This document shows positions 1 to 64,000 of a DNA stretch of 64,000 bases, in pieces. The translations under genes were made by a program, and so were the position numbers. The notes under the pieces were generated by a model. The model saw nothing but the letters and a program-made list of their open reading frames with translations, did not search any database and was not told where the DNA came from. How positions within the stretch are numbered: position 1 is the first letter of the stretch; each line of letters begins with the position of its first letter. The DNA lies in contig NZ_QQTY01000003.1 in NCBI RefSeq assembly GCF_003670115.1, positions 186,001-250,000 of the forward strand. Direction: 5' to 3'. This DNA comes from Natronorubrum halophilum. Lineage in GTDB: Archaea; Halobacteriota; Halobacteria; Halobacteriales; Natrialbaceae.

Positions 1-266
1 AGCACGTCGAGACTGCCGAACTCCTCGACGGTCGTCTCGACGAGCGCTTCGACCTGAGTAGCGTCGCTCACGTCCGTCGGGACGAACGTTACGTCGCCGG
101 CCCCTTCCGCCAGTTCGACCTCGACGTCGGTGCCGCTCTCCTCGTCGATATCGGCGATCACGACGTTCGCACCCTCCGCGGCGAATCGAGTCGCGATCGC
201 GCGCCCAATTCCGGACGCCCCACCGGTAACGATAGCAGTATCTCCCTCCAACAGTTGCTTTTGCAT
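1..266 (-). CDS. Short-chain dehydrogenase/reductase (SDR), 3' part outside window
   Basis: NAD(P)-dependent oxidoreductase of the classical SDR family; only the N-terminal 88 residues are in the window and the gene runs off the left edge. The protein begins MQKQLLEGDTAIVTGG and carries the TGGASGIG cofactor loop (residues 14-21), followed by the acidic end of beta-2 (VVIADID), which usually favours NAD over NADP. It is divergent from the hypothetical gene at 341. On the minus strand a TATA-like box (AGATAAATGG, about 291-300) lies 25-30 bp before the ATG, so the mRNA is probably leaderless. Between box and ATG lies GTTCGTACGGTACGA (270-284), identical to part of a palindrome at 34519. Substrate cannot be told from this fragment. 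Confidence 0.9.
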   Translation of the reverse strand, partial: MQKQLLEGDTAIVTGGASGIGRAIATRFAAEGANVVIADIDEESGTDVEVELAEGAGDVTFVPTDVSDATQVEALVETTVEEFGSLDV

Positions 267-269
267 GCC

Positions 270-285
270 GTTCGTACGGTACGAC
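270..285. promoter_or_regulatory. Operator-like palindrome half shared with 34519-34535
   Basis: GTTCGTACGGTACGAC sits between the TATA-like box (about 291-300) and the start codon (266) of the SDR gene. The first 15 bases match the 17-bp palindrome at 34519-34535 exactly. Placement over the expected transcription start would suit a repressor. That it is an operator is inference from the match and the position. Confidence 0.45.
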
Positions 286-340
286 GCTCACCATTTATCT
301 CTTACCTAGATTTTTGTCGCTCGACGCTAACGTACAGCGT

Positions 341-1495
341 ATGACGTTCGCTACGTGGGCGTACCCGTGGGACCTGCTCGATACGGGCGTCGAGTCGGTC
401 GCCGAACAGCTCCTCGATCTCGGGATCACCGAGATAAACCTCGCCACCAACTACCACACCGTACAAACGTATCTACCGCACAATCCTGAACGACGGACGT
501 TCTTCGCCAGGTCGAGTTCGTACTTCCAGCCCGGAGAGATGTACGGCGACCTCGAGCCCGTCCCGAACGAGCGGATGGGCGACGACGACTGGCTCGCGGT
601 GATCGACCGCGAACTCGCCGATACCGAGGTATCGCTGAACTCCTGGACCGTCGGCTGTCACAACTCGCGGCTCGGGATGTCTCGTCCCGAGTACGCGCTA
701 CGGAACGCGTTCGGCGATCCGCTCGTGTTCGGCCTCTGTCCGTCCCGGTCCGCCGTACAGGAGTATCTCCTCGCGCTGCTCGCCGACCTCGACGACCGGG
801 CGGCCTTCGAGCGGATCGAGCTCGAGACGTTCAACTACTTCTACGGCACCGGTTACGGGTGGCACCACGACAAGTTCCACGCGCGCCTCGGTGCGCTCGG
901 CGAATTCTTGTTCGGCGTGTGCTTTTGCGACGACTGCCGTGCGAACGCGCGGCAAACGGGCGTTGACGCCGACGCGGTTGCGGAGACCGTCAGGTCGACC
1001 GTGGACGCGATCTCCGCCGGCGAGTTCCCCCACGACGTCGATGTCGGCGGGTGGTTTCGGGAGCATCCCGAGGTCGGTGCCTACATCGACGTACGGATCA
1101 ACACGCTGACCGATCTGTACCGTCGGCTCGCGGCCGTCGTCGAGGACGCGGAACTGGGCGCGTACGTGGGCATGAAGGGCGTGGAGAACTCCTGGATGCA
1201 CGGACTGGACCTCCGGGCGCTATCGGACTCGCTCGACTACGTTACGGTCATGGCCTATCGGGAGACTCGAGAAGAGACGGTCGACTGCTTGCAGCTAACT
1301 CGAGAGCTGGTCGATCTTCCGGTGCACGTCGGCGTCCTTCCCGCACATCCCTACGTCCACGACGAGGCGACGGTCGGAGACATCGTGGACGGACTCGTCG
1401 AGAACGATACCGATCGCGTGTCGTTCTACAACTACGGGCTCTTGCCCGAACGCAATCTCGACTGGATCGGATCTTCGCTAGCCACACACCGGTGA
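341..1495 (+). CDS. Conserved hypothetical protein, probable TIM-barrel glycosidase-like
   Basis: A 384-residue soluble protein without a signal peptide. I chose ATG at 341; an in-frame TTG at 314 would add nine residues. The N-terminus (MTFATWAYPWDLLDTG), repeated beta-strand/helix pattern and a central aromatic/His-rich stretch (ETFNYFYGTGYGWHHD) resemble uncharacterised TIM-barrel proteins found in sugar-utilisation clusters. A Cys pair (CFCDDC) follows about 25 residues later. No catalytic residues can be assigned. It lies 88 bp upstream of, and co-directional with, an ABC sugar transporter and a set of hexosaminidases, so a cytoplasmic role in processing imported saccharides is plausible but unproven. 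Confidence 0.75.
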   Translation: MTFATWAYPWDLLDTGVESVAEQLLDLGITEINLATNYHTVQTYLPHNPERRTFFARSSSYFQPGEMYGDLEPVPNERMGDDDWLAVIDRELADTEVSLNSWTVGCHNSRLGMSRPEYALRNAFGDPLVFGLCPSRSAVQEYLLALLADLDDRAAFERIELETFNYFYGTGYGWHHDKFHARLGALGEFLFGVCFCDDCRANARQTGVDADAVAETVRSTVDAISAGEFPHDVDVGGWFREHPEVGAYIDVRINTLTDLYRRLAAVVEDAELGAYVGMKGVENSWMHGLDLRALSDSLDYVTVMAYRETREETVDCLQLTRELVDLPVHVGVLPAHPYVHDEATVGDIVDGLVENDTDRVSFYNYGLLPERNLDWIGSSLATHR

Positions 1496-1582
1496 CGCGG
1501 GCCGGGCAAAGAATTATGAACACCTGTGCGTAACTGGATCACACGTGACACACAGACATGACTGACGTTGAAGCTACTATGA

Positions 1583-2551
1583 ATGAACGGAACTGCTCGC
1601 GGCGGAGGCGTCCGTACCATGAATGAGGAGTCACTGAAGTCACCGGGCACGTGGCGGCGTATCGTAACTAGTGACGCCGACCTGTCGAAAAAGCAGCGCA
1701 ACACGGTGATCGCGTGGGCCGCGCTTGCGCCGGTCCTGCTGTGGCTGTTGGTGTTCAAGTATCTCGCGCTCGGCTGGAACATCGTCCTGACGTTCTTCGA
1801 CCGAAGCTACACCGGCGAAATGTCGTTCGTCGGGTTGGAAAACTGGTCGATGTTGATGCAGGATCCGGTGTTTCCGACGGCGCTACGGAACACCATTATC
1901 CTCTTCGCGACGATCCCCGTCGGCATCGCGCTGGCGCTGTTCATCGCGATCCTGCTCAACCAGAAATTTCCGGGATCGAAGGTATTCCGCTCGGTGTTTT
2001 TCCTCCCGTACATCACCATGATGGTCGCGATCGCGGTCATCTGGCAGTATATGTTCCACACCGAGCAAGGGGTGATCAACCAGATGCTGTTGAACGTCGG
2101 CCTGATCGACACACAGATCAGTTGGCTGGGAGACAGCGGGTGGGCCATCGTTTCGGTATTCATGGTTCAGGTCTGGAAGACGACCGGGTTCTACGTCATC
2201 ATTATTCTGGCCGGTCTCCAGACTATCCCCCAGCAGGTGTACGAGGTGTCTCGGATCGACGGTGCCAGCCGTTGGCAGCAGTTCCGGTACCTCACCCTGC
2301 CGCTGTTGAAGCCGACGCTCGGCGTCTGTATGCTGGTCGGCGTGGTCATTTCGTTCCGCCTGTTCGACCTGATCAACGTGATGACGGGCGGCGGCCCGGG
2401 GAATTCGACGGAAATTTTGCTAACCTGGATCTACCAGCAGATGTTCGCGTACGGTGACTTCGGGTACGGCGCGGTCCTCAGTACGATCATGGTCGTCGCC
2501 ACGGTTCTCGTGGCGTATATCGGCCTCAAACTCCAGCAGGTGAGCTACTAA
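1583..2551 (+). CDS. ABC sugar transporter permease, MalF/UgpA type
   Basis: Integral membrane subunit of a carbohydrate importer (CUT1 class). The 322-residue protein has a soluble N-terminal tail and about six hydrophobic segments. The cytoplasmic EAA loop that docks the ATPase is clear: EVSRIDGAS then YLTLPLL. ATG at 1583 is used; ATG at 1619 (MNEESLKSPG) is an equally good start. The stop codon overlaps the start of the second permease (2551), indicating translational coupling. No ATP-binding subunit is encoded in this cluster, so an ATPase from elsewhere must energise it. Confidence 0.92.
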   Translation: MNGTARGGGVRTMNEESLKSPGTWRRIVTSDADLSKKQRNTVIAWAALAPVLLWLLVFKYLALGWNIVLTFFDRSYTGEMSFVGLENWSMLMQDPVFPTALRNTIILFATIPVGIALALFIAILLNQKFPGSKVFRSVFFLPYITMMVAIAVIWQYMFHTEQGVINQMLLNVGLIDTQISWLGDSGWAIVSVFMVQVWKTTGFYVIIILAGLQTIPQQVYEVSRIDGASRWQQFRYLTLPLLKPTLGVCMLVGVVISFRLFDLINVMTGGGPGNSTEILLTWIYQQMFAYGDFGYGAVLSTIMVVATVLVAYIGLKLQQVSY

Positions 2552-3444
2552 TGAGTGGAATCAACGAATTCGCTACGATAGACGATACCCGTAGGGTCGT
2601 TCGACGGATAACCTCGGAAAGCAAACTGACGTTGCTCCGTAAGGGAGGACTGTTCACCGTCGCGCTGATCGCGGCCGTCCTGTTCGCCTTCCCGTTCTAC
2701 TGGCTGATCCGGATCGCCGGCGTTTGGCCGAGCGGGTCACTGTACGGTTCGGCGCCGTCGCTGATCATCAGCGACCTGAACCTGTACAACTTCGTCCGGG
2801 TCTACTACGCCATCCCGTTCGTCCAGTACACGACCAACAGCGTGATCGTGTCCGCGATAGCGGTCGTTAGCCAGCTGATTTTCTGCTCGCTAGCCGCCTA
2901 CGGACTCTCGATGAGCTTCTACGGGAAGAAGTACGTCATGGGATTCATCGTCGTGGCGATGATGGTCCCGTTCCAGACCATCTTCCTCACCGACTACTTG
3001 ATCACCCGCCAACTGGGGCTGATCAACACCTACACGGGGCTGGCGATCGTCGTCGCAGTGAGCGTCGTCAACATCCTCGTGTTGAAGAGCGCGTTCGAGG
3101 CAGTGCCCGACTCGATGGTCGACGCCGCACGGCTCGACGGCGCGTCCGAACTGTACATCCTCTTCGGCGTCTATTGGCCGCTCTCAAAGGCGGCGCTGTC
3201 GACGACCGTCATCCTCTCGTTCGTGTTCTCGTGGAACAGCTACCTGTGGCCGCTGCTGATCGCGACGGAGGACAGCACCACCACGCTGCCGCTGGCTCTC
3301 GCAACGTTCCAGTCCCAGATGGGTGGGAACTTCGCGTTGCAGTACGCCTTCACCATCATGGTGTTGCTGCCGGTCCTGGTCCTGTTTTTCCTGCTACAGA
3401 AGTACTTCATCCGCAGTGCGGTCATGAGCAGTCTCAAGACGTGA
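2551..3444 (+). CDS. ABC sugar transporter permease, MalG/UgpE type
   Basis: Second membrane subunit of the CUT1 importer, 297 residues, about six transmembrane segments. The EAA loop reads DAARLDGAS then VYWPLSK. Its ATG overlaps the stop of the upstream permease by one base and it is followed 7 bp later by a small membrane-anchored protein, so the genes form one operon. The neighbouring NagZ, GH20 and NamZ genes suggest that the substrate is an amino sugar or small muropeptide-derived saccharide; this is inference from context. Confidence 0.92.
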   Translation: MSGINEFATIDDTRRVVRRITSESKLTLLRKGGLFTVALIAAVLFAFPFYWLIRIAGVWPSGSLYGSAPSLIISDLNLYNFVRVYYAIPFVQYTTNSVIVSAIAVVSQLIFCSLAAYGLSMSFYGKKYVMGFIVVAMMVPFQTIFLTDYLITRQLGLINTYTGLAIVVAVSVVNILVLKSAFEAVPDSMVDAARLDGASELYILFGVYWPLSKAALSTTVILSFVFSWNSYLWPLLIATEDSTTTLPLALATFQSQMGGNFALQYAFTIMVLLPVLVLFFLLQKYFIRSAVMSSLKT

Positions 3445-3451
3445 TTCACCA

Positions 3452-3853
3452 ATGAACTTACCACCACTCCTGAAACTGGCCGCGGAAACGGTCTCGGTTC
3501 GGCGTCTCCTGATCAACCGATTCACGATCCTGATCGCGGTCGTGCTGGTCGCATCGGTTGCCGCACAGGGGTACGTCGCAGCGAACAACGACGGATACGT
3601 CACCGGTCGGGTCGTCGACGGCGACGGCGATCCGGTCGCGAACGCTAACGTGACGCTCTCGCCCCAGACGGTCGCCGGCGTCCCCGATCCCCAGTCCACG
3701 ACGACCGACGAGAACGGTGCGTTCGAGTTCCGAGATCAGAGCCTCCTGGAGTTCACAATCCGGGCTGAACACGAAGAGAGCGAGAGCGAAACCCACCGTT
3801 ATCACCTCTATTTCAAAGGGCAGAACAAGGAGGTGAACCTGGTGATCGAGTAA
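3452..3853 (+). CDS. Membrane-anchored carboxypeptidase-regulatory-like domain protein
   Basis: A 133-residue protein with one N-terminal transmembrane segment (about residues 23-43, FTILIAVVLVASVAAQGYVA). A predicted beta-sandwich follows, with the pattern of carboxypeptidase regulatory-like domains: GYVTGRVVDGDGDPVANANVTL, then TTTDENGAFEFRDQ. Such domains are extracellular modules for protein or polysaccharide contact. It lies between the second permease (7-bp gap) and the binding-protein gene, an unusual insertion in a CUT1 operon. It may be an accessory surface subunit of the importer. Catalytic residues are absent, so an enzymatic role is unlikely. Confidence 0.75.
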   Translation: MNLPPLLKLAAETVSVRRLLINRFTILIAVVLVASVAAQGYVAANNDGYVTGRVVDGDGDPVANANVTLSPQTVAGVPDPQSTTTDENGAFEFRDQSLLEFTIRAEHEESESETHRYHLYFKGQNKEVNLVIE

Positions 3854-4000
3854 CCGCCAGTAGATCGTTATTCAGAACGCGATCAATGACGGCTCGGCGC
3901 CGGTCGAAGTGTACGGCGAATACGACGCGTGTCGACCGGAATTATCGATCGCACTGGTTCGTGCCCCCCAGGTGGCCCCGATACCCGCCAAATAGACAGT

Positions 4001-4015
4001 AGATATATATAATAG
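4001..4015 (+). promoter_or_regulatory. TATA box of the binding-protein gene
   Basis: The run AGATATATATAATAG lies about 20-30 bp before the ATG at 4035 in an otherwise GC-rich spacer (3854-4034). This fits an archaeal TATA box driving a leaderless transcript, so the abundant binding protein probably has its own promoter besides the permease operon. Confidence 0.6.
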
Positions 4016-4034
4016 AAGGTACTTGTCGAAAACG

Positions 4035-5354
4035 ATGGTACGGGAAAGCATACCGACGGGTAGTCGACGGAACTATCTGAAAGGCATCGCAGCTGGCACA
4101 GCTGCCGGTCTCGCCGGATGTCTCGGCGGAGACGACGGAGCGTCCGATTCGATCGAACTGTACACGTGGAATCTTCCGTTCTGGGAGGAGACGATCGAGG
4201 AGGAGATCATCCCTACCTTCGAGGACGAGTTCGGGGACGAGTACGACGGCCTCGAGGCCGACTGGATCGACCGCGGGCCAGCAACGGAGGACATCATCTC
4301 GTTCTTCCAGTCGCGACTCCAGGGCGGCGATCCGCCGAGCATCTTCGACACGCAGTTCGGCGCGTACGCACGGTACGCCGAGGAAGACGTATTCGCCGAC
4401 ATCGAGGAGTTGGCGGACGACGAGGTCCTCGAGAAGTACGACGAAACGGCGCTCGACCTGAACCGGTACGACGGGACGTTGTACCAGATGCCGTTCTACA
4501 TGGGGACGAACATGACCGCCTGTAACTCGGAGTGGTTCGACGAAGCGGGTATCGACCCACCGACGTTCGAGGAACCGTGGACGACCACCGAGTACCTCGA
4601 TGCGGCGGAGCAGCTCGTTCAGAACTCCGGAGCGGAGTTCGGGCTCACGTTCATCCGGTTCGACTTCCTGCTGTGGCCCTGGTTCCAGGCGGAAGGTATC
4701 GACGTACTCAACGACGACAATAGCGAAGCGACGTTTAACACATCGGCGACGGTCGAACTACTCGAACGCTTCCAGCAGTTGACCAGCGACGGCGTGATAC
4801 CCGAAGTCACCTGGACAGGCGAGTGGGACCCTCAGGCGGAACAGTTTGGCTCCGGAAACACCGGGATGTACTTCGGGTCGGGATCGGCGCTGCGCCTGAT
4901 CCAAAACTTCGGTGAGGACTGGGTGGGTGAGGACACGTTAGACATCGCCCACGCCCCTGAAGGCGGCGGGCTGTTCACGTTCCACGGGCTCGGAATCACG
5001 ACCCCCGGTAAGAGCGAGACCGAACAGCAGGCGGCGTTCGATTTCACATCGGTCATCCTCAACAAGGAGTTCCAGAAGGACTTCCTGCGAAACACGACCG
5101 TACTCGTTCCTCATACGGAGGCGCTGACTGAACTGCAAAACGACGAGGAGTTTCAGTCGAACAACCCGCTGCTCGTGCAGTTGTATGAGATGTACGACGT
5201 CGTCTCCGAAGATCTCTGGCGTCCGCCGGTGATTCCGCAGGCTACCCAGGTCGCAGAAATCATCGCTTCGGAGTTCTCGTCCGCCGCGCTCGGGGAGAAA
5301 GATCCTCAAGCCGCGGTCGACGAAGCAGAGTCACGCGTCAACAATGCGCTGTAG
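4035..5354 (+). CDS. ABC sugar transporter substrate-binding protein (Tat lipoprotein)
   Basis: Extracellular solute-binding protein, family 1 (MalE/UgpB-like), 439 residues. The N-terminus has a Tat motif (SRRNYLKG) and a lipobox (LAGC), so it is exported folded and lipid-anchored. The mature part starts with the typical ELYTWNLPFWEE strand and has the Trp/Phe-rich binding region (LLWPWFQAEG) and C-terminal helix of the family. ATG at 4035 is used rather than an in-frame TTG at 4023, because of TATA spacing. It pairs with the permeases at 1583 and 2551. Neighbouring hydrolases suggest N-acetylglucosamine or muropeptide sugars as ligands. Confidence 0.92.
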   Translation: MVRESIPTGSRRNYLKGIAAGTAAGLAGCLGGDDGASDSIELYTWNLPFWEETIEEEIIPTFEDEFGDEYDGLEADWIDRGPATEDIISFFQSRLQGGDPPSIFDTQFGAYARYAEEDVFADIEELADDEVLEKYDETALDLNRYDGTLYQMPFYMGTNMTACNSEWFDEAGIDPPTFEEPWTTTEYLDAAEQLVQNSGAEFGLTFIRFDFLLWPWFQAEGIDVLNDDNSEATFNTSATVELLERFQQLTSDGVIPEVTWTGEWDPQAEQFGSGNTGMYFGSGSALRLIQNFGEDWVGEDTLDIAHAPEGGGLFTFHGLGITTPGKSETEQQAAFDFTSVILNKEFQKDFLRNTTVLVPHTEALTELQNDEEFQSNNPLLVQLYEMYDVVSEDLWRPPVIPQATQVAEIIASEFSSAALGEKDPQAAVDEAESRVNNAL

Positions 5355-5624
5355 TGGCGGTCGTTGATCGGGGCAACCGGCGCCCTTTTCGAACGGCTGC
5401 GGACGGACCGCACGAGTACCGGCAGGGTAGCCGTCCACTCCGCTAACCGGCTACGACAGTTCTGACCCTTCCGGTTCGAAGGCGTTACTGAGCACCGCTA
5501 CTCGTGTCTCTGAACCTACTTCTCTACACTGTGAAGTTGTTCGAATTCACACCTCGTTTGATAACCTTTTCGAGCATACTGATGTGGAGAAAGAATTTTA
5601 ACCATTTGCGATGAGTTTGTGACT

Positions 5625-7493
5625 ATGGCGTCAGATAACACTACTGAAGCGGACAGCACGAGCAGCGACTCGAACACCGAACGGTCCACTCGATCAACCA
5701 CCCGTCGGCGATTCGTCCGGACGACGGGCGTGCTCGGCGGTGGCGCGGTGGCTCCGGGGCTCATCTCGGAGACGGTGCAGTCACGGTCGACAGGAAAGGG
5801 GAGCGCGCAGTCGTCTGTCGATGACGTGGTAGCCGGTCTCTCCGACCGCCAGAAGATCGGTCAGATGGTGATGGCGCTGATGAATCCGACCGACGACGGG
5901 GAGCCATCGTCGAGAGCCGAGGACGTGGTGAAAGATCTCGAGGTCGGATCCGCGATGGTCGAACACGTCGGTACGCCCGAGAAAACCGCCGAGTTCAACA
6001 ACCAACTCCAGTGCTGGGCGTCGGAAACGGAGGCGGAACTTCCACTTCTCGTTGGGGCGGACTTCGAGTTCGGCGCTGCCCACAGCGTCGGTGATCTCCG
6101 GGACGATCTGACGACGCAGTTCCCGCGAAACATGAACCTTGGCGCACTCGGGTCCGAACGGGCGGCCGCCGACGCGGCGGGTATCACCGCGACGGAAGCG
6201 CGTTCGATGGGCTATCAGTGGGGATTCGCCCCGGTCGCCGACGTGAACACGAATCCGGAGAATCCGGTGATCGGTATCCGGGCGTTCAGCGGCGACACCG
6301 ACCGCACGTCGAGGCTCACAGCCGCGCAGATACCGGGTTTCCAGAGCAAGGGGAACGGAATCGTCGCCACTGCGAAGCACTTTCCGGGCCACGGGGACAC
6401 GCACGCGGACTCCCATACCGGCCTCCCCACAGTGTCCTACACTCGAGAGACGCTCGAGGAGGTCCACTTGCCACCGTTCCGAGCGGCCATCGACGCGGGG
6501 ATCGACGCGATCATGACCGCCCACATCGTCGTCGAGGCGATCGATCCCGAGCGCCCGGCGACGCTCTCCGAGCCCGTGCTGACCGGCCTCCTCCGCGACG
6601 AACTCGGATTCGACGGACTCCTCGTCACGGACTCGATGTCGATGCAGGCGATCACGGACATCTGGGGGCAACAGCAGGCCGCCGTCCTCGCCGCGAAGGC
6701 CGGCGCGGACGTCATCATGTCGATGGGGGGGTACGAGGACCACGCCGCTACCGTCGACGCGCTGTACGACGCCGTCCAGACCGGCGAACTATCGATGGAG
6801 CGCGTCGAGGAGGCGGCGACCCGCGTGCTCGAAGTGAAACAGAAATACGGCCTGTTGACGCCCGGCGGTGGTCGACCCAGCGGCCGAATCTACGCCAACC
6901 CCGTACGGGCGACTCACAGAACCGGCAAAGCTCCGGACCGCAGACGCGCCGCGGAGATCGCCCGCGGGTCGATGACGCTCGTGAAAAACGACGGCGTCCT
7001 CCCGTTTGACGCGACGAACGGCGAGACCACGCTCGTCGCGGGCGTCGCGCAGGTCGACGTCCTCGCGGATGCCGTACGCGAGCGCTCCGAGGGAGACGTG
7101 GTCGCCTGGCAGTCGAGTCAGTGGCAGGACGACGACCCCACCGAGGAGGAGATCGACGAAGTGACGGCGCTCGCCGAAGAGGCGGATCGCGCGCTCGTCG
7201 CGACGTATTCGGCGTCCGAACTCCCCGACGGGCAGGCGGAGCTCGTCGACTCGGTCCGGGAGACCGGGACACCTACAGCCGCGGTGTCGGTCGGTCTTCC
7301 CTATGATATCGCGTCGTATCCGGACGTCGACGCCTACCTCGCGTCATACGCGCTCGACCGATGGAAGCAGCTAAACGTGTCGTCGCTGGAAGCGACCGCC
7401 GAGGTCGTCTTCGGCGCTGAGCCGAAGGGAACGCTTCCCGTCGAGATCGAGGGACACTATCCGCTGGATCACGGACTGGGGTACGAGGAGTAA
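5625..7493 (+). CDS. nagZ: NagZ-type GH3 beta-N-acetylglucosaminidase, Tat-exported
   Basis: Predicted to release terminal beta-linked N-acetylglucosamine, for example from GlcNAc-MurNAc (muropeptide) or chitooligosaccharides. The 622-residue protein has a Tat signal (RRRF at 27-30, hydrophobic stretch to about 47), so it acts outside the membrane. The NagZ signature is complete: KHFPGHGDT (251-259) followed by D262 and H264, the family's His-Asp acid/base pair, and D336 in VTDSMSM as nucleophile. A C-terminal second domain (about 420-620) makes it the two-domain form seen in Bacillus NagZ. ATG at 5625 is chosen over GTG at 5619. One base separates it from the next gene. Presence of NamZ nearby points to peptidoglycan rather than chitin alone. 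Confidence 0.9.
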   Translation: MASDNTTEADSTSSDSNTERSTRSTTRRRFVRTTGVLGGGAVAPGLISETVQSRSTGKGSAQSSVDDVVAGLSDRQKIGQMVMALMNPTDDGEPSSRAEDVVKDLEVGSAMVEHVGTPEKTAEFNNQLQCWASETEAELPLLVGADFEFGAAHSVGDLRDDLTTQFPRNMNLGALGSERAAADAAGITATEARSMGYQWGFAPVADVNTNPENPVIGIRAFSGDTDRTSRLTAAQIPGFQSKGNGIVATAKHFPGHGDTHADSHTGLPTVSYTRETLEEVHLPPFRAAIDAGIDAIMTAHIVVEAIDPERPATLSEPVLTGLLRDELGFDGLLVTDSMSMQAITDIWGQQQAAVLAAKAGADVIMSMGGYEDHAATVDALYDAVQTGELSMERVEEAATRVLEVKQKYGLLTPGGGRPSGRIYANPVRATHRTGKAPDRRRAAEIARGSMTLVKNDGVLPFDATNGETTLVAGVAQVDVLADAVRERSEGDVVAWQSSQWQDDDPTEEEIDEVTALAEEADRALVATYSASELPDGQAELVDSVRETGTPTAAVSVGLPYDIASYPDVDAYLASYALDRWKQLNVSSLEATAEVVFGAEPKGTLPVEIEGHYPLDHGLGYEE

Positions 7494-7494
7494 C

Positions 7495-8403
7495 ATGCCG
7501 TCAGAGAGTGCGACGGGAACTCGAACGCGGCGGAGTGCGCTATCGTTGCTCGGCGCCGGTGGATTCGGCCTGCTATCCGGGTCGTTCGCGGGTAGCGCGT
7601 CGGGCGAGCCGCGGGCACCCGACCGCGAGCTAACGGCGATGAGCTACAACATCTATCACGGGACCGGCTCGGACGGTCAGCTGGACCTCGAGCGAACGGC
7701 GCGCGTGATCCGGGAATCCGGAGCCGAGATCGTCGGACTGCAGGAAGTCGACGTCCACTGGGGCGACCGCTCTGACTTCAGGGATCAGGCGAAGCTACTG
7801 GCGAAAACCCTGGGGCTGAACTACTTCTTCGCCCCGATCTACGAGTTGGATCCTCCCGAAAGCGGCCGGCCTCGACGCGAGTACGGGCTCGCGGTACTGA
7901 GCGAATATCCGATCCAGCACTCGGAGAACCACGAGATCACTCGCCTGTCGCCGCTGCTCGGTCCGGAACCGCAGCTGGCGCCCGGCTTCCCCGAGATCAG
8001 GGTGAACGTTCGAGGGGTGAGCGTCTCGTTCTACGCGACGCACCTGGATTACAGGGGCGATCCGGCCGTACGCGAGATGCAGGTCGACGAGATGCTGGAG
8101 ATCGTAGACGCGGATCGCGGACCGACGCTTCTCGTGGGCGATCTGAACGCGCCGCCCGGTGCGCAGGAACTGAGCGCGCTCTGGGACGAGTTCGACGACG
8201 CGTGGGACGTACAAAACGAGGACCCGGGGTACACGTTCCCGGCGGAAAATCCCACCAAGCGGATCGACTACGTGTTGACGTCTCCGACCGTAGCAACCGA
8301 CTCGGTCGAAGTCGTCGAGACGCTCGCTTCCGATCACCGTCCGGTGGTCGCGAAACTGTCGCTTCCCGGTTCCGCCGTGGGTCGGAGGAGTTCACGGGAG
8401 TAG
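7495..8403 (+). CDS. Tat-exported endonuclease/exonuclease/phosphatase-fold hydrolase
   Basis: Metal-dependent phosphodiesterase or phosphatase of the EEP (DNase I/sphingomyelinase) fold, 302 residues. A Tat signal is visible (TRRSALSLLGAGGFG). Family residues are all present: N52 (SYNIYHG), E84 (LQEVD), H183 (ATHLDYRG), D216 and N218 (VGDLNAP), and D280-H281 (SDHRPV). It starts one base after nagZ stops, so the two are almost certainly co-translated and co-exported. Possible substrates are phosphodiesters attached to cell envelopes (teichoic-acid-like polymers, phospholipids) or extracellular DNA; the sequence cannot decide. Confidence 0.85.
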   Translation: MPSESATGTRTRRSALSLLGAGGFGLLSGSFAGSASGEPRAPDRELTAMSYNIYHGTGSDGQLDLERTARVIRESGAEIVGLQEVDVHWGDRSDFRDQAKLLAKTLGLNYFFAPIYELDPPESGRPRREYGLAVLSEYPIQHSENHEITRLSPLLGPEPQLAPGFPEIRVNVRGVSVSFYATHLDYRGDPAVREMQVDEMLEIVDADRGPTLLVGDLNAPPGAQELSALWDEFDDAWDVQNEDPGYTFPAENPTKRIDYVLTSPTVATDSVEVVETLASDHRPVVAKLSLPGSAVGRRSSRE

Positions 8404-8501
8404 GCGGGCACTCCTGGTGTTGGCGAGCGGACTCCACCTCCCGTACGGCTATTCGAGCCCGCGACGGCTACGAAACCGAGAACGGTTCGTCGCGGGATCG
8501 G

Positions 8502-10049
8502 TCAGGACCAGGGCACCTGCGGCGACTCGTAGTAGTTGACGTCCTGTACGTCCCAGCGCGGCCCCTGCGTAGCCAACCGCTGCCTGAACGGCTCCCAGGC
8601 CGTTCTCGACTCGGGCGACCAGCCGAGCTCGGCGACGGCCGGCATCCGCGGGAAGAGCATGAACTCGATGTCCTCGAGCGTCTCTACCGTTTCCGACCAC
8701 AGCGCCGTTTCGGGACCTTTCACGGACGACTCGTCCACACCCTCGAGGAATCCCCCGGGGTCCCAGCGATAGGCGTCCTCGACCGTCGTCAGTCCCGCCC
8801 AATCGAGTCCCAGCTCGGTATCCTCGGTATATTTCATGTCGAGGTACGCGCGGCTGGCGGGAGAGGCGACGAGTTCGATCCCGTTTTGCGCCGCTTCGGC
8901 GACGTCCGGTGCCTCTCGACCCGGGTACCAGTACTGCGAGACGGTCGACTCCGGCGGGTCGGCGGCCAGTATCTGGTGCCATCCCACGGGCCGCTTGTCG
9001 TACTTCTCTACGATGGCGACGGCTTGGTCCATGAACTGGTCGTAATCTTCCTCGGTCGTCTGGTGGGCCTCGTCGCCGCCGATGTGGATGTGCGGACCGG
9101 GCGTCATCTCGGCCACTTCCCGGATAACGTCGTCGATGAACTCGTAGGTGACCGGCTTGTCGACGCAGAGCGAACTGAACCCGACTTCGATGCCCGTGTA
9201 GGGGTCCTCACGCTCGCCGTCGCAGTTGAGTTCGGCGTACGACGCCAGGGCCGCGTTGGTGTGGCCCGGCATGTCGATCTCGGGGATTACGGTGATGAAC
9301 CGGTCCTGTGCGTACTCGACGAGCTCTTCGTACTCTGATCGCGTATAATAGCCGCCAGGCCTGCCGCCGACTTCGGTACTGCCACCGATCTCCGTCAGCT
9401 TCGGCCAGCTCTCGATCTCGATGCGCCACCCCTGGTCGTCGGTGAGGTGCAGGTGCAGGTGGTTCAGCTTGTACTGAGCGAGGTAATCGATGTACTGCTT
9501 GACGTCCTCGACCGGGAAGAAGTGCCGCGCGACGTCGAGGTGCGCTCCCCGGTAGGAAAACCGCGGATAGTCGAGGACGTGTCCGCCCGGAACCGTCCAG
9601 GGTCCCGCTTGCTTCGTGTCGCTCTCCACCGACGGCGGCAGCAGCTGGCGCAGCGTTTGCACCCCGGCAAAGAGGCCGGCCGCTTCGTTGGCGCGGATCG
9701 TCACACCGCGAGTGGTGACGTTCAGCCGATATCCTTCGTCCCCGACCTTCGAGGGCGCTCCGCGGAGTAACAACGAGACGCCGCCATCCGGACCCCTCGA
9801 GGGTGCATCAACGACGGGCAGCTCGTACCCGGTCGCCGGGCGAAGGAGTCCGGCCAGGTAGTCGGCGACACCCGTTGCTGCCTCCGAATCGACGTGTATC
9901 GTCGTGTCGGCCGTGATCGCGTACTCGTTTCCGGTCGATTTGGACTCGACCGGGACCGGAACCACGCCCTGCATTCTGTCCGATGCGTCGGCATCGGACG
10001 GCCCGCCGTTCGCAGTATCACCTTCGACTCCGGTGGTCCCTGCCACCAA
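8502..10049 (-). CDS. GH20 beta-N-acetylhexosaminidase, signal peptide in another frame
   Basis: Substrate-assisted exo-hexosaminidase cleaving terminal beta-GlcNAc/GalNAc. The in-frame start is a poor TTG at 10049 (515 residues). Numbering from it: an N-terminal GH20b-like domain (about 40-155), then the TIM barrel with LHLTDDQGWR (200-209), PEIDMPGH (256-263) and the catalytic pair D326-E327 in HIGGDEAH. The natural start is probably ATG at 10111, in another frame, which encodes a Tat signal; one missing base near 10053 separates them (see that feature). Convergent with the EEP gene and divergent from NamZ. It belongs to the same hexosaminidase set. Confidence 0.88.
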   Translation of the reverse strand: MVAGTTGVEGDTANGGPSDADASDRMQGVVPVPVESKSTGNEYAITADTTIHVDSEAATGVADYLAGLLRPATGYELPVVDAPSRGPDGGVSLLLRGAPSKVGDEGYRLNVTTRGVTIRANEAAGLFAGVQTLRQLLPPSVESDTKQAGPWTVPGGHVLDYPRFSYRGAHLDVARHFFPVEDVKQYIDYLAQYKLNHLHLHLTDDQGWRIEIESWPKLTEIGGSTEVGGRPGGYYTRSEYEELVEYAQDRFITVIPEIDMPGHTNAALASYAELNCDGEREDPYTGIEVGFSSLCVDKPVTYEFIDDVIREVAEMTPGPHIHIGGDEAHQTTEEDYDQFMDQAVAIVEKYDKRPVGWHQILAADPPESTVSQYWYPGREAPDVAEAAQNGIELVASPASRAYLDMKYTEDTELGLDWAGLTTVEDAYRWDPGGFLEGVDESSVKGPETALWSETVETLEDIEFMLFPRMPAVAELGWSPESRTAWEPFRQRLATQGPRWDVQDVNYYESPQVPWS

Positions 10050-10111
10050 CAGCCGGTGGCCGCCATCGATCGAAGCACGCTTCGCCGTTCAAGTATGTCA
10101 TCGTCAGGCAT
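10050..10111 (-). other. Out-of-frame Tat signal start of the GH20 gene (probable -1 frameshift)
   Basis: ATG at 10111 opens the frame MPDDDILERRSVLRSMAATG, a Tat signal n-region, which then runs into CWWQG. The downstream GH20 frame reads LLVAGTTGVEG at the same point. Adding one C to the GGCTG near 10050-10054 (minus strand) joins them into a normal Tat signal, ...SMAATG-LLVAGTTGVEG. The span 8502-10111 is 1610 nt, one short of a multiple of three, as expected for a single lost base. It could be a real inactivating mutation or a sequencing error. Confidence 0.7.
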
Positions 10112-10396
10112 ACCACCGTACGATACCGTTTTGACTATCATATAATTATTCGATGGAAACTTAGTAATGAGTTTCTGGGTTATGTAAAAACGAAGAGGGT
10201 GTCTCTGCCGAATTAACCGGAGTGACGACACGGGACCCGAAGCGCTATCCCGCTACCCGAGCGCTCTCCTGAAAATCGGACGTCGCACGCGACTACGATA
10301 ACAGATCCTCGAAGTTCGCGGTGGGTATGAGACCGAACGGCCGTACAGTGTCCTCCTCGGCTGCGAAGCGGTCACCAGCGATTCGACGTGGGAAAC

Positions 10397-10404
10397 ACTT
10401 ATAG
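10397..10404 (+). promoter_or_regulatory. TATA-like box for the NamZ-type gene
   Basis: ACTTATAG lies about 23-30 bp before the ATG at 10427, fitting a leaderless archaeal promoter. The 315-bp divergent spacer (10112-10426) also holds an AT-rich stretch at about 10135-10155 (ATAATTATTCG) positioned to serve the GH20 gene on the minus strand. Confidence 0.5.
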
Positions 10405-10426
10405 ACACAAACCCTGAACTTCAGGT

Positions 10427-11812
10427 ATGGTGTCAGATGACACGATAGCGGCGACCAGTGCGAACAGCGTCGAATCAACGCCCGCGACGAGACGCGGATG
10501 GCTCCAGGCGACCGCAGCCGGGACGCTCGGCGCCCTGCTCGGACTGGGCGGGCAAGGAACCGCGGCGGCCGTCGAAACCGGAGGAGAAGGTCCACCGGAA
10601 TGGGTCACGCCGCCAACCGAACTCGGTATCGAGACGTTACTCTACGAGCGAGCCGATCTCCTCGAGGGCGAACGGTTGGGGTTGATCACCAATCCGTCCG
10701 GGGTCGACAGTTCGCTGACGCCGACGATCGACCTCCTGTACGAAGACGAGGCGTTCGACCTTCGAAAGCTCTTCAGTCCCGAACACGGCATCCGGGGCAA
10801 CGCCGAAGCCGGCGAGGGTGTCGGCGACACGGTGGATGAGAAGACGGGATTACCGGTTCTCAGCCTCTACGGCGACACCCGGCAGCTACAGCCGGAGATG
10901 ATCGAGGATCTGGACGCCGTGCTCTTCGACATCCAGGACGTGGGCGTCCGGTTCTACACGTACATCTACGACATCGCCCGTTCGCTGGAAACGATCGGTG
11001 ACACCGACAAGCGATTCGTCGTGCTCGATCGTCCGAACCCCATCGCGCCGCTCTCGGTAACGGGGAGCCGGATCGACGACGAGAACGCCACGGGAATCGG
11101 GGACTACCGGCTGCCGATAATCCACGGGATGACGGTCGGAGAGATCGCGCGCTACTTCAACGACGAGTTCGACATGGGCGCAGACCTCGAGGTCGTCCAG
11201 ATGCGGGGATGGAACCGAGAGATGTGGTACGACGAGACCGAACTTCCCTTCGTTCCGCCGTCGCCGAACATGCCGACGACGGAAACGGCGGCCATCTATC
11301 CGGGAATGGTGTACTTCGAAGCAGCTACCCTCTCCGAGGGGCGGGGAACGACGAAACCGTTCGAGTACGTCGGCGCTCCGTGGATCGACGGTCAGGAGTG
11401 GGCCGAGGCCCTGAACGAACTCGACCTCCCCGGCGTTCGATTCCGACCGGTCTGGTTCGAACCGACGTTCGACGACCACGAAGGGGAGAACGTGGGCGGC
11501 GTCCAGACCCACGTGATCGATCGGTCGCACTTCCAACCCGTTCGAGTCGGTCTATCGATGCTCGTCTCCGCGTTCCTCACGTATCCCGAGAGCGACTGGA
11601 TCTCGTGGGGCGATACGTACGCCATCGACAGCCGGGCCAACGGAAGCGAACTTCGGGAGACCATCGACGCGGCGGATCCCGGTACGGATCCGGTAGCACT
11701 CGCGGACCAGATCCGAAGCGACTGGGAGACTGACATCGACGAGTTCCGATCCGTTAGAGAGCCGCACCTCCTGTACGACGACCGCTGGCGGGGCCGTCGC
11801 AAGGGCAACTAG
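10427..11812 (+). CDS. namZ: DUF1343/GH171 NamZ-type exo-beta-N-acetylmuramidase, Tat-exported
   Basis: DUF1343 proteins include Bacillus subtilis NamZ (YbbC), which removes terminal N-acetylmuramic acid from peptidoglycan chains. This 461-residue copy is complete. It has a Tat signal (TRRGWLQATA, 21-30, hydrophobic to about 48) and the family blocks LFSPEHGIRG (115-124), LFDIQDVG (166-173), DRPNP (201-205), PPSPNMP (277-283) and SEGRGTT (303-309). Export suits digestion of external polymer. Together with NagZ and GH20 it could dismantle the GlcNAc-MurNAc backbone from its ends. Haloarchaea do not make MurNAc, so the substrate is presumably bacterial. Exact specificity is untested. Confidence 0.88.
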   Translation: MVSDDTIAATSANSVESTPATRRGWLQATAAGTLGALLGLGGQGTAAAVETGGEGPPEWVTPPTELGIETLLYERADLLEGERLGLITNPSGVDSSLTPTIDLLYEDEAFDLRKLFSPEHGIRGNAEAGEGVGDTVDEKTGLPVLSLYGDTRQLQPEMIEDLDAVLFDIQDVGVRFYTYIYDIARSLETIGDTDKRFVVLDRPNPIAPLSVTGSRIDDENATGIGDYRLPIIHGMTVGEIARYFNDEFDMGADLEVVQMRGWNREMWYDETELPFVPPSPNMPTTETAAIYPGMVYFEAATLSEGRGTTKPFEYVGAPWIDGQEWAEALNELDLPGVRFRPVWFEPTFDDHEGENVGGVQTHVIDRSHFQPVRVGLSMLVSAFLTYPESDWISWGDTYAIDSRANGSELRETIDAADPGTDPVALADQIRSDWETDIDEFRSVREPHLLYDDRWRGRRKGN

Positions 11813-11814
11813 TG

Positions 11815-11979
11815 CCGATCGCAATCGACGCCGGGCATCAACCTCCCGCCCGACACGGTGTACTACGCCTGGGACGACTACGTCCTCGAGGATCCGTTGG
11901 CGGTCGAGAACGGACGGATCCCGGTTTCGGTGTCATCGTCGACGAGAGGAAAATCGAGGAGTACCGAATCGACGGATGA
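11815..11979 (+). pseudogene. C-terminal remnant of a mandelate racemase-like (enolase superfamily) gene
   Basis: From about 11831 the frame reads PGINLPPDTVYYAWDDYVLE and continues DPLAVENGRIPV. It matches the conserved tail of mandelate racemase/sugar-acid dehydratase proteins (W-DD-L-EPL-VEDG-IPVPDGPGLGV). After GRIP a shift to the +1 frame gives GFGVIVDERKIEEYRIDG and a stop at 11977-11979. The expected VPDG between them is missing, so there is a small deletion. The rest of the gene is absent. It directly follows the NamZ-type gene, suggesting the sugar locus was once longer. Confidence 0.6.
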
Positions 11980-13591
11980 CTATGCCGGAGGAACACGGGA
12001 ACGATGACGATATTACAGCTACTGAATGAGGATTCGGACGCAGACGGCCGTCGGTACCGAGTGAACTGAAAACGAGAAGGAGGATCGTGTCGCGGTTCGT
12101 TACTGGAATGTCGACGCGGACCGGGAATACGTCCGCTGTGTCTACCCGTTTTAGCTGGGGATTGCTCAACACGATGATTTCGGATCCGCTCAGCGTGCGC
12201 TACGTGGCACGATCCGATGAATCGTCGGTCGGACCCGTTTGGCGTCGAATGTGTAGAGAATAATAATAGTATTCAGAAGTGTTAATTCTGGTGTCTGAAA
12301 TTGAGGAGCCGATAGCATCGACCCGCGCGGTGTCGCTCAGCACTCCACAAGTCGAACTGAACGTCTGCGGTAACCTCATTGATTCGAAATGGGTGATGAA
12401 ATCGCGATTCGGTCCCCGTGATGAACAGAACTGGCTCTGTTAGCTCCCTCAGTTCAAATTTGATAGGAAGTTTTCGAAATGCAGACTTGGCGAAATAACG
12501 TCCATACTAACGACGAATCTCTGAATGAGTTGGAATGATAAACCATTATAGGTATAATTTGCCAAGTTATTAGGAATAGTCGATTGATTAACGACCTAAC
12601 CGCTATTTTGAATGCCATCAGTAGGCGAATTTGAGTCGAAAATTATGTATCAAAATATAGAAAATGGAGGATATAACTATTATCTTACTATTTTGGCAGT
12701 ACGTAGCAAAGAATTTCTTATTATTGATTTAACTCATCCAAATTCGCGTGTGATCAACTCGTTCGAACGTGTTCCGTCTCACGATGTACGTCGATCTCCG
12801 AATTACCGTATCGTGTTTCGGCGGGAAAAACTAGCCTCGAGACCGCAGAAGAAGTGTGAATCGGCGATTTTGAGGATGATATTCTTCTCGAGCGAGGCGC
12901 GGCGCTAGCGGAGAGACGGTCTCTTCGGAGCGTAATCGCTCGGAGCGAGGATGGCGAGTCGCGAACGCGAGCTAGATAGGGGACGTGATCGCGTACAACT
13001 AGTATTACAATGGTACAGGTGTAATTTCTGTGGAACCAGAGACGAGTCAATCGAATATGGATTCGCAGGTGAGGACGACTCAGTACAGTTTCGACTCTGC
13101 CGGAAACCGTTTGGAGGCCGATAGTCGGTTTCCACGGACTCTCGTCGCCTAATTCCGCGGTTTTTACGATAATCGGACTCGGAACGTTTCCGACTGTGCC
13201 GGAACGAGATAGCAGATAACCTCTGTAGGCAACGGCTCATCCGTGATACCGTATGTCGCGGTGTGAGGTCACGCAGACCGCGGTATATGGAGTACTACGT
13301 CATCAGTTGCGTTCGTAGCGCTCGAAGAGACGAGGCCGATGGCGGGTGGGAAAGAGGAGACGCGAAGGAGGTTCGGGCACGTCGGAACGTGGTTTTTTCA
13401 GGGAAGTGGAGTGTCGTGCATCGAATTTGGGCGGTGTGCGTACGTCCGCAATAGTGCGTCACTAGTGCTAGATACCCGTACAGAGGACCGGGATACCACG
13501 TCGATGGACTCGAGTAGTCGTACGACACGCGCTCGAAAGAACGTCCGACAGAGCCGAAAGACTTCTGTGGGTGCCGTCCGTGGGCCGTTAC
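11980..13591. other. Decayed, AT-richer intergenic region
   Basis: No convincing intact gene. A 98-codon AT-rich frame (12612-12908, MPSVGEFESKIMYQNIENGG) has composition unlike its neighbours and no recognisable domain; its last third overlaps GC-rich sequence in a doubtful frame. Around 13003-13125 a fragment reads WYRCNFCGTRDES then FRLCRKPFGGR, a possible relic of a small zinc-ribbon protein. The remainder (12200-12600 and 13130-13500) shows nothing I recognise. This is consistent with old insertion and deletion between two functional regions. Confidence 0.5.
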
Positions 13592-14344
13592 ATGACAAAA
13601 TCATCGAATCGATCGGTCGAACGCGCTTTCGCGGTCGTCGACGAACTCGCAGAAAACGGTGGTGGACGAGTCTCGGATCTCGCAGACCGTCTCGACATGC
13701 CGGTGAGTACGGTCCACGACTACCTCCAGGCGCTGGTCGAAACGGGGTACGTCAGCGTGGACGAAAACGAGTACCAGACGACAACGCGGTTTCTGGAGGT
13801 TGGTAACCGAGAGCGTCATCGGCTCGAGATCTTCAAGGCGGTCCGTGACGAACTCGAGACCGTCGCCGAGGAGACCGACGAACACGCGACGCTGATGATC
13901 GAAGAGGACGATCAAGCGGTGATTCTCGCCGTTCAGGAGGGGACGGACGCAGTCAACCTGTTCGCGTATCCGGGCGCTCGAATGCCGTTGCACGCGACGG
14001 CGCCGGGGAAAGCGATGCTCGCCCACATGCCCGACGCCCGTGTTTCGGAAATCATCGATCGACACGGTCTCGTCGCGGTGACCTCCCGGACGATCACCGA
14101 TCCCGACGTGCTGTACGAACAGCTCGAGCGGATTCGCCAGCAAGGGTACGCGATCGACGAAGGAGAACGAATTGCGGGGATGGTCTGTATCGCAGCGCCG
14201 GTCCTCGACAAGAGCAATCAGATACGCGGTGCGATCTGCGTCTGCGGGCCGCGGAGCCGGATCGACGAGACGCGCCGGAAAGATATCGCTACCGTCGCCC
14301 AGCGAGCAGCGAACGTCACCCAGGTGAACCTGGATTACGTGTGA
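13592..14344 (+). CDS. IclR family transcriptional regulator
   Basis: A 250-residue regulator with an N-terminal winged helix-turn-helix (about residues 8-65, SVERAFAVVDELAENGGG to STVHDYLQALVETGYV) and a C-terminal IclR effector domain (about 75-245, with LHATAPGKAMLAHM and GMVCIAAPVLDK). ATG at 13592 is used; GTG at 13571 is upstream in frame. It is convergent with the LLM oxidoreductase and stands at the head of the acyl-CoA metabolism region, which it might control. No operator could be assigned. Confidence 0.9.
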   Translation: MTKSSNRSVERAFAVVDELAENGGGRVSDLADRLDMPVSTVHDYLQALVETGYVSVDENEYQTTTRFLEVGNRERHRLEIFKAVRDELETVAEETDEHATLMIEEDDQAVILAVQEGTDAVNLFAYPGARMPLHATAPGKAMLAHMPDARVSEIIDRHGLVAVTSRTITDPDVLYEQLERIRQQGYAIDEGERIAGMVCIAAPVLDKSNQIRGAICVCGPRSRIDETRRKDIATVAQRAANVTQVNLDYV

Positions 14345-14410
14345 GTTGCCCGCCGTCGCCACTGTCGATGCGTTGGTACGGGTCGATTTCGAATCCGGAA
14401 CTGGGGGAAA

Positions 14411-15394
14411 TTACGAGTCCGAGACCGGGGCAAGCGCCTCGATCGTCCCCTCGGCTAACTCGTCGGCGGCTTGCTCCGGAATCGTCAACAGCGGCCGGTC
14501 GATGGCGGTCTCGGAGACGATCTCACGGAGTTGTTCGCGCGCCGCTTCCGGCGTACCCGCGACTCCGAGTTCGTGGACCATCTCGTCCGTCACGAGGCCG
14601 GCGGCCTCCCCGCGATCACCCGCTCGCCACGCCTCGGCGATGCGTTCGGCCCGGTCGGGAAAGCGCATTCCGACGGCGTTTTGATACCCCTTCGCGCTGC
14701 CGGCGTAGTACGCGATGTGACCGCGGACGGCGTCGAACGCCTCGTCCGGATCGTCGCTGACTGCCGCAGGAACGTACGGGGCGATCGTAATGTCGCTCGG
14801 ATCGCGGTCCGCCTCGAGAGCCGCCCGCTCGACGACGTCGAACGCGTCCTCGAGTTCGGAAAACGGGATATTGTGTGGCATCCAGCCGTCGCAAAGTCGT
14901 CCAACGACGCGGCGATTCGCCGGGCCGAGCGCCGCGTGATAGATCGGTACGTCCCTGTTCACCGGCGGAACGCCATCGACGTGGATCAGTTCGCCGTCGT
15001 AGTCGACCGGTTCATCGCCCGTCAGCATTGCTTTGACTACCTTGATGGTCTCGTGAGAGCGACGGACGGGTTGTTCGAACGCCATACCGTGGACGTTTTC
15101 GACGGCCGTCTGCGTGCTCGTTCCGACGCCGAAGGATGTGCGGCCGTCCGAAACGCGATCGAGCGTCGCCGCGGTCATCGCGAGCACGGCGGGCGTCCTC
15201 GAGAAAACGTTTACGATAGCGGTCCCGATCTCGACGTCATCGGTCACCGCGGCGATCTCCGAGAGCTTGACGACGGAGCTCGTCCCCCACAGCTCGCCTA
15301 ACCAGACGGAATCGTACCCCTGTTCTTCCGCCTCGATCGCGAGATCAGTCGGGTCGTGCGCGCCGGTCCGCGGAATTACCAGTCCGAGATGCAT
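14411..15394 (-). CDS. LLM class (luciferase-like) flavin/F420-dependent oxidoreductase
   Basis: Single-domain TIM-barrel oxidoreductase of the luciferase-like monooxygenase class, 327 residues; in haloarchaea many such enzymes use coenzyme F420. The start MHLGLVIPRTG and blocks GYDSVWLGELWG, EIGTAIVNVFSRTP and RTSFGVGTST are typical, as is the C-terminal helical insertion. The 3' end lies 66 bp from the end of the convergent IclR gene. The enoyl-CoA hydratase gene at 15446-16231 lies 51 bp upstream on the same strand. The substrate is unknown, perhaps an acyl-CoA or terpenoid intermediate given the neighbours. Confidence 0.88.
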   Translation of the reverse strand: MHLGLVIPRTGAHDPTDLAIEAEEQGYDSVWLGELWGTSSVVKLSEIAAVTDDVEIGTAIVNVFSRTPAVLAMTAATLDRVSDGRTSFGVGTSTQTAVENVHGMAFEQPVRRSHETIKVVKAMLTGDEPVDYDGELIHVDGVPPVNRDVPIYHAALGPANRRVVGRLCDGWMPHNIPFSELEDAFDVVERAALEADRDPSDITIAPYVPAAVSDDPDEAFDAVRGHIAYYAGSAKGYQNAVGMRFPDRAERIAEAWRAGDRGEAAGLVTDEMVHELGVAGTPEAAREQLREIVSETAIDRPLLTIPEQAADELAEGTIEALAPVSDS

Positions 15395-15445
15395 GTCGTG
15401 CTCTTTGCGGTTCGGTGTGATAAATCATTCCGCGACGGTGATTCG

Positions 15446-16231
15446 TTAGCGGCCGACGAAGTCGGGATCTCCGTCACCGAAGAACGCCTCGAGGCCCCGT
15501 TCGTAGTCTTCAGTGTGGGTTGCTCCGGCGATGGCGTCCACCTCCGCAGCCAGCTGTGACTCGAGGCTTCGGTCGTAGCTCTCGGTCAGCAAGCGGGTGG
15601 CAGTACCGAGCGCGTGCGTCGGTCCGGACGCGAGGTCGGCGGCGACCGCATCGAGTCGGTCATCGAACTCGTTTTCGGGGGCGACCTCGCTTGCGAGCCC
15701 CATCTCGACGGCCTCCTCGGGAGCGATCGCTTCGTCTCGAAGGACGATCTCTTTTGCAGTTCGGAGCCCGACGAGCCGCGGGAGGAAGAACGTCGAGCCG
15801 CCGTCGCCGGTCAGACCGATGCCCGGATAGGCGAACTTGAGGACCGCGTCCTCGCCGAGCACGACCAGATCGGGCATCAGCGCGAGACTGAAGCCGATCC
15901 CAGCGGCGACGCCGTTAACGCCGCCGACGACCGGCGTGTCGGTCCGATGGAACTGGACGATCGCCTCGTGGGCCCGTCCGGCAAGCTCCCGAAGGATCGG
16001 TGCATCCGACTCGTCGCCGGAAAACTGGGAGAGGTCAGCGCCGGCACCGAAGAAATCGCCGGCGTGGGTGAGAACGATACACCGAACGTCCGACTCTTCG
16101 CCCAACGTCGTGGCGACCGAAACCAGTTCGTTAGCCATCTCGAGGGAGAGTGCGTTTCGGCCGGCCGTGCTCTCGAGCGTCACCGTCGCGACGCCGTCAT
16201 CGTGTTCGACGGACAGATTGTCGTAGTCCAT
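15446..16231 (-). CDS. Enoyl-CoA hydratase/isomerase family protein
   Basis: Crotonase-fold enzyme of 261 residues, predicted to hydrate 2-enoyl-CoA in beta-oxidation. Start MDYDNLSVEHDDGVATVTLES. It shows the CoA-binding/oxyanion blocks HAGDFFGAGADLSQF and NGVAAGIGFSLALMPDLVV; the second hydratase glutamate falls in the GLTGDGGSTFFLPRLVG region, where G/D replace the usual E, so isomerase or other crotonase chemistry is possible. Upstream (16232-16515) is a 284-bp spacer with a GTGACATCCTCCCGC motif at 16308. Confidence 0.88.
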   Translation of the reverse strand: MDYDNLSVEHDDGVATVTLESTAGRNALSLEMANELVSVATTLGEESDVRCIVLTHAGDFFGAGADLSQFSGDESDAPILRELAGRAHEAIVQFHRTDTPVVGGVNGVAAGIGFSLALMPDLVVLGEDAVLKFAYPGIGLTGDGGSTFFLPRLVGLRTAKEIVLRDEAIAPEEAVEMGLASEVAPENEFDDRLDAVAADLASGPTHALGTATRLLTESYDRSLESQLAAEVDAIAGATHTEDYERGLEAFFGDGDPDFVGR

Positions 16232-16515
16232 ATGCGCTATCGGTTCGTGACGGGGTTGGATAACTGTTATCGTCGCTGTAGGCGGCTCCTGACCGATCCG
16301 TGCCACTGTGACATCCTCCCGCCGTAATCGGAGCGGAAGCAACGCTCCCTCACGCGGTCGAGCGGAGGCCGACGACTGCGGGGCTTCCAGCGACAGCGGG
16401 ATTCCGGCTATGGCGGAGGTTTCAGTCCGAGTACGCCGCGAGCGTCATCTATGGGGGGGTTCCCGTTCGTCTCGGAATCACACACTTTAGTAGGTCCCTC
16501 ACGAATAGTATCGTC

Positions 16516-17691
16516 ATGGAGCTCACAGACGAACAAGAACTCATCCAAAACACGGTTCAGGAGTTCGTCGCGAACGAAGTCGCGGTCGACGTCGACGAGG
16601 CCGACGCAAATCAGGCGTTCCCGGAAGACGTCTGGGACGGACTCGCGGAACTCGACCTCACCGGGCTGACGGTTCCGGAAGAGTACGGCGGGCTCGACGT
16701 CGACATGCTCACCTACAGCATCGTCAACGAGGAGCTCGCGTACGGTCACCTCGCGGTCGCCACGGCGCTGTCGGTCCACTGTCTCGCCACGTCGTGTATC
16801 CGCCAATTTGGCTCCGAGGCCCACAAAGAGAAGTGGCTCCCGGAGATGGTCTCCGGTCGCCCGGTCGGCGCGTTCGCGCTCTCGGAGCCCGGCGCCGGAT
16901 CGAACCCCGCCGAGATGACGACGGAAGCGCGCCTCGACTCCGCCGGGGAATCTTCGGCTGCTCCTCGAGAAGTCGAGGCGTCTCGAGAGGACGGCGAGTA
17001 CGTAATCAACGGGAAGAAACAGTGGATCACGAACGGCGAGCGTGCGGGTGTCGTCATCCTGTTCGCCAAAACGGGTCGAGACGATCCAGACAGCGTCACC
17101 CAGTTCCTGGTCCCGAAAGACGTCGAGGGCCTCGAGATCGGCAAGAAGGAGGACAAACTCGGCTTGCGAGCGAGCGACACGACGACGCTCATCTTCGACG
17201 ACGTTCGTATTCCGGCCGAGAACCGTCTGACCGAGGTCGGGCGGGGACTGAAGGCCGCGTTCTCGATCCTGACCGGCGGGCGAGTCGCCATCGCGAGTCA
17301 GGCGGTCGGGGTCGCGCAGGCAGCGTTCGACGACTCGGTCGCGTACGCGAACGATCGCGAGCAGTTCGGGAAGCCGATCATCGAACATCAGGCGATCGGC
17401 CACAAGCTCGCCGATATGCAGACCGACGTGCAGGCGAGCCGCCTGCTCACCCGAGACGCCGCCCGAAAGAACGAGGACGGCGTCGATCCCGTGTCGGCGG
17501 CTATGGCGAAGTACTTCGCCAGCGAGGCGGCGGTCGACGTGGCGAACGAGGCCGTCCAGATTCACGGCGGCTACGGCTACACGAAGGATTTCGACGTCGA
17601 GCGCTACTACCGCGACGCCAAGATCACGACGATTTACGAGGGGACATCCGAGATTCAGAAAAAGATCATCGCTCGCGACCTGACGCGATAG
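16516..17691 (+). CDS. Acyl-CoA dehydrogenase
   Basis: FAD-dependent acyl-CoA dehydrogenase, 391 residues, oxidising acyl-CoA to 2-enoyl-CoA and passing electrons to electron-transfer flavoprotein. Typical blocks are ALSEPGAGSNPAEM, KKQWITNG, LGLRASDTTTL, IHGGYGYTKDF and the C-terminal YEGTSEIQ. An Asp/Ser/Ala/Glu-rich insertion (RLDSAGESSAAPREVEASRE) interrupts the loop just before YVINGKKQW; a similar one occurs in the paralogue at 26053. Co-oriented genes start only at 18725, so it is probably monocistronic. Confidence 0.93.
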   Translation: MELTDEQELIQNTVQEFVANEVAVDVDEADANQAFPEDVWDGLAELDLTGLTVPEEYGGLDVDMLTYSIVNEELAYGHLAVATALSVHCLATSCIRQFGSEAHKEKWLPEMVSGRPVGAFALSEPGAGSNPAEMTTEARLDSAGESSAAPREVEASREDGEYVINGKKQWITNGERAGVVILFAKTGRDDPDSVTQFLVPKDVEGLEIGKKEDKLGLRASDTTTLIFDDVRIPAENRLTEVGRGLKAAFSILTGGRVAIASQAVGVAQAAFDDSVAYANDREQFGKPIIEHQAIGHKLADMQTDVQASRLLTRDAARKNEDGVDPVSAAMAKYFASEAAVDVANEAVQIHGGYGYTKDFDVERYYRDAKITTIYEGTSEIQKKIIARDLTR

Positions 17692-17746
17692 CGGGGTCCG
17701 AATAGCGATTCGCGTAGCCGAGTAGTACTCGAGGGGCGAAATCGAG

Positions 17747-18604
17747 CTAGTCGTACTCGTAAAAGCCCGAACCGGTCTTCTTCCCGAGGTCGCCCGCCTC
17801 CACCTTGCGCTTGAGGAGGTAGGCCGGCTTGTACCGATCGCCGAGTTCCTCGTGGAGCGTTTCGGAGGCGTGCAGACAGATGTCGAGTCCAATGTGGTCG
17901 GCCAACGTGAGCGGCCCCATCGGAACGTTCGTCCCGAGTTCCATTCCCGCGTCGATATCTTCTTTCGTGGCGACGCCCTCGTCGAACGCCCGGATCCCCT
18001 CGTTGATCCACGGCATGAGGATGCGGTTCGTGACGAATCCGGGCTTGTCGTCCGACTCCCAGGTCGTCTTCTCGAGATCCTCGGCGAACTCGTGTGCCAG
18101 ATCGACGACGTCCGGATCCGTGTTCTCGCCGACGACGACCTCGACGCCTTTCATCACGGGAACTGGGTTCATGAAGTGGAGCCCGACAACCGACCCCGGT
18201 CGTTCGGTCGCGCTGGCGATCGACGTGATCGAGAGCGTGCTCGTGTTCGTCGCCAAGACGGCATCGTCGTCCGCGATATCGTCGAGGTCCTCGAAGATGT
18301 CGCGTTTCACCTCGAGGTTCTCCAACGCCGCTTCGACGATGACGTCGCAGTTCGCGAGGTCGTCGAGATCGGTCGTCCCGGTAATCCGCTCACGAACCTG
18401 CTCAGCGTCGTCCTCTGAGAGCGTCTCGTTCGAGACGAGTCGCCCGAGACTGTCGTCGATCGATTCGAAGCCGGTCTCGACGTACTCCTGTTCGATGTCC
18501 CGCATCACGACGTCGTAGCCGTGCGTAGCGGCGACCTGTGCGATACCGCTGCCCATCGTGCCCGCGCCGACGACCCCGACGCGGTTGATCGTCTCTCCGT
18601 CCAT
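17747..18604 (-). CDS. 3-hydroxyacyl-CoA (3-hydroxybutyryl-CoA) dehydrogenase
   Basis: NAD-dependent enzyme of beta-oxidation or butyryl-CoA metabolism, 285 residues, the usual size of monofunctional HbdA/FadB-type enzymes. Rossmann motif GAGTMGSGIAQ near the N-terminus, ENLEVKRDIFEDLD in the middle, and the catalytic GLHFMNPVPVMKGVEVV block. The C-terminal domain has DKPGFVTNRILMPWINE. ATG at 18604 is used rather than the GTG one codon earlier. Convergent with the acyl-CoA dehydrogenase and divergent from the thiolase; together these supply consecutive steps. Confidence 0.93.
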   Translation of the reverse strand: MDGETINRVGVVGAGTMGSGIAQVAATHGYDVVMRDIEQEYVETGFESIDDSLGRLVSNETLSEDDAEQVRERITGTTDLDDLANCDVIVEAALENLEVKRDIFEDLDDIADDDAVLATNTSTLSITSIASATERPGSVVGLHFMNPVPVMKGVEVVVGENTDPDVVDLAHEFAEDLEKTTWESDDKPGFVTNRILMPWINEGIRAFDEGVATKEDIDAGMELGTNVPMGPLTLADHIGLDICLHASETLHEELGDRYKPAYLLKRKVEAGDLGKKTGSGFYEYD

Positions 18605-18724
18605 CACCAGTTTCTGGTTCGACGACGATCATAAGTGTGCCGGCTCGACAGGTATCGACGACCGCGTCGTCGAGGTACGTTCGACACATATAACTCGGAC
18701 TGGGTAATAGTGTCGTGGTAGATA

Positions 18725-19894
18725 ATGGCAGAGGCATATATCGGCGGAACAGGGATGACTCCGTTCGGAGCGTTTCCCGATCGGACGGGACGAGAGCTGT
18801 TTGCAGAGGCCGGTCTCGCCGCGATCGAAGACGCCGGACTCACACCCGAGAGCGTCGACGAGGTGTTTTACGGCAACTTCATCGGTACGCTCTCGGAGAA
18901 CCAGGGTCACCAGGGACCGCTCGCCGCCGAGGCGCTCGGAACGACTGCGCCGTCGAGACGGGTCGAGAGCGCGTGCGCCTCGAGCGGACTGGCGATACGC
19001 GACGCCGTTCGCGCCGTACGAACGGGCGACGTCGACGTCGTCGTCGCCGGCGGTATGGAGCGCATGAGCAACATGGGAACGGCCCGCGCGACTGACGGGT
19101 TGGCTCGCGCGGCCGACGACCTCTTCGAAGTGCGAGCCGGCGTCACGTTTCCCGCGGCCTACGCGCTGCTCGCACGGGCGTACTTCGACGCCTTCGGCGG
19201 CGATCGAACCGACCTCGCACACATCGCCGTGAAGAACCACGACAACGCGCTCGTCAACGACCACGCCCACCTCCAACGGGAGATCACGGTCGACGACGTG
19301 CTCGAGGCGCCCGAGATCGCGGCCCCCTTCGGGCTATACGACGCCTGTCCGATCAGCGACGGCGCAGCCGCGGTCGTACTGGTGTCTCCGTCGTACGCAG
19401 CCGAACACGGGCTCGATTCCGGCGTTGCCATCACGGGCTCCGGCCACGGCGGGGATACGATGGCGCTACAGGACCGCCGGTCGCTCTCGAAGACCCCCGC
19501 GACGCGCGACGCCGCCGAAAAGGCGTACGACGACGCGGGAATCGACCCGACCGACGTCGGACTCGCGGAGGTCCACGACTGCTTTACGATCGCGGAGGTG
19601 CTCGCGCTCGAGGGACTCGGCCTCTACCGCTACGGCGAAGCGATCGGTGCGGCCCGCCGCGGCGAGACGCGTCGCGGGGGGACCCTGCCCGTGAATCTCT
19701 CGGGCGGCCTCAAGGCGAAGGGCCACCCCGTCGGCGCGACCGGCGCGGCTCAGGTCGTGGCCGTCCGGACGTTACTCGAGGGGACGCACCCACGATCCGA
19801 CGCCGTCGGCGACGACGTGACCGTCGGCCTCGCACACAACGCCGGCGGGACGGTCGCCAGTGCCACGGTACACGTACTGGAGGTGATGCCGTGA
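18725..19894 (+). CDS. Thiolase domain protein (SCP-x/acetyl-CoA acetyltransferase-like)
   Basis: A 389-residue thiolase of the archaeal type that works with a DUF35 partner. The N-terminal nucleophile Cys lies in VESACASSGLAIRDAV. The C-terminal half has the HDCFTIAEV block and the GGLKAKGHPVGATGAAQ signature. Its last bases overlap the GTG start of the DUF35 gene (19891) by four nucleotides. In archaea such thiolase/DUF35 pairs act in acetoacetyl-CoA formation, sometimes scaffolding HMG-CoA synthase. Neighbours here favour acyl-CoA degradation. Confidence 0.92.
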   Translation: MAEAYIGGTGMTPFGAFPDRTGRELFAEAGLAAIEDAGLTPESVDEVFYGNFIGTLSENQGHQGPLAAEALGTTAPSRRVESACASSGLAIRDAVRAVRTGDVDVVVAGGMERMSNMGTARATDGLARAADDLFEVRAGVTFPAAYALLARAYFDAFGGDRTDLAHIAVKNHDNALVNDHAHLQREITVDDVLEAPEIAAPFGLYDACPISDGAAAVVLVSPSYAAEHGLDSGVAITGSGHGGDTMALQDRRSLSKTPATRDAAEKAYDDAGIDPTDVGLAEVHDCFTIAEVLALEGLGLYRYGEAIGAARRGETRRGGTLPVNLSGGLKAKGHPVGATGAAQVVAVRTLLEGTHPRSDAVGDDVTVGLAHNAGGTVASATVHVLEVMP

Positions 19895-20271
19895 CGGACG
19901 CTCGCGACGGTAGCTACGACGAATTTATCGACGCGCTCGAAAGCGGCGACGGCTACTACTACGAGTGTTCGAACGGCCACGGAACGCTTCCGCCGCGGCG
20001 CGTCTGTCCGCACTGTGGCGACCGCGAACTGGAGACGGTAGCGCTGCCGGCGACGGGCGAGGTGGCCACCTACACGACCGTCGCTGTTCCGACGCCGCAG
20101 TTCGAGGACGACGCACCGTACGTCACGGCGATCGCGACGTTTGGCCCGGTGAGACTGACCGGAATCATCCCTGATACCAGCGGGGAGAACGTGGCAATCG
20201 GACAGGACGTCACTGCCGCCGTCGAACCGACCGAGACGACCGACGAGCGGACGATCACGTTCCGACGATAA
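19891..20271 (+). CDS. DUF35 Zn-ribbon/OB-fold protein, thiolase partner
   Basis: A 126-residue acyl-CoA-associated scaffold protein. A rubredoxin-like half-knuckle is visible (YYYECSNGHG then CPHCGDREL), followed by an OB-fold (EVATYTTVAVPTPQFEDDAP to the C-terminus). The first metal ligand pair is C-x-x-G rather than C-x-x-C, so metal binding may be weakened. GTG start overlaps the thiolase stop (ATGCCGTGA), which indicates translational coupling and probably complex formation. Confidence 0.88.
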   Translation: MTDARDGSYDEFIDALESGDGYYYECSNGHGTLPPRRVCPHCGDRELETVALPATGEVATYTTVAVPTPQFEDDAPYVTAIATFGPVRLTGIIPDTSGENVAIGQDVTAAVEPTETTDERTITFRR

Positions 20272-20282
20272 CGGTACCGACG

Positions 20283-20699
20283 ATGCCACACACTACCGAG
20301 ATCTCCGTCGATTGGGGCGATACCGACGCGGGCGGACTCATCTACTATCCTCGATTCTTCCACTTCGTGATCGTGGGGTTAAACGAGTACTTCAGGCTCG
20401 CTACCGACGGTGAACACCCGATGGAGCGGTACCGACGCGCCGGTTACGTCCTCCCCGCGGTCGAGGCATCGGCCTCGTTCCACTCGCCACTTCGCGCCGG
20501 CGACGAGGCCGTCATCGAGACGACCGTCGTCGACAGCGGGACGTCCTCGCTGACGCTCGCGTTCGCGATCACCCGCGCGGCGGACGACGAACGCGTCGCC
20601 GAGGGCGAGGTATCGTTCGTCTTCGTCGACGACGCGTTCGAGGCGACACCACTGCCCGACGAGATTCACGAGTGCATCCGCGCCCGCGGCGACGCGTAA
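20283..20699 (+). CDS. Acyl-CoA thioesterase, 4-hydroxybenzoyl-CoA thioesterase type (hotdog fold)
   Basis: A 138-residue single-hotdog protein. The family motif WGDTDAGGLIYYPRFF has the catalytic Asp (D in DTDAGG), as in YbgC/4HBT enzymes. It follows the DUF35 gene by 11 bp in the same direction. It probably releases free acid or CoA within the pathway; substrate unknown. Confidence 0.85.
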   Translation: MPHTTEISVDWGDTDAGGLIYYPRFFHFVIVGLNEYFRLATDGEHPMERYRRAGYVLPAVEASASFHSPLRAGDEAVIETTVVDSGTSSLTLAFAITRAADDERVAEGEVSFVFVDDAFEATPLPDEIHECIRARGDA

Positions 20700-20749
20700 C
20701 CCACTCGGTCAGCAGTAGCTTGAAATCGGTTCGACGAGAACGAACGACC

Positions 20750-21139
20750 ATGTCGACATCAGTTCCCGAAGCAGGCGAGGAGTACACGTACGAACGGACG
20801 TTCTCGGTCGCGGAGGTTCGCGAGTTCGGCGAACTCTCCGGCGATCAGCAAGCGATTCACACGGAGCCCAACGAGGACGGCGAACTGGTAGTTCAGGGCC
20901 TTCTCACCGCGAGTCTCCCGACGAAGATCGGCGGCGACCTCAGCTATCTGGCGCGGCGGATGGAACTCGAGTTCGTCCGGCCGGTGTACACCGGCGAGCG
21001 GATCACCTGCACCCTGCGAAACGAGTCGGTGAACGAGGGCGACGATCGCTACGTAATCGAGAGCAGCGTCGTCTGTACGAACGACGACAGAAAGATCGTT
21101 CTCAAGGGCGAGATAGCAGGACTGATCTGGAAGGAGTGA
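20750..21139 (+). CDS. Hotdog-fold protein, MaoC dehydratase-like
   Basis: A 129-residue protein with the MaoC-like pattern FSVAEVREFGELSGDQQAIHTEP, where Asp and His of the hydratase motif (GD-x(4)-H) are visible, and FVRPVYTGERITC further on. It lies 50 bp after the thioesterase in the same direction and likely belongs to the same transcript. ATG at 20750 is chosen, since the preceding in-frame codons look like spacer. It may act as an enoyl-CoA hydratase or as a thioesterase. Confidence 0.8.
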   Translation: MSTSVPEAGEEYTYERTFSVAEVREFGELSGDQQAIHTEPNEDGELVVQGLLTASLPTKIGGDLSYLARRMELEFVRPVYTGERITCTLRNESVNEGDDRYVIESSVVCTNDDRKIVLKGEIAGLIWKE

Positions 21140-21166
21140 GCGACCGAATTCAGCCGACGGCGGCGA

Positions 21167-22801
21167 TTAGCTGTACTTCTCCTGTTCCTGCTGGCGGAGT
21201 TCGATCCGGCGGATCTTTCCGCTCGAGGTCTTGGGAAGTTCGGAGACGAACTCGATGCGACGCGGGTACTTGTAGGGGGCCGTCTCCTCTTTCATGAAGT
21301 CCTGGAGTTCGGCCTTGAGGTCCTCGTCTCCCTCGTAGCCATCGGAGAGGATCACGTAGGTCTTGACGACGCTCCCCCGTTCCTCGTGCGGGCTGTCAAC
21401 CGCGGCTGCTTCGGCGACGGCGTCGTGACTGATGAGCGCGTCTTCGACCTCGAAGGGGCCGATGCGGTAGCCCGCTGAGATGATGATGTCGTCGGCGCGG
21501 CCCTCGAAGAAGAAGTAGCCGTCCTCGTCCCGGGAGGCCAGATCCCCGGTCCGGTAGTACTCCCCGGACAGTTTCTGTTCGTCGAGGTCCGGTTTCTCGT
21601 AGTAGCTGTCGAAGATCGCGGGAGAGTCGACGGGCACCGCGATCTCGCCGATCTCGCCGGGTTCGACCTCGTCTTCCGCGTCCATCTCGATGATCGTCGC
21701 GCCGACGCCGGGGGTCGGTTTCCCCATGCTTCCGATCTTGACGTCGATTCCCGGATAGTTCGTCACGAGGGCGACCGTCTCGGTCTGCCCGTAGCCGTCG
21801 CGCGGAGTCACGCCCCAGGCGTCCTGGATACGCTCGATCGGTTCGCGGTTGAGCGGTTCGCCCGCCGAGAGCGTGTCGTTCAACCTGACGTCGTACGACT
21901 CGAGGTCGGCGTTGGCGAACATCCGGTACTGGGTGGGAACGGCACAGAGCTTGGTGACGCCTTCGTCCGCGAGGATCTCGAGGAAGGTGTCGGGTTCGAA
22001 GTCGCCGTCGTAGATAAGCTGGGTCGCGCCGGTGGTGAGGCCGACGCCGACCGGGCTCCAGAACCACTTGGCCCAGCCGGTTCCGGTCGTCGCCCAGAGC
22101 AGTTCGTCCTCGAGATCGGTGTCCTCGTCGACGCCCCACCAGTAGGGGCCGTTGATCCGGTTGAAGCAGTACTGCCAGCGGTGTTTGTGCAAAACGGGTT
22201 TCGGCTGGCCGGTCGTCCCGCTGGTGTAGTTGATAGACATCGGGTCCGAAGCCGAGAGGTCGGGGCCGTCGTACTCGGTCGACCGATCGTCGATGACCGA
22301 CCGGAACGTCGTCCACCGTTCGTCGTCGAGGTCGGCTTCGTCGCCGTCGAGCACGATTACGCGCTCGAGGGGCGTCTCCTCGAGAACCGGCTCGACCATG
22401 TCGATCAGCGACTCGTGGACGACGATCGTCGTGGCGGTACAGTCGTTCGAGCGGAACTCGATATCCTTCGCTCGCAGCATCGCCGAACAGGGGACCAGTA
22501 GCGATCCAGTCGCGAGCGCCCCGAGTTGAATCGCGAACACGTCCGGATGCCGAGGTAACAGATGCATCACGCGGTCCCCTTTGCCGACGCCGAGTTCCTC
22601 GAGACCGTTCGCGAATCGGTTCATCTCGTCGCGGAGGTCGGCGTAGGTTCGTTCCTCTCGATGACCGTCTTCGTTCAGAAAGTAAAGTGCCACTCGGTCG
22701 CCGAACGACGACGCGTGGTCTTCGATGGTCGACGTCACCGTATACGAGTCCGGAATATCCCATTCGAACTCCTCGACTATGGTATCGTAATTCACACCCA
22801 T
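21167..22801 (-). CDS. AMP-forming acyl-CoA synthetase
   Basis: Adenylate-forming ligase that activates a carboxylic acid to its CoA thioester, 544 residues. The phosphate-binding loop YTSGTTGQPKP, the DGYGQTE motif, YYRTGDLASRDEDGYFFFEG and the C-terminal KTSSGKIRR with the catalytic lysine are all present. Overall it resembles medium-chain or butyryl/acetyl-type ligases. Convergent with the MaoC-like gene. It would feed acyl-CoA to the surrounding beta-oxidation enzymes. Confidence 0.93.
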   Translation of the reverse strand: MGVNYDTIVEEFEWDIPDSYTVTSTIEDHASSFGDRVALYFLNEDGHREERTYADLRDEMNRFANGLEELGVGKGDRVMHLLPRHPDVFAIQLGALATGSLLVPCSAMLRAKDIEFRSNDCTATTIVVHESLIDMVEPVLEETPLERVIVLDGDEADLDDERWTTFRSVIDDRSTEYDGPDLSASDPMSINYTSGTTGQPKPVLHKHRWQYCFNRINGPYWWGVDEDTDLEDELLWATTGTGWAKWFWSPVGVGLTTGATQLIYDGDFEPDTFLEILADEGVTKLCAVPTQYRMFANADLESYDVRLNDTLSAGEPLNREPIERIQDAWGVTPRDGYGQTETVALVTNYPGIDVKIGSMGKPTPGVGATIIEMDAEDEVEPGEIGEIAVPVDSPAIFDSYYEKPDLDEQKLSGEYYRTGDLASRDEDGYFFFEGRADDIIISAGYRIGPFEVEDALISHDAVAEAAAVDSPHEERGSVVKTYVILSDGYEGDEDLKAELQDFMKEETAPYKYPRRIEFVSELPKTSSGKIRRIELRQQEQEKYS

Positions 22802-23124
22802 ACTTGGTCATCATACCATATCCGCTTTAATGTTTTGCTGTCCCCGGAATTCGACCCGCAAACCAACACGATCGCGGCGATTTCCCGTTCTGCCGACGAA
22901 CGCCGTAGCTGAAGCGACCGCGTCGTTTCGACCTGACGGTACGCAGAGTGGTCACGATGTCACGTCGCTCAACATCGCTTGATGACCCGCGAGAAAGCAC
23001 GCGGATACTGCAGAGTCGGCCGGCGGTGCTTAACGGTGCATCAACCAACGACTTCGTCACGAACGGCGGAAATCCGAGTGATCGATAACAAGACTTTAGA
23101 ATATTGGCACTCATAGACACACCA
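22802..23124. other. Divergent promoter region between acyl-CoA synthetase and mutase
   Basis: A 323-bp spacer. On the minus strand, AT-rich sequence (about 22820-22835, TATCCGCTTTAATG read on plus) lies upstream of the synthetase. On the plus strand, ACTTTAGAATATTGG (about 23093-23107) lies about 20-30 bp before the mutase ATG. The middle is GC-rich with no gene seen. Confidence 0.45.
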
Positions 23125-24825
23125 ATGTTTGATCAAGAGGAGCTCGAGGGGATCCGCGGGCAACGGGAGCAATGGGAGGAGGAGACGCTCGACCCCGCCC
23201 TCGAGGCTCACGGCGAACGAAAGGATCGATTCGCGACGGTCTCGAACCACGACGTTGATCGGCTCTACACGCCGGAAGACATCGCCGATCTCGATTTCGA
23301 AGACGACCTCGGATTCCCCGGCGAACCGCCGTACACGCGCGGGCCGTACCCGACGATGTACCGCGGTCGGACGTGGACGATGCGCCAGTTCGCCGGCTTC
23401 GGAACCGCCGAAGAGACCAACGAGCGATTCCACTACCTCATCGACGAGGGCCAGACCGGCCTCTCGACGGCGTTCGACATGCCGTCGCTGATGGGGATCG
23501 ACTCCGACCACCCGATGAGCGAGGGTGAGGTCGGGAAGGAGGGCGTCGCCGTCGACACGCTCGCGGACATGGAAATCCTCTTCGACGGGATCGATATCAG
23601 CGAAGTCTCCACGTCGTTCACCATCAACCCCTCGGCAGCGGTCATCTACGCGATGTACATCGCGCTGGCCGATCAACAGGACGTTCCTCGCGACGAGGTC
23701 AGAGGGACCCTCCAGAACGACATGCTCAAGGAATTCATCGCCCAGAAGGAGTGGGTGATTCCGCCGGGACCTTCGCTGAAGATCGTCACCGATACCATCG
23801 AATTCGCCGTCGACGAGACGCCGAAGTTCCACCCCGTCTCCATCTCGGGCTACCACATCCGCGAGGCCGGCTCGACGGCGGCTCAAGAGGCCGCGTTCAC
23901 GCTCGCAGACGGTTTCGCCTACGTCGAGGACTGTCTCGAGCGCGGCCTCGACGTCGACGAGTTCGCGCCGCTGCTGTCGTTTTTCTTCAACTCGCACAAC
24001 TCCATCTTCGAGGAGATCGCGAAGTTCCGCGCGTCGCGTCGCATCTACGCCCGCGTGATGGAACAGTGGTACGACGCGGAAGCGTCCGAATCGAAGCGAC
24101 TGAAGTTCCACACCCAGACGGCCGGGCAGTCGTTGACCGCACAGCAGCCGTTGAACAACATCGCCCGCGTCACCATCCAGGCGCTCGCCGGCGTCCTCGG
24201 CGGCACCCAGTCGCTGCACACGAACAGCTTCGACGAGGCGCTGGCGCTCCCGAGCGAGAAGGCGGTCCGGGTCGCGCTTCGGACCCAGCAGATTATCGCC
24301 GACGAGTCCGGCGCAGCAGACATCGTCGACCCGATGGGCGGGAGTTTCGCTATCGAGAAACTCACCAACGAGATGGAAGCCGAGATCATGGGCTACATCG
24401 AGGATATCAAAGAGATCGGCGACGGTTCGGTCCGTGACGGCGTCCTCGACGGCATCAGCCAGGGCTACTTCCAGCGCGAAATCGGGGAAGCGAGCTACGA
24501 GTACCAGCAACGCGTCGAACGCGGCGAAGAAGTCGTCGTCGGCGTCAACAAGTACACCATCGAGGAGGACACCGCACCGGAGATCCTCCAGATCGACGAG
24601 ACGACACGCGATCGCCAACTCGAGCGCCTAGAGCGCGTCAAGGACGAGCGCGACGACGAGGAAGTCGACGCGACGCTATCGGCGCTGTCGGACGCCATCG
24701 AGAACGAAGAGAACGTCATGCCGTACATCGTCGACGCGGTGAAAGCGTACGTGTCGATGGGCGAAATTATGCAGGTGTTCGAGAACCACCACGGCGCGTA
24801 TCAGGAGGAGCTCTCGCCCGTCTGA
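23125..24825 (+). CDS. Methylmalonyl-CoA mutase, catalytic (alpha) subunit
   Basis: Catalytic TIM-barrel half of adenosylcobalamin-dependent methylmalonyl-CoA mutase, 566 residues, converting methylmalonyl-CoA to succinyl-CoA. Blocks RGPYPTMYRGRTWTMRQFAG, QTGLSTAFDMPSLMG, GYHIREAGSTAAQE, FFNSHNSIFEE and HTNSFDEALALPS are characteristic. ATG at 23125 is chosen over TTG at 23104. The C-terminal B12 domain is not fused. It is encoded separately at 25511, with a GNAT gene on the opposite strand between them, as is usual for archaeal two-subunit mutases. Confidence 0.95.
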   Translation: MFDQEELEGIRGQREQWEEETLDPALEAHGERKDRFATVSNHDVDRLYTPEDIADLDFEDDLGFPGEPPYTRGPYPTMYRGRTWTMRQFAGFGTAEETNERFHYLIDEGQTGLSTAFDMPSLMGIDSDHPMSEGEVGKEGVAVDTLADMEILFDGIDISEVSTSFTINPSAAVIYAMYIALADQQDVPRDEVRGTLQNDMLKEFIAQKEWVIPPGPSLKIVTDTIEFAVDETPKFHPVSISGYHIREAGSTAAQEAAFTLADGFAYVEDCLERGLDVDEFAPLLSFFFNSHNSIFEEIAKFRASRRIYARVMEQWYDAEASESKRLKFHTQTAGQSLTAQQPLNNIARVTIQALAGVLGGTQSLHTNSFDEALALPSEKAVRVALRTQQIIADESGAADIVDPMGGSFAIEKLTNEMEAEIMGYIEDIKEIGDGSVRDGVLDGISQGYFQREIGEASYEYQQRVERGEEVVVGVNKYTIEEDTAPEILQIDETTRDRQLERLERVKDERDDEEVDATLSALSDAIENEENVMPYIVDAVKAYVSMGEIMQVFENHHGAYQEELSPV

Positions 24826-24834
24826 GTGAGGCGA

Positions 24835-25359
24835 CTACGCCACTTCGTCGATTTCTTCCGTATATGACTCACGTTCGAGGACGTACGTACACTCCTGATA
24901 GGTGTCTCCGCCGATCGGTATCTCGTCGACCTCGCCCTTCTCGAAGCCAAACTCGCTGTAGAAGGTCTTCCCGAGTTCGTTGGCGTCGAGAACCATCGCT
25001 TTGACCCGATCGACCCCCTGCTCGAAAACGGAGTGACACGTCTCCTCGAGTAGCCGTCGACCGATTCCGTCGGCGCGGTAGTCCGGTGCAACGTATACGC
25101 GAAGGATGTTTCCCTCGGTCGTGTCGGTGTCCCAGGTCGCGTGAGCGAACCCGACGATCTCGTCGTGCCGTTCGACGACCAGCATGAGCGCTCGCGCCCA
25201 GACGATCGAATCCCTGATCCGCTCCTCGGAGTACCACTCGTCGAGTCCCTCCTGGAGCGACTCTCGACTCAAGATGTCGGGATAGTCCTGCGTCCAGGAC
25301 CGCTCTGCCACGTTCTGAATCGCATCGATGTCGTCGACGGTCGCTTCGCGGATTGTCAT
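24835..25359 (-). CDS. GNAT family N-acetyltransferase
   Basis: A 174-residue acetyltransferase with the acetyl-CoA motif APDYRADGIGRRLLEETC (R-x-x-G-x-G/A) and the following VLDANELGKTFYSEFGFE motif, typical of RimI-like GNATs. It lies on the opposite strand between the two methylmalonyl-CoA mutase subunit genes and ends 10 bp from the large subunit's stop. Substrate unknown; linkage to mutase function is not implied by sequence. Confidence 0.88.
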   Translation of the reverse strand: MTIREATVDDIDAIQNVAERSWTQDYPDILSRESLQEGLDEWYSEERIRDSIVWARALMLVVERHDEIVGFAHATWDTDTTEGNILRVYVAPDYRADGIGRRLLEETCHSVFEQGVDRVKAMVLDANELGKTFYSEFGFEKGEVDEIPIGGDTYQECTYVLERESYTEEIDEVA

Positions 25360-25510
25360 ATGCTACCAAGGACACTGAGGGGATTAATCCTTTTCACCGA
25401 ATGGGAGAACGACCAGCGAGACGATCTACCCAGTGTTCACCGGCGAAGATCTACCGCATTTCATCCGGTATTCCGATAGAACCATACGGGAATACGTAAA
25501 ACGCATCCGT

Positions 25511-25927
25511 ATGAGTGCTGGCAGCGATCAGCAAAGTATCCGGTGTATGGTTGCAAAAGTCGGGCTCGACGGTCACGACCGCGGGGCACACGTCATCGCA
25601 CGGGCGTTCCGCGACGCCGGGTTCGAAGTCATTTACTCCGGCCTGCACAAGGGGCCTGAGGAGATCGTCCAGGCGGCCGTCCAGGAGGACGTCGACGTTC
25701 TCGGGATCTCCATCCTCTCGGGCGCTCACGACACGCTCGTCCCGAAGATCATGGACGGTCTCGAGGAGTACGGGGCGAAGGAGGACACGCTCGTCCTCGT
25801 CGGCGGCGTCATTCCCGACGAGGATCGCCAGCCCCTCAAAGACGAGGGCGTCTCGGCCATCTTCGGCCCGGGAACGTCGATCGAGGAGACGATCGAGTTC
25901 GTTCACGAGAACGCGCCACAGCGATGA
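25511..25927 (+). CDS. Methylmalonyl-CoA mutase, cobalamin-binding subunit
   Basis: A 138-residue B12-binding subunit that completes the mutase encoded at 23125. The base-off/His-on motif DGHDRG (D20, H22, G25) is in AKVGLDGHDRGAHV. It is followed by LSGAHD and VGGVIPDED, which line the nucleotide tail pocket. ATG at 25511 is chosen; the preceding in-frame codons have no family similarity. Confidence 0.94.
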   Translation: MSAGSDQQSIRCMVAKVGLDGHDRGAHVIARAFRDAGFEVIYSGLHKGPEEIVQAAVQEDVDVLGISILSGAHDTLVPKIMDGLEEYGAKEDTLVLVGGVIPDEDRQPLKDEGVSAIFGPGTSIEETIEFVHENAPQR

Positions 25928-26052
25928 GGGTCGATGGAGACACCCGATACCCGAACGATGAGATCTGATTAGGAATTGCTCGAGGCGCCGCTGGCGGGCG
26001 AACACCGCGCGCTGGCTCGAGTGATCTCGAAGATCGAGTACCGCGGTTCTGG

Positions 26053-27249
26053 TCAGTCCAGTAACTGCGCCGCGATCGTGTTCCGGAGCACCTCGCTCGT
26101 CCCCTCGTAGATCTCGTTGAGCTTTGCGTCGCGGTAGAACCGCTCGGCCGGGAAGTCCTTGGTGTAGCCGTAGCCGCCGTGGATCTGGACGCCCTCGTTG
26201 GCAACCTCGCGGCTCACCTCGCTGGCGTAGAGTTTCGCCTGTGCGGCTTCCTTGATGAAGTCCTCCCCGCGAATTTTCCTGTCGGCCGCGTCGTGCATGA
26301 GCAGTCGAGCGGCGCGCGTTTTCGTATCCATGTCCGCCAGTTTGTGCTGGATCGCCTGGAACCCGGAGATCGGCTGATCGAACTGCTCTCGATCCTGGCT
26401 GTACGCGGTGGCTTCGTCCAGCGCCGCCTGTGCGATCCCGATCGAGCGGGCCGCGATGGTGATTCGCCCGCCGTTGAGCGTCTTCAGCGCCTGCACGAAC
26501 CCTTCGCCCTCGTCTCCCAGTCGGCGCTCTTCGGGGATCCAGAGGTCGTCGAAACGAAGTTCGGCCGTCGGACAGCCCTTGTCGCCGAGTTTGTCCTCCG
26601 TGCCCTCGACGATGAACCCGTCGTCCTCCTCGGGTCGAACGACGAACGAGGAGATCCCCTTGCTCCCCGCGTCTCGATCGGTCTTCGCGAACAGCGTGAC
26701 GGTATCTGCGACCGACCCGTTCGAGATCCAGAGCTTGCCGCCGTTGATGCGGTAGCCGTCACCGTCCCGAGAAGCGCTCGTCGCCTCTCCAGGATCAGCC
26801 GAGGTTCCCTCGGCAGAGTCGCGTTCGGCCGTCGTGTCCATGGCCGGAACGTCGCTTCCGGCCCCGGCTTCCGAGAGCGCGAACGCGCCGATATCCGTCC
26901 CCTCGGCGAGCGGCGTGAGGTACTCCTCCTTTTGGGCCTCGTCGCCGAATTCGTAGAGCATGTTCCCCGCGAGCGAAATGTGGGCGGCCACGATCGTCCC
27001 GAGGCCGCCCGAACCTCGAGCAATCTCCTCGAGGGCCGCCGGGTAGGCGTGATAGTCGAGTCCGGCACCGCCGTACTCTTCGGGGAACGGCATCCCCATC
27101 AGCCCGAGTTCGGCGAGTTCGTCGACGAGTTTGCGGGGGAACTCGTCCTCGTGGTCGATCTCGTCGGCGATCGGGACGACCTCCTCGTCGACGAACTCCG
27201 CGACCATGTCGATGATCTGGCGCTGCTCGTCCGTGAAGCGAAACTCCAT
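26053..27249 (-). CDS. Acyl-CoA dehydrogenase
   Basis: Second acyl-CoA dehydrogenase, 398 residues. Blocks ALSEAGAGSDVPAM, GKLWISNGSVADT, LGDKGCPTAEL, IHGGYGYTKDF and YEGTSEVLRN are present, with the C-terminal glutamate in the position used by short-chain and isovaleryl-type enzymes. As in the paralogue at 16516, an acidic, Ser/Ala-rich insertion (RDSAEGTSADPGEATSASRD) precedes the YRINGGKLW strand. ATG at 27249 is chosen over GTG at 27264. Convergent with the mutase small subunit. Confidence 0.93.
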   Translation of the reverse strand: MEFRFTDEQRQIIDMVAEFVDEEVVPIADEIDHEDEFPRKLVDELAELGLMGMPFPEEYGGAGLDYHAYPAALEEIARGSGGLGTIVAAHISLAGNMLYEFGDEAQKEEYLTPLAEGTDIGAFALSEAGAGSDVPAMDTTAERDSAEGTSADPGEATSASRDGDGYRINGGKLWISNGSVADTVTLFAKTDRDAGSKGISSFVVRPEEDDGFIVEGTEDKLGDKGCPTAELRFDDLWIPEERRLGDEGEGFVQALKTLNGGRITIAARSIGIAQAALDEATAYSQDREQFDQPISGFQAIQHKLADMDTKTRAARLLMHDAADRKIRGEDFIKEAAQAKLYASEVSREVANEGVQIHGGYGYTKDFPAERFYRDAKLNEIYEGTSEVLRNTIAAQLLD

Positions 27250-28499
27250 GGGAGACACGTTCACGCGATTGTCCTATAGATGTTCCTCTTTCCGAAGTCC
27301 GTCCGCGAGCGCGCCGCTTTCGGCGGGCGCGTTCATAACGCTTCCGTTCGGTTTCGGGCGTGTGAGAGATCACGACGGCCGTTGGAGTTCGGTAGAGAGG
27401 TAGCGGTATGGCGTACAGATTCGAAGATGGCCAGACGTTTCGGGGTCTCGGACAAACGATCACCGAAACGGACGTCGTGTGCGACCGCCGATGACTGGAG
27501 ACTGGAACGGACTCCACACGAAGTCTCTTCGGCACCACGGTATCGTGTGAACGGATACGCGATCAGATGGCCCCTCGCCGCGTTCGTCGAACCAGAGCAG
27601 TTCGGCGAAGGGGTGTTCATCGTGATCCCTTCCACACCCTGAAAACGGGATCGAAGCCTCGAGATTTTCATCTCTTCAGCAGCAACCACGAAGGATGAAT
27701 ACCTATGACACCCCACCAGCTGATGGGGCACGATATTCGATGGCGTTCGTTCAAAATATCTATCCGCAATATTATTCGAGGTCTCGATTGTTTCGGTCCG
27801 GAACGGTCACAAAAGGTCGTTCAGGACTGGGTTCACCAGTGCGATGACAGCCTACAGAATGCCTCTCCGAGTCACGTCGCAGTCGGTGGGATCGCGAGTT
27901 AGCCGTCGATCAGCAGTGCCGACTGTCCGCTGGTATCAGAAACAAACTGCTCCCCCGTATCACGGTTGTTTTCGGTGATTACGGCCAGGATCGTGAACGG
28001 TTCTGCGAGAGGTGAATTCAGCGAGAGGTAATCAGGAGGAGCGATGTCGAGAACGCTCTGTCTCTTGAGAGAGCAACCCACTTTCCGACCAGCGCGCTCT
28101 CGCTGAGTGCCTCGGTTTCGGTACGAGAATAGGGAAATTTCCAACTCGAGGAAATATCTGTAGAATGATATAGTGTGGCTTTTCCCAAGTTACAGACTAT
28201 TTAATCGTGTGAAACCGCCAACACCGATATCGTAGCTCAAATCCGTGTTATCAGACGCAGTGTTCGGTCCCGTTCGCGAAAATTATGTTCATCGAATTCC
28301 GCTGCGTAGCACTCGCTAGCAGTTCTGCGAGCGTCGCGGAAGTTCGTTCGACGACCGACTCGCTTCTCGAGCCCGTCTCACTGGACGCCGATCGCCTGTG
28401 CATTATAAAACATCTATTGGACAAACAGGATAAGACCGGGAGACGAGGGTGGCGAATCGCAACGTTAAGTTACACCGGCCCGTTAGCTTACGCAAGCGA
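27250..28499. other. Intergenic region with transposase relics
   Basis: No intact gene. 27250-27700 shows only open frames without recognisable similarity. 27720-27900 holds an IS6-type transposase fragment (separate entry). 27900-28490 has no recognisable gene; an AT-rich stretch at about 28165-28210 could be promoter-like but is far from rdfA. The RdfA gene at 28500 begins immediately afterwards. Confidence 0.5.
27705..27902 (+). pseudogene. N-terminal fragment of an IS6-like transposase
   Basis: The frame contains IRGLDCFGPERSQKVVQDWV followed by HQCDDSLQNASPSHVAV. This matches the helix-turn-helix region of haloarchaeal IS6-type transposases (pattern ...L..FGVERS..TVHNWVHK.DLQP..G.SP.HVAVDE). 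It then reads GGIAS and stops where the DDE catalytic domain should begin. The rest of the enzyme is missing, so this is a relic. Confidence 0.6.
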
Positions 28500-29138
28500 A
28501 TGGCACCGGAAAACGACGCCGCTGGTGGGACCACGAACACGAAGGTAGGGCGACTCATCGACAGGTACGACCTCGGACGGGAGTACGGCGAAGAACTCGA
28601 GGCGGCCTGGACCGCCGACGGGTCCGAGCGAAAGAGCCTCCGCGATCTGGCCGAGGAGTTTAACCACCGGGTGCTCGCGTCGGCGATGGACGAGGCGGCC
28701 ATGTCGCCGCTCGACGGGGAAGTCGACAACATATACAGGCTGTTGACGCAGGACGAGGTGACGGCGGGAGTTCGAACGGAAGTGCGGGGTCAACTCGAAC
28801 GCAACGGTATCGACGTCGACCAACTCGAGCGGGATTTCGTCACCTATCAGGCGATCCGATCGTACCTCCAGAACGAGTGCGGCGCCGAGTACGAAGGGAC
28901 GAGCAACGAGAACCGGATCGAACGCACTGCCGACAGTATCAACAACCTTCAGGCGCGTCTCTCGTCCGTCTGCGAAACGAACCTGGACCAGTTGCGCGAC
29001 ACCGACCGAATCACGCTCGACGACTACCACCTGTTCGTCAGCGTCGACGTTCTCTGTGAGGCGTGTGACTCCCAGTATACCGTTTCCGAACTCCTCGAAC
29101 GAGGCGGGTGCGACTGCGACGAGACCGAACGTCGATAG
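28500..29138 (+). CDS. rdfA: RdfA family (rod-determining factor) protein
   Basis: Haloarchaeal RdfA-family protein of 212 residues; the family member in Haloferax volcanii is needed for rod-shaped cells. Recognised by KVGRLIDRYDLG, SLRDLAEEFNHRVL, GIDVDQLERDFVTYQAIRSY and the C-terminal Cys cluster (CEACDSQYTV then GGCDCDE), probably a zinc site. ATG at 28500 (MAPENDAAGG) is chosen over an upstream GTG at 28449. Haloarchaea often carry several paralogues, so this copy need not be the shape determinant. An IS6-like element sits 12 bp past the stop codon, leaving the gene intact. Confidence 0.85.
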   Translation: MAPENDAAGGTTNTKVGRLIDRYDLGREYGEELEAAWTADGSERKSLRDLAEEFNHRVLASAMDEAAMSPLDGEVDNIYRLLTQDEVTAGVRTEVRGQLERNGIDVDQLERDFVTYQAIRSYLQNECGAEYEGTSNENRIERTADSINNLQARLSSVCETNLDQLRDTDRITLDDYHLFVSVDVLCEACDSQYTVSELLERGGCDCDETERR

Positions 29139-29150
29139 TATTGCCTGCAT

Positions 29151-29893
29151 GGCACTGTCTAGTTGAGCCAGTTTGAGGAACGAGCAGGTCGTTGAGTTCG
29201 TTGGATCAAATGCTCGCAGACCTGCTCAGCGAGAGCTACGACGCGGATTTAGAAGAAGCTTGGGAGAACGAGCGGACGGCGACGCCCGTCAGGGCGTTCG
29301 CCGTCCGCCTCCATCAGACTGGTTGTTCTCTTCGCGAGACAACAACGATTCTCGCTGAATTAGGCGTTGAACGCTCTCACGGAGCGGTTTGAGATAGGGT
29401 CCATCGGCTGGCTGACAGCGGGTGCGACCCGCCGACGGCATCGCCGTCGCGGGTCGCTGTCGATGAGACTGCGGTCAAAATTAACGGGGAGCGGTCTTGG
29501 TTGTATGCTGCAATAGACCTTGAGACGAAGCTGATTCTCAACGTAGCGTTGTTTGGTCGGCATGGCACTGATCCGGCGGCTGCATTTCTGCATGGACTTC
29601 GCGAGAAACACGATCTCTCGGACGCTGAATTCCTGTTGATCATTCGGTTACCGGACTGCCCTCGCTCGTTTAGGGCTGGGCGGTCGGGTCAACTATACCG
29701 AGCGAAACCTCATCGAAAAGTGGTTCCACACCCTCAAGATACGTGTCGACCGCTTCCATAACTCGTGGGTGGGCAGTCGGGCGAGCGTCCGCGAGTGGCT
29801 TGAACAATTTATGCATTACTACAGCCATCACAGACCGCATCAACCGCTCGATGGAAATACGCCAGCCGAGGAGGTTCAGAACTAGACAGTGCC
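29151..29893 (+). mobile_element. IS6-family-like insertion sequence with 14-bp inverted ends and 8-bp target duplication
   Basis: The element is 743 bp. Both ends carry GGCACTGTCTAGTT (29151-29164, and inverted at 29880-29893). The flanks are an exact 8-bp direct repeat, GCCTGCAT (29143-29150 and 29894-29901), the duplication length usual for IS6. Size and transposase agree with the haloarchaeal IS6 group. Perfect ends and target repeat show a comparatively recent insertion, yet the transposase is broken. Confidence 0.88.
29192..29885 (+). pseudogene. IS6-type transposase, inactivated by a stop and a frameshift
   Basis: DDE transposase in one reading frame from 29192 until TGA at 29390-29392, where a Trp is expected (GAV-stop-DRVHRLADSG for GAVWxWVHRL). 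The same frame continues with VAVDETAVKINGERSWLYA and LSDAEFLL. Near 29640-29660 the frame shifts, and the rest follows as GYRTALARLGLGGRVNYTER, KWFHTLKIRVDRFHNSW and PAEEVQN to a stop at 29883-29885. DDE residues (VDET, the lost Asp region at the shift, and TERNLIEKW) are split across frames, so the enzyme is non-functional. Confidence 0.85.
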
Positions 29894-30112
29894 GCCTGCA
29901 TGAATTATTTTTGAGCAGGAAATATAATAATTCATATACGATCGGTATCTGCTCAACACTGTTCTGCATCGAAATCGGAGCCCTCGTCAGCAAACGCTGT
30001 GGAGATGTTCTTCCTCAGCGGTGAAATCACGGCGTTCGTAGGGAAGAAGCTCCGTAGCACTGATTCGTATCCGAAATCCGCGCTCAGCGCCGTTTCACGA
30101 ATCGGGAGAAAG

Positions 30113-30982
30113 TCAGACCGACCCCGGAGGCGTCACGACCTTCAACGTCCAGACGACGATCTGATAGAACAGGTAGGAACCGAACATGATGACGAGGACG
30201 ACGCCGAACATGTACCCGAGCGATGCGCTCTTCCACGCCAGGACGATCTGATAGCCGATCCCCTGCGAGGAGGCGATGAACTCGGCGACGATGACCCCCA
30301 CGATAGAGAGTTGTACCGTGGACTTCATGCTGCTCGTGATGTTCGGCAAGGCGCGCCAGAACCGGAAGTACTTGACCATCTGCCATCTGGTCGCCCCGAG
30401 TACGGTTCCCAGATGCTCGAAACGATCTTCGAGTTCGTTCATCCCGGTGATGGTGTTGATGAAGACGGGGAAGAAGCCGACCCAGGCACCAAACGTCGTA
30501 ACGCCGCTGATAGCGACAGTCTGCGTCGCCTGTTCGGCGGTGACGGAATCGAGCAGGTACGCCGAGGGACCGGTGAAGGTGAACAACACGATGTCGCCGG
30601 CGACCAGAAACCAGATAATGAACATCGGTGCCAGGACCGGGTGCGGGACCGCATACGCGAAGATCACCAGCGGCATAGTCATTTGCCGGAGCGCGAATAC
30701 TTCGGCGATTACGACGCCCAGTAAGACCCCGACGAAGACGGCGATGACGAACGCGACGATGACGGACGTGAACGTCTCCGTGACCTTGATGAGAACGGTA
30801 TCTATCTCCGCCATCAGCTGTCGTCTGGTGTACCCGACGCTGGCGAAGATGCGGTTGTTGCCGATGACGCGCGCGATCACCTCCCAGAGGACGACCATGC
30901 CGACGAGCGTCAGGAGCGTCGGGAGCTGTCGCTTGATCCACCGCTGTGTTTTCCAAAGCTGTTGGTTCGATTTGATCGACAT
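30113..30982 (-). CDS. ABC transporter permease, SsuC/TauC type
   Basis: Membrane subunit of a nitrate/sulfonate/taurine-class importer, 289 residues, six transmembrane segments. The EAA-like loop reads FEHLGTVLGATRWQMVKYFR then FWRALPNI. It is the last gene of a minus-strand operon: ATPase (32672-31830), permease (31833-30985) and this one, with a 2-bp gap. Two different permeases suggest a heterodimeric pore. Substrate not evident; the adjacent dehydrogenase, racemase and hydrolase genes point to an organic acid. Confidence 0.9.
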   Translation of the reverse strand: MSIKSNQQLWKTQRWIKRQLPTLLTLVGMVVLWEVIARVIGNNRIFASVGYTRRQLMAEIDTVLIKVTETFTSVIVAFVIAVFVGVLLGVVIAEVFALRQMTMPLVIFAYAVPHPVLAPMFIIWFLVAGDIVLFTFTGPSAYLLDSVTAEQATQTVAISGVTTFGAWVGFFPVFINTITGMNELEDRFEHLGTVLGATRWQMVKYFRFWRALPNITSSMKSTVQLSIVGVIVAEFIASSQGIGYQIVLAWKSASLGYMFGVVLVIMFGSYLFYQIVVWTLKVVTPPGSV

Positions 30983-30984
30983 GG

Positions 30985-31833
30985 TTAGCTGTCACCCATG
31001 ATCGAGGATTCGCGCCAGAAGATGACGCGGCTCTCGATGAGATAGACGGCCAGCACCACGCCGGTGCTGATGAATCCGGCGATGAGGACGATCGCGAACG
31101 CCCGCGAGATACTGTTCCGGCCGATCGCGGAGGACGCCATCGAACCGATGCCGGGGGTCCCGCTGACGAACTCGCCGACGACGGCCCCGATCATCGCCAG
31201 GATGAATCCGATCTTCATGCCGTCGAAGATGAACGGGAGTCCCTTCTTGAAACGAACGTACTTGAACTCCTGCCAGGTCGTCGCGCCGTAGACCTCGAGC
31301 ATGTTTTCGGTCTCTTCGTCGAGATCCCGGAACCCGTCGATAGCGGCGATCAACATCGGGAAGAACGCCACCCATACCGCCATGATGTAATTCGCCATCG
31401 CCAACCCGGTAAGGGTGAAGAAGCTCACCCAGTAGATAACCAGCGGCGTCAACGCGATACGGGGAACGGTGTTCGTCCCGATGATGAACGGCATCAGCGC
31501 GTTCATGAGCCGCTCGTTGGCGACCAGTGGCATCGCGATGATGATCGAGAGTGCGAGCGCGATGAGGTAGCCAACGAGGGCCGCAGAGATCGTGTTCGGT
31601 AACACGCTCACGATCGGTGACCAGATCCGTGCGAGTTCATTCACGACGTCGACGGGACCCGGAAAGTACCTCGGATTGAGCCCCAGAAGGGTCGTGCCGG
31701 CCTCCCAGAACGCGAGGAAAAAAACGATTCCCAAGCCCGACAACGACCAGCGCCTCCAGCGGGTGTTCTCAACTGTGAGCCACCCGGCCTTCGAGACGTC
31801 GATACCGAGTTTTCGTGCGGCTTTTGCGATCAT
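30985..31833 (-). CDS. ABC transporter permease, SsuC/TauC type
   Basis: 282-residue partner permease with about six transmembrane segments. The ATPase-docking loop is ETENMLEVYGATTWQEFKYV followed by FKKGLPFIFDGMK. Its ATG overlaps the ATPase stop by four bases (31830-31833), indicating translational coupling. Same TauC class as the gene at 30113 but clearly divergent from it. Confidence 0.9.
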   Translation of the reverse strand: MIAKAARKLGIDVSKAGWLTVENTRWRRWSLSGLGIVFFLAFWEAGTTLLGLNPRYFPGPVDVVNELARIWSPIVSVLPNTISAALVGYLIALALSIIIAMPLVANERLMNALMPFIIGTNTVPRIALTPLVIYWVSFFTLTGLAMANYIMAVWVAFFPMLIAAIDGFRDLDEETENMLEVYGATTWQEFKYVRFKKGLPFIFDGMKIGFILAMIGAVVGEFVSGTPGIGSMASSAIGRNSISRAFAIVLIAGFISTGVVLAVYLIESRVIFWRESSIMGDS

Positions 31834-32672
31834 TTAAGGTTCTTGAAATGGCGGTGGAGTTTGGCTGACAGTTCGACGAATCGTTCCGTTCCACGGGTGT
31901 CTTCGTTGCGCGGTCGCTCAAGGTCGATCTCGATGTCGTCGGCAACCTGACCGGGTCGGGGCGAGAGGACCACGACCCGATCGGAGAGGAACACCGCTTC
32001 GTCCAGGTCGTGAGTGATGAACAGCACCGTCTTCTCGGTCTCGCGCCAGATGCGAAGCAGTTCGAGGTTGAGTTCGTCCTTCGTCATCGCGTCGAGCGAC
32101 CCGAACGGTTCGTCCATCAGGAGGACCGAGGGGTTGTAGATCAACGACTGACTGATCGTGACCCGCTGTTGCATTCCGCCCGAGAGTTCGTTCGGATACG
32201 AGTCGCCGAAACCCTCGAGTCCCACGAGCGAGATGAGTTCCTCGGCGCGCTCGCGGTACTCGTCCATGTCGCCGTCGATCGCCCCGTTCTCCTTGAGGAT
32301 CTGGACGGGAAGTAGAATGTTCTTTTTCACCGTTCGCCACTGAAGGGCGACGGGATGCTGGAACACGAGTCCGACCTCGTTGCGCGCGTGTTGGGGGCTC
32401 TGGACGTCGACGCCGTTGATTTCGATGGTCCCATCCGTCGGCTCCAGGATACCCGCGGCGAGATGTAACAGCGTGGACTTGCCACACCCCGAGGGGCCGA
32501 CCACGGACACGAACTCGCCGCGCTCGATATCGAGGTTGATGTCCTGCAGTGCCGTCACTGACTCCTCAGCCGGGTCGGTCCCGTATATCTTGTTCACACT
32601 ATCGTACGTTATCATCTGATCCGAAGAACCGGCTTCGGGGCTTCGGGATTCTCCCGCAGTTTTGTTATTCAT
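31830..32672 (-). CDS. ABC transporter ATP-binding protein, SsuB/TauB type
   Basis: ATPase of the importer, 280 residues. Walker A GPSGCGKST, signature LSGGMQQR, Walker B with D-loop VLLMDEPFGSLD, and the switch His in FITHDLDEA are intact. A 19-residue polar N-terminal extension precedes the core (MITYDSVNKIYG, an alternative start). First gene of the ATPase-permease-permease operon; 157 bp separate it from the binding-protein gene. Confidence 0.93.
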   Translation of the reverse strand: MNNKTAGESRSPEAGSSDQMITYDSVNKIYGTDPAEESVTALQDINLDIERGEFVSVVGPSGCGKSTLLHLAAGILEPTDGTIEINGVDVQSPQHARNEVGLVFQHPVALQWRTVKKNILLPVQILKENGAIDGDMDEYRERAEELISLVGLEGFGDSYPNELSGGMQQRVTISQSLIYNPSVLLMDEPFGSLDAMTKDELNLELLRIWRETEKTVLFITHDLDEAVFLSDRVVVLSPRPGQVADDIEIDLERPRNEDTRGTERFVELSAKLHRHFKNLK

Positions 32673-32829
32673 TCTCTATCACAGGGATCATTTTTGAATC
32701 GTATAAATGTAACTGATTCACCCAGCCGCAAACGATCTCGAAGGAGTGACTACTGAGTACCACCGACCGGATCGGTGCTACCGTAACACGTCTATCGATA
32801 GGAACGATCGTTCGCTCCGAGAGCGGTCC

Positions 32830-34020
32830 TCAGTTGTCCTTTTCGGCCTCTTCGAAGAGGCTCCAGTATTCACCCGCGGTTTCCGAGAGCTGGTTCCACT
32901 CGTCGTCGCTGAAGGTGACCTTCTCGGACTCCTCCCACGGTTCCAGATCGTGTAGTTCGTCCGCCGACGGGAGCGTGTCCGGGTCATCGACGAGTCCCGG
33001 ACCAAGATTGTCGAGACTGAACTGCACGCCGTCCCCGGTGAAGTAGCCGAGACCCTCCTCTTTCACCTCGAGCGAAACCGCTTGAGCGGCGAGAATCGAG
33101 TGCTGGCCTACCAGTTCGTCCTCTGTCCACGTCTGAAGGTTGGTGTTCACCTCGTTCTGAAGGTAATCTAGGTACTCCTCCTGATTGAGCAGACTCCACT
33201 TCAGCGCCTTGAAGTACCCAGTGATGACATTCGACATGTACTCTACGTTGTCGTCCTTGTTGTCGTACCACTCGCCGTTGACCCAGATGGGGTTACCGTA
33301 GAACGGACCGAACCCGGTCAACGGTTCTACACCGAGCTCAACGTCAACCTCTGCCTCGTAGGCCGGAAGCAGGTCAATCGAGCCCCACACCGCCTGGACG
33401 TCGTTGTTGGCGAGCCTCGCGGCTGCAACCTCTTCCGTTCCCTCCTCGATATTCACCTTGGACGGGTCGACGCCCACGAGATCGGGGTAGATATCCCAAG
33501 TCGTCGCCGCAAACCCGGACGCTGCCAGGACATCTTTCCCGGCGATATCGGTTTCGTCTTCGACCTCGTCCGTGCGCCAGATGAGCGACAGCAGTGGCCG
33601 ACTCCGCGCCATTGCGACCATTTTCATATCCAACTGTTCGGTATCCTGGGTGGCGGGGATGACACTGATAGCCGTCGACAGGTCGGTGATCCCCATTTCC
33701 TTGTTTCCGATACCGATCTGTTGGGACTCCGTGTCGGACCCGTTGCCCTCCCTCCCGTCGATGTCGGACACGCCTTCGTCCTCCCAGTAGCCTTTGCCCT
33801 CGGCGACGTGAATAGCGCCCCACGACGGTTCCTGTTTCCAGGGGGCCGTAAAGACGGTCCCACCGCCGCCGGCGTCGCCAGAACAGCCAGCTAACATCGT
33901 GGCGCCGATAGCACCGAGCGACCCACGCAGGAATTTTCGTCGATCGATATTCCCCGGAAGTACGCGGTCTAAGTCCCCGACGATCTGCTCTTCTGCACCA
34001 CTTGGTTCTCGACCAGGCAT
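32830..34020 (-). CDS. ABC transporter substrate-binding protein, NitT/TauT-like Tat lipoprotein
   Basis: Exported, lipid-anchored receptor of 396 residues. After a 25-residue leader comes a Tat motif (DRRKFLRGSLG) and a lipobox (LAGC). The mature part begins TVFTAPWKQEPSWGAIHVAE, the NMT1/SsuA-like start, with a glycine-rich linker. It pairs with the TauABC-type genes downstream. Promoter: on the minus strand a TATA box (TTTATATGG, about 34044-34052) lies about 25-30 bp before the ATG, beside a 7-bp inverted repeat at 34047-34064. Confidence 0.9.
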   Translation of the reverse strand: MPGREPSGAEEQIVGDLDRVLPGNIDRRKFLRGSLGAIGATMLAGCSGDAGGGGTVFTAPWKQEPSWGAIHVAEGKGYWEDEGVSDIDGREGNGSDTESQQIGIGNKEMGITDLSTAISVIPATQDTEQLDMKMVAMARSRPLLSLIWRTDEVEDETDIAGKDVLAASGFAATTWDIYPDLVGVDPSKVNIEEGTEEVAAARLANNDVQAVWGSIDLLPAYEAEVDVELGVEPLTGFGPFYGNPIWVNGEWYDNKDDNVEYMSNVITGYFKALKWSLLNQEEYLDYLQNEVNTNLQTWTEDELVGQHSILAAQAVSLEVKEEGLGYFTGDGVQFSLDNLGPGLVDDPDTLPSADELHDLEPWEESEKVTFSDDEWNQLSETAGEYWSLFEEAEKDN

Positions 34021-34046
34021 ATGCTACGTCATAACATCACCACCAT

Positions 34047-34064
34047 ATAAACATTATTGTTTAT
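34047..34064. promoter_or_regulatory. Inverted repeat at the binding-protein promoter
   Basis: ATAAACATTATTGTTTAT has two perfect 7-bp arms and a 4-bp spacer. It overlaps the TATA box and upstream element of the 34020 gene on the minus strand. The position suits a repressor site; the factor is unknown. It differs from the GTTC-type sites nearby. Confidence 0.4.
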
Positions 34065-34510
34065 GTCAGAAGCCGTTTTGATTCTGTCGTTTCGCTAACG
34101 AAGGACGTTGTAACTGAGAAAGCCAGACCCCGATCACAGCGGTGAATCCGTTTCTCGAGCCGTGATGGAGTTCCTGCGATCACTTCGAGCTAATGGCCTT
34201 CCCGCGTCACGCGTAATTTACTCCGAGATGCGTGGCGATTTCGAAAGGATCGGTTTGACACAGTCGTTCCGTTACTGTCTTCGACATCCGGTTTGGACGA
34301 ATTTTCACGATAAGTGATTCGGCGCTTCCGAATTGGCTTTCGCTTCAGTTCGAGTAGATCAGCGAGAATTTTCCGGTGACGAGTATTTGAATTCGAATTC
34401 GAGTGAACAGCTACGGAAGTCACTACACGCCTAATCGCACGAAGGCTGTACGATGGGTGTGAGCTAGGTTCAGTCGTAACTATAGAACCGAACCTATGAC
34501 CCCCAGCCCA

Positions 34511-34535
34511 TATATAAAGTTCGTACGGTACGAAC
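34511..34535. promoter_or_regulatory. TATA box joined to 17-bp palindrome (candidate IclR operator)
   Basis: TATATAAA (34511-34518) is directly followed by GTTCGTACGGTACGAAC, a perfect 8-1-8 palindrome (34519-34535). Read on the minus strand, the palindrome sits in the upstream recognition position of a TTTATATA box pointing towards the binding-protein gene 490 bp away. The sites at 34900 and 35753 have the same layout, which suggests one regulator. Confidence 0.55.
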
Positions 34536-34893
34536 AGCGCGATTCACGATCGTTACTTCGTTTGTAACTCACGGTAAATGACCCCTGTAGACGGGTTTGA
34601 AGTCGGATTCGTGCCTACTAGATGATCTTTAGTTATACTTGGGAGAGGTCAACGAATACGCCACGAAATAACAGAACTAACCCCGTTATTTCGCTAACAG
34701 ATACGTGAAATTCCTGGAGATGAAATGTCATCAGCTACAGGTGTTGTCGAATACATGGTGCATACCAAGTGGAGGGTTGCTTGAATTCAAACTCGAGTTT
34801 ATACAGTAGCGATAAATAATAGTTGCAAATAGGTTCGACCCCGAATATAGTTATAGTATAACAACCCTAAGCCTGTTATTCTAGCAGCAAACA

Positions 34894-34916
34894 GATAAAG
34901 TTCGCGTCTGACGAAT
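34894..34916. promoter_or_regulatory. Second TATA/GTTC-ACGAA site
   Basis: GATAAA then GTTCGCGTCTGACGAAT (34900-34916). It keeps the GTTC and ACGAA half-sites and spacing of the 34519 palindrome but is less symmetric. It lies 40 bp past the 3' end of the IclR gene, again pointing on the minus strand towards the transporter genes. Confidence 0.4.
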
Positions 34917-34955
34917 ACAAGTTTTATCAGATTCGTAGTCTACGCTGAAACGTCT

Positions 34956-35723
34956 CTACGCGAGCGCGAGTTCGAGTTCGTACTCGTTGACTATCTTCGT
35001 GACTTTGTCCGCGAGTCGTTCCGGCCTGCCCGAACCGGTTAACGAGTGCTCCGATCCGGTGACGCTGAAGCCGCCGATTACGTTCCCCGACTGCTGAGTT
35101 GCCGCGACGCCGATGGCGTGGAGTTCCCGGAAGTTCTCGGCACCGTTGACGGCGTATCCTCGTTCTCGTATCTCGGACAGTTCGTCGAAGAGCGCTTCTC
35201 GGTCGGTGATCGTATTTTCCGTCTCTGCAGGCATCCCCCACTCGTCGAGGACCTGTTCGACCCTCGATTTCGGCATTTCTGAAAGGATAGCCTTTCCGAC
35301 GGCGGTGTTGTGGAGATGTAATCGGTTTCCGAGACGTTCGTGGGTCCAGCCCGTCTTCTTTCCCGACGCCGTGTGGATGAAGACCGCTTTGCCACCCATC
35401 TCCACGGCGAATATCGACCGAAGTCCGACCTCGTCGTACAGACGCTCAGTGAACTCGCGTGCGAGAACGAACCCTTCTTTGCGGGTCCGGACCTGGTTTC
35501 CCAGTCGCAGGAGTTCCGGACCGAGATAGTAGAAATCGCCTCGCTGAATCACGAAGTGCTTCGACGCTAACGTGGCTAAGTGACCGTGAACAGTGCTCTT
35601 CGACGTCTCCATTCGATCCGCGATCTCCGTGACCCTGGCACCGTTAGTCTCTTCGAGGACGTTGAGTATGTCTATCGACGTCGCGGTCGTCTGAAGCGTT
35701 TTCGAACCCTTTTCATGGACCAT
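34956..35723 (-). CDS. IclR family transcriptional regulator
   Basis: 255-residue regulator with an N-terminal winged helix (SIDILNVLEETNGARVTEIA then STVHGHLATLASKHFV) and a C-terminal effector domain (LHLHNTAVGKAILSEMPKSR, ELHAIGVAATQQSGNVIGGF). ATG at 35723 (MVHEKGSK) is chosen. A TATA box (minus strand TTTATATG, 35745-35752) lies 22-29 bp upstream, so the mRNA is leaderless, and a GTTC-type site abuts that box. Autoregulation and control of the neighbouring importer and catabolic genes are likely but inferred. Confidence 0.9.
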   Translation of the reverse strand: MVHEKGSKTLQTTATSIDILNVLEETNGARVTEIADRMETSKSTVHGHLATLASKHFVIQRGDFYYLGPELLRLGNQVRTRKEGFVLAREFTERLYDEVGLRSIFAVEMGGKAVFIHTASGKKTGWTHERLGNRLHLHNTAVGKAILSEMPKSRVEQVLDEWGMPAETENTITDREALFDELSEIRERGYAVNGAENFRELHAIGVAATQQSGNVIGGFSVTGSEHSLTGSGRPERLADKVTKIVNEYELELALA

Positions 35724-35744
35724 ACGCCTATATCTGAGGCGACG

Positions 35745-35769
35745 CATATAAAGTTCATGGTAGACGAAC
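35745..35769 (-). promoter_or_regulatory. Promoter and candidate operator of the IclR gene
   Basis: Plus strand CATATAAA (35745-35752) followed by GTTCATGGTAGACGAAC (35753-35769). On the minus strand this is an operator-like element immediately upstream of TTTATATG, whose spacing to ATG 35723 fits a core promoter. Half-sites GTTC and ACGAAC match the sites at 34519 and 34900. Binding here would block the transcription factor B contact region. Confidence 0.5.
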
Positions 35770-35966
35770 GGATACGGCCCGGTGAATCACAGTAGGCAAA
35801 CGGACGCGGTCCGGTGTGAATCACAGCGGTCGAATGGCGAAAGACGCCGTCAACTCCGGATGGACCGTTGACGTAGTAGTCAGAAGAAACGTGTGGCGAG
35901 AAAACGAAGCGAGGGGAAGAGGTGAGACGAGAAAACGAGGCAAGAGATCGCGCGTTGCTGCCGAAT

Positions 35967-37073
35967 TCAGTTTACAACGTCGACCCAACCGCCCTGTTCG
36001 CCAGATTCGTACGCCGCGTCGAGGACCCGAAGGAGCTGGACAGCGTCGTCGACCGTCGCCGGGACGTCGCCAGTCTCGTATCCCTCGAAATACGCTTCGA
36101 AGTAGTCCTGGACGAAATCGCCCCACGCTGGGAAGCGGTCGTAGGTGAATTCGAACTCAGTAGTCCGCTTGGGAGCGGCCGACCACTCCGGATCTCCCGA
36201 CGTGATCTCGAGCGGGATCGTCGGCTCGTGCTGGAGGGAATCGTGGTGAAGCGGCGTCAGGGCCTGGGCATCGGTTCCGTAGAGCCCGAGGTGCGTGTCC
36301 TTGCCCCGGTCGCTGAGATAGTACCCGGTGTGGTATGTTCCCAGCGTCCCGTCTTGGGTCTCGAACTGGAGCACCGCTCCGGCGTCGACGTCAGCGTTCT
36401 CCGCGTCGTGGAACTCGGCGTTCACTCGAGCAATCGGATCGTCGAGCACCCACGGGATCATGTCGACCCAGTGCGGACCGATCCACTGGAGAGCGCCGCC
36501 GCGACTCGTCTCCTGGTCGTAGAGGTAGTGGTCGGTGTTCCGATACGAAAGCTGACTGGCGTTGAATCGTCCCTCGACGGTCCAGACGTCGCCGAAGAAG
36601 CCGTCACCGACTCGGTCTCGGAGCTCCATCGCAACGGGATTCTTCCGGTAGTACATCGTCGGCGAGACGGTAATGCCGGCGTCGTTCGCTTTCTGAGCGA
36701 TTTGTTCCAAGTCGCCGGCGGTCCGCGCGATAGGTTTCTCGCTGATCACGTGGACGCCGTTCTCGACGGCGCTTTCGACGATCGACGGCGTCTCGTCGCT
36801 GCGGTACGTGATCCAGACGACATCGACGTCCGCCTCTGCGGTCAGACGGTGTGGATCCTCGTACACCGATGCGCCCGCCACCAGATCTGCGACGTTGTCG
36901 TTCTCGGTCGTGATCTCGTCCGGCCGATCGTCCATCGCAGCAAGGTTGTCGACGTCCACCCGACGTCCCGGCTCACAGACGGCGGTGATATCGAGGTCAA
37001 GCCCGCTCGCGATGGTAAAGTACGGATCGCGGTGATGATGGTCAACGCCAACGTAGCCTATTTTCGCATCCAT
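35967..37073 (-). CDS. Gfo/Idh/MocA family oxidoreductase with unusual nucleotide loop
   Basis: 368-residue NAD(P)-dependent dehydrogenase of the glucose-fructose oxidoreductase family. An N-terminal Rossmann domain is followed by the EKP motif (HVISEKPIART) and a C-terminal substrate domain (YRKNPVAMELRDRVGDGFFG). The glycine-rich loop is odd: IGYVGVDHHHRDPYF, where GxGxxG is expected. ATG at 37073 (MDAKIGY) is chosen because the upstream frame looks like promoter; AT-rich ATATTAATG (about 37097-37105) lies 25-30 bp upstream. Divergent from a second Gfo/Idh/MocA gene at 37281. Confidence 0.88.
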   Translation of the reverse strand: MDAKIGYVGVDHHHRDPYFTIASGLDLDITAVCEPGRRVDVDNLAAMDDRPDEITTENDNVADLVAGASVYEDPHRLTAEADVDVVWITYRSDETPSIVESAVENGVHVISEKPIARTAGDLEQIAQKANDAGITVSPTMYYRKNPVAMELRDRVGDGFFGDVWTVEGRFNASQLSYRNTDHYLYDQETSRGGALQWIGPHWVDMIPWVLDDPIARVNAEFHDAENADVDAGAVLQFETQDGTLGTYHTGYYLSDRGKDTHLGLYGTDAQALTPLHHDSLQHEPTIPLEITSGDPEWSAAPKRTTEFEFTYDRFPAWGDFVQDYFEAYFEGYETGDVPATVDDAVQLLRVLDAAYESGEQGGWVDVVN

Positions 37074-37280
37074 GTTCTCGAGTTTCCCGAGATCGTATAT
37101 TAATGTATTGGTTGTCGACATTCACAGGCCTGCAAGATGACTCAGTCGATCGAGAGAGAAACGGTTTGTACGCGCTCGTTGGGGCCTCTCTAGTTCGAAC
37201 AGGCAAATGCGGGGCTGTATTCCGTATGACCGAAACACTATTGTTACTCCCCTGTTCACAGAGGAATAGAGTAGTTAGCT

Positions 37281-38429
37281 ATGCAAGAAATTGGCATAAT
37301 AATGAACGGAGTGACCGGCCGAATGGGTACGAACCAACATCTCATTCGATCTATCATGGCGATTCGCGAGGAAGGCGGTGTCGAATTGCCGAGCGGGGAA
37401 CGGGTGCTGCCGGACCCGCTGCTTGTCGGACGGAACGAACGCAAGCTTCGAGAACTGAGCGAAGAACACGGCGTTGAACGTTGGGCCGCCGACCCCGACC
37501 TGGAGACGTGTCTCGACGGGGACGATGAGATCTATTTCGACTCACAGATCACCCCGCGGCGTCCGGAGGCGCTCCTGAAAGCCATCGAGGCCGGAAAGGA
37601 TGTGTACTGCGAAAAGCCGCTGGCAGGTGACCTCGATACCGCACTGGAGGTCGCCCGCGAAGCGAAACGAAGCGACAGCAAGCACGGTATCGTACAGGAC
37701 AAGCTCTGGCTTCCCGGCCTGATGAAACTCCAGCGGCTGATCGATCAGGACTTCTTCGGCGACATCCTTTCGGTGCAGATCGATTTCGGCTACTGGGTGT
37801 TCACCGGTCACACTCAGCCGGCCCAGCGACCCTCCTGGAACTACCGCGCGGAGGACGGCGGCGGGATCATCGACGACATGTTCTCCCACTGGAACTACGT
37901 CCTCGAGAACATCTTCGGACAGGTCGAATCCGTGCGCTGCCTCGAGAAGACTCACGTGCCCACTCGCGTCGACGAGAACGGCGAAGAGTACGAGGCGACG
38001 GCTGACGACGCCGCCTACGCCATCATGGAACTCGAGGACGACATCGTCGCGCAACTCAACTCCTCGTGGACGGTCCGCGTCAACCGGGACGACCTGCTCG
38101 AGATTCAAGTCGACGGGACGGAGGGCACTGCCGTCGCCGGCCTGCGCGATTGCAAGACCCAGCACCACTCGAACACCCCCAAACCGGAGTGGAACCCGGA
38201 CACGCCGAAAGAACACGACTTCTACGACGACTGGGTGACGGTTCCGAACAACCAGGAGTTCGAAAACGCGTTCAAGGTACAGTGGGAGAAGTACATCCGC
38301 CACGTGGTCGCGGACGAACCGTTCCCGTGGGACTTCGCCGCCGGGGCAAGAGGGGTCCAGCTGACCGCAGCAAGCTACCAGTCCTCCGAAGAGGAGCGCC
38401 GAGTCGCTATCGACGAACTCGAAATCTGA
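37281..38429 (+). CDS. Gfo/Idh/MocA family oxidoreductase
   Basis: 382-residue oxidoreductase. The N-terminal nucleotide loop is GVTGRMGTNQHL. The EKP motif (YCEKPLAGDL) and a substrate domain with DKLWLPGLMKLQRLIDQDFF and GGGIIDDMFSHWNYV follow. Gly-rich-loop type and length differ from the divergent paralogue at 35967, so the two probably act on different intermediates. The shared 207-bp spacer holds both promoters. Confidence 0.88.
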   Translation: MQEIGIIMNGVTGRMGTNQHLIRSIMAIREEGGVELPSGERVLPDPLLVGRNERKLRELSEEHGVERWAADPDLETCLDGDDEIYFDSQITPRRPEALLKAIEAGKDVYCEKPLAGDLDTALEVAREAKRSDSKHGIVQDKLWLPGLMKLQRLIDQDFFGDILSVQIDFGYWVFTGHTQPAQRPSWNYRAEDGGGIIDDMFSHWNYVLENIFGQVESVRCLEKTHVPTRVDENGEEYEATADDAAYAIMELEDDIVAQLNSSWTVRVNRDDLLEIQVDGTEGTAVAGLRDCKTQHHSNTPKPEWNPDTPKEHDFYDDWVTVPNNQEFENAFKVQWEKYIRHVVADEPFPWDFAAGARGVQLTAASYQSSEEERRVAIDELEI

Positions 38430-38532
38430 CGGGTGACAGCGAACTGTTCATCGTCCGGTTTTTCATCACACGGGGGTCGTCGACGTCATGGAGTCGATAC
38501 GTGATTTCGATATTTCGATGCGTGACCCGTCT

Positions 38533-39900
38533 TCAGTCGTTATCTGTGGCGTCGCGAACAGTCTCGTGAGGTGAGGGTGACGCAAAATCGCCCGATTCGA
38601 AGGCGATTGGAGAGGGTTCCTCGACGACGCGGAGATCGTCACGGTCACGCGCTTCCTCGACGAGTGCCGCCGAGGCGTAGAGTCGTTGGAGGTGCATCGT
38701 GTCGGGAGCGCGGACGACGCGAACCGTCTCCGGGTCGACGATTCCGATCGTCGATAGCGCCGCGATGAGGCCGGCGCGATCGGTTTCGACGGCCGGAGGA
38801 AGACGAACTCCCCTGGTCGTACTGGCCGTCAGCGCGTTGATGAGCGTAGTCGGCATGTCGATTTCCTCGAGCAGATCCGCATGGACGAAGTCAGCCGAAC
38901 CCATTCCCATCGCGTTGCCGTGTGTCGTCTCGGTGAGCCCGCGCGTGTAGATCCGTTTGATATCGGGCAGATCCGGTTCCGGTTCCTGGATCGCAAACGG
39001 CCGGCGGCCGATAACGTTCGTGTCCATCCCCTGACCGCTGATGTCCTTCCCCTGGCGATCGAGGACCAGGATATCGAGTTCTCGGAACGGGATCGTCGGC
39101 ATGATGTCGTAAGCGGTTTCGAGGAGTTCCTCCTCGCGGTCAAGGAAGCCTTCCGGAGGGACCCCTTCGAGGAGGGTGGTGTCGTCACGCTGATCCTCGA
39201 GGATCGCAACCCCGCCGACGACGGGAAGTTCGGCGAGTAACTGTTCGGTGATCTCGGGGATCATGTGGCGGAGTGACCAGTCGACCGCCCAGTCGTGAGC
39301 GATCTTGGCCCCGCGTTGCTTGCCTACACCGATGACGAGCATCTTCGAGAGACCGCTCTCGACCGTGCCGTCGAAGTCGGTGTGGGGCTTTACGCGGTTT
39401 ATCGGGACGATGGCGTCGGCCCCAACGGCGTTGGCATCCGCAACGACCGGGACGTCGCGTTCAGCCGTCCGTCCGACTTCGATGACCTCCATGCTGGATC
39501 GGATCTCGCACCCGACGGTCGACTCCGACACGCCGAGGTCGGCCAACATCTCGCGTTGGCCCTCGGCGGAGGCCCCGCCGTGACTGCCCATCGCCGGGAA
39601 CACGAACGGCTCGTATCCGCGATCTGTGGCTTCGTCAACGACCCCGGAAACGATAGTCTCGAGGTTCGCGATCCCGCGGCTCCCGACGCCGAGTGCGATT
39701 TCGCCGCCGTCGGGAACGTTCTCGAGCGGCAGCGAGCCGAAGGCTTCCGCCGCGCGTTCGGCGATACGTTCCCGCGGAATCGGGTCTGTCTCCCACACCT
39801 GTTCGATGAGTCCCAGTTCCGGCAGCGGGGTTTCGCCACATGCCTCGCGAACCGACTCTTCCGGGACCGCAAGTGAACTCCTAGATGGGTTCGAATCCAT
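38533..39900 (-). CDS. LarA-like (DUF2088) nickel-pincer racemase/epimerase family protein
   Basis: 455-residue homologue of lactate racemase LarA. Residues that in LarA hold the nickel-pincer cofactor appear conserved: His in GSHGG, His in KPHTDFDG, then SKMLVIGVG with a Lys and, 16 residues later as in LarA, His in AKIAHDW. Relatives racemise or epimerise various 2-hydroxy acids. The LarB/LarE/LarC cofactor genes are not in this window. On the minus strand TATTTATTACTG (about 39923-39934) is a likely TATA element. Convergent with the Gfo/Idh gene at 37281. Confidence 0.82.
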   Translation of the reverse strand: MDSNPSRSSLAVPEESVREACGETPLPELGLIEQVWETDPIPRERIAERAAEAFGSLPLENVPDGGEIALGVGSRGIANLETIVSGVVDEATDRGYEPFVFPAMGSHGGASAEGQREMLADLGVSESTVGCEIRSSMEVIEVGRTAERDVPVVADANAVGADAIVPINRVKPHTDFDGTVESGLSKMLVIGVGKQRGAKIAHDWAVDWSLRHMIPEITEQLLAELPVVGGVAILEDQRDDTTLLEGVPPEGFLDREEELLETAYDIMPTIPFRELDILVLDRQGKDISGQGMDTNVIGRRPFAIQEPEPDLPDIKRIYTRGLTETTHGNAMGMGSADFVHADLLEEIDMPTTLINALTASTTRGVRLPPAVETDRAGLIAALSTIGIVDPETVRVVRAPDTMHLQRLYASAALVEEARDRDDLRVVEEPSPIAFESGDFASPSPHETVRDATDND

Positions 39901-39986
39901 ACGCTAACGCTGGGACGGTTCAGTAATAAATATGACCCAGATCGATCGAACCGAGACGGATATCGAAGGTGGAGATTTCGCGTCGT

Positions 39987-40048
39987 CCAATCGCCGCGAA
40001 AGCGTTCAATCGCTGCGAAGAGGGATTCCGCGCCGCCCAATCGCTGGG
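39987..40048 (+). repeat. Three short direct repeats upstream of the FAH gene
   Basis: Copies are CCAATCGCCGCGAA (39987-40000), TCAATCGCTGCGAA (40006-40019) and the shorter CCAATCGCTGGG (40037-40048). They lie just before the inverted repeat and TATA region of the gene at 40095 and may bind an activator or repressor. Confidence 0.4.
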
Positions 40049-40050
40049 CA

Positions 40051-40079
40051 ACCAACCTCAATACTTAAGTGGTTGGGTT
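40051..40079 (+). promoter_or_regulatory. Inverted repeat around the TATA region of the FAH gene
   Basis: ACCAACC (40051-40057) and GGTTGGGTT (40071-40079) flank AATACTTAAGT. The AT-rich core lies about 25-35 bp before ATG 40095, where a TATA box is expected, so a protein on the repeat would compete with TATA-binding protein. Confidence 0.45.
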
Positions 40080-40094
40080 GACCTTTTTTGATCG

Positions 40095-40937
40095 ATGCAA
40101 TTCGTTCGATACAATGGCGGTTCCGACCCCACCTGGGGAATCAAAACCGACGGAGAAATTCACGCGCTGGCCGACCTTCCGGTTGGGACGCCGTCCTACC
40201 AGGACCTCACGAACCAACGGTACCTTGACCAGTTACGGGATGCCGTCCAGAACGGGACGTGCTCACGGGTCAACCCCGACGATGTGAACCTGCTGGCACC
40301 GGTCCCGTGTCCATCGAAGATCGTCTGTGCCGGGCTCAACTATCGCGATCACGCCGAAGAACAAGACGAACCGATTCCCGAAGAACCGCTCCTGTTCTCG
40401 AAAGCCCCGACAACGGTCACGAACCCGAACAGTCCGATCGTCCATCCCGAGGGCGAACAGGTCGACTACGAAGTCGAGCTCGCCGCGGTCATCGGCCGGA
40501 CGGCGAAGAACATCGATGAAGACGAGGTCTCGGATCACATTGCCGGATACACGGTCCTCAACGACGTGAGCGGACGGGACGCGCAGTTCTCCGACGGCCA
40601 GTTCTTCCGGGGAAAAAGCTACGACACCTTCTCCCCGATGGGTCCGACGCTAGTCGCCGGCGACGACTACGACCCCAACACCGTCGACGTAGCGTTACGC
40701 GTCGACGGAGACACGAAACAGGTCTCGAATACGGAGCAGTTTATCTTCGACGTGCCCGAACTGGTATCGTACATCAGCCAGAATATGACCCTTCGACCGG
40801 GAGACGTCATCTCCACGGGGACGCCGGGCGGTGTCGGAATCTTCCGCGACCCCGTTGACCTGCTCGAGCCGGGACAGGTCTGCGAGGCGGAGATCGAGGG
40901 AATCGGCACGCTCACGAACCCCGTAGTCGGCGAGTGA
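40095..40937 (+). CDS. Fumarylacetoacetate hydrolase (FAH) family protein
   Basis: 280-residue FAH-fold enzyme. Such enzymes cleave or decarboxylate 2,4-diketo or acylpyruvate acids using a divalent metal. Visible blocks: KIVCAGLNYRDHAEE, LLFSKAPTTV, VDYEVELAAVIG (metal-binding Glu residues), YTVLNDVSGRDAQ, GKSYDTFSPMGP and ISTGTPGGVGIF. With dehydrogenases and a LarA homologue nearby it may perform the terminal C-C cleavage of a sugar-acid pathway; that placement is inference. Confidence 0.92.
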   Translation: MQFVRYNGGSDPTWGIKTDGEIHALADLPVGTPSYQDLTNQRYLDQLRDAVQNGTCSRVNPDDVNLLAPVPCPSKIVCAGLNYRDHAEEQDEPIPEEPLLFSKAPTTVTNPNSPIVHPEGEQVDYEVELAAVIGRTAKNIDEDEVSDHIAGYTVLNDVSGRDAQFSDGQFFRGKSYDTFSPMGPTLVAGDDYDPNTVDVALRVDGDTKQVSNTEQFIFDVPELVSYISQNMTLRPGDVISTGTPGGVGIFRDPVDLLEPGQVCEAEIEGIGTLTNPVVGE

Positions 40938-41193
40938 GCGAGGTTCGATAAATCGGGAAATTCTCGAGTGCGTGTTTTTCGATCTTCGCCCTCGAAACCC
41001 GAGTGGTGTTTCACATCCGGGACATCGAAGTCGACACCGAGTGACGTTTCGCGTTCGAGACGTCGAAGTCGACAGCAGTCCCGCGCTTTCTGCGTCTTCA
41101 GAATAGTTCTCTGATACGATCAGGAGGGGAACCACTACAGCAGACGGATACTCCAATCCGGAGACTTTTTGTACCTCATCGGCGACCGGATAG

Positions 41194-41571
41194 ATGATGA
41201 CACACCAGCACACGGCGATTCGCGCATCCGACATCGAGGGAAGCGTTGCGTTCTACGAAGAACTGGTCGATTTTGAGGTCGTCCGCTCGTTCGAAACGGA
41301 TGACGGGACGCGGAACGTCTTCATCGGACATTCCGATCCGACGGTGGACGACGATGCCGCTATTCAACTCGTCGAATCCGACGAGCCAGTCGAAACCGGC
41401 GATTTCGAACATATTGCTCTGGCCGTCGAGGACGTCGACGCGACCGTCGACCGACTCGATGACAGCCTGATTACCGGCGATCCGGAGACGCTCGAGGATC
41501 TCGGCGTTCGCGTGGCGTTTATCGAGGATCCGGAAGGATGGGGCATCGAACTCATCGAATACGTGGAATGA
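41194..41571 (+). CDS. VOC (glyoxalase/bleomycin resistance) superfamily protein
   Basis: 125-residue protein with two betaalphabetabetabeta modules: HTAIRASDIEGSVAFYEELV at the start, HIALAVEDVDATVDRL in the middle and FIEDPEGWGIELIE at the end. Metal ligands of glyoxalase I type appear at the expected places (His in HTAIR, Glu in IELIE). Possibly a lyase, isomerase or dioxygenase of the nearby catabolic locus. Confidence 0.85.
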   Translation: MMTHQHTAIRASDIEGSVAFYEELVDFEVVRSFETDDGTRNVFIGHSDPTVDDDAAIQLVESDEPVETGDFEHIALAVEDVDATVDRLDDSLITGDPETLEDLGVRVAFIEDPEGWGIELIEYVE

Positions 41572-42501
41572 GACCGTGAACGAGACGCTGTCGAATTCGA
41601 CCGTCACCGGGTAAGCCAGGTTCACCGCAGGTCGAAGCCATCGCGGAAAGGCGTTCCACTCCTCGAATTCGTTCATCTGTCACGGCCTCGTTCTCATCTC
41701 CGCCGGATACTATCTGATGGGAGACCAGTACGACATCTAGATATTATAGTAGTGTGCGAACTGTTCAAGTTATTCGCTGACTTGACTGACTACCGATCTA
41801 CGAGTTATGGAAGCGGTCGACTCGCGTCTTGCGTATCTGTGGAAGATGTTCCGCTGTAGTTTTCGCGCCTCGTAGTCGCGCTAACTGCTCAATTGTACTC
41901 AGGAGAGGTGAGTCAGCTATCCGTAGCTATCGAGACGAGATTTCGAAGAGATCGAATCCTCGGCCAAACGATGCGGAAAACCGGTCGGGGCGATGTTTCG
42001 ACGTCCAAAGACTTCGATATCGAGAAAGAGCGTTATAGTCGTATAGATTGAATAGAACTCACAAGACCGAGTACTGATAATCTTGTCAAAATAGTAGTGA
42101 TGGCGATCCGAGACGGCTTCGCCGTCATCGGAACTGGCAGCTCCGAGTGGCTCACGAGAGCGTCAGTCTCGAGAAGATCGATAGGTATAGTTCGCTATCA
42201 ACAAACAGTTTTATCTCTCGAAGCGAACGCTCGATCGCGTAGAAACGGATGGCGAAAACCCTAACGCAATCGTTCACTCGGTCCCCGTTCACCAAAGACC
42301 TATTGTACCTGTCATACCTATTGCGGCTGAAGTACCTATCGCACCTATTGTAACCACTATTCCTATCGCGACTATTGTTTTTCAGAGATACAGATAGCCA
42401 CTCAATACCAAAGCATCAGAAACCAATCTCTATAGGTGAAGAGGGTTTCAACTGATTTCACTCACAGGAAGAGATACACTGCTTGGTTTCCATTCAGAGG
42501 C
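41572..42501. other. Spacer with 15-bp repeat copy and 9-bp tandem array; no clear gene
   Basis: No gene recognised. CGAGTTATGGAAGCG at 41801-41815 recurs at 43441-43455, on the far side of an IS5-type relic. The tandem 9-bp array at 42299-42379 is listed separately. The rest is AT-richer, with no recognisable open frame. Confidence 0.5.
42299..42379 (+). repeat. Degenerate 9-bp tandem repeat, about nine units
   Basis: Units follow the consensus CCTATYGYA: CCTATTGTA, CCTGTCATA, CCTATTGCG, GCTGAAGTA, CCTATCGCA, CCTATTGTA, ACCACTATT, CCTATCGCG, ACTATTGTT. The CCTAT(T/C)G core recurs at 42299, 42317, 42335, 42344 and 42362, always at multiples of 9 bp. In one frame it would encode Pro-Ile-Val/Ala tripeptides, but no start codon or gene supports translation. 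Confidence 0.6.
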
Positions 42502-42702
42502 ATGGCCAAGTTTACCGAAGGATTAGGCAACGATGAATTACTCGCCTATTACGTGGCCTTCGGTATTGTTATCGGAATCATGCTCGGCGGTTTCATCGGA
42601 TCAATCTACGGTGATGGGTTTATCATGGCAATGGGACCCGCTATAGGCATCTTTATCGGCTTGGCAGCTTGGTATATACTGGCTGATCAAGCAGATTATT
42701 AA
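42502..42702 (+). CDS. Small two-helix membrane protein, unknown function
   Basis: 66-residue protein, MAKFTEGLGNDELLAYYVAF..., with two hydrophobic helices (about residues 16-36 and 43-62) joined by a short Gly/Asp loop. The second helix contains a glycine-rich PAIGIFIGLAAWY. The start at 42502 is preferred over an upstream ATG at 42436. It sits just before an IS5-type relic. I do not recognise the family. Confidence 0.65.
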   Translation: MAKFTEGLGNDELLAYYVAFGIVIGIMLGGFIGSIYGDGFIMAMGPAIGIFIGLAAWYILADQADY

Positions 42703-42741
42703 GCCCCAATACGAGGGTCTATTGTCATTCTGTACTGATCA

Positions 42742-43401
42742 TTAGATGGCTCGGTCGAGATTATGGACGATACACACAAGGGCGAGTTCACGAAACTGCT
42801 TCCACCAACGACGTGAGCGAACGAATGCACCGTATTTCCGCTCGAGTCGAAAGTTGACCGTTTCGCTCTGGCTCCGTTGGGCGTAGCGTTCAGTATCCAA
42901 CCGAGCGTTCCACGCGTTCTGCAGTAACGGGAACTCACGATGTTTGATCAGCGGACGAATCCCGTTCTTGCGGGCTATCGCCCGAATCTGCTGAATCATC
43001 AGCTTTGCCCGTTTCGTGTAGTGTTTCGAGGCGTGACTTCGGTCGAAGCCCGAGGCGTCGATCCCCGCAACACCATTTGTTGGACGCAGTGACACAGAGA
43101 GATTGGGCAGTACTCGCCAGACAGCCATATCGAGTCTATCGAACGCTTTACACAGCGTTGACGGGGCAAGAAGTTCGGTGAGGTCGATGGCACTCCGAAT
43201 ACGGGGCATCTCGATGAGTTCGTCGAGAAGTGTCCGATAGGTCGTGTCCTTCCAAACTTAGAGACATAGGTGGACGATGTGCTGATAGAGTGTGTAGCGT
43301 TATTTCGAGAACGTCGAGGAGTATCGAGCTACGGCACGTTGCGCTAACTGAATTACTTTCTCGACAAATAGAAGGAACCGAGACTTCGGGAGGGTGTGCA
43401 T
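42742..43401 (-). pseudogene. IS5-type transposase, decayed
   Basis: Starts MHTLPKSRFLLFVEKVIQLA. In the same frame a stop replaces a residue after SSTFSK, and another follows HIVHLCL. Then comes VWKDTTYRTLLDELIEMPRI, APSTLCKAFDRLDMAVWRVL, NGVAGIDASGFDRSHASKHY and LERKYGAFVRSRRWWKQFRE. Between MIQQ and IRAIARKNGIRPL roughly 50 codons of the catalytic core are missing relative to typical haloarchaeal IS5 transposases. With two stops and a deletion, it is inactive. Confidence 0.82.
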
Positions 43402-43554
43402 CTATCCGAACTACTGACGCGCTACCCAACTACTGAAACGCGAGTTATGGAAGCGACCGATATCCGAGCAACTCGAGCGGAAAAGCCGTCGACGTGCGTC
43501 ACCAGTGGAAATGGTGACTGACGCTATCAAATCATGTTGTCACGATACCAGTCA

Positions 43555-43988
43555 CACACCCCTATCGATTTGTTCCCGCCCGATAGTGTGCCTCCGAGAC
43601 AGAAAGCAAATCGAACCCGAAGATCCCTGTCTGATTTTGTAAGAACAGTGAGTTAAGAGAAAGTCGAATTCGAAAAACAGCAGCAGGGGCCGTGATCGAA
43701 CAAATCGATAGAGGTGCGTCTGACGATTACAACGATGAGTTAGCAGAGAAATAAAGATCGATGCGAGTTCTCTTTCATAGCATTACTCGACGAAATCTTC
43801 TGCCAAACGACCTCCAGAACAAATCGATAGGGGTGTGTTCTAGTCTAGCTTCTTTCTAGTACTAGACTAGTAGACTAGAAGAAAGAAAGAGAACGATACT
43901 AATCACTCGTCTATCTACACGGAAACTCCCTATTTCGGTCCTTCCACCTCTCCCCCTTCTCCCCTTCAAACAAATCGATAGGGGTGTG
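43555..43988 (+). repeat. Upstream origin repeats (four 20-bp copies)
   Basis: Consensus AACAAATCGATAGRGGTGNG. Copies: 43555-43574 (inverted), 43699-43718, 43818-43837 and 43969-43988. A fifth, degenerate copy (CTCAAATCGATGGGGGAAGA, 44078-44097) lies 30 bp before the orc1/cdc6 start and could mediate autoregulation. Intervening DNA is AT-rich, as expected for an unwinding element. These are candidate origin recognition boxes for the adjacent initiator. Confidence 0.88.
43839..43886. repeat. CTAG-rich nested inverted repeat in the origin
   Basis: Directly after the third repeat, CTAG occurs six times in 39 bp (starting 43840, 43845, 43856, 43862, 43867, 43875). CTAGTCTAG (43840-43848) is the reverse complement of CTAGACTAG (43862-43870), and CTTCTTTCTAGT pairs approximately with ACTAGAAGAAAG, giving a potential hairpin. 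Confidence 0.6.
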
Positions 43989-44127
43989 AGTGTGTCCGAA
44001 GAACAAGTCGTTACGGGTTCTGGAACCTATTCACATAATCGCCCGAGATATAGTTCTCAGACTCTCTTTCCACCAATCTCAAATCGATGGGGGAAGATTT
44101 TAGTTCCTTGGTTGTGAGTATCATCAT

Positions 44128-45462
44128 ATGTCCGAAGATCCCGATTCTAACACGCCCTCCAAACAGGGGGGGTCTATCAAGGATCTTATTCTCGAGCAAG
44201 AGGAATCTGCGAGTCTCATCCGAAATCGATCGCTCCTCGAGCCGAACGAGATCGTCGACGAAGACCGCATCGTTGGTCGTGATTTCCAGCTCACCGAGAT
44301 CACGCAGCATCTCCGCGTCGCGATCAACGGCGAACGGCCGCCGAATCTCTTTCTCTACGGTCCGTCCGGGACGGGAAAGTCGCTGATTATCAACGCCGTC
44401 TGTCAGAACATCTTCGAGCTCTGTGAGAGCCGAGATATCCGTTTCGGCGTGATCCACATGAACTGCCAGAACGTCGGAACCCTTGGCTCTGCGGTCTACG
44501 AACTCGCCCGAAAAGTTTCGGACGACGCCGGCGTTACCGTCGAAGTCCCCGAGCACGGTGTCCCGACGAAAAAGAAGTGGCGCGAACTGTATCGACTGAT
44601 CGACGAACACTACGATACCGTCGTCTTCGTTCTCGACGAACTCGATATGCTCGTCGGACGTCGTGATATCGACGAACCAGCCTTCTCTCGTCTTCTGTAC
44701 CAGCTCTCGCGGGCCGGCAGCTCCGACGAGACGCGGGCGAACGTTTCGGTGACGGCTATCACGAACGATGCGACCATGATGGGAAACGTCGGGAGTCGAG
44801 CCGTGAGTTCGTTCACTCCCGAGGACGTGCACTTCAACGACTACGACGCCAATCAACTCCGCGAAATCCTCTACCACCGAACGGACGCCTTCTACGAGGG
44901 CGCGCTGAGCGACGACGTCATCCCGCTCGCGGCAGCGTTTGCAGCCCAGACGCACGGCGATGCACGGAAGGCGATCGATCTCATGCGAACGGCCGGCTCG
45001 ATCGCTGAACGTGGAGGGGCCGATCAGGTCGCCGAAAACCACGTCAGAGAAGCCCAGGACAAAGTCGAGAAAAACCGCGTACTCGAGGTTACGCGCGGGA
45101 TCAGTACCCAAAAGAAACTGTGTCTGTTGGCGACTGCGGCAGTCGCTCGTCAGACGGGAACCGGGACGGCAAAAAGCCCCAACGGGTATACGGTCTATCA
45201 GTACCTCACCGACACGCTCGATGTCGATCAGTATCACCAGGAGACGTACGTCAACAAGATGAAGGAGTTGACGACGTACTCGCTCGTCGAATCCAAACGG
45301 AAAAGTCAGGGACCACACTCCGGGAGTTACCTCGAGTTCTCCTTCGGCGAAAATCCGGCGACGATCCTTCATACGCTTCGCGAGGACTCCCGATTCAACG
45401 ACGTACACGATGACGAACTTCGGTCAGTAGTGAAAGCCCAACTTAGAAAAGAATCGCAATAA
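44128..45462 (+). CDS. orc1/cdc6: Orc1/Cdc6 family replication initiator
   Basis: 444-residue AAA+ initiator. Walker A GPSGTGKS (78-85) and Walker B VVFVLDELD (165-173) are intact. Sensor and lid regions follow (VTAITNDATMMGN, HGDARKAIDLMRTAG). The C-terminal winged helix (about 335-444) contains the DNA-contact region. It is flanked on both sides by 20-bp origin repeats, which it probably binds, loading MCM at the AT-rich stretch. A degenerate repeat next to its promoter suggests autoregulation. Haloarchaea carry many Orc1 paralogues; this one's number cannot be assigned. Confidence 0.95.
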   Translation: MSEDPDSNTPSKQGGSIKDLILEQEESASLIRNRSLLEPNEIVDEDRIVGRDFQLTEITQHLRVAINGERPPNLFLYGPSGTGKSLIINAVCQNIFELCESRDIRFGVIHMNCQNVGTLGSAVYELARKVSDDAGVTVEVPEHGVPTKKKWRELYRLIDEHYDTVVFVLDELDMLVGRRDIDEPAFSRLLYQLSRAGSSDETRANVSVTAITNDATMMGNVGSRAVSSFTPEDVHFNDYDANQLREILYHRTDAFYEGALSDDVIPLAAAFAAQTHGDARKAIDLMRTAGSIAERGGADQVAENHVREAQDKVEKNRVLEVTRGISTQKKLCLLATAAVARQTGTGTAKSPNGYTVYQYLTDTLDVDQYHQETYVNKMKELTTYSLVESKRKSQGPHSGSYLEFSFGENPATILHTLREDSRFNDVHDDELRSVVKAQLRKESQ

Positions 45463-45470
45463 CTGAGAAA

Positions 45471-45619
45471 AACAAATCGATAGGGGTGTGCCTCCGCCAA
45501 TTTCGCCCGATTACAACAAATCGATAGAGGTGCGCGACGAAAATTTTGAGCGCGGTAACAAATCGATAGAGGTGCGCGATACATTTGACTCGAGGACGAA
45601 ACAAATCGATAGGGGTGGG
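45471..45619 (+). repeat. Downstream origin repeats (four 20-bp copies)
   Basis: Copies at 45471-45490, 45515-45534, 45557-45576 and 45600-45619, all in direct orientation, beginning 8 bp after the orc1/cdc6 stop. Spacings between starts are 44, 42 and 43 bp, close to four helical turns, so bound initiators would lie on one face of the DNA. The last copy ends GTGGG instead of GTGTG or GTGCG. Confidence 0.88.
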
Positions 45620-46683
45620 TCGTACATCGTCGAGAAGCCATAAGAGATGGTTGGAATTATGCCCGTAGACGGGCTCAATGAGCGCTATACGGCAAAGTTC
45701 GCCGAGTACCGAGAGCGAAAGCAGACGACGAAAACCCTGGCGCGATCGCCGTCCGTCTCTACAGACGGAACAGGCCGAGTGCCTCGGGGCTTAATCCCGA
45801 GGCGGTTCATGGAACTGGATAGTCGCTCGAGCGATACGAGGCGCTCTTCGCGTGACGGCGCTGAACGCCCTTAACGAGCAATTTGGCTCGAGATGCCTCT
45901 GCCTGACGGCGATCGGGGCCTTTCGACTGGCAGTGGTCAAGATCTCTCGACTGACAGCGGTCAAGGCTTTCGATGTTCTCGAGAGTGAGACGCTCTCAAG
46001 CCACTCGAACCCGTTGGATCTGATGACGGCGAGGCCAACGCGAGTCAAGATACGTAACACTACTGCTATTAACATCTAAAACTGGTTTTGAATAGATACC
46101 GCAATAATTGTGCAGCACAGCCCGTCTTTGCTGTCGTTCACGGGGGTCGAAACTACCGATCCAGTCGCTATAGCTCTCCATCGCTCAACCGAGAACCACG
46201 TACTCGGCAAGTCCGATTTCCGCCGACACAATCGAAATCCGACCGGTCTACCGATAGATTCGATTGGTTATCTCGAGATGTGACTGTCCACTATCGAATA
46301 GTTGTAAGAAATTACTGACGGCCTTGAGAGAAGAGCGAATCCCGCTCTGAAGGCGGTCTTACTCGGTCCAAATACGGTTCGAACGCCTCTGTATCTCCTC
46401 GCTTGACCGTAAAGGAAATTCACGCATCTATATTGTACTATATCCCCACTACACTCGTTCTTGATGTCTATACAATTCATTTGTTAGATGTAAAACCTCT
46501 CGTCTCTCGGGGCGGCTATCTTGGAACTGCGACGAGACTGACGCCTCGAGAACTGATCGCGATCGGGTGACGCCCCACAGCGCGGTTCGGATGAACACCG
46601 GTCGAACAGGATGTTTCGGTGGAGGTCGAGCGGAACTCTCGTGGACGTGTATCTTTATACCATAGTCGCGAACTAGAACCGGT
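45620..46683. other. Spacer downstream of the origin; no convincing gene
   Basis: A short open frame from 45647 (MVGIMPVDGLNERYTAKFAE) starts plausibly just after the last origin repeat but quickly becomes Arg/Ser-rich and unrecognisable. It may be a truncated gene. The remainder to 46683 shows repeated TCGACTGRCAGYGGTCAAG-like segments at about 45927-45965 and otherwise nothing I recognise. Confidence 0.45.
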
Positions 46684-47409
46684 ATGACCGAACCGTTTCT
46701 CGGAGAGCACGTTCCGAACGACGTCACTCGATTCTCCGAGAGAATCAGGCCGGAATCGACCCCGGTGCTCTCGGAGATGGAAGCGTACGCCCGTCGCGAA
46801 GGATTTCCCATCGTCGGACCGGATGTCGGCGCGTGGCTGTGTCAACTGGCGCGGATCAACGACGCGACTCGAGTCTTCGAGTTCGGATCGGGATACGGGT
46901 ATTCGGCGTGTTGGTTCGCGCGAGCACTTCCCGACGACGGCGAGATCGTCCTCACCGAACAGGACGCGGAGAACCTCGACCGCGCGGAGTCGTATCTCGA
47001 GCGACTCGATGCGGCCGATCTCGCGACGGTCGAAGTCGGCGACGCGGTCGACATCGCGTCGCGATACGACGGTCGGTTCGATATCGCGCTGATCGACATC
47101 GAGAAATACCAGTACGTGGATGCGTTCGAGGAGATCCGGGACTCGATCCCGCCGGGCGGCGCGATCGTCGCAGACAATACGATGTCCGCCGGCCGCGACG
47201 CCCCTGACGATACCGTCGATTTCGACGCGCTCCTCTCCGTACTCACCGGCGAGATCGACGACCTTCGAAGGACATCGCTTCCCGAAGAGACGAGGCGACA
47301 CACGCACGGGATAATCGACTATCTTACGCACATTCGTGAGCAGTCGGCGTTCGAAACGACACTCCTGCCACTTGGCGACGGGGTAACGGTAACGACGCGC
47401 GTTCGTTGA
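46684..47409 (+). CDS. O-methyltransferase, caffeoyl-CoA/catechol OMT family
   Basis: 241-residue SAM-dependent methyltransferase. Motif I VFEFGSGYGYSACWFA, the acidic ribose contact (IVLTEQDAENL), the DIALIDIEKYQYVDAFE block with metal-binding Asp, and IVADNTMSAGRDAP are typical. Soluble; acceptor unknown. Stop codon overlaps a GACATCCTCCCC motif and a small hairpin at 47416-47431. Confidence 0.88.
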   Translation: MTEPFLGEHVPNDVTRFSERIRPESTPVLSEMEAYARREGFPIVGPDVGAWLCQLARINDATRVFEFGSGYGYSACWFARALPDDGEIVLTEQDAENLDRAESYLERLDAADLATVEVGDAVDIASRYDGRFDIALIDIEKYQYVDAFEEIRDSIPPGGAIVADNTMSAGRDAPDDTVDFDALLSVLTGEIDDLRRTSLPEETRRHTHGIIDYLTHIREQSAFETTLLPLGDGVTVTTRVR

Positions 47410-47436
47410 CATCCTCCCCGCCCTTTCGGGCGAGGC
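47407..47436 (+). terminator. Short hairpin after the methyltransferase, possibly an IS200/IS605 end relic
   Basis: TGACATCCTCCCC leads into CGCCCTTTCGGGCG, a tight stem with a 4-base loop, then AGGC. It overlaps the methyltransferase stop. It could act in 3'-end formation. Similar GACATCCTCCC motifs at 16308 and 51839 lack this stem. In haloarchaea the motif is often seen at ends of IS200/IS605-type elements, so it may be a relic. Confidence 0.4.
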
Positions 47437-47559
47437 TCCACCGTGAATGGCGGTGACTTGTCCCCGCGAACTCGGGTCCGTTTCGAAGATCAACGAAGGG
47501 GGTGGTGAATATTGCCGTTATCGGGATATTCACTTTCGTGATCGGTCATAAGAACGAGT

Positions 47560-47718
47560 ATGCTTGAAATCCCATTACACACCGGTACACAGCATCCTGA
47601 CCTTCTGTGGATACTCGTTCCGAGCATCCTTTCGTTCGTCGCGGGACTCGGCCTCGGTTCGGTCTCGGATCGCCTGCGAAACTGGATCTCTCTCCGGCGA
47701 GACACGGCTACTAACTGA
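47560..47718 (+). CDS. Small single-helix membrane protein
   Basis: 52-residue frame starting MLEIPLHTGTQHPDLLWILV, with one hydrophobic segment (about residues 15-35, including SFVAGLGLGSVSD) and a basic C-terminus (RNWISLRRDTATN). The pattern looks like a conserved haloarchaeal small membrane protein. An AT-rich GATATTCACTTT lies about 30 bp upstream of the ATG. Function unknown. Confidence 0.6.
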   Translation: MLEIPLHTGTQHPDLLWILVPSILSFVAGLGLGSVSDRLRNWISLRRDTATN

Positions 47719-47832
47719 TCGCTTCAACCGTCCGCGAGCGCCAAGTCGACTCCCGGAGATTCAATCGGCGACCCGTCCGCGGTAGTCTTGGCCGCCCCGC
47801 TTGAGGAGGCGGTACCCGGCGTTCACTGACGC

Positions 47833-48174
47833 TTACTCGAGGCCGCCGAGGCGCGGTCCGGAGACGGGCTGATCGCCGTCTCGAAGGATCGAAATCGATC
47901 CGAACCGGACGGTATCGCCGGCCGCACTGTCGTCTCGAAGTTGAGCGATAAGCGTCACGCCGTGCTCGAACTGCACCAGTCCGAGGCGGTTCGGTGAGCG
48001 AACGCCCGGCGGCGTCGCGTGGACGGTTGTCGCAGCGACGACCTCTCCCTGCTGGAGTTGGTAGGAGTCGATCGCCGTCGATCGACACTCCGCGCACCGG
48101 TCGCGCGTATAGTACCACCGATTTCCGCACGATTCACAGACGAACGCGTGGTCGACCGGAATTGTTTGAGTCAT
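47833..48174 (-). CDS. DUF35 Zn-ribbon/OB-fold protein, thiolase partner
   Basis: 113-residue acyl-CoA-associated protein with a full zinc ribbon (CESCGNRWYYTRDRCAEC, two CxxC pairs) and a C-terminal OB fold. Its ATG overlaps the thiolase stop (48171-48174), so both are co-translated, in the order thiolase then DUF35. This copy keeps all four Cys, unlike the one at 19891. Confidence 0.88.
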   Translation of the reverse strand: MTQTIPVDHAFVCESCGNRWYYTRDRCAECRSTAIDSYQLQQGEVVAATTVHATPPGVRSPNRLGLVQFEHGVTLIAQLRDDSAAGDTVRFGSISILRDGDQPVSGPRLGGLE

Positions 48175-49310
48175 GGCACCTCTAAGATCGTACAGACCGC
48201 GTTGTTTCCGAACCCGGCAACGTTGAGCGCGAGCCCCGTTTCAGGATCGGCGACGCGTCTCTCTTCTGGGGCGTCGCCGCGTAATTGCCAGGTCAGTTCG
48301 ATCACCTGAGAGACGCCGGTCGCGCCGAGGGGATGACCGCGGGCTTTGAGCCCGCCGCCGGGGTTGACCGGCAGCTGCCCGTCGAGGGACGTTTCGCCGT
48401 CCGCCGTCGCCCGCCAGGCGTCGCCGCGGTCGTAAAATCCCAGCTCCTCGAGTTCGAGCAACTCGAGGATCGTGAACGCGTCGTGGATGCAGGCGACGTC
48501 GACGTCGTCCCGCGTGATACCGGCATCGGAGAGGGCCTGCTCGCCGGCCCGCTCGACGCTCTCGATCTCGAGGGGGCTCGGTCGCTCGGCGACCGCGTGG
48601 GTGCCGGTCGCGCCGGTGATTCCCGCGATTCGAACGTCGTCCCCGGTCGTTTCGAGAACGAGCGCGGCGGCACCGTCGCTCATCGGACAGCAGTCGTACA
48701 GCCGAAGGGGTTCCGCGACGGGCGGCGAGTTCAGGGCCGTCTCGAGGGTGATCGACCGCTGGAATTGCGCGTACGGATTCGCCGCGGCGTTGCGGTGGTT
48801 CTTGACGGCCACCTGCGCGAGCGCCGACGGATCGACGTCGTACGTCCGCAGGTAGTGATCGGCCGCGAGCCCCGCGAACGACGGTAAGGTGACCCCCTGT
48901 GCGTACTCCCGGTCGTGGACGAGGCGGCTGATGAGCTCCGTCGCCACCGCCGTCTCGGCCGACGACATCGTCTCGACGCCGACGACGAGGGCGCACGACG
49001 ACGCGCCCGCCTCGAGCGCGTGGACGGCCCGAAGGACGGCGCTCGCACCGCTCGCGCTCGTGTTCTCGATCCGATCCGCGATCGCCCCCTCCACGCCGAG
49101 GGAGCCACAGAGCGCGTTTTCGATTCCCGTCCGCTCCGCGAACGCTTCGGCCGCCATGTTGCCGACGTGAACGGACGTCACGTCCTTCGGTTCGACGGCG
49201 GCGTCGGAGAGGGCCCGCCACGCCGCCCGCTCGGCCAGTTCGAGCACGGCACTCGAACTCTCCGATTCGAAACGCGTCATTCCGACGCCGGTGACGAACG
49301 CGTCGGTCAT
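48171..49310 (-). CDS. Thiolase domain protein (SCP-x-like)
   Basis: 379-residue thiolase, second copy in the window. The position of the usual nucleophile reads IENTSASGASAVLRAV: Ser or Ala replaces the Cys found as VESACASSG in the paralogue at 18725. The C-terminal HDAFTILELLELEELG and GGGLKARGHPLGATGVSQ blocks are present. Without the Cys it may be a non-condensing, scaffold or retro-aldol type thiolase homologue. Operon: CoA-transferase upstream is on the same strand but transcribed first (50532-49327), then this gene after a 16-bp gap, then DUF35. Confidence 0.88.
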   Translation of the reverse strand: MTDAFVTGVGMTRFESESSSAVLELAERAAWRALSDAAVEPKDVTSVHVGNMAAEAFAERTGIENALCGSLGVEGAIADRIENTSASGASAVLRAVHALEAGASSCALVVGVETMSSAETAVATELISRLVHDREYAQGVTLPSFAGLAADHYLRTYDVDPSALAQVAVKNHRNAAANPYAQFQRSITLETALNSPPVAEPLRLYDCCPMSDGAAALVLETTGDDVRIAGITGATGTHAVAERPSPLEIESVERAGEQALSDAGITRDDVDVACIHDAFTILELLELEELGFYDRGDAWRATADGETSLDGQLPVNPGGGLKARGHPLGATGVSQVIELTWQLRGDAPEERRVADPETGLALNVAGFGNNAVCTILEVP

Positions 49311-49326
49311 CTCGATCGACCTCGCA

Positions 49327-50532
49327 TCACTCCGTCCCGAACGCGCCGCGATCGGTGAGATCGTTCAGTTCGTCCTCGTCGTAGCCGAGGTCCCGGAAGA
49401 CGCTCCGCGTGTCTTCTCCCAGTTTCGGGGGCGGCGACTCGAAGCCGCTGCTCGAGCGATCGTACTTCAGCGGGTGCTCGATCACGGGAATCTCGCCGTG
49501 TTCGGGGTGTTCGATCGACGTCACCGACTCGCGAGCCGCCGTCTGCTCGTTGTACAGGGCGTCCTCGACGTCGTACACCGGACCTGCCGGAATGCCCGCC
49601 TCCTCGACGAGCAGGGTCATCCACTCGTCGGTCGTCAGTTCGCCGAACGTCTTCTCGAGTTCGGTCTCGAGTTCGGCCATGTGTTCGACGCGGTCCGCGT
49701 TCGTCTCGAAGCGGTCGTCGTCGGTCAGTTCGGGGCGGTCGATCGCTTCGCACAGGGCCTTCCAGAGCTTCTGGTTGAGGCAGGCGACGTTGAGGTAGCC
49801 GTCGGCGGTCTCGAACGTCTGGTAGGGCGCGAGGACCGGATCTTTCGTTCCCATGCGCGAGGGGGAGTCGCCCGCGAACACTTTGCCGGCCTGTTTCGTC
49901 AGCCACGGGAGCGCGGCGTCGAGCATGCCGAGATCGATGTACTCACCCTCGCCGGTCCGTTCACGGCGGTACAGGGCGTTCGAGATCCCGAAGGCGGCCC
50001 ACATTCCCGTGATGAGATCCGTCATCGGGAGCCCGACTTTCACGGGGCGGCGGCCGTCTTCGCCGGTGACGCTCATGATGCCGCTCATGCCCTGGATCAT
50101 CAGGTCGTAGCCGGGTCGTTCGCGCCACGGCCCCGTCTGGCCGAACGCCGAAATCGCACAGTAGACGATCTCCTCGTTGTGCAAACGGATCGTCTCCTCG
50201 TCGACGTCGAGGCGCTCTGCCGTCCCCGGACGGTAGTTCTGGAGGAAGACGTCCGCCTCGCCAGCGAGGTCGTACAGCGCCTCCCGTCCGGCTTCGGTCT
50301 TGAGGTCGAGTTCGACGCTCTTCTTGCCGTAGTTGACCGTCCAGAAGTACGGCGACTCGCCGTCGATAAACGGCGGCCCCGAGTGGCGATTATCGTCACC
50401 GACGCCGGGCCGTTCGACCTTGATCACCTCTGCGCCCTGATTGGCGAGCATCAGCGAGCAAAAGCCGCCGGTAACGAACGTGGTCAAGTCGACGACTCTC
50501 ACGCCGTCAAGAATACGATCTCCGGTAGTCAT
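49327..50532 (-). CDS. Class III CoA-transferase (CaiB/BaiF family)
   Basis: 401-residue CoA-transferase that moves CoA between carboxylic acids. Start region LDGVRVVDLTTFVTGGFCS, then WTVNYGKKSVELDLK, GLPMTDLITGMWAAFG (the catalytic Asp of the family lies in MTDL) and KDPVLAPYQTFETADG. First gene of a three-gene minus-strand operon with a thiolase homologue and DUF35 protein, suggesting CoA activation and chain processing of a specific acid. Confidence 0.92.
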   Translation of the reverse strand: MTTGDRILDGVRVVDLTTFVTGGFCSLMLANQGAEVIKVERPGVGDDNRHSGPPFIDGESPYFWTVNYGKKSVELDLKTEAGREALYDLAGEADVFLQNYRPGTAERLDVDEETIRLHNEEIVYCAISAFGQTGPWRERPGYDLMIQGMSGIMSVTGEDGRRPVKVGLPMTDLITGMWAAFGISNALYRRERTGEGEYIDLGMLDAALPWLTKQAGKVFAGDSPSRMGTKDPVLAPYQTFETADGYLNVACLNQKLWKALCEAIDRPELTDDDRFETNADRVEHMAELETELEKTFGELTTDEWMTLLVEEAGIPAGPVYDVEDALYNEQTAARESVTSIEHPEHGEIPVIEHPLKYDRSSSGFESPPPKLGEDTRSVFRDLGYDEDELNDLTDRGAFGTE

Positions 50533-50593
50533 GTGATACCACGACTGATTGTTGTAGCCGGCAAAAAACCTTCCTATCGGAAGTCGACGCCCC

Positions 50594-51805
50594 TCACTCC
50601 AGGACGGCCGTCGGAATCACGTCCACTCGCGTCCCGGCGTCGAGGGCGGCCGTCGTGAGCACGAAGCCGTCGGCGGTCGCCGCGCGCGTACTCGAGGAAA
50701 GCACGCTCGGGTCGAACGTCTCTTCGTACACCTCGAGCGGGGAGTCCACGTGCCCGAGCGGCGTGGCGTCCTCGCCCTCGAGCGTGACCGGAATCGCGTA
50801 CTCGAACCCTTCGGGTCCGAGTCCGACGTCGCGGGTGATCGTTCGCTCGAGCGTCGCCGTCGTTCGATCACCCGTAAACAGCGGGCGGGCGACGAGGGCG
50901 GCGATGACGTAGGCTCCGATCGGTTTCCCGGGAATGGCGACGGCGAGGGCGTCGTGGTCGGGCAACCGCGCGAGCGCGATGGGTTTCCCGGGACGGACGC
51001 GAACGCGGTGGAAGGCGACTTCGCCGAGGGTCCCTACCGCGTCGATGACGTAATCTTTCTTTCCGACGCTCGTCCCGCCGGTCGTGACGACCACGTCGTG
51101 TCGGTCCGCGAGGTCGCCGATCCGCTCCTCGACTCGATCCCCCTCGTCGGGCACCGAGCCCTCGTACGTCGGGTCGTGGCCCCACGATCGGACCAGACTG
51201 CAGAGCATCGGCGAGTCGAGGTCGGTGTGACGCTCCTCGTGGATTTCCGTCCCGGTCGCGAGGACGCCGACGGAGAACGGCTCGTACGTCTCGACGGTTT
51301 CACGACCCAGATCTCGAAGCAAGATCGCGTCGAGCGCCGACAGGCGCTCGCCCGTGTCGTACAGCCGCTCACCTGCAGTGACGTTCGATCCGCGCTCGTA
51401 GACGTAGGTCCCCGCCTCGAGGGTCGGTCGCTCCAGTCGGCCGTCGTCGATCGTCGCGTCTTCGCGCTTGCAGACGGTATCCGCTCGCTCGGGCAGCGGT
51501 GCCCCCGTCGCGATTTCGACCGCTTGCCCGGCCTCGATCGCCGGCGGCGTCGACTCCGGGAAGACGCGCTGGTCGACGATCTCGAGCGGGCCCTCGTCGG
51601 CCGCGGCGAAGGCGTAGCCGTCCATCGTGGCGCGATCGCTCGAGGGCTGATCGGTCTCGGCGGACACGCTCTCGGCGAGCACTCGGCCGGACAGGTCGTC
51701 GAGGGGAACGGTCGTCGTCGTCCTGCCCTCGAGAGCGGCGTCGCGACACGCGAGCGTCCGGTCGATCGCGTCGTCGAGGGCGAGGAGGTCGTCGTGGTCG
51801 GTCAT
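50594..51805 (-). CDS. moeA: Molybdopterin molybdotransferase MoeA
   Basis: 403-residue enzyme that inserts molybdate (or tungstate) into adenylylated molybdopterin. Motifs: RATMDGYAFA, GVLATGTEI, VVTTGGTSVGKKDY and RVRPGKPIA, then the C-terminal beta domain (EYAIPVTLEGED). No fused periplasmic-binding domain, which some archaeal MoeA have. ATG at 51805 is chosen over GTG at 51811. Upstream neighbour on the same strand is the PH-like protein. Confidence 0.94.
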   Translation of the reverse strand: MTDHDDLLALDDAIDRTLACRDAALEGRTTTTVPLDDLSGRVLAESVSAETDQPSSDRATMDGYAFAAADEGPLEIVDQRVFPESTPPAIEAGQAVEIATGAPLPERADTVCKREDATIDDGRLERPTLEAGTYVYERGSNVTAGERLYDTGERLSALDAILLRDLGRETVETYEPFSVGVLATGTEIHEERHTDLDSPMLCSLVRSWGHDPTYEGSVPDEGDRVEERIGDLADRHDVVVTTGGTSVGKKDYVIDAVGTLGEVAFHRVRVRPGKPIALARLPDHDALAVAIPGKPIGAYVIAALVARPLFTGDRTTATLERTITRDVGLGPEGFEYAIPVTLEGEDATPLGHVDSPLEVYEETFDPSVLSSSTRAATADGFVLTTAALDAGTRVDVIPTAVLE

Positions 51806-51867
51806 ACTCACGAATCAGTACGAAGCGAAAAAGCCCTTGTGACATCCTCCCGCGATCCGCCGGTCGA

Positions 51868-52335
51868 CTACGCCGCTTCCGGGGACCGTTCGCCGTCTGC
51901 TTCGCCTCGCTCCTGGTCGGCTCGGACCGCATCGATCGCCGGCTCGAGTTCGTCGTACAACTCCTCGACCTCTTCGGGAAACACTTCGACGGGTTTCGCC
52001 TGGCTGTGCGTGTGGATGCGGACGCGATCGCGGTGACGGTAAGTGCGGTAGACGCTCCAGAGCCCGAACAGGACCATGCCGACCCCGACGAAGGCGTTTT
52101 CGGAGATCGAGTAGAGGCCGACCCCGGCGAGCGCGAGGCTCAGTATCGTAAGAAACCAGTTGAACGACTCGTTACTCACTTCGCTGACGTTGGTGTAGGG
52201 GACGCTCGTCGTTTCGGCGTCTTTGCGGACGAGGACGCGACGGTCGGTGACCGCGATCTCGTCACCCGAGCGAAGCCCGCCCCGGTAGTGGAGTCGTTCG
52301 CCGGTCTCGAGGTCGAGGCCCTTTCGGCTCGGCAT
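51868..52335 (-). CDS. PH-like domain membrane protein
   Basis: 155-residue protein: an N-terminal bacterial-PH-like part (GERLHYRGGLRSGDEIAVTDRRVLVR), two adjacent transmembrane helices (about residues 49-90, WFLTILSLALAGVGLYSI and VGVGMVLFGLWSVY), and an acidic C-terminal tail. An upstream ATG at 52362 would add nine residues. Function unknown; possibly a membrane-associated scaffold. Confidence 0.7.
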   Translation of the reverse strand: MPSRKGLDLETGERLHYRGGLRSGDEIAVTDRRVLVRKDAETTSVPYTNVSEVSNESFNWFLTILSLALAGVGLYSISENAFVGVGMVLFGLWSVYRTYRHRDRVRIHTHSQAKPVEVFPEEVEELYDELEPAIDAVRADQERGEADGERSPEAA

Positions 52336-52409
52336 TACCGTCACTCGGTGAGCACTCGGCATCAAACTTTCCCCGTTCGGCGAAAAAATAGCGGTCGAAT
52401 CCGCGCCAG

Positions 52410-53975
52410 TCAGTCGGCCTTGTCGACCGGTTTCCGCTCGCCGGACGATCCCAGCTTCTCGAAGAACGTGACGAACTCGTCGTTGTTCTCGGTGAGCTGT
52501 TCCCACTGCTCGAGGCCGCGTTCTTTGCGAGTTCCGCGGACCGTGTTGTCGAGTACGAAGGCGACGATCCCGCCGACGGCCATCGTGGTCGACCCGATCA
52601 CGTAGAGCGTATCGGAGACGATCTGTTGGCCGAGGATCGGACCGATCACCGCTGCGCCGGAGGTAATACCCTGGAACGCTTCGGCGCTCCCGACGTTGGC
52701 CATGTACTGCGGAACGGCGAGTCCGAGGAAGAGAGCGAGTCCGATAATGAAGGCGTTACGCGAGGCGTCGAGGTCGACGTACTTGAGGTTCGACAGCCCG
52801 ACTGCGGCGATCTGTCCGAACATCGCGATGTACAGCGCGCCGACGATCGGTCCCGGAATCGTCGTGATCAGAGCACCGAAGTAGCCGACGAATCCGACGA
52901 TCAACATCACGACCGCACCGATCTGAACGACGTACCGCGAGGCGACGCCGGTGATGCCGATCGCGCCGATGTTCTCGCCGTAGGAGGTCGAGCCGTTACC
53001 CGTCCCCATAATACCCGCGATGACGTTCCCGATTCCCTCCATGCCGATACCGTGGTTGATCCGTTTCTCGCTCGGTGCGCCCACCCCGGCGATCCGGGCG
53101 ACGGCGTAGTAGTCGCCCAAACTCTCGACCATGGACGCCATGACGCCGGCGAACATCCCGATCGCGAAGGCGAGGGTGAACTCCGGCATCCCCCACTGCA
53201 GCGGCGTAATAACCTGTATCGCGGACGCCTCGGCGATCGCTCCAGTGTCGACGTAGCCGAGCGTTTCCGAGCCGTATATCCCGGTCACTGAAAGGACCGT
53301 CGCGGTGATCCAAGCGGTGACGACCCCCAGAAGTACCGGGAACAGTTTCGCGTAGCGACTGTACTGGTCGAGGTACTGCGAGAACAGCACGATCAGGAAC
53401 AGGGTCAGCCCGAGCAGCCACCAGTTCTGGTCGGCTCTCGTTACGTCGGGGGTTCCGACCAGGGAGAGGCCGATCAATACGATCACCGGGGCGATGACGA
53501 CCGGTGAAAGGTAGTACTTGAGTTTCCCCAGAGCTCCGACGTAGCCAAGTACGACCTGGACCATCGCCGCCGCGATGATCGCACCCTGTAACTCGAGGAT
53601 CGTCGCTTCCCAGCCGGTGCCCATCGCCGCGATGATCGCCAGCGCCGGTGCGAGCAGGGCGAACGTCCCGCCCTGGACGATCGGATACCGGTTCCCGACC
53701 GTCGTCTGTAGCAGGGTCGCGATCCCCGAGACGACGAAGAACGTCCCGACGAGTCGGGCAGTTTCCGCCGGGGGCATCTCCATCGCGCCCGCGAGGATCA
53801 ACGGAATCGCGACCGTCGCCCCGATCATCGTCAGGTAATGCTGTAATCCGAGCAGTATCGACGTGCCCAACGGCGGTTTGTCTTCGATCCCGTATTCGAC
53901 GAACGACGCCTCCTCCCGGGAGACCTCGCCCCCATCCGTTACGATTTCGTCCGATGTATCGTTGTGATCCGTCAT
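52410..53975 (-). CDS. NCS2 family nucleobase permease (uracil/xanthine type)
   Basis: 521-residue membrane transporter with about 14 transmembrane segments. The nucleobase-ascorbate signature is visible as ENIGAIGITG, and the TM3 region reads PIVQGGTFALLAPA. ATG at 53975 (MTDHNDTSDE) is chosen because the upstream frame has no similarity. Predicted proton- or sodium-coupled uptake of uracil, xanthine or uric acid. A second NCS2 permease lies at 57567. Confidence 0.9.
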   Translation of the reverse strand: MTDHNDTSDEIVTDGGEVSREEASFVEYGIEDKPPLGTSILLGLQHYLTMIGATVAIPLILAGAMEMPPAETARLVGTFFVVSGIATLLQTTVGNRYPIVQGGTFALLAPALAIIAAMGTGWEATILELQGAIIAAAMVQVVLGYVGALGKLKYYLSPVVIAPVIVLIGLSLVGTPDVTRADQNWWLLGLTLFLIVLFSQYLDQYSRYAKLFPVLLGVVTAWITATVLSVTGIYGSETLGYVDTGAIAEASAIQVITPLQWGMPEFTLAFAIGMFAGVMASMVESLGDYYAVARIAGVGAPSEKRINHGIGMEGIGNVIAGIMGTGNGSTSYGENIGAIGITGVASRYVVQIGAVVMLIVGFVGYFGALITTIPGPIVGALYIAMFGQIAAVGLSNLKYVDLDASRNAFIIGLALFLGLAVPQYMANVGSAEAFQGITSGAAVIGPILGQQIVSDTLYVIGSTTMAVGGIVAFVLDNTVRGTRKERGLEQWEQLTENNDEFVTFFEKLGSSGERKPVDKAD

Positions 53976-54348
53976 ATATGTCAGCGCCTTCACCAGTTGT
54001 GGGTGTGTCGTAAGTTCACACTCACACAGGTCTATCGTGGATTCCACAGCGAATATACATAAAGATACCGCTACGAACGCTGCACGGTCAGCCGTCAGAT
54101 AGTTTCCAGATTCGGTGGACGATCCCAAAAAATTCCGTGATGACCGCCAACAAACAGTACATTCGTCCGGACTTCGACGGTAAGATACCGGTCTCGTACC
54201 GCTTGAGGGTGTTCGCTCCCGGCGAGCCCTTTCAGGCGCGCCCCACCAGGTACCGTCGCGTAGTCAGTCCGCGGATACCGTTGTGCAGTCAGTCCGCGAT
54301 GTCCCCGGGGGAATGAACTATTACACTTCGACCGTATCGGTAGACGTG
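53976..54348. other. Divergent spacer between NCS2 permease and S15 hydrolase
   Basis: A 373-bp spacer without a recognisable gene. TATACATAAAG (about 54053-54063) and CACTCACACAGG (54019-54030) are possible control elements for the permease on the minus strand. For the hydrolase no clear TATA box is seen; TGAACTATTACAC (about 54314-54326) is the best candidate. Confidence 0.4.
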
Positions 54349-56235
54349 ATGGCATCAGATCCGGAGTACGCAGTCACTGCTGAGCTAGACGTGATGGTCG
54401 AGATGCGCGACGGTGTCGAACTCGCGACCGACATTTACCGTCCGGCTGACCCCGAAACCGGCGACCCGATCGCCGAGCCACAGCCCGTTCTCCTCGACCG
54501 CACTCCCTACGGCAAGCGCGGTCGGATGGAACGCCACGGGGAGTGGTACGCCAAGCGCGGGTACGTCGTCGCGATACAGGACTGCCGCGGCCGCTTCGAC
54601 AGCGAAGGCGAGTACTACATCTTCAAAAACGAACCCGAAGACGGCTACGACGCCGTCGAGTGGCTCGCCGAACAGCCCTACTGCGACGGGCAGGTCGGTA
54701 CCTTCGGCACGTCCTACGGCGCGTGGGTTCAGAGCGCGCTCGCGACGCAGGACCCGCCCCACCTCGAGGCGATGTTCGTCAACCAGGGCGCGGCCAACGG
54801 TCGGAAGGCGACGTTCCGACACAACGGCGCGTTCGAACTTCGCTGGCTCTGCTGGGCGTTTACGCTCGGCGGCGGCTTCGCCAAACGCGCACTCGAGGAC
54901 TCGGACATCCAGCAGCGACTCGCGAACGTCGACGTCGGCGAGGTGCTCGAGAGCGGCCCCGTCCAGCGCGGACAGTCGCCGTTGCGACACATCCCCGACT
55001 ACGAGGAGTGGGCGTTCGACATCATGACGCGGGGAAGCGCCAGCGACGAACTCTGGCAGGAACCCGGATTCAATTTCGAGGCGTTCTACGACGACTCGGC
55101 CGACGTCCCGACCGTCTACTCGGGCGCGTGGTACGACTCGTACACGAAGGCGACCTGCGACAACTTCGAAGCGCTGGCCGAGCGCAAGGAGAGCGATCAC
55201 TACCTGCTGATGGGGCCGTGGACTCACGGCTGGAACACCTATCCCCTCCCCTCGTGGAACAAGTCTTACTCGGGCGAACTCGAGTTCGGCGAGGAGAGTC
55301 TCCGCGACTATCAGGAGACCCGACTGCGGTTTTTCGATCACTACCTCAAGGGCGAAGACACCTGGTCGGAGCAGCCGACGGTCCAGTACTTCCAGATGGG
55401 AACCGGGGACGGCTCGCGCTCCGGGGACCGCCTCTTTCACGGTGGCGAGTGGCGTTCGGCGACGGAGTGGCCGCTCCCCGACACCGAGTTCGAGACGTAC
55501 TACGTCCACGGCGACGGGACGCTTTCGACGGAGAAACCGACCGTCGAGAACGACTCGACCACCTACGAATTCGATCCGAAAGATCCAGTTCCGACGCTCG
55601 GCGGCAACTGCTCGTCGTACATCACCTACGAGCAACGCGAGGAGAACCTTCTCGAGTATCCACTCGCCCAGCGCAACCTGCAGGATCTCACGGGGCGGGG
55701 CGGCTACGATCAACGAACGCGTCCCGACACGCTCGGAGCCGACGAACCCTACGGTCCGCTCGAGCGGCGAAACGACGTGCTCGTCTATCGAACCCCGCCG
55801 CTCGAGGAGGCGGTCGAGATCACCGGCCCGATCAGCGTGACGGTGTACGGATCGACCGACGCGTCGGACACCGACTTCACCGCGAAACTGATCGACGAGT
55901 ATCCGGAAAGCGAGGACTTTCCCGACGGATTCGCCGTCAACGTCTCGGACTCGATCTGTCGCGGGCGGTATCGCGGCTACCGCGACGAGCCTGACTTTCT
56001 CGAGCCCGAGGAGGTCTACGAGTTCACGATGGAGCCGTACCCGACCGCGACCGTCTTCGAGGAAGGCCACCGCATCCGGCTCGACATCTCCTCGTCGAAC
56101 TACCCCCGCTTCGACGTGAACCACAACACTGGCGGCCCGCTCTACGGCGACCGCGAGTACAACGTCGCGAACAACACGGTCCACCACGACAGCGAGTACG
56201 CCACGCGGATCGAACTGCCGGTGCAGCCCCGATAA
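54349..56235 (+). CDS. CocE/NonD family (X-Pro dipeptidyl-peptidase S15-like) hydrolase
   Basis: 628-residue alpha/beta hydrolase. Nucleophile Ser122 in GTFGTSYGAW (117-126) and a His in LLMGPWTHGWNT. C-terminal jelly-roll domain (about 460-628, ITGPISVTVYGSTDASDTDF to EGHRIRLDISSSNYPRFDVN) as in cocaine esterase and glutaryl-7-ACA acylase. No signal peptide. It hydrolyses esters or amides; natural substrate unknown. ATG at 54349 chosen over 54283. Confidence 0.92.
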   Translation: MASDPEYAVTAELDVMVEMRDGVELATDIYRPADPETGDPIAEPQPVLLDRTPYGKRGRMERHGEWYAKRGYVVAIQDCRGRFDSEGEYYIFKNEPEDGYDAVEWLAEQPYCDGQVGTFGTSYGAWVQSALATQDPPHLEAMFVNQGAANGRKATFRHNGAFELRWLCWAFTLGGGFAKRALEDSDIQQRLANVDVGEVLESGPVQRGQSPLRHIPDYEEWAFDIMTRGSASDELWQEPGFNFEAFYDDSADVPTVYSGAWYDSYTKATCDNFEALAERKESDHYLLMGPWTHGWNTYPLPSWNKSYSGELEFGEESLRDYQETRLRFFDHYLKGEDTWSEQPTVQYFQMGTGDGSRSGDRLFHGGEWRSATEWPLPDTEFETYYVHGDGTLSTEKPTVENDSTTYEFDPKDPVPTLGGNCSSYITYEQREENLLEYPLAQRNLQDLTGRGGYDQRTRPDTLGADEPYGPLERRNDVLVYRTPPLEEAVEITGPISVTVYGSTDASDTDFTAKLIDEYPESEDFPDGFAVNVSDSICRGRYRGYRDEPDFLEPEEVYEFTMEPYPTATVFEEGHRIRLDISSSNYPRFDVNHNTGGPLYGDREYNVANNTVHHDSEYATRIELPVQPR

Positions 56236-56280
56236 CCGCTCCCGTTTCTCTTCTCCGATTTAACCGCTGTTTCGCCCGTT

Positions 56281-57444
56281 TCAGTGACCGAGCGTCCGAA
56301 TCCAGAGCAGCCAGATCGCACCGACCGAGAGCCCCATCGCCGCGAAGCCGGCAGCGTACCCCGTCGTCGCGGTCAGTAACCACCCGACGAGCCACGGGTA
56401 CGCGAGCGCCCCGGCGTTTCCGACGAGTAACATTCCCGAGAGCGTTACGCCCGAATCGTCGGTCAGTTCCGAGAACGCGAGGCTGAACAGCGGCCCGAAC
56501 GGAACGCCAAAACCGAAGCCGGTCAGGACGAGTCCCGCGGCGATTCCGACTGCCGACTCCGCCGCGATCGACGCCGCGAGCCCGCCGAGGACGATCGCGA
56601 GACCGAGCAACGACCCCGCCACCGTGGCTCGCTCGCCGTAGCCTCGAGACAACCACCCGCCGAGGCCGCGACCGAGGACCGTCGCCAGCGCGAAACCGAC
56701 GAGAACGGCGACGGTCGGGACGGCCACGTCGGCGAGGACCTCCGTGTACCACGTCGCCGCGACCATCAGGAAGCCGAACGTCGCCATGTTTCCCAGTCCG
56801 AGTGCGAGGCCGCCGGCCGACGTGAACGGCTCGATGTATGACCGAACGGGAGTTATCGCATTTCCGGTGACCGCGACTAACCGAATCGTGAACGTGGCTC
56901 CGAGGAGCGTGCTTGTGGCTGCGGCGAGCGCCGGTGCGATCGGGCCGAACGCAGCGACTGCGGGCGGACTCGCGGCGAGGGCGACGGCGAGACCCAGCGT
57001 AAACAGCGCGCCGAGCATCCCCTGTGCAGTTGCGGTATCGGCTCCGGTCGTCCGAAGCCCGACGTACTTCATGCCGGCGACGAACGCCGTTCCCTGTCCG
57101 AGACCGAGCAGGAGCCGGGAAAGGTACGTCGTCTCGAGGGTAACGACGCTACCGATTGCGATTCCGATGCCGGCTCCGGCGAGACCGATGGCTGCGACTC
57201 GTTCGATTTGCATCGTGCGCGTCAACCGATCCGCGGGAACGACTGCGAGGAGTTGGCCGAGCAGGAACAGCGACATGCCGAATCCGGCTGCGTCGGGCCC
57301 GACGCCGCCTGCGATCAGCACCGTCACGTACGTGCCGTAGGAGCCGACGGCGAGGCCGAGACCGAACAATCCGACGCCGACGGCACCGACCGCCCGCCAC
57401 GGAATCGACTGGCTCTCCGTAGTCGTCTGCTTCGGGGTTGCCAT
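56281..57444 (-). CDS. Major facilitator superfamily transporter
   Basis: 387-residue MFS protein with 12 hydrophobic segments. The inter-helix signature after TM2 is degenerate (PADRLTRTM), while TM5 region GLGQGTAFVAGMKYVG is typical of the CynX/NarK-like group. ATG at 57444 (MATPKQTT) is chosen over TTG at 57456. Convergent with the S15 hydrolase. Substrate unknown; cyanate- or nucleobase-like anions are possible given neighbours. Confidence 0.87.
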   Translation of the reverse strand: MATPKQTTTESQSIPWRAVGAVGVGLFGLGLAVGSYGTYVTVLIAGGVGPDAAGFGMSLFLLGQLLAVVPADRLTRTMQIERVAAIGLAGAGIGIAIGSVVTLETTYLSRLLLGLGQGTAFVAGMKYVGLRTTGADTATAQGMLGALFTLGLAVALAASPPAVAAFGPIAPALAAATSTLLGATFTIRLVAVTGNAITPVRSYIEPFTSAGGLALGLGNMATFGFLMVAATWYTEVLADVAVPTVAVLVGFALATVLGRGLGGWLSRGYGERATVAGSLLGLAIVLGGLAASIAAESAVGIAAGLVLTGFGFGVPFGPLFSLAFSELTDDSGVTLSGMLLVGNAGALAYPWLVGWLLTATTGYAAGFAAMGLSVGAIWLLWIRTLGH

Positions 57445-57532
57445 TGACGTGTCCAACCCGTCACCCCGCTAAATGCGTTGTGGCGACGGCGATCGCCCGA
57501 TAACTGACGCTACGTGTGAACAGTCCGAAGAA

Positions 57533-57549
57533 AATTATATACGTATTTA
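57533..57549 (+). promoter_or_regulatory. TATA box of the second NCS2 permease
   Basis: AATTATATACGTATTTA lies about 18-34 bp before ATG 57567 in an otherwise GC-rich context, which supports the downstream start rather than GTG at 57516. Confidence 0.55.
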
Positions 57550-57566
57550 ATTTCATCTCTGCTGAT

Positions 57567-58934
57567 ATGGTGAATGGTAACACTGATCGGTCTTCGGCAG
57601 CGGATGACGAACAATTAATCGAGTACGGCATCGAAGACGAACCGCCGCTGGCGGAGGCGATTCCGCTGGGGTTGCAACACCTGCTGGCGATGTTCCTCTC
57701 GACGGTCGCGTTGCCGCTCGTGATCGCGGGAGCGATCGGTCTCGACGGCCCTGAAACGACGTTTATCGTTCAGATGGCGCTGCTGGTCGCGGGCATCGCG
57801 ACGATCGTTCAGGTCTACTCGATCGGTCCCGTAGGAGCGCGACTTCCGATCGTGATGGGCACGAGCGCGATCTTCGTCGCTCCGTTGATCAACATCGGTG
57901 GTACCTACGGCGTCGCCGCTATCTTCGGTGCGGTCATCGTCGCCGCGCCGGTCGAAATCGTCATCGGGTACTTCTACGAGGACCTTCGTCGATTGTTCCC
58001 GCCGCTCGTGACGGGGATCGTGGTGATGCTCGTCGGCCTGACGCTGATTCCGGTCGCCATGGAGTACTCTGCGGGCGGAGTCGGATCCGAGGACTTCGGT
58101 GCGACGTACAATCTCGGTCTCGCGGGACTCGTATTCTTGCTCGCGATCGGGTTGAATCAGTACTTCGACGGCTTCATTTCGATCTCGAGCATCCTCATCG
58201 CGGTCGTCGTCGGCTATCTCGTCGCTTACCCGCTCGGCTTGCTCGATCTCTCGGGCGTGGCCGATGCGGCATGGATCGAAGCGCCGGTGCCGCTGCAGTT
58301 CGGCGTCGAGTTCCACCCGAGCGCGATCGTGATCGCGGCCTTCGCCTACGTCATCACCTCGATCGAGACGATCGGCGACATCGAAGGGACCACCGGGACG
58401 GTCGATCGACGCGCAACCCCCGATGAAATGAGCGGCGGCCTCGTCGCGGACGGCGTCATGAGCATGCTCGCAGGCGTGTTCAACGCGTTCCCGAACACCT
58501 CGTTCTCCCAGAACGTCGGGCTCATCGGGTTCACCGGCGTTGCCAGCCGTTTCGTCGTCGGTATCTGCGGCGTCTTCCTCGTCCTCCTCGGTCTCGTTCC
58601 GAAAGTCGCTGCCGTCGCCGCGGCGATGCCGGGTCCCGTCCTCGGCGGTGCTGCGGTCGTCCTGTTCGGGATGATCTTCTCGATCGGTCTCCGCATCGTC
58701 GCAGATCGCGTAGCACTCGAGCGCCGGAACCTGACGATTATCGCCGTTTCCGTGGTCCTCGGCGTCGGCGTCGAAACCACGCCAGAGATGCTCGGGCAAC
58801 TACCCGAGGCCGTGGGGGTACTGGTCGGATCCGGATTGCTGGTCGGTGGAATCGCGGCGCTCGTGCTCAATCTGGTCCTTCCCGGCGACGGCGGACTGGA
58901 CGGCGAGCCGGCCCAGACGCCGACGTCCGACTAA
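57567..58934 (+). CDS. NCS2 family nucleobase permease (uracil/xanthine type)
   Basis: 455-residue permease, about 14 transmembrane segments, signature QNVGLIGFTG. TM3 region LPIVMGTSAIFVAP. The N-terminal motif YGIEDEPPLAEAIPLGLQH parallels YGIEDKPPLGTSILLGLQH of the permease at 52410, so the two are paralogues. Close spacing to nucleobase salvage genes suggests uracil, xanthine or related uptake. Confidence 0.9.
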   Translation: MVNGNTDRSSAADDEQLIEYGIEDEPPLAEAIPLGLQHLLAMFLSTVALPLVIAGAIGLDGPETTFIVQMALLVAGIATIVQVYSIGPVGARLPIVMGTSAIFVAPLINIGGTYGVAAIFGAVIVAAPVEIVIGYFYEDLRRLFPPLVTGIVVMLVGLTLIPVAMEYSAGGVGSEDFGATYNLGLAGLVFLLAIGLNQYFDGFISISSILIAVVVGYLVAYPLGLLDLSGVADAAWIEAPVPLQFGVEFHPSAIVIAAFAYVITSIETIGDIEGTTGTVDRRATPDEMSGGLVADGVMSMLAGVFNAFPNTSFSQNVGLIGFTGVASRFVVGICGVFLVLLGLVPKVAAVAAAMPGPVLGGAAVVLFGMIFSIGLRIVADRVALERRNLTIIAVSVVLGVGVETTPEMLGQLPEAVGVLVGSGLLVGGIAALVLNLVLPGDGGLDGEPAQTPTSD

Positions 58935-58978
58935 CCGCGAGAAGGGAAGCTGCTTTTCTCTCTGTCGTCTCGTTTCGA

Positions 58979-60016
58979 CTACGGCTCGAGGACGATCATC
59001 CCGTGGCTCTCGCCGTCCCGAATGCGCTCGTGCGCTGCCGGGACCTCCTCGAGACCGATTCGTTCGGTGACGACGGGGCTGATCCGCTCGGTGGCGAACA
59101 ACTTCGCGGCGTCGACGACTTCGGCTTTCGTCGCGTACCGAGATCCGAGGAGCGCTCCCTCCTTGACGACGAACTCCTTCAACGGCGGCGCGAACGACCG
59201 TTGGTGGTGGGTCGTCAGCGTGACGACCTGTCCGCCCATCCCCAGCGCATCCCAGGCCGCACCGAGCGTCGCTACGTCACCGACCGTATCGACGACGACC
59301 GTCGGGCCGCGGTCGGTCGGCGTCGCTTCGCGAAGTCGCTCACCGAATCGATCTTCGCGCGCGTCGATCGGCTGAACGGCGTCGCCGGTGACGCGGTCGA
59401 CGTGCGCTAACCGGTCGTCGTCGATATCGGCCGCGAGCACTCGAGCCCCTCGGGCGGCGGCGAGTTGCGAGAGGTGGATGCCGACCCGGCCTGCGGCCCC
59501 GATGACGACGACGGTGTCGGTGTCGTCGACGCCCGTTCGGCGGCAGATGTGAAGCGGCGTCGCGAGTCCGTCGGCGGCGACGGCCCCCTCGACGAAACTC
59601 GTCGCTTCGGGAAGCGAAAGCACGTTCTCCGCGGGGATGACCGCCTTCTCGGCGTACGCGCCGTCGCAGTTCACGCCGACCCAGCCGCCGAAGTCCAGAC
59701 AGCGGTTCGTCTCGCCGCGACGACAGGCCGAACAATCGCCACACGAGAGGTAGAAATACGCCACCACGCGGTCGCCCGGCGTCACTCCGTCCACGTCGTC
59801 GCCGACGGCGTCGACGATGCCGGCGCACTCGTGGCCCGGAATCCGCGGCGTGAGCGCGGGGTCGTCCGCGAGTCCGCCCTGAATCGCGTTCTCGATCGTC
59901 CGGGTGACGCCGCACGCGCGAACGTCGATTCGAACGTCGCCCGGTCCGGGATCGGGTTCGGGAACCGTTTCGACCGAGAGAGGTCCGCCCCACTCCTCGA
60001 GAACGCAGGCTTTCAT
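58979..60016 (-). CDS. Zinc-dependent alcohol dehydrogenase family protein
   Basis: 345-residue medium-chain dehydrogenase. GHECAGIVDAVGDDVDGV has the catalytic zinc Glu/His region. A structural zinc lobe with four Cys is clear (SCGDCSACRRGETNRC). The Rossmann loop is GAAGRVGIHLSQL. Substrate unknown. ATG at 60016 (MKACVLEEWG) is preferred; ATG at 60022 would add two residues. Convergent with the NCS2 permease. Confidence 0.9.
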   Translation of the reverse strand: MKACVLEEWGGPLSVETVPEPDPGPGDVRIDVRACGVTRTIENAIQGGLADDPALTPRIPGHECAGIVDAVGDDVDGVTPGDRVVAYFYLSCGDCSACRRGETNRCLDFGGWVGVNCDGAYAEKAVIPAENVLSLPEATSFVEGAVAADGLATPLHICRRTGVDDTDTVVVIGAAGRVGIHLSQLAAARGARVLAADIDDDRLAHVDRVTGDAVQPIDAREDRFGERLREATPTDRGPTVVVDTVGDVATLGAAWDALGMGGQVVTLTTHHQRSFAPPLKEFVVKEGALLGSRYATKAEVVDAAKLFATERISPVVTERIGLEEVPAAHERIRDGESHGMIVLEP

Positions 60017-60147
60017 AGTCATACATCCGGGTGTCTCGCGCGAAGCTATTAGCGTTGCCCCTCGAGAACGCGCTCGCTCTCCGGCTTCCTTCTCGCTTCC
60101 TTAAATGTCGGAGAAGCTATAATACTACTGGGATCCATTGAGGTAGT

Positions 60148-60573
60148 ATGCCCGACCGAATTCTGGTTCCAGTCGACGGATCGAACCGATCAGACGAGGC
60201 GCTCGAGTACGCGCTCGAGACGTTTCCCGACGCGGAGATCACGGCGTTACACGTGGTCGAATCGGGACAGGGGGATCTCGGCACGTTCTCCGGGATGACG
60301 GGAGACATTCCCGGCGACGAGGCGGAACTCGAACGCTCCGAAGCGATCCTCGAGGCCGCCCGCGAACGCGGCGACGAACACGGCGTGGAGATCGAGACCG
60401 AACGCGGACGCGGACGGCCCGACCGACTGGTCGTCGCACGATCCGACGATGGCGACTACGATCTGATCGTCATCGGCAGCCACGGTCGAGACGGTCTCGC
60501 GCGGGTGCTACTCGGAAGCGTCGCGGAGAAAGTCACCCGACGGTCGTCGGTGCCGGTGTTGGTCGCTCGATAG
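60148..60573 (+). CDS. Universal stress protein (UspA family)
   Basis: 141-residue single-domain USP. Start MPDRILVPVDGSNRSDEALE and the ATP-binding signature GSHGRDGLARVLLGSVAEKV (G-x2-G-x9-G-S) are complete, so it is of the ATP-binding type. Divergent from the alcohol dehydrogenase and convergent with the NCS1 permease. Confidence 0.92.
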   Translation: MPDRILVPVDGSNRSDEALEYALETFPDAEITALHVVESGQGDLGTFSGMTGDIPGDEAELERSEAILEAARERGDEHGVEIETERGRGRPDRLVVARSDDGDYDLIVIGSHGRDGLARVLLGSVAEKVTRRSSVPVLVAR

Positions 60574-60621
60574 GTGCGTTCGAAAACCGCCGTCGAAACC
60601 GGCCGTCGATAGTCCATGCGC

Positions 60622-62010
60622 TCAGATCCGGTCGGCGTCTTCGGGGATCTCGTGGGACGGGAGTAGTCCGCTTTCCTCGAGGGCGTAGTAGCCGACGACG
60701 TGGACGACCGCCGCTGCGATCATCCCGTTGAGTGCGGCGATTCCGGGGACCGGTGCCGCGATCGTGACCCCCGGCAGCACCGAGCCGGCGGTCAGCACCG
60801 CGACGAGACAGCCGGCGACGTACGCGAGCACGCTCGTCCACCGGACGCTCGTGAACCGAACGTCGTCCATGCGGGGGATCGACCGTCGCCAGCACAGCAG
60901 GAAGTCGGCGATGATTATCGCGCCGAGCGGCGGAACGTACTGGCCCAGCAACTCGAGCCACGGCAGGAGCAGGCTGTCCGCGCCCGCGAGGGCCAGACCG
61001 ATTCCGACGAAACAGCCCGTGATGACGAACGGTCGCTTTCGATCGAAGTCGAAGGCTTCGGCCCCCGCGACGCTGAACGCGTAGGCCGCGTTGTCGTTGG
61101 TCGTCCAGATGTTCAGGATCAACGCGATCAGGCCGACCGTTGCCAGCCCCTGTGCGACCAGTACTTCGTAGAGGTCGCCCTGCGGCGTCACGTCGTAGAC
61201 GGCCCCGCCGACGGCTCCGCTGAGAAAGAGGAAGCTGTTTCCGACGAGGAAGGCGATCAGTCCGGCCCAGAACGCGACTCGAGAGCTGACGGCAAAGCGC
61301 GCCCAGTTCGGGGCTTGCGTTCCGGCGCTGATGAACGTCCCGACGACGATGGTCACCGCGAGGCCGAACGACATCTCACCGCCGCCGACCTGGGACAGCA
61401 GCCCGTCGATACCGCCGGCTTCACCGACCGCAAGGACGATGGAGAGGACGCCGACGATTACGAGGAACGGGACGGCGACGTAGGAAAGCTTCTCCATGCC
61501 GTCGTACCCGAAGTACGCGGTCATCATGTGCATCACTCCCCAGACGACGATCAAGCCGCTGAGCATCGCCGCACTCTCGAGCCCCAAATAGGTCGCTGTC
61601 GGGACTGCGACCATCGGAATGGTCACCCCGAACCAGCCGACCTGGGTCCCACCAAGCAGGAGGTCGGCCCACTTTGCGCCAACCCGGCCGAACGAGTATC
61701 GGGCGAGGAGAACGGTCGTCAGTCCGGCTCTCGCTGAAATTCCACAGAGCAGCGCGACGTACCCGCCGAGGATAATGTGGCCGACGACCATCGCCGAAAG
61801 CATTTCCCGGAACCCCATCGCCGCGCTGACCTCCGCCCCCGCCCACATCGTCCCCGCGAAGAAGACGAGCCCGAGGAGGACCGCCGAGAGACTGACCAGC
61901 CCCTTTCGTTCGTCCTTCGGAACGTGATCGAGCGGATAATCGGGATCGGGGAGGTTCTCGTCCCCGAATACGATACGCCGCCAGTCGAAGCCACCGCCGC
62001 GTGTTGCCAT
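60622..62010 (-). CDS. codB: NCS1 family cytosine permease
   Basis: 462-residue membrane transporter, about 12 transmembrane segments. N-terminal DYPLDHVPKDERKGLVSLSA, the TM1 LVFFAGTMWAGAEV and the DNAAYAFSVAGAEAF block are typical of CodB-like NCS1 carriers. ATG at 62010 (MATRGGGFDW) is chosen; the frame is open upstream without similarity. Divergent from the cytosine deaminase gene at 62164, an import-plus-deamination pair like codBA. Confidence 0.9.
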   Translation of the reverse strand: MATRGGGFDWRRIVFGDENLPDPDYPLDHVPKDERKGLVSLSAVLLGLVFFAGTMWAGAEVSAAMGFREMLSAMVVGHIILGGYVALLCGISARAGLTTVLLARYSFGRVGAKWADLLLGGTQVGWFGVTIPMVAVPTATYLGLESAAMLSGLIVVWGVMHMMTAYFGYDGMEKLSYVAVPFLVIVGVLSIVLAVGEAGGIDGLLSQVGGGEMSFGLAVTIVVGTFISAGTQAPNWARFAVSSRVAFWAGLIAFLVGNSFLFLSGAVGGAVYDVTPQGDLYEVLVAQGLATVGLIALILNIWTTNDNAAYAFSVAGAEAFDFDRKRPFVITGCFVGIGLALAGADSLLLPWLELLGQYVPPLGAIIIADFLLCWRRSIPRMDDVRFTSVRWTSVLAYVAGCLVAVLTAGSVLPGVTIAAPVPGIAALNGMIAAAVVHVVGYYALEESGLLPSHEIPEDADRI

Positions 62011-62163
62011 GGTACACGACAGGTCACGCCGAGATAATGAATGTTTTGAACAACTGACCAGGGTTTCGTCACAAAGTTTCCGCTCCAGGGACGATCGCTG
62101 GCGATTGGGTTTTGACCGGACGCTCGCGGAACTATTATCGGGACTGGGGACACTCGTAGGGAC

Positions 62164-63462
62164 ATGACCACGTGGCTCATCACCGACGCGACGACGCTCG
62201 AGGGATCCGCGGTCGACATCGCGATCGAGGACGGTACTATCTCTCGGATCGAGAACGCCGGCTCGATCGATTCGTCGGCCGCTCCCGAGGACCGGCGATA
62301 CGACGCGAACGGTCGGCTCGTGACGCCGACGCTCATCGAACCGCACATCCACCTCGACGCGACGCTCACCGCGGGCGAGCCAAGCTGGAACGAATCGGGA
62401 ACCCTCGCCGAGGGAATCGGCATCTGGGGGGACCGAAAGGAGACGCTCGAGGCGGCCGACGTGAAAGACAGAGCCGAGCGGGCCATCGAGTGGATGGCGG
62501 CCAACGGTATCACCCGCGTTCGGACGCACGCGGATACGACCGAGGAGTCCCTTACCGGCGTTCGCGCCCTGCTCGAGCTGCGCGAGGACGTCTCGGATCT
62601 CGTCGACCTGCAGGTCGTCGCGTTCCCGCAGGACGGCATCTTCACCGACGACTCCCACGAGGATCTGCTTCGGGAGTCCCTCGAGATGGGTGCGGATCTC
62701 GTCGGCGCGATTCCGCACAACGAACACACCCGCGAGGACGGCGTCGCCTCAGTCGAACTCGCGATGGACCTCGCCGAACGATACGACCGTCCGGTCGACA
62801 TGCATATCGACGAGACGGATGATCCCGGCTCGCGGTTCACCGAGGTGCTCGCGAGCGAATCGATTAAACGGGGGGTTGGCGACCGCGTCACTGCGAGTCA
62901 CACGACGGCGATGCACTCCTATTCCAACGCGTACGCGGCGAAGGTAATCTCGCTACTGGCCGAAAGCGGTGCCAGCGTGATCACCAATCCGCCGGACAAC
63001 GCGGTCTTGCAGGGACGCTACGACGACTATCCGCGTCGTCGCGGCCACACCCGGATCGACGAACTGCACGAGGCCGGTGTGACCGTCGGGCTCGGTCACG
63101 ACTCGGTTATGGATCCGTGGTATCACTACGGGTGCGGCGACCAGCTCGATGCGGCGTTCATCCTCCTGCACTACGCCCACATGAGCGGACGGAACGATGT
63201 CGGACCGCTCTGGGAGATGCTCACGACGGCGAACGCCGAGGTTTTCGGCGTCGACGACTACGGGCTCTCCGTCGGTGCCGACGGCTCGCTCGTCGTCTAC
63301 GACGCGCCGGATCCGTTCAACGCGCTTCGCACGCGCGCCCCGAGAACGCTGGTACTCAAGGACGGCCGCAAAATCGCCCGAACCGAGCCCGCGAAGACGC
63401 GGGTGATCCGCGATGGCGACAGCGAGAACGGAACCGAACACGACATCGATTTCCACCGCTAA
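62164..63462 (+). CDS. codA: Cytosine deaminase, CodA type
   Basis: 432-residue amidohydrolase converting cytosine to uracil and ammonia. Metal and catalytic residues fall at the same numbers as in E. coli CodA: H61 and H63 (EPHIHLD), H214 and E217 (MHIDETDD), D313 (GHDSVMDPWY). FPQDGIF, ASHTTAMHSY and GRYDDYPRRRGHTR are also conserved. Cytosolic enzyme. Divergent from the codB-like permease, sharing a 153-bp spacer. Uracil formed could go to salvage. Confidence 0.94.
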   Translation: MTTWLITDATTLEGSAVDIAIEDGTISRIENAGSIDSSAAPEDRRYDANGRLVTPTLIEPHIHLDATLTAGEPSWNESGTLAEGIGIWGDRKETLEAADVKDRAERAIEWMAANGITRVRTHADTTEESLTGVRALLELREDVSDLVDLQVVAFPQDGIFTDDSHEDLLRESLEMGADLVGAIPHNEHTREDGVASVELAMDLAERYDRPVDMHIDETDDPGSRFTEVLASESIKRGVGDRVTASHTTAMHSYSNAYAAKVISLLAESGASVITNPPDNAVLQGRYDDYPRRRGHTRIDELHEAGVTVGLGHDSVMDPWYHYGCGDQLDAAFILLHYAHMSGRNDVGPLWEMLTTANAEVFGVDDYGLSVGADGSLVVYDAPDPFNALRTRAPRTLVLKDGRKIARTEPAKTRVIRDGDSENGTEHDIDFHR

Positions 63463-63515
63463 CTGGTAGTTCTGCGGTCGGTGGTTTACTCCTGGTCAAA
63501 AAAGCGGTGAATCCC

Positions 63516-64000
63516 TTATTTGAACGCGACGCAGCGACAGACGCTCGACTCGCCGCCACGGAAGCGCCACGGGAAGGTTCCGATCTGGACGCGTTCGTTG
63601 AGCAGTTCTTCGGGGACCTGTGCGTTTTCGACGTGGATGATACCCTCCGGGAACAGATCGTTGTGCATGAGCTGATAGCCTTCGGGCGGGAAAATTTCGT
63701 CGAGGTCGTCGACGCCGAGGGCGTCTTCGGCTTCCGCCGCGAGGTCCGGACGGATCTCGCGGATGATCGTGTTCATCGGGTGGTCGGCACTGCCGCAGTC
63801 GAGGAGGAGGTAGTTGAGTTCCATCTCCTTACACCAGTCGGCAAACTCCTGGTTCGGGCCAGGGTGCTTGCTGAAGAATCGATCCGGATCGGCGTTTTCC
63901 TTGTGCCAAGCGTAGTCCTGATAGCCCGTGTGGATGAACAGGATGTCCCCCTTCCGGACATCACAGACGTCCTCGATCATTTCGCTGGTGTAGACGTCGT
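63516..64000 (-). CDS. Cyclase family / kynurenine formamidase-like metal hydrolase, 5' part outside window
   Basis: C-terminal part of a cyclase-family hydrolase; the frame stays open to the right edge (DVYTSEMIEDVCDVRKGD...), so the true start is beyond the window. Visible: RKGDILFIHTGYQDYAW, LDCGSADHPMNTIIRE and PEGIIHVENAQVPEELL, the last containing the conserved E-N motif near the metal site. Such enzymes hydrolyse cyclic amides or N-formylkynurenine. Convergent with cytosine deaminase. Confidence 0.87.
   Translation of the reverse strand, partial: DVYTSEMIEDVCDVRKGDILFIHTGYQDYAWHKENADPDRFFSKHPGPNQEFADWCKEMELNYLLLDCGSADHPMNTIIREIRPDLAAEAEDALGVDDLDEIFPPEGYQLMHNDLFPEGIIHVENAQVPEELLNERVQIGTFPWRFRGGESSVCRCVAFK

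Follow-up and report, generated by a model that had tools for sequence, protein, structure and literature searches.

The window (the whole stretch of 64,000 nucleotides of Natronorubrum halophilum DNA that was analysed, on contig C3 of its assembly) carries, in this order, genes for two ABC permeases and a binding protein, a GH3 enzyme, a protein of phosphatase/nuclease fold, a GH20 enzyme on the other strand, and NamZ. The permeases, binding protein, GH3, phosphatase-like protein and NamZ exo-N-acetylmuramidase are clustered at 1583-11812, and the hydrolases among them have RR leaders, as read by eye; Pfam gave no match for the ORF at 314-1495. The pairing of GH3 with NamZ suggests use of bacterial cell-wall sugars, and the cluster may possibly serve their salvage in a haloarchaeon. 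The GH20 gene is laid out in two frames, with these features:

10140..10145, minus strand: TATA-like sequence TTATAT, lying about 31 nt upstream of the A in ATG 10111, identified by eye as a putative promoter element
9722..10111, minus strand: peptide of 129 aa as written from ATG 10111, unrelated past the leader (translation)
10052..10111, minus strand: Tat leader n-region, MPDDDILERRSVLRSMAATG (translation; aligns with MSDNDMLERRNVLRSIAAIG of the nearest homologue and with the DNA of five more homologues)
10050..10054, minus strand: frame junction, with a single-base gap against all six aligned homologues (DNA alignment)
8502..10049, minus strand: GH20 beta-N-acetylhexosaminidase coding frame, 515 codons from TTG 10049 (Pfam; chain 1hp4_A)
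9069..9074, minus strand: D-E pair of the HIGGDE motif, intact (alignment to 1hp4)

The frame that opens at ATG 10111 begins as the n-region of a Tat leader and continues as unrelated sequence to its stop at 9722; the enzyme lies in the -1 frame with respect to this one, a frame that TGA 10091 closes on the upstream side and in which TTG 10049 is the first ATG, GTG or TTG codon. At the junction, the leader frame has the codon GGC (10054-10052) and the enzyme frame the codon CTG (10052-10050), and the two frames joined at 10054-10050 read ...ERRSVLRSMAATG followed by LLVAGTTGVEG..., the components of a normal leader. Thus, no single frame of the window's GH20 gene has the RR motif and the hydrophobic region contiguous with the mature protein (Tat assignments, here and below, are an RR motif plus a hydrophobic stretch, read by eye).

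The nearest homologue, 82% identical and encoded by Halobacteriales archaeon YIM A00010 (L003), has MSDNDMLERRNVLRSIAAIGLFSAGTSGVEGN uninterrupted in a single frame, and its leader pairs residue for residue with the window on both sides of the junction, a match that is therefore far from chance. An in-frame RR leader was seen by eye in all eight close haloarchaeal homologues examined, namely that of YIM A00010, four of the same family (L038-L041), and those of Halomicrobium urmianum, Haladaptatus pallidirubidus and Natribaculum longum (L117, L119 and L118, respectively); outside this set lie a ninth haloarchaeal match, on a plasmid (H11, 30% coverage), and ten other plasmid records. When the leader DNA of the window was aligned with that of six haloarchaeal homologues (L040 and L041, which have longer N-termini, being left out), the gap at the junction was a single column found in the window alone among the seven sequences; all other gaps in the leader stretch were of three columns, and only the window's was not a multiple of three. 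The same alignment revealed no start common to the relatives at TTG 10049 or GTG 10046, and a shared downstream start is ruled out by the in-frame leaders of the eight homologues. The sequence-only reading, which had described an n-region in one frame with the hydrophobic part and the enzyme in the next, is confirmed by translation and by the homologues, and would have fallen if relatives had shared the window's sequence and downstream start or if their signal regions had failed to align; the close relatives have neither, and the signal regions do align. Its proposal of a base lost near 10053 agrees with a one-base gap within 10054-10050, the identity and exact position of that base not being fixed by the data. 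A search of genome contigs, plasmids and viral contigs, collections that may omit the window's own genome, found no second isolate of the species, and no relative was found among the viral contigs.

Downstream of the junction, the protein matches Glyco_hydro_20 (PF00728; E 2.6e-88, 297.1 bits) and Glyco_hydro_20b (PF02838; E 1.3e-24, 87.7 bits), and its best solved relative is the beta-N-acetylhexosaminidase chain 1hp4_A (presumably Streptomyces SpHex; E 2.7e-184, residues 26-515). With both domains present, and with the D-E pair of HIGGDE, which we take to be the catalytic pair in GH20, the product is predicted to be a GH20 beta-N-acetylhexosaminidase. At 163 near-invariant columns, the window departs three times, and the ten homologues scored, of 36 aligned, depart one to twelve times; of 35 loci matched, L028, which is partial, and L030-L033 and L036, which are distant, were left out of this alignment and of the tree. 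Apart from the junction no second lesion was found, whether further stops, frame breaks or lost constrained residues, in the 515-codon frame. Divergence from YIM A00010 in GH20 (pN 0.093, pS 0.393) is in line with that in NamZ, the phosphatase-like gene and GH3 (pN 0.088-0.140, pS 0.373-0.414). The earlier description of the gene as otherwise perfect is supported by its long frame, both domains, the HIGGDE motif and the three departures in 163.

Lineage-specific changes are less uniform. Amino-acid changes private to the window and to YIM A00010 number 30:25 in GH20 and 61:127 in the three neighbours pooled (Fisher p 0.004), with different outgroups for the two counts (Natribaculum for GH20, Halosolutus for the neighbours) and silent sites nearly saturated in the GH20 outgroup (dS about 2). 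Such an excess in the window's GH20 would fit some relaxation of selection. Within GH20, amino-acid and third-position changes are 30:51 for the window and 25:55 for YIM A00010 (p 0.51). We read these lineage counts as mixed and as indicating, overall, no clear decay; a decayed pseudogene was rejected on the lack of further stops or frame breaks and the retention of constrained residues, with the lineage counts mixed.

What would be made from the gene as written depends on where translation can begin. Messages of Haloferax volcanii are described as typically leaderless, with AUG strictly required and GUG and UUG non-functional on leaderless messages (PMC3986360). The homologue in YIM A00010 has a TATA-like stretch before its ATG 5932 at about the same spacing as in the window (by eye), and transcription presumably starts just before ATG 10111, as in that relative. 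Ribosomes would then start at ATG 10111, leave the enzyme frame and stop at 9722, and the TTG and GTG behind the junction would be internal to the message, with no obvious signal for initiation, leaving little enzyme made and none exported by Tat. Given the reported requirement for AUG (PMC3986360), the gene as written should yield hardly any enzyme, if any, and instead a short peptide without function. The other genes of the cluster (GH3, NamZ, the phosphatase-like protein and the importer subunits) have no such break and are expected to remain functional.

The 515-codon frame with a possible start at TTG 10049 or GTG 10046 could alternatively encode a functional cytosolic hexosaminidase acting on aminosugar oligomers brought in by the ABC permeases and binding protein of the cluster. 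GH20 proteins that lack a leader do seem to occur in haloarchaea: a distant group, 38-43% identical, appears by eye to have no leader at five loci (L042-L046, the five examined of 16 weaker matches listed, the frame of L045 being open further upstream). Nevertheless, we consider a cytosolic form improbable, for the start is not conserved among relatives and lies some 60 nt into the presumed message, the codons in question are those reported not to function on leaderless messages (PMC3986360), and the flanking GH3, NamZ and phosphatase-like proteins have RR leaders by eye.

Programmed -1 frameshifting or a phase switch, by which one gene would yield both exported and cytosolic (or dead) forms, has a precedent in an archaeal glycosidase, the alpha-L-fucosidase of Sulfolobus (PMC8037382), and the shift needed in the window is likewise -1. 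It is opposed by the sequence around the junction, which contains no canonical in-phase X_XXY_YYZ slippery heptamer in 10111-9722, and no homopolymer of four or more and no unit of 2-4 nt repeated three times in 10111-9990, and by the absence of the two-frame arrangement from all eight relatives. A gene phase-variable by simple repeat is not supported, given the lack of a homopolymer or tandem repeat at the frame break, and a programmed slip was rejected for want of a canonical heptamer and of any relative with the same arrangement. Since there is no canonical slip site or repeat and the downstream start is not conserved, the switch between exported and cytosolic forms that had been suggested from the sequence finds no backing, and devices of this sort are very improbable. 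A rare non-canonical -1 slip that gave a small exported share of hexosaminidase, with most of the product dead or cytosolic, would be a functional device too, and we give it hardly any weight.

There is a substantial chance, somewhat short of even, that the base is missing only from the sequence record and that the organism has an ordinary Tat-exported hexosaminidase. Such an error would account for a remaining gene that is normal and constrained and for the in-frame state of all eight close relatives, and the gap rests on one assembly record. The frequency of frame breaks elsewhere in the assembly bears on this account. The control region, for a window that is on C3, was the initial 800 kb of that genome's contig C1. 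There, about 374 distinct genes (an approximate number, counted by strand and 150-nt bins of gene end) match a coding-like congener ORF in one frame, the match covering no less than 85% of its length with at least 60% identity. Against these stand eight comparisons in which a frame change was flagged (2 + 6), most of which are, in our reading, artefacts of upstream ORF extension or of ORFs antisense to a neighbour gene; one of the eight, C1:302220-303237, is ambiguous on the ORF map. Another of the eight, at C1:147474-149230 (in L065), looks real: the gene has two frames in the window's genome and is one ORF in G009, with a one-frame match to G001.

Among coding-like ORFs, intact and flagged comparisons numbered 334/6 and 98/2 for congeners g1 and g9 against the window's genome, 340/9 and 92/4 for the window's genome against g1 and g9 as targets, and 69/0 and 67/1 for g1 against g9 and g9 against g1; by these counts the window's genome is no worse than its relatives, and an error-rich assembly is not supported. 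Counts made without that restriction were noisy, with spurious frame changes arising from ORFs that were antisense or extended upstream: split genes per orthologues were 3/66 (g9 to own genome), 3/141 (g1 to own), 3/58 (own to g9) and 5/124 (own to g1), and one-frame matches against internal plus N-terminal changes were 64/3+1, 245/10+1, 59/4+1 and 211/11+3 in the same order. Within the window, 17 other genes (seven of the cluster and ten at 13592-25359) match relatives in one frame without a single break, the latter ten in a comparison that used 12 of 14 annotated genes of Haloterrigena turkmenica (L162) and 11 of 14 of Natronorubrum aibiense (L163), with eight and seven matches, respectively, above 55% identity. 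Both of these relatives have a haloacid dehalogenase/symporter block between AMP-binding and mutase genes, at the position of which the window has about 320 bases instead (22801-23125). The rarity of flags, the 17 unbroken genes and the lack of a homopolymer of four or more in 10111-9990 all weigh against an error of the record. Frame breaks are rare here, yet a rate of a few per thousand genes leaves room for either a solitary error or a single genuine lesion.

Our preferred reading, to which we assign a probability of about one in two, is that the Tat leader has been severed from an intact GH20, itself probably gained by horizontal transfer, through a one-base deletion that is private to the window and very recent. 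In its favour are the gap found in the window alone, the lack of a second lesion and the rarity of frame breaks in the assembly, and it has a precedent in the chitinase of Pyrococcus furiosus, where a one-nucleotide insertion was reported to be confirmed by sequencing of the PCR product (PMC3575233). The frame break between the Tat n-region and the enzyme is upheld by the homologues, and of the causes put forward by the sequence-only reading, a very recent change and a sequencing error are both still candidates and the switch is not. A single-base sequence error would fit almost as well as a real lesion, and the absence of other decay, being expected of an error too, weighs against preferring the lesion; we lean slightly towards a real recent loss. 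The best explanation of the arrangement is thus a young loss-of-export lesion and not a regulated device.

The gene occurs in one of ten genomes of the window's genus, its own, and some GH20 match is present in 18 of 125 genomes of the family. One family member (G017:C2:213649-214387; L056 and L057) has a GH20 as two overlapping matches in different frames, perhaps another hexosaminidase frame break. The nearest non-archaeal matches are from Streptomyces (54-59% identical), and phylogenetic analysis placed nine haloarchaeal GH20 sequences on one side of a branch (100/99) from 27 Streptomyces sequences and one from Bacteroidota. This branch would fit transfer from bacteria, a direction that we infer.

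YIM A00010 has GH3, the phosphatase-like gene, GH20 and NamZ in the window's order and relative orientation, and no importer was recognised beside this block, the other ORFs of the locus being unannotated. Halosolutus gelatinilyticus (L116) has the importer, GH3, the phosphatase-like gene and NamZ in one block, in which 81 nt (L116:10752-10832) occupy the interval between the phosphatase-like gene and NamZ that holds GH20 in the window (8404-10426); no GH20 lies between these two genes or is annotated within the 16.2-kb stretch. GH20 was therefore either inserted in the window and YIM A00010 or lost in Halosolutus. A UgpC ATPase gene precedes the permeases of H. gelatinilyticus; the window has no close UgpC match, its sole match being 33% identical (31962-32603). 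A second NamZ-like gene, 46% identical, is located on the same contig as the window (L080; G000:C3:13091-14251). Archaeal peptidoglycan hydrolases have been published (PMC12352652), as have GH20 and GH3 genes of chitin-using haloarchaea (PMC12343721).

For general biology the frame break carries little weight and is an ordinary finding; the surrounding cluster, with its importer, GH3, NamZ and inserted GH20, is of more interest. For annotation, a gene caller that used TTG 10049 would label the enzyme cytosolic even though close relatives have an export leader. If the lesion is real, the strain would be a natural test of whether a haloarchaeal aminosugar cluster needs the export of one hexosaminidase.

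The enzyme itself resembles the bacterial two-domain GH20 proteins of the 1hp4 group, with which it aligns over residues 26-515 and shares HIGGDE; it differs from them in that the haloarchaeal GH20 form a tree group of their own and that its relatives have haloarchaeal-style RR leaders by eye. Like the alpha-L-fucosidase of Sulfolobus, it is an archaeal glycosidase spread over two frames in the -1 sense, but the fucosidase is described as having an A-AAA-AAT heptamer, tandem rare codons and a putative stem-loop (PMC8037382), and the window has no canonical heptamer. One-base lesions in exported glycosidases are already known, and the present case appears to be of the same kind as the P. furiosus chitinase (PF1234/PF1233), if less certain. 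There, too, a one-nucleotide indel affects an archaeal hydrolase of an aminosugar polymer that is highly identical to an intact relative, the catalytic part (PF1233) is left without a signal peptide, and the authors are reported to have left open whether the insertion that splits the gene was "very recent" or reflected "programmed frameshifting" (PMC3575233). Unlike that confirmed insertion, which divides its gene in two, the change in N. halophilum is a base missing inside the signal peptide, as read from the assembly record.
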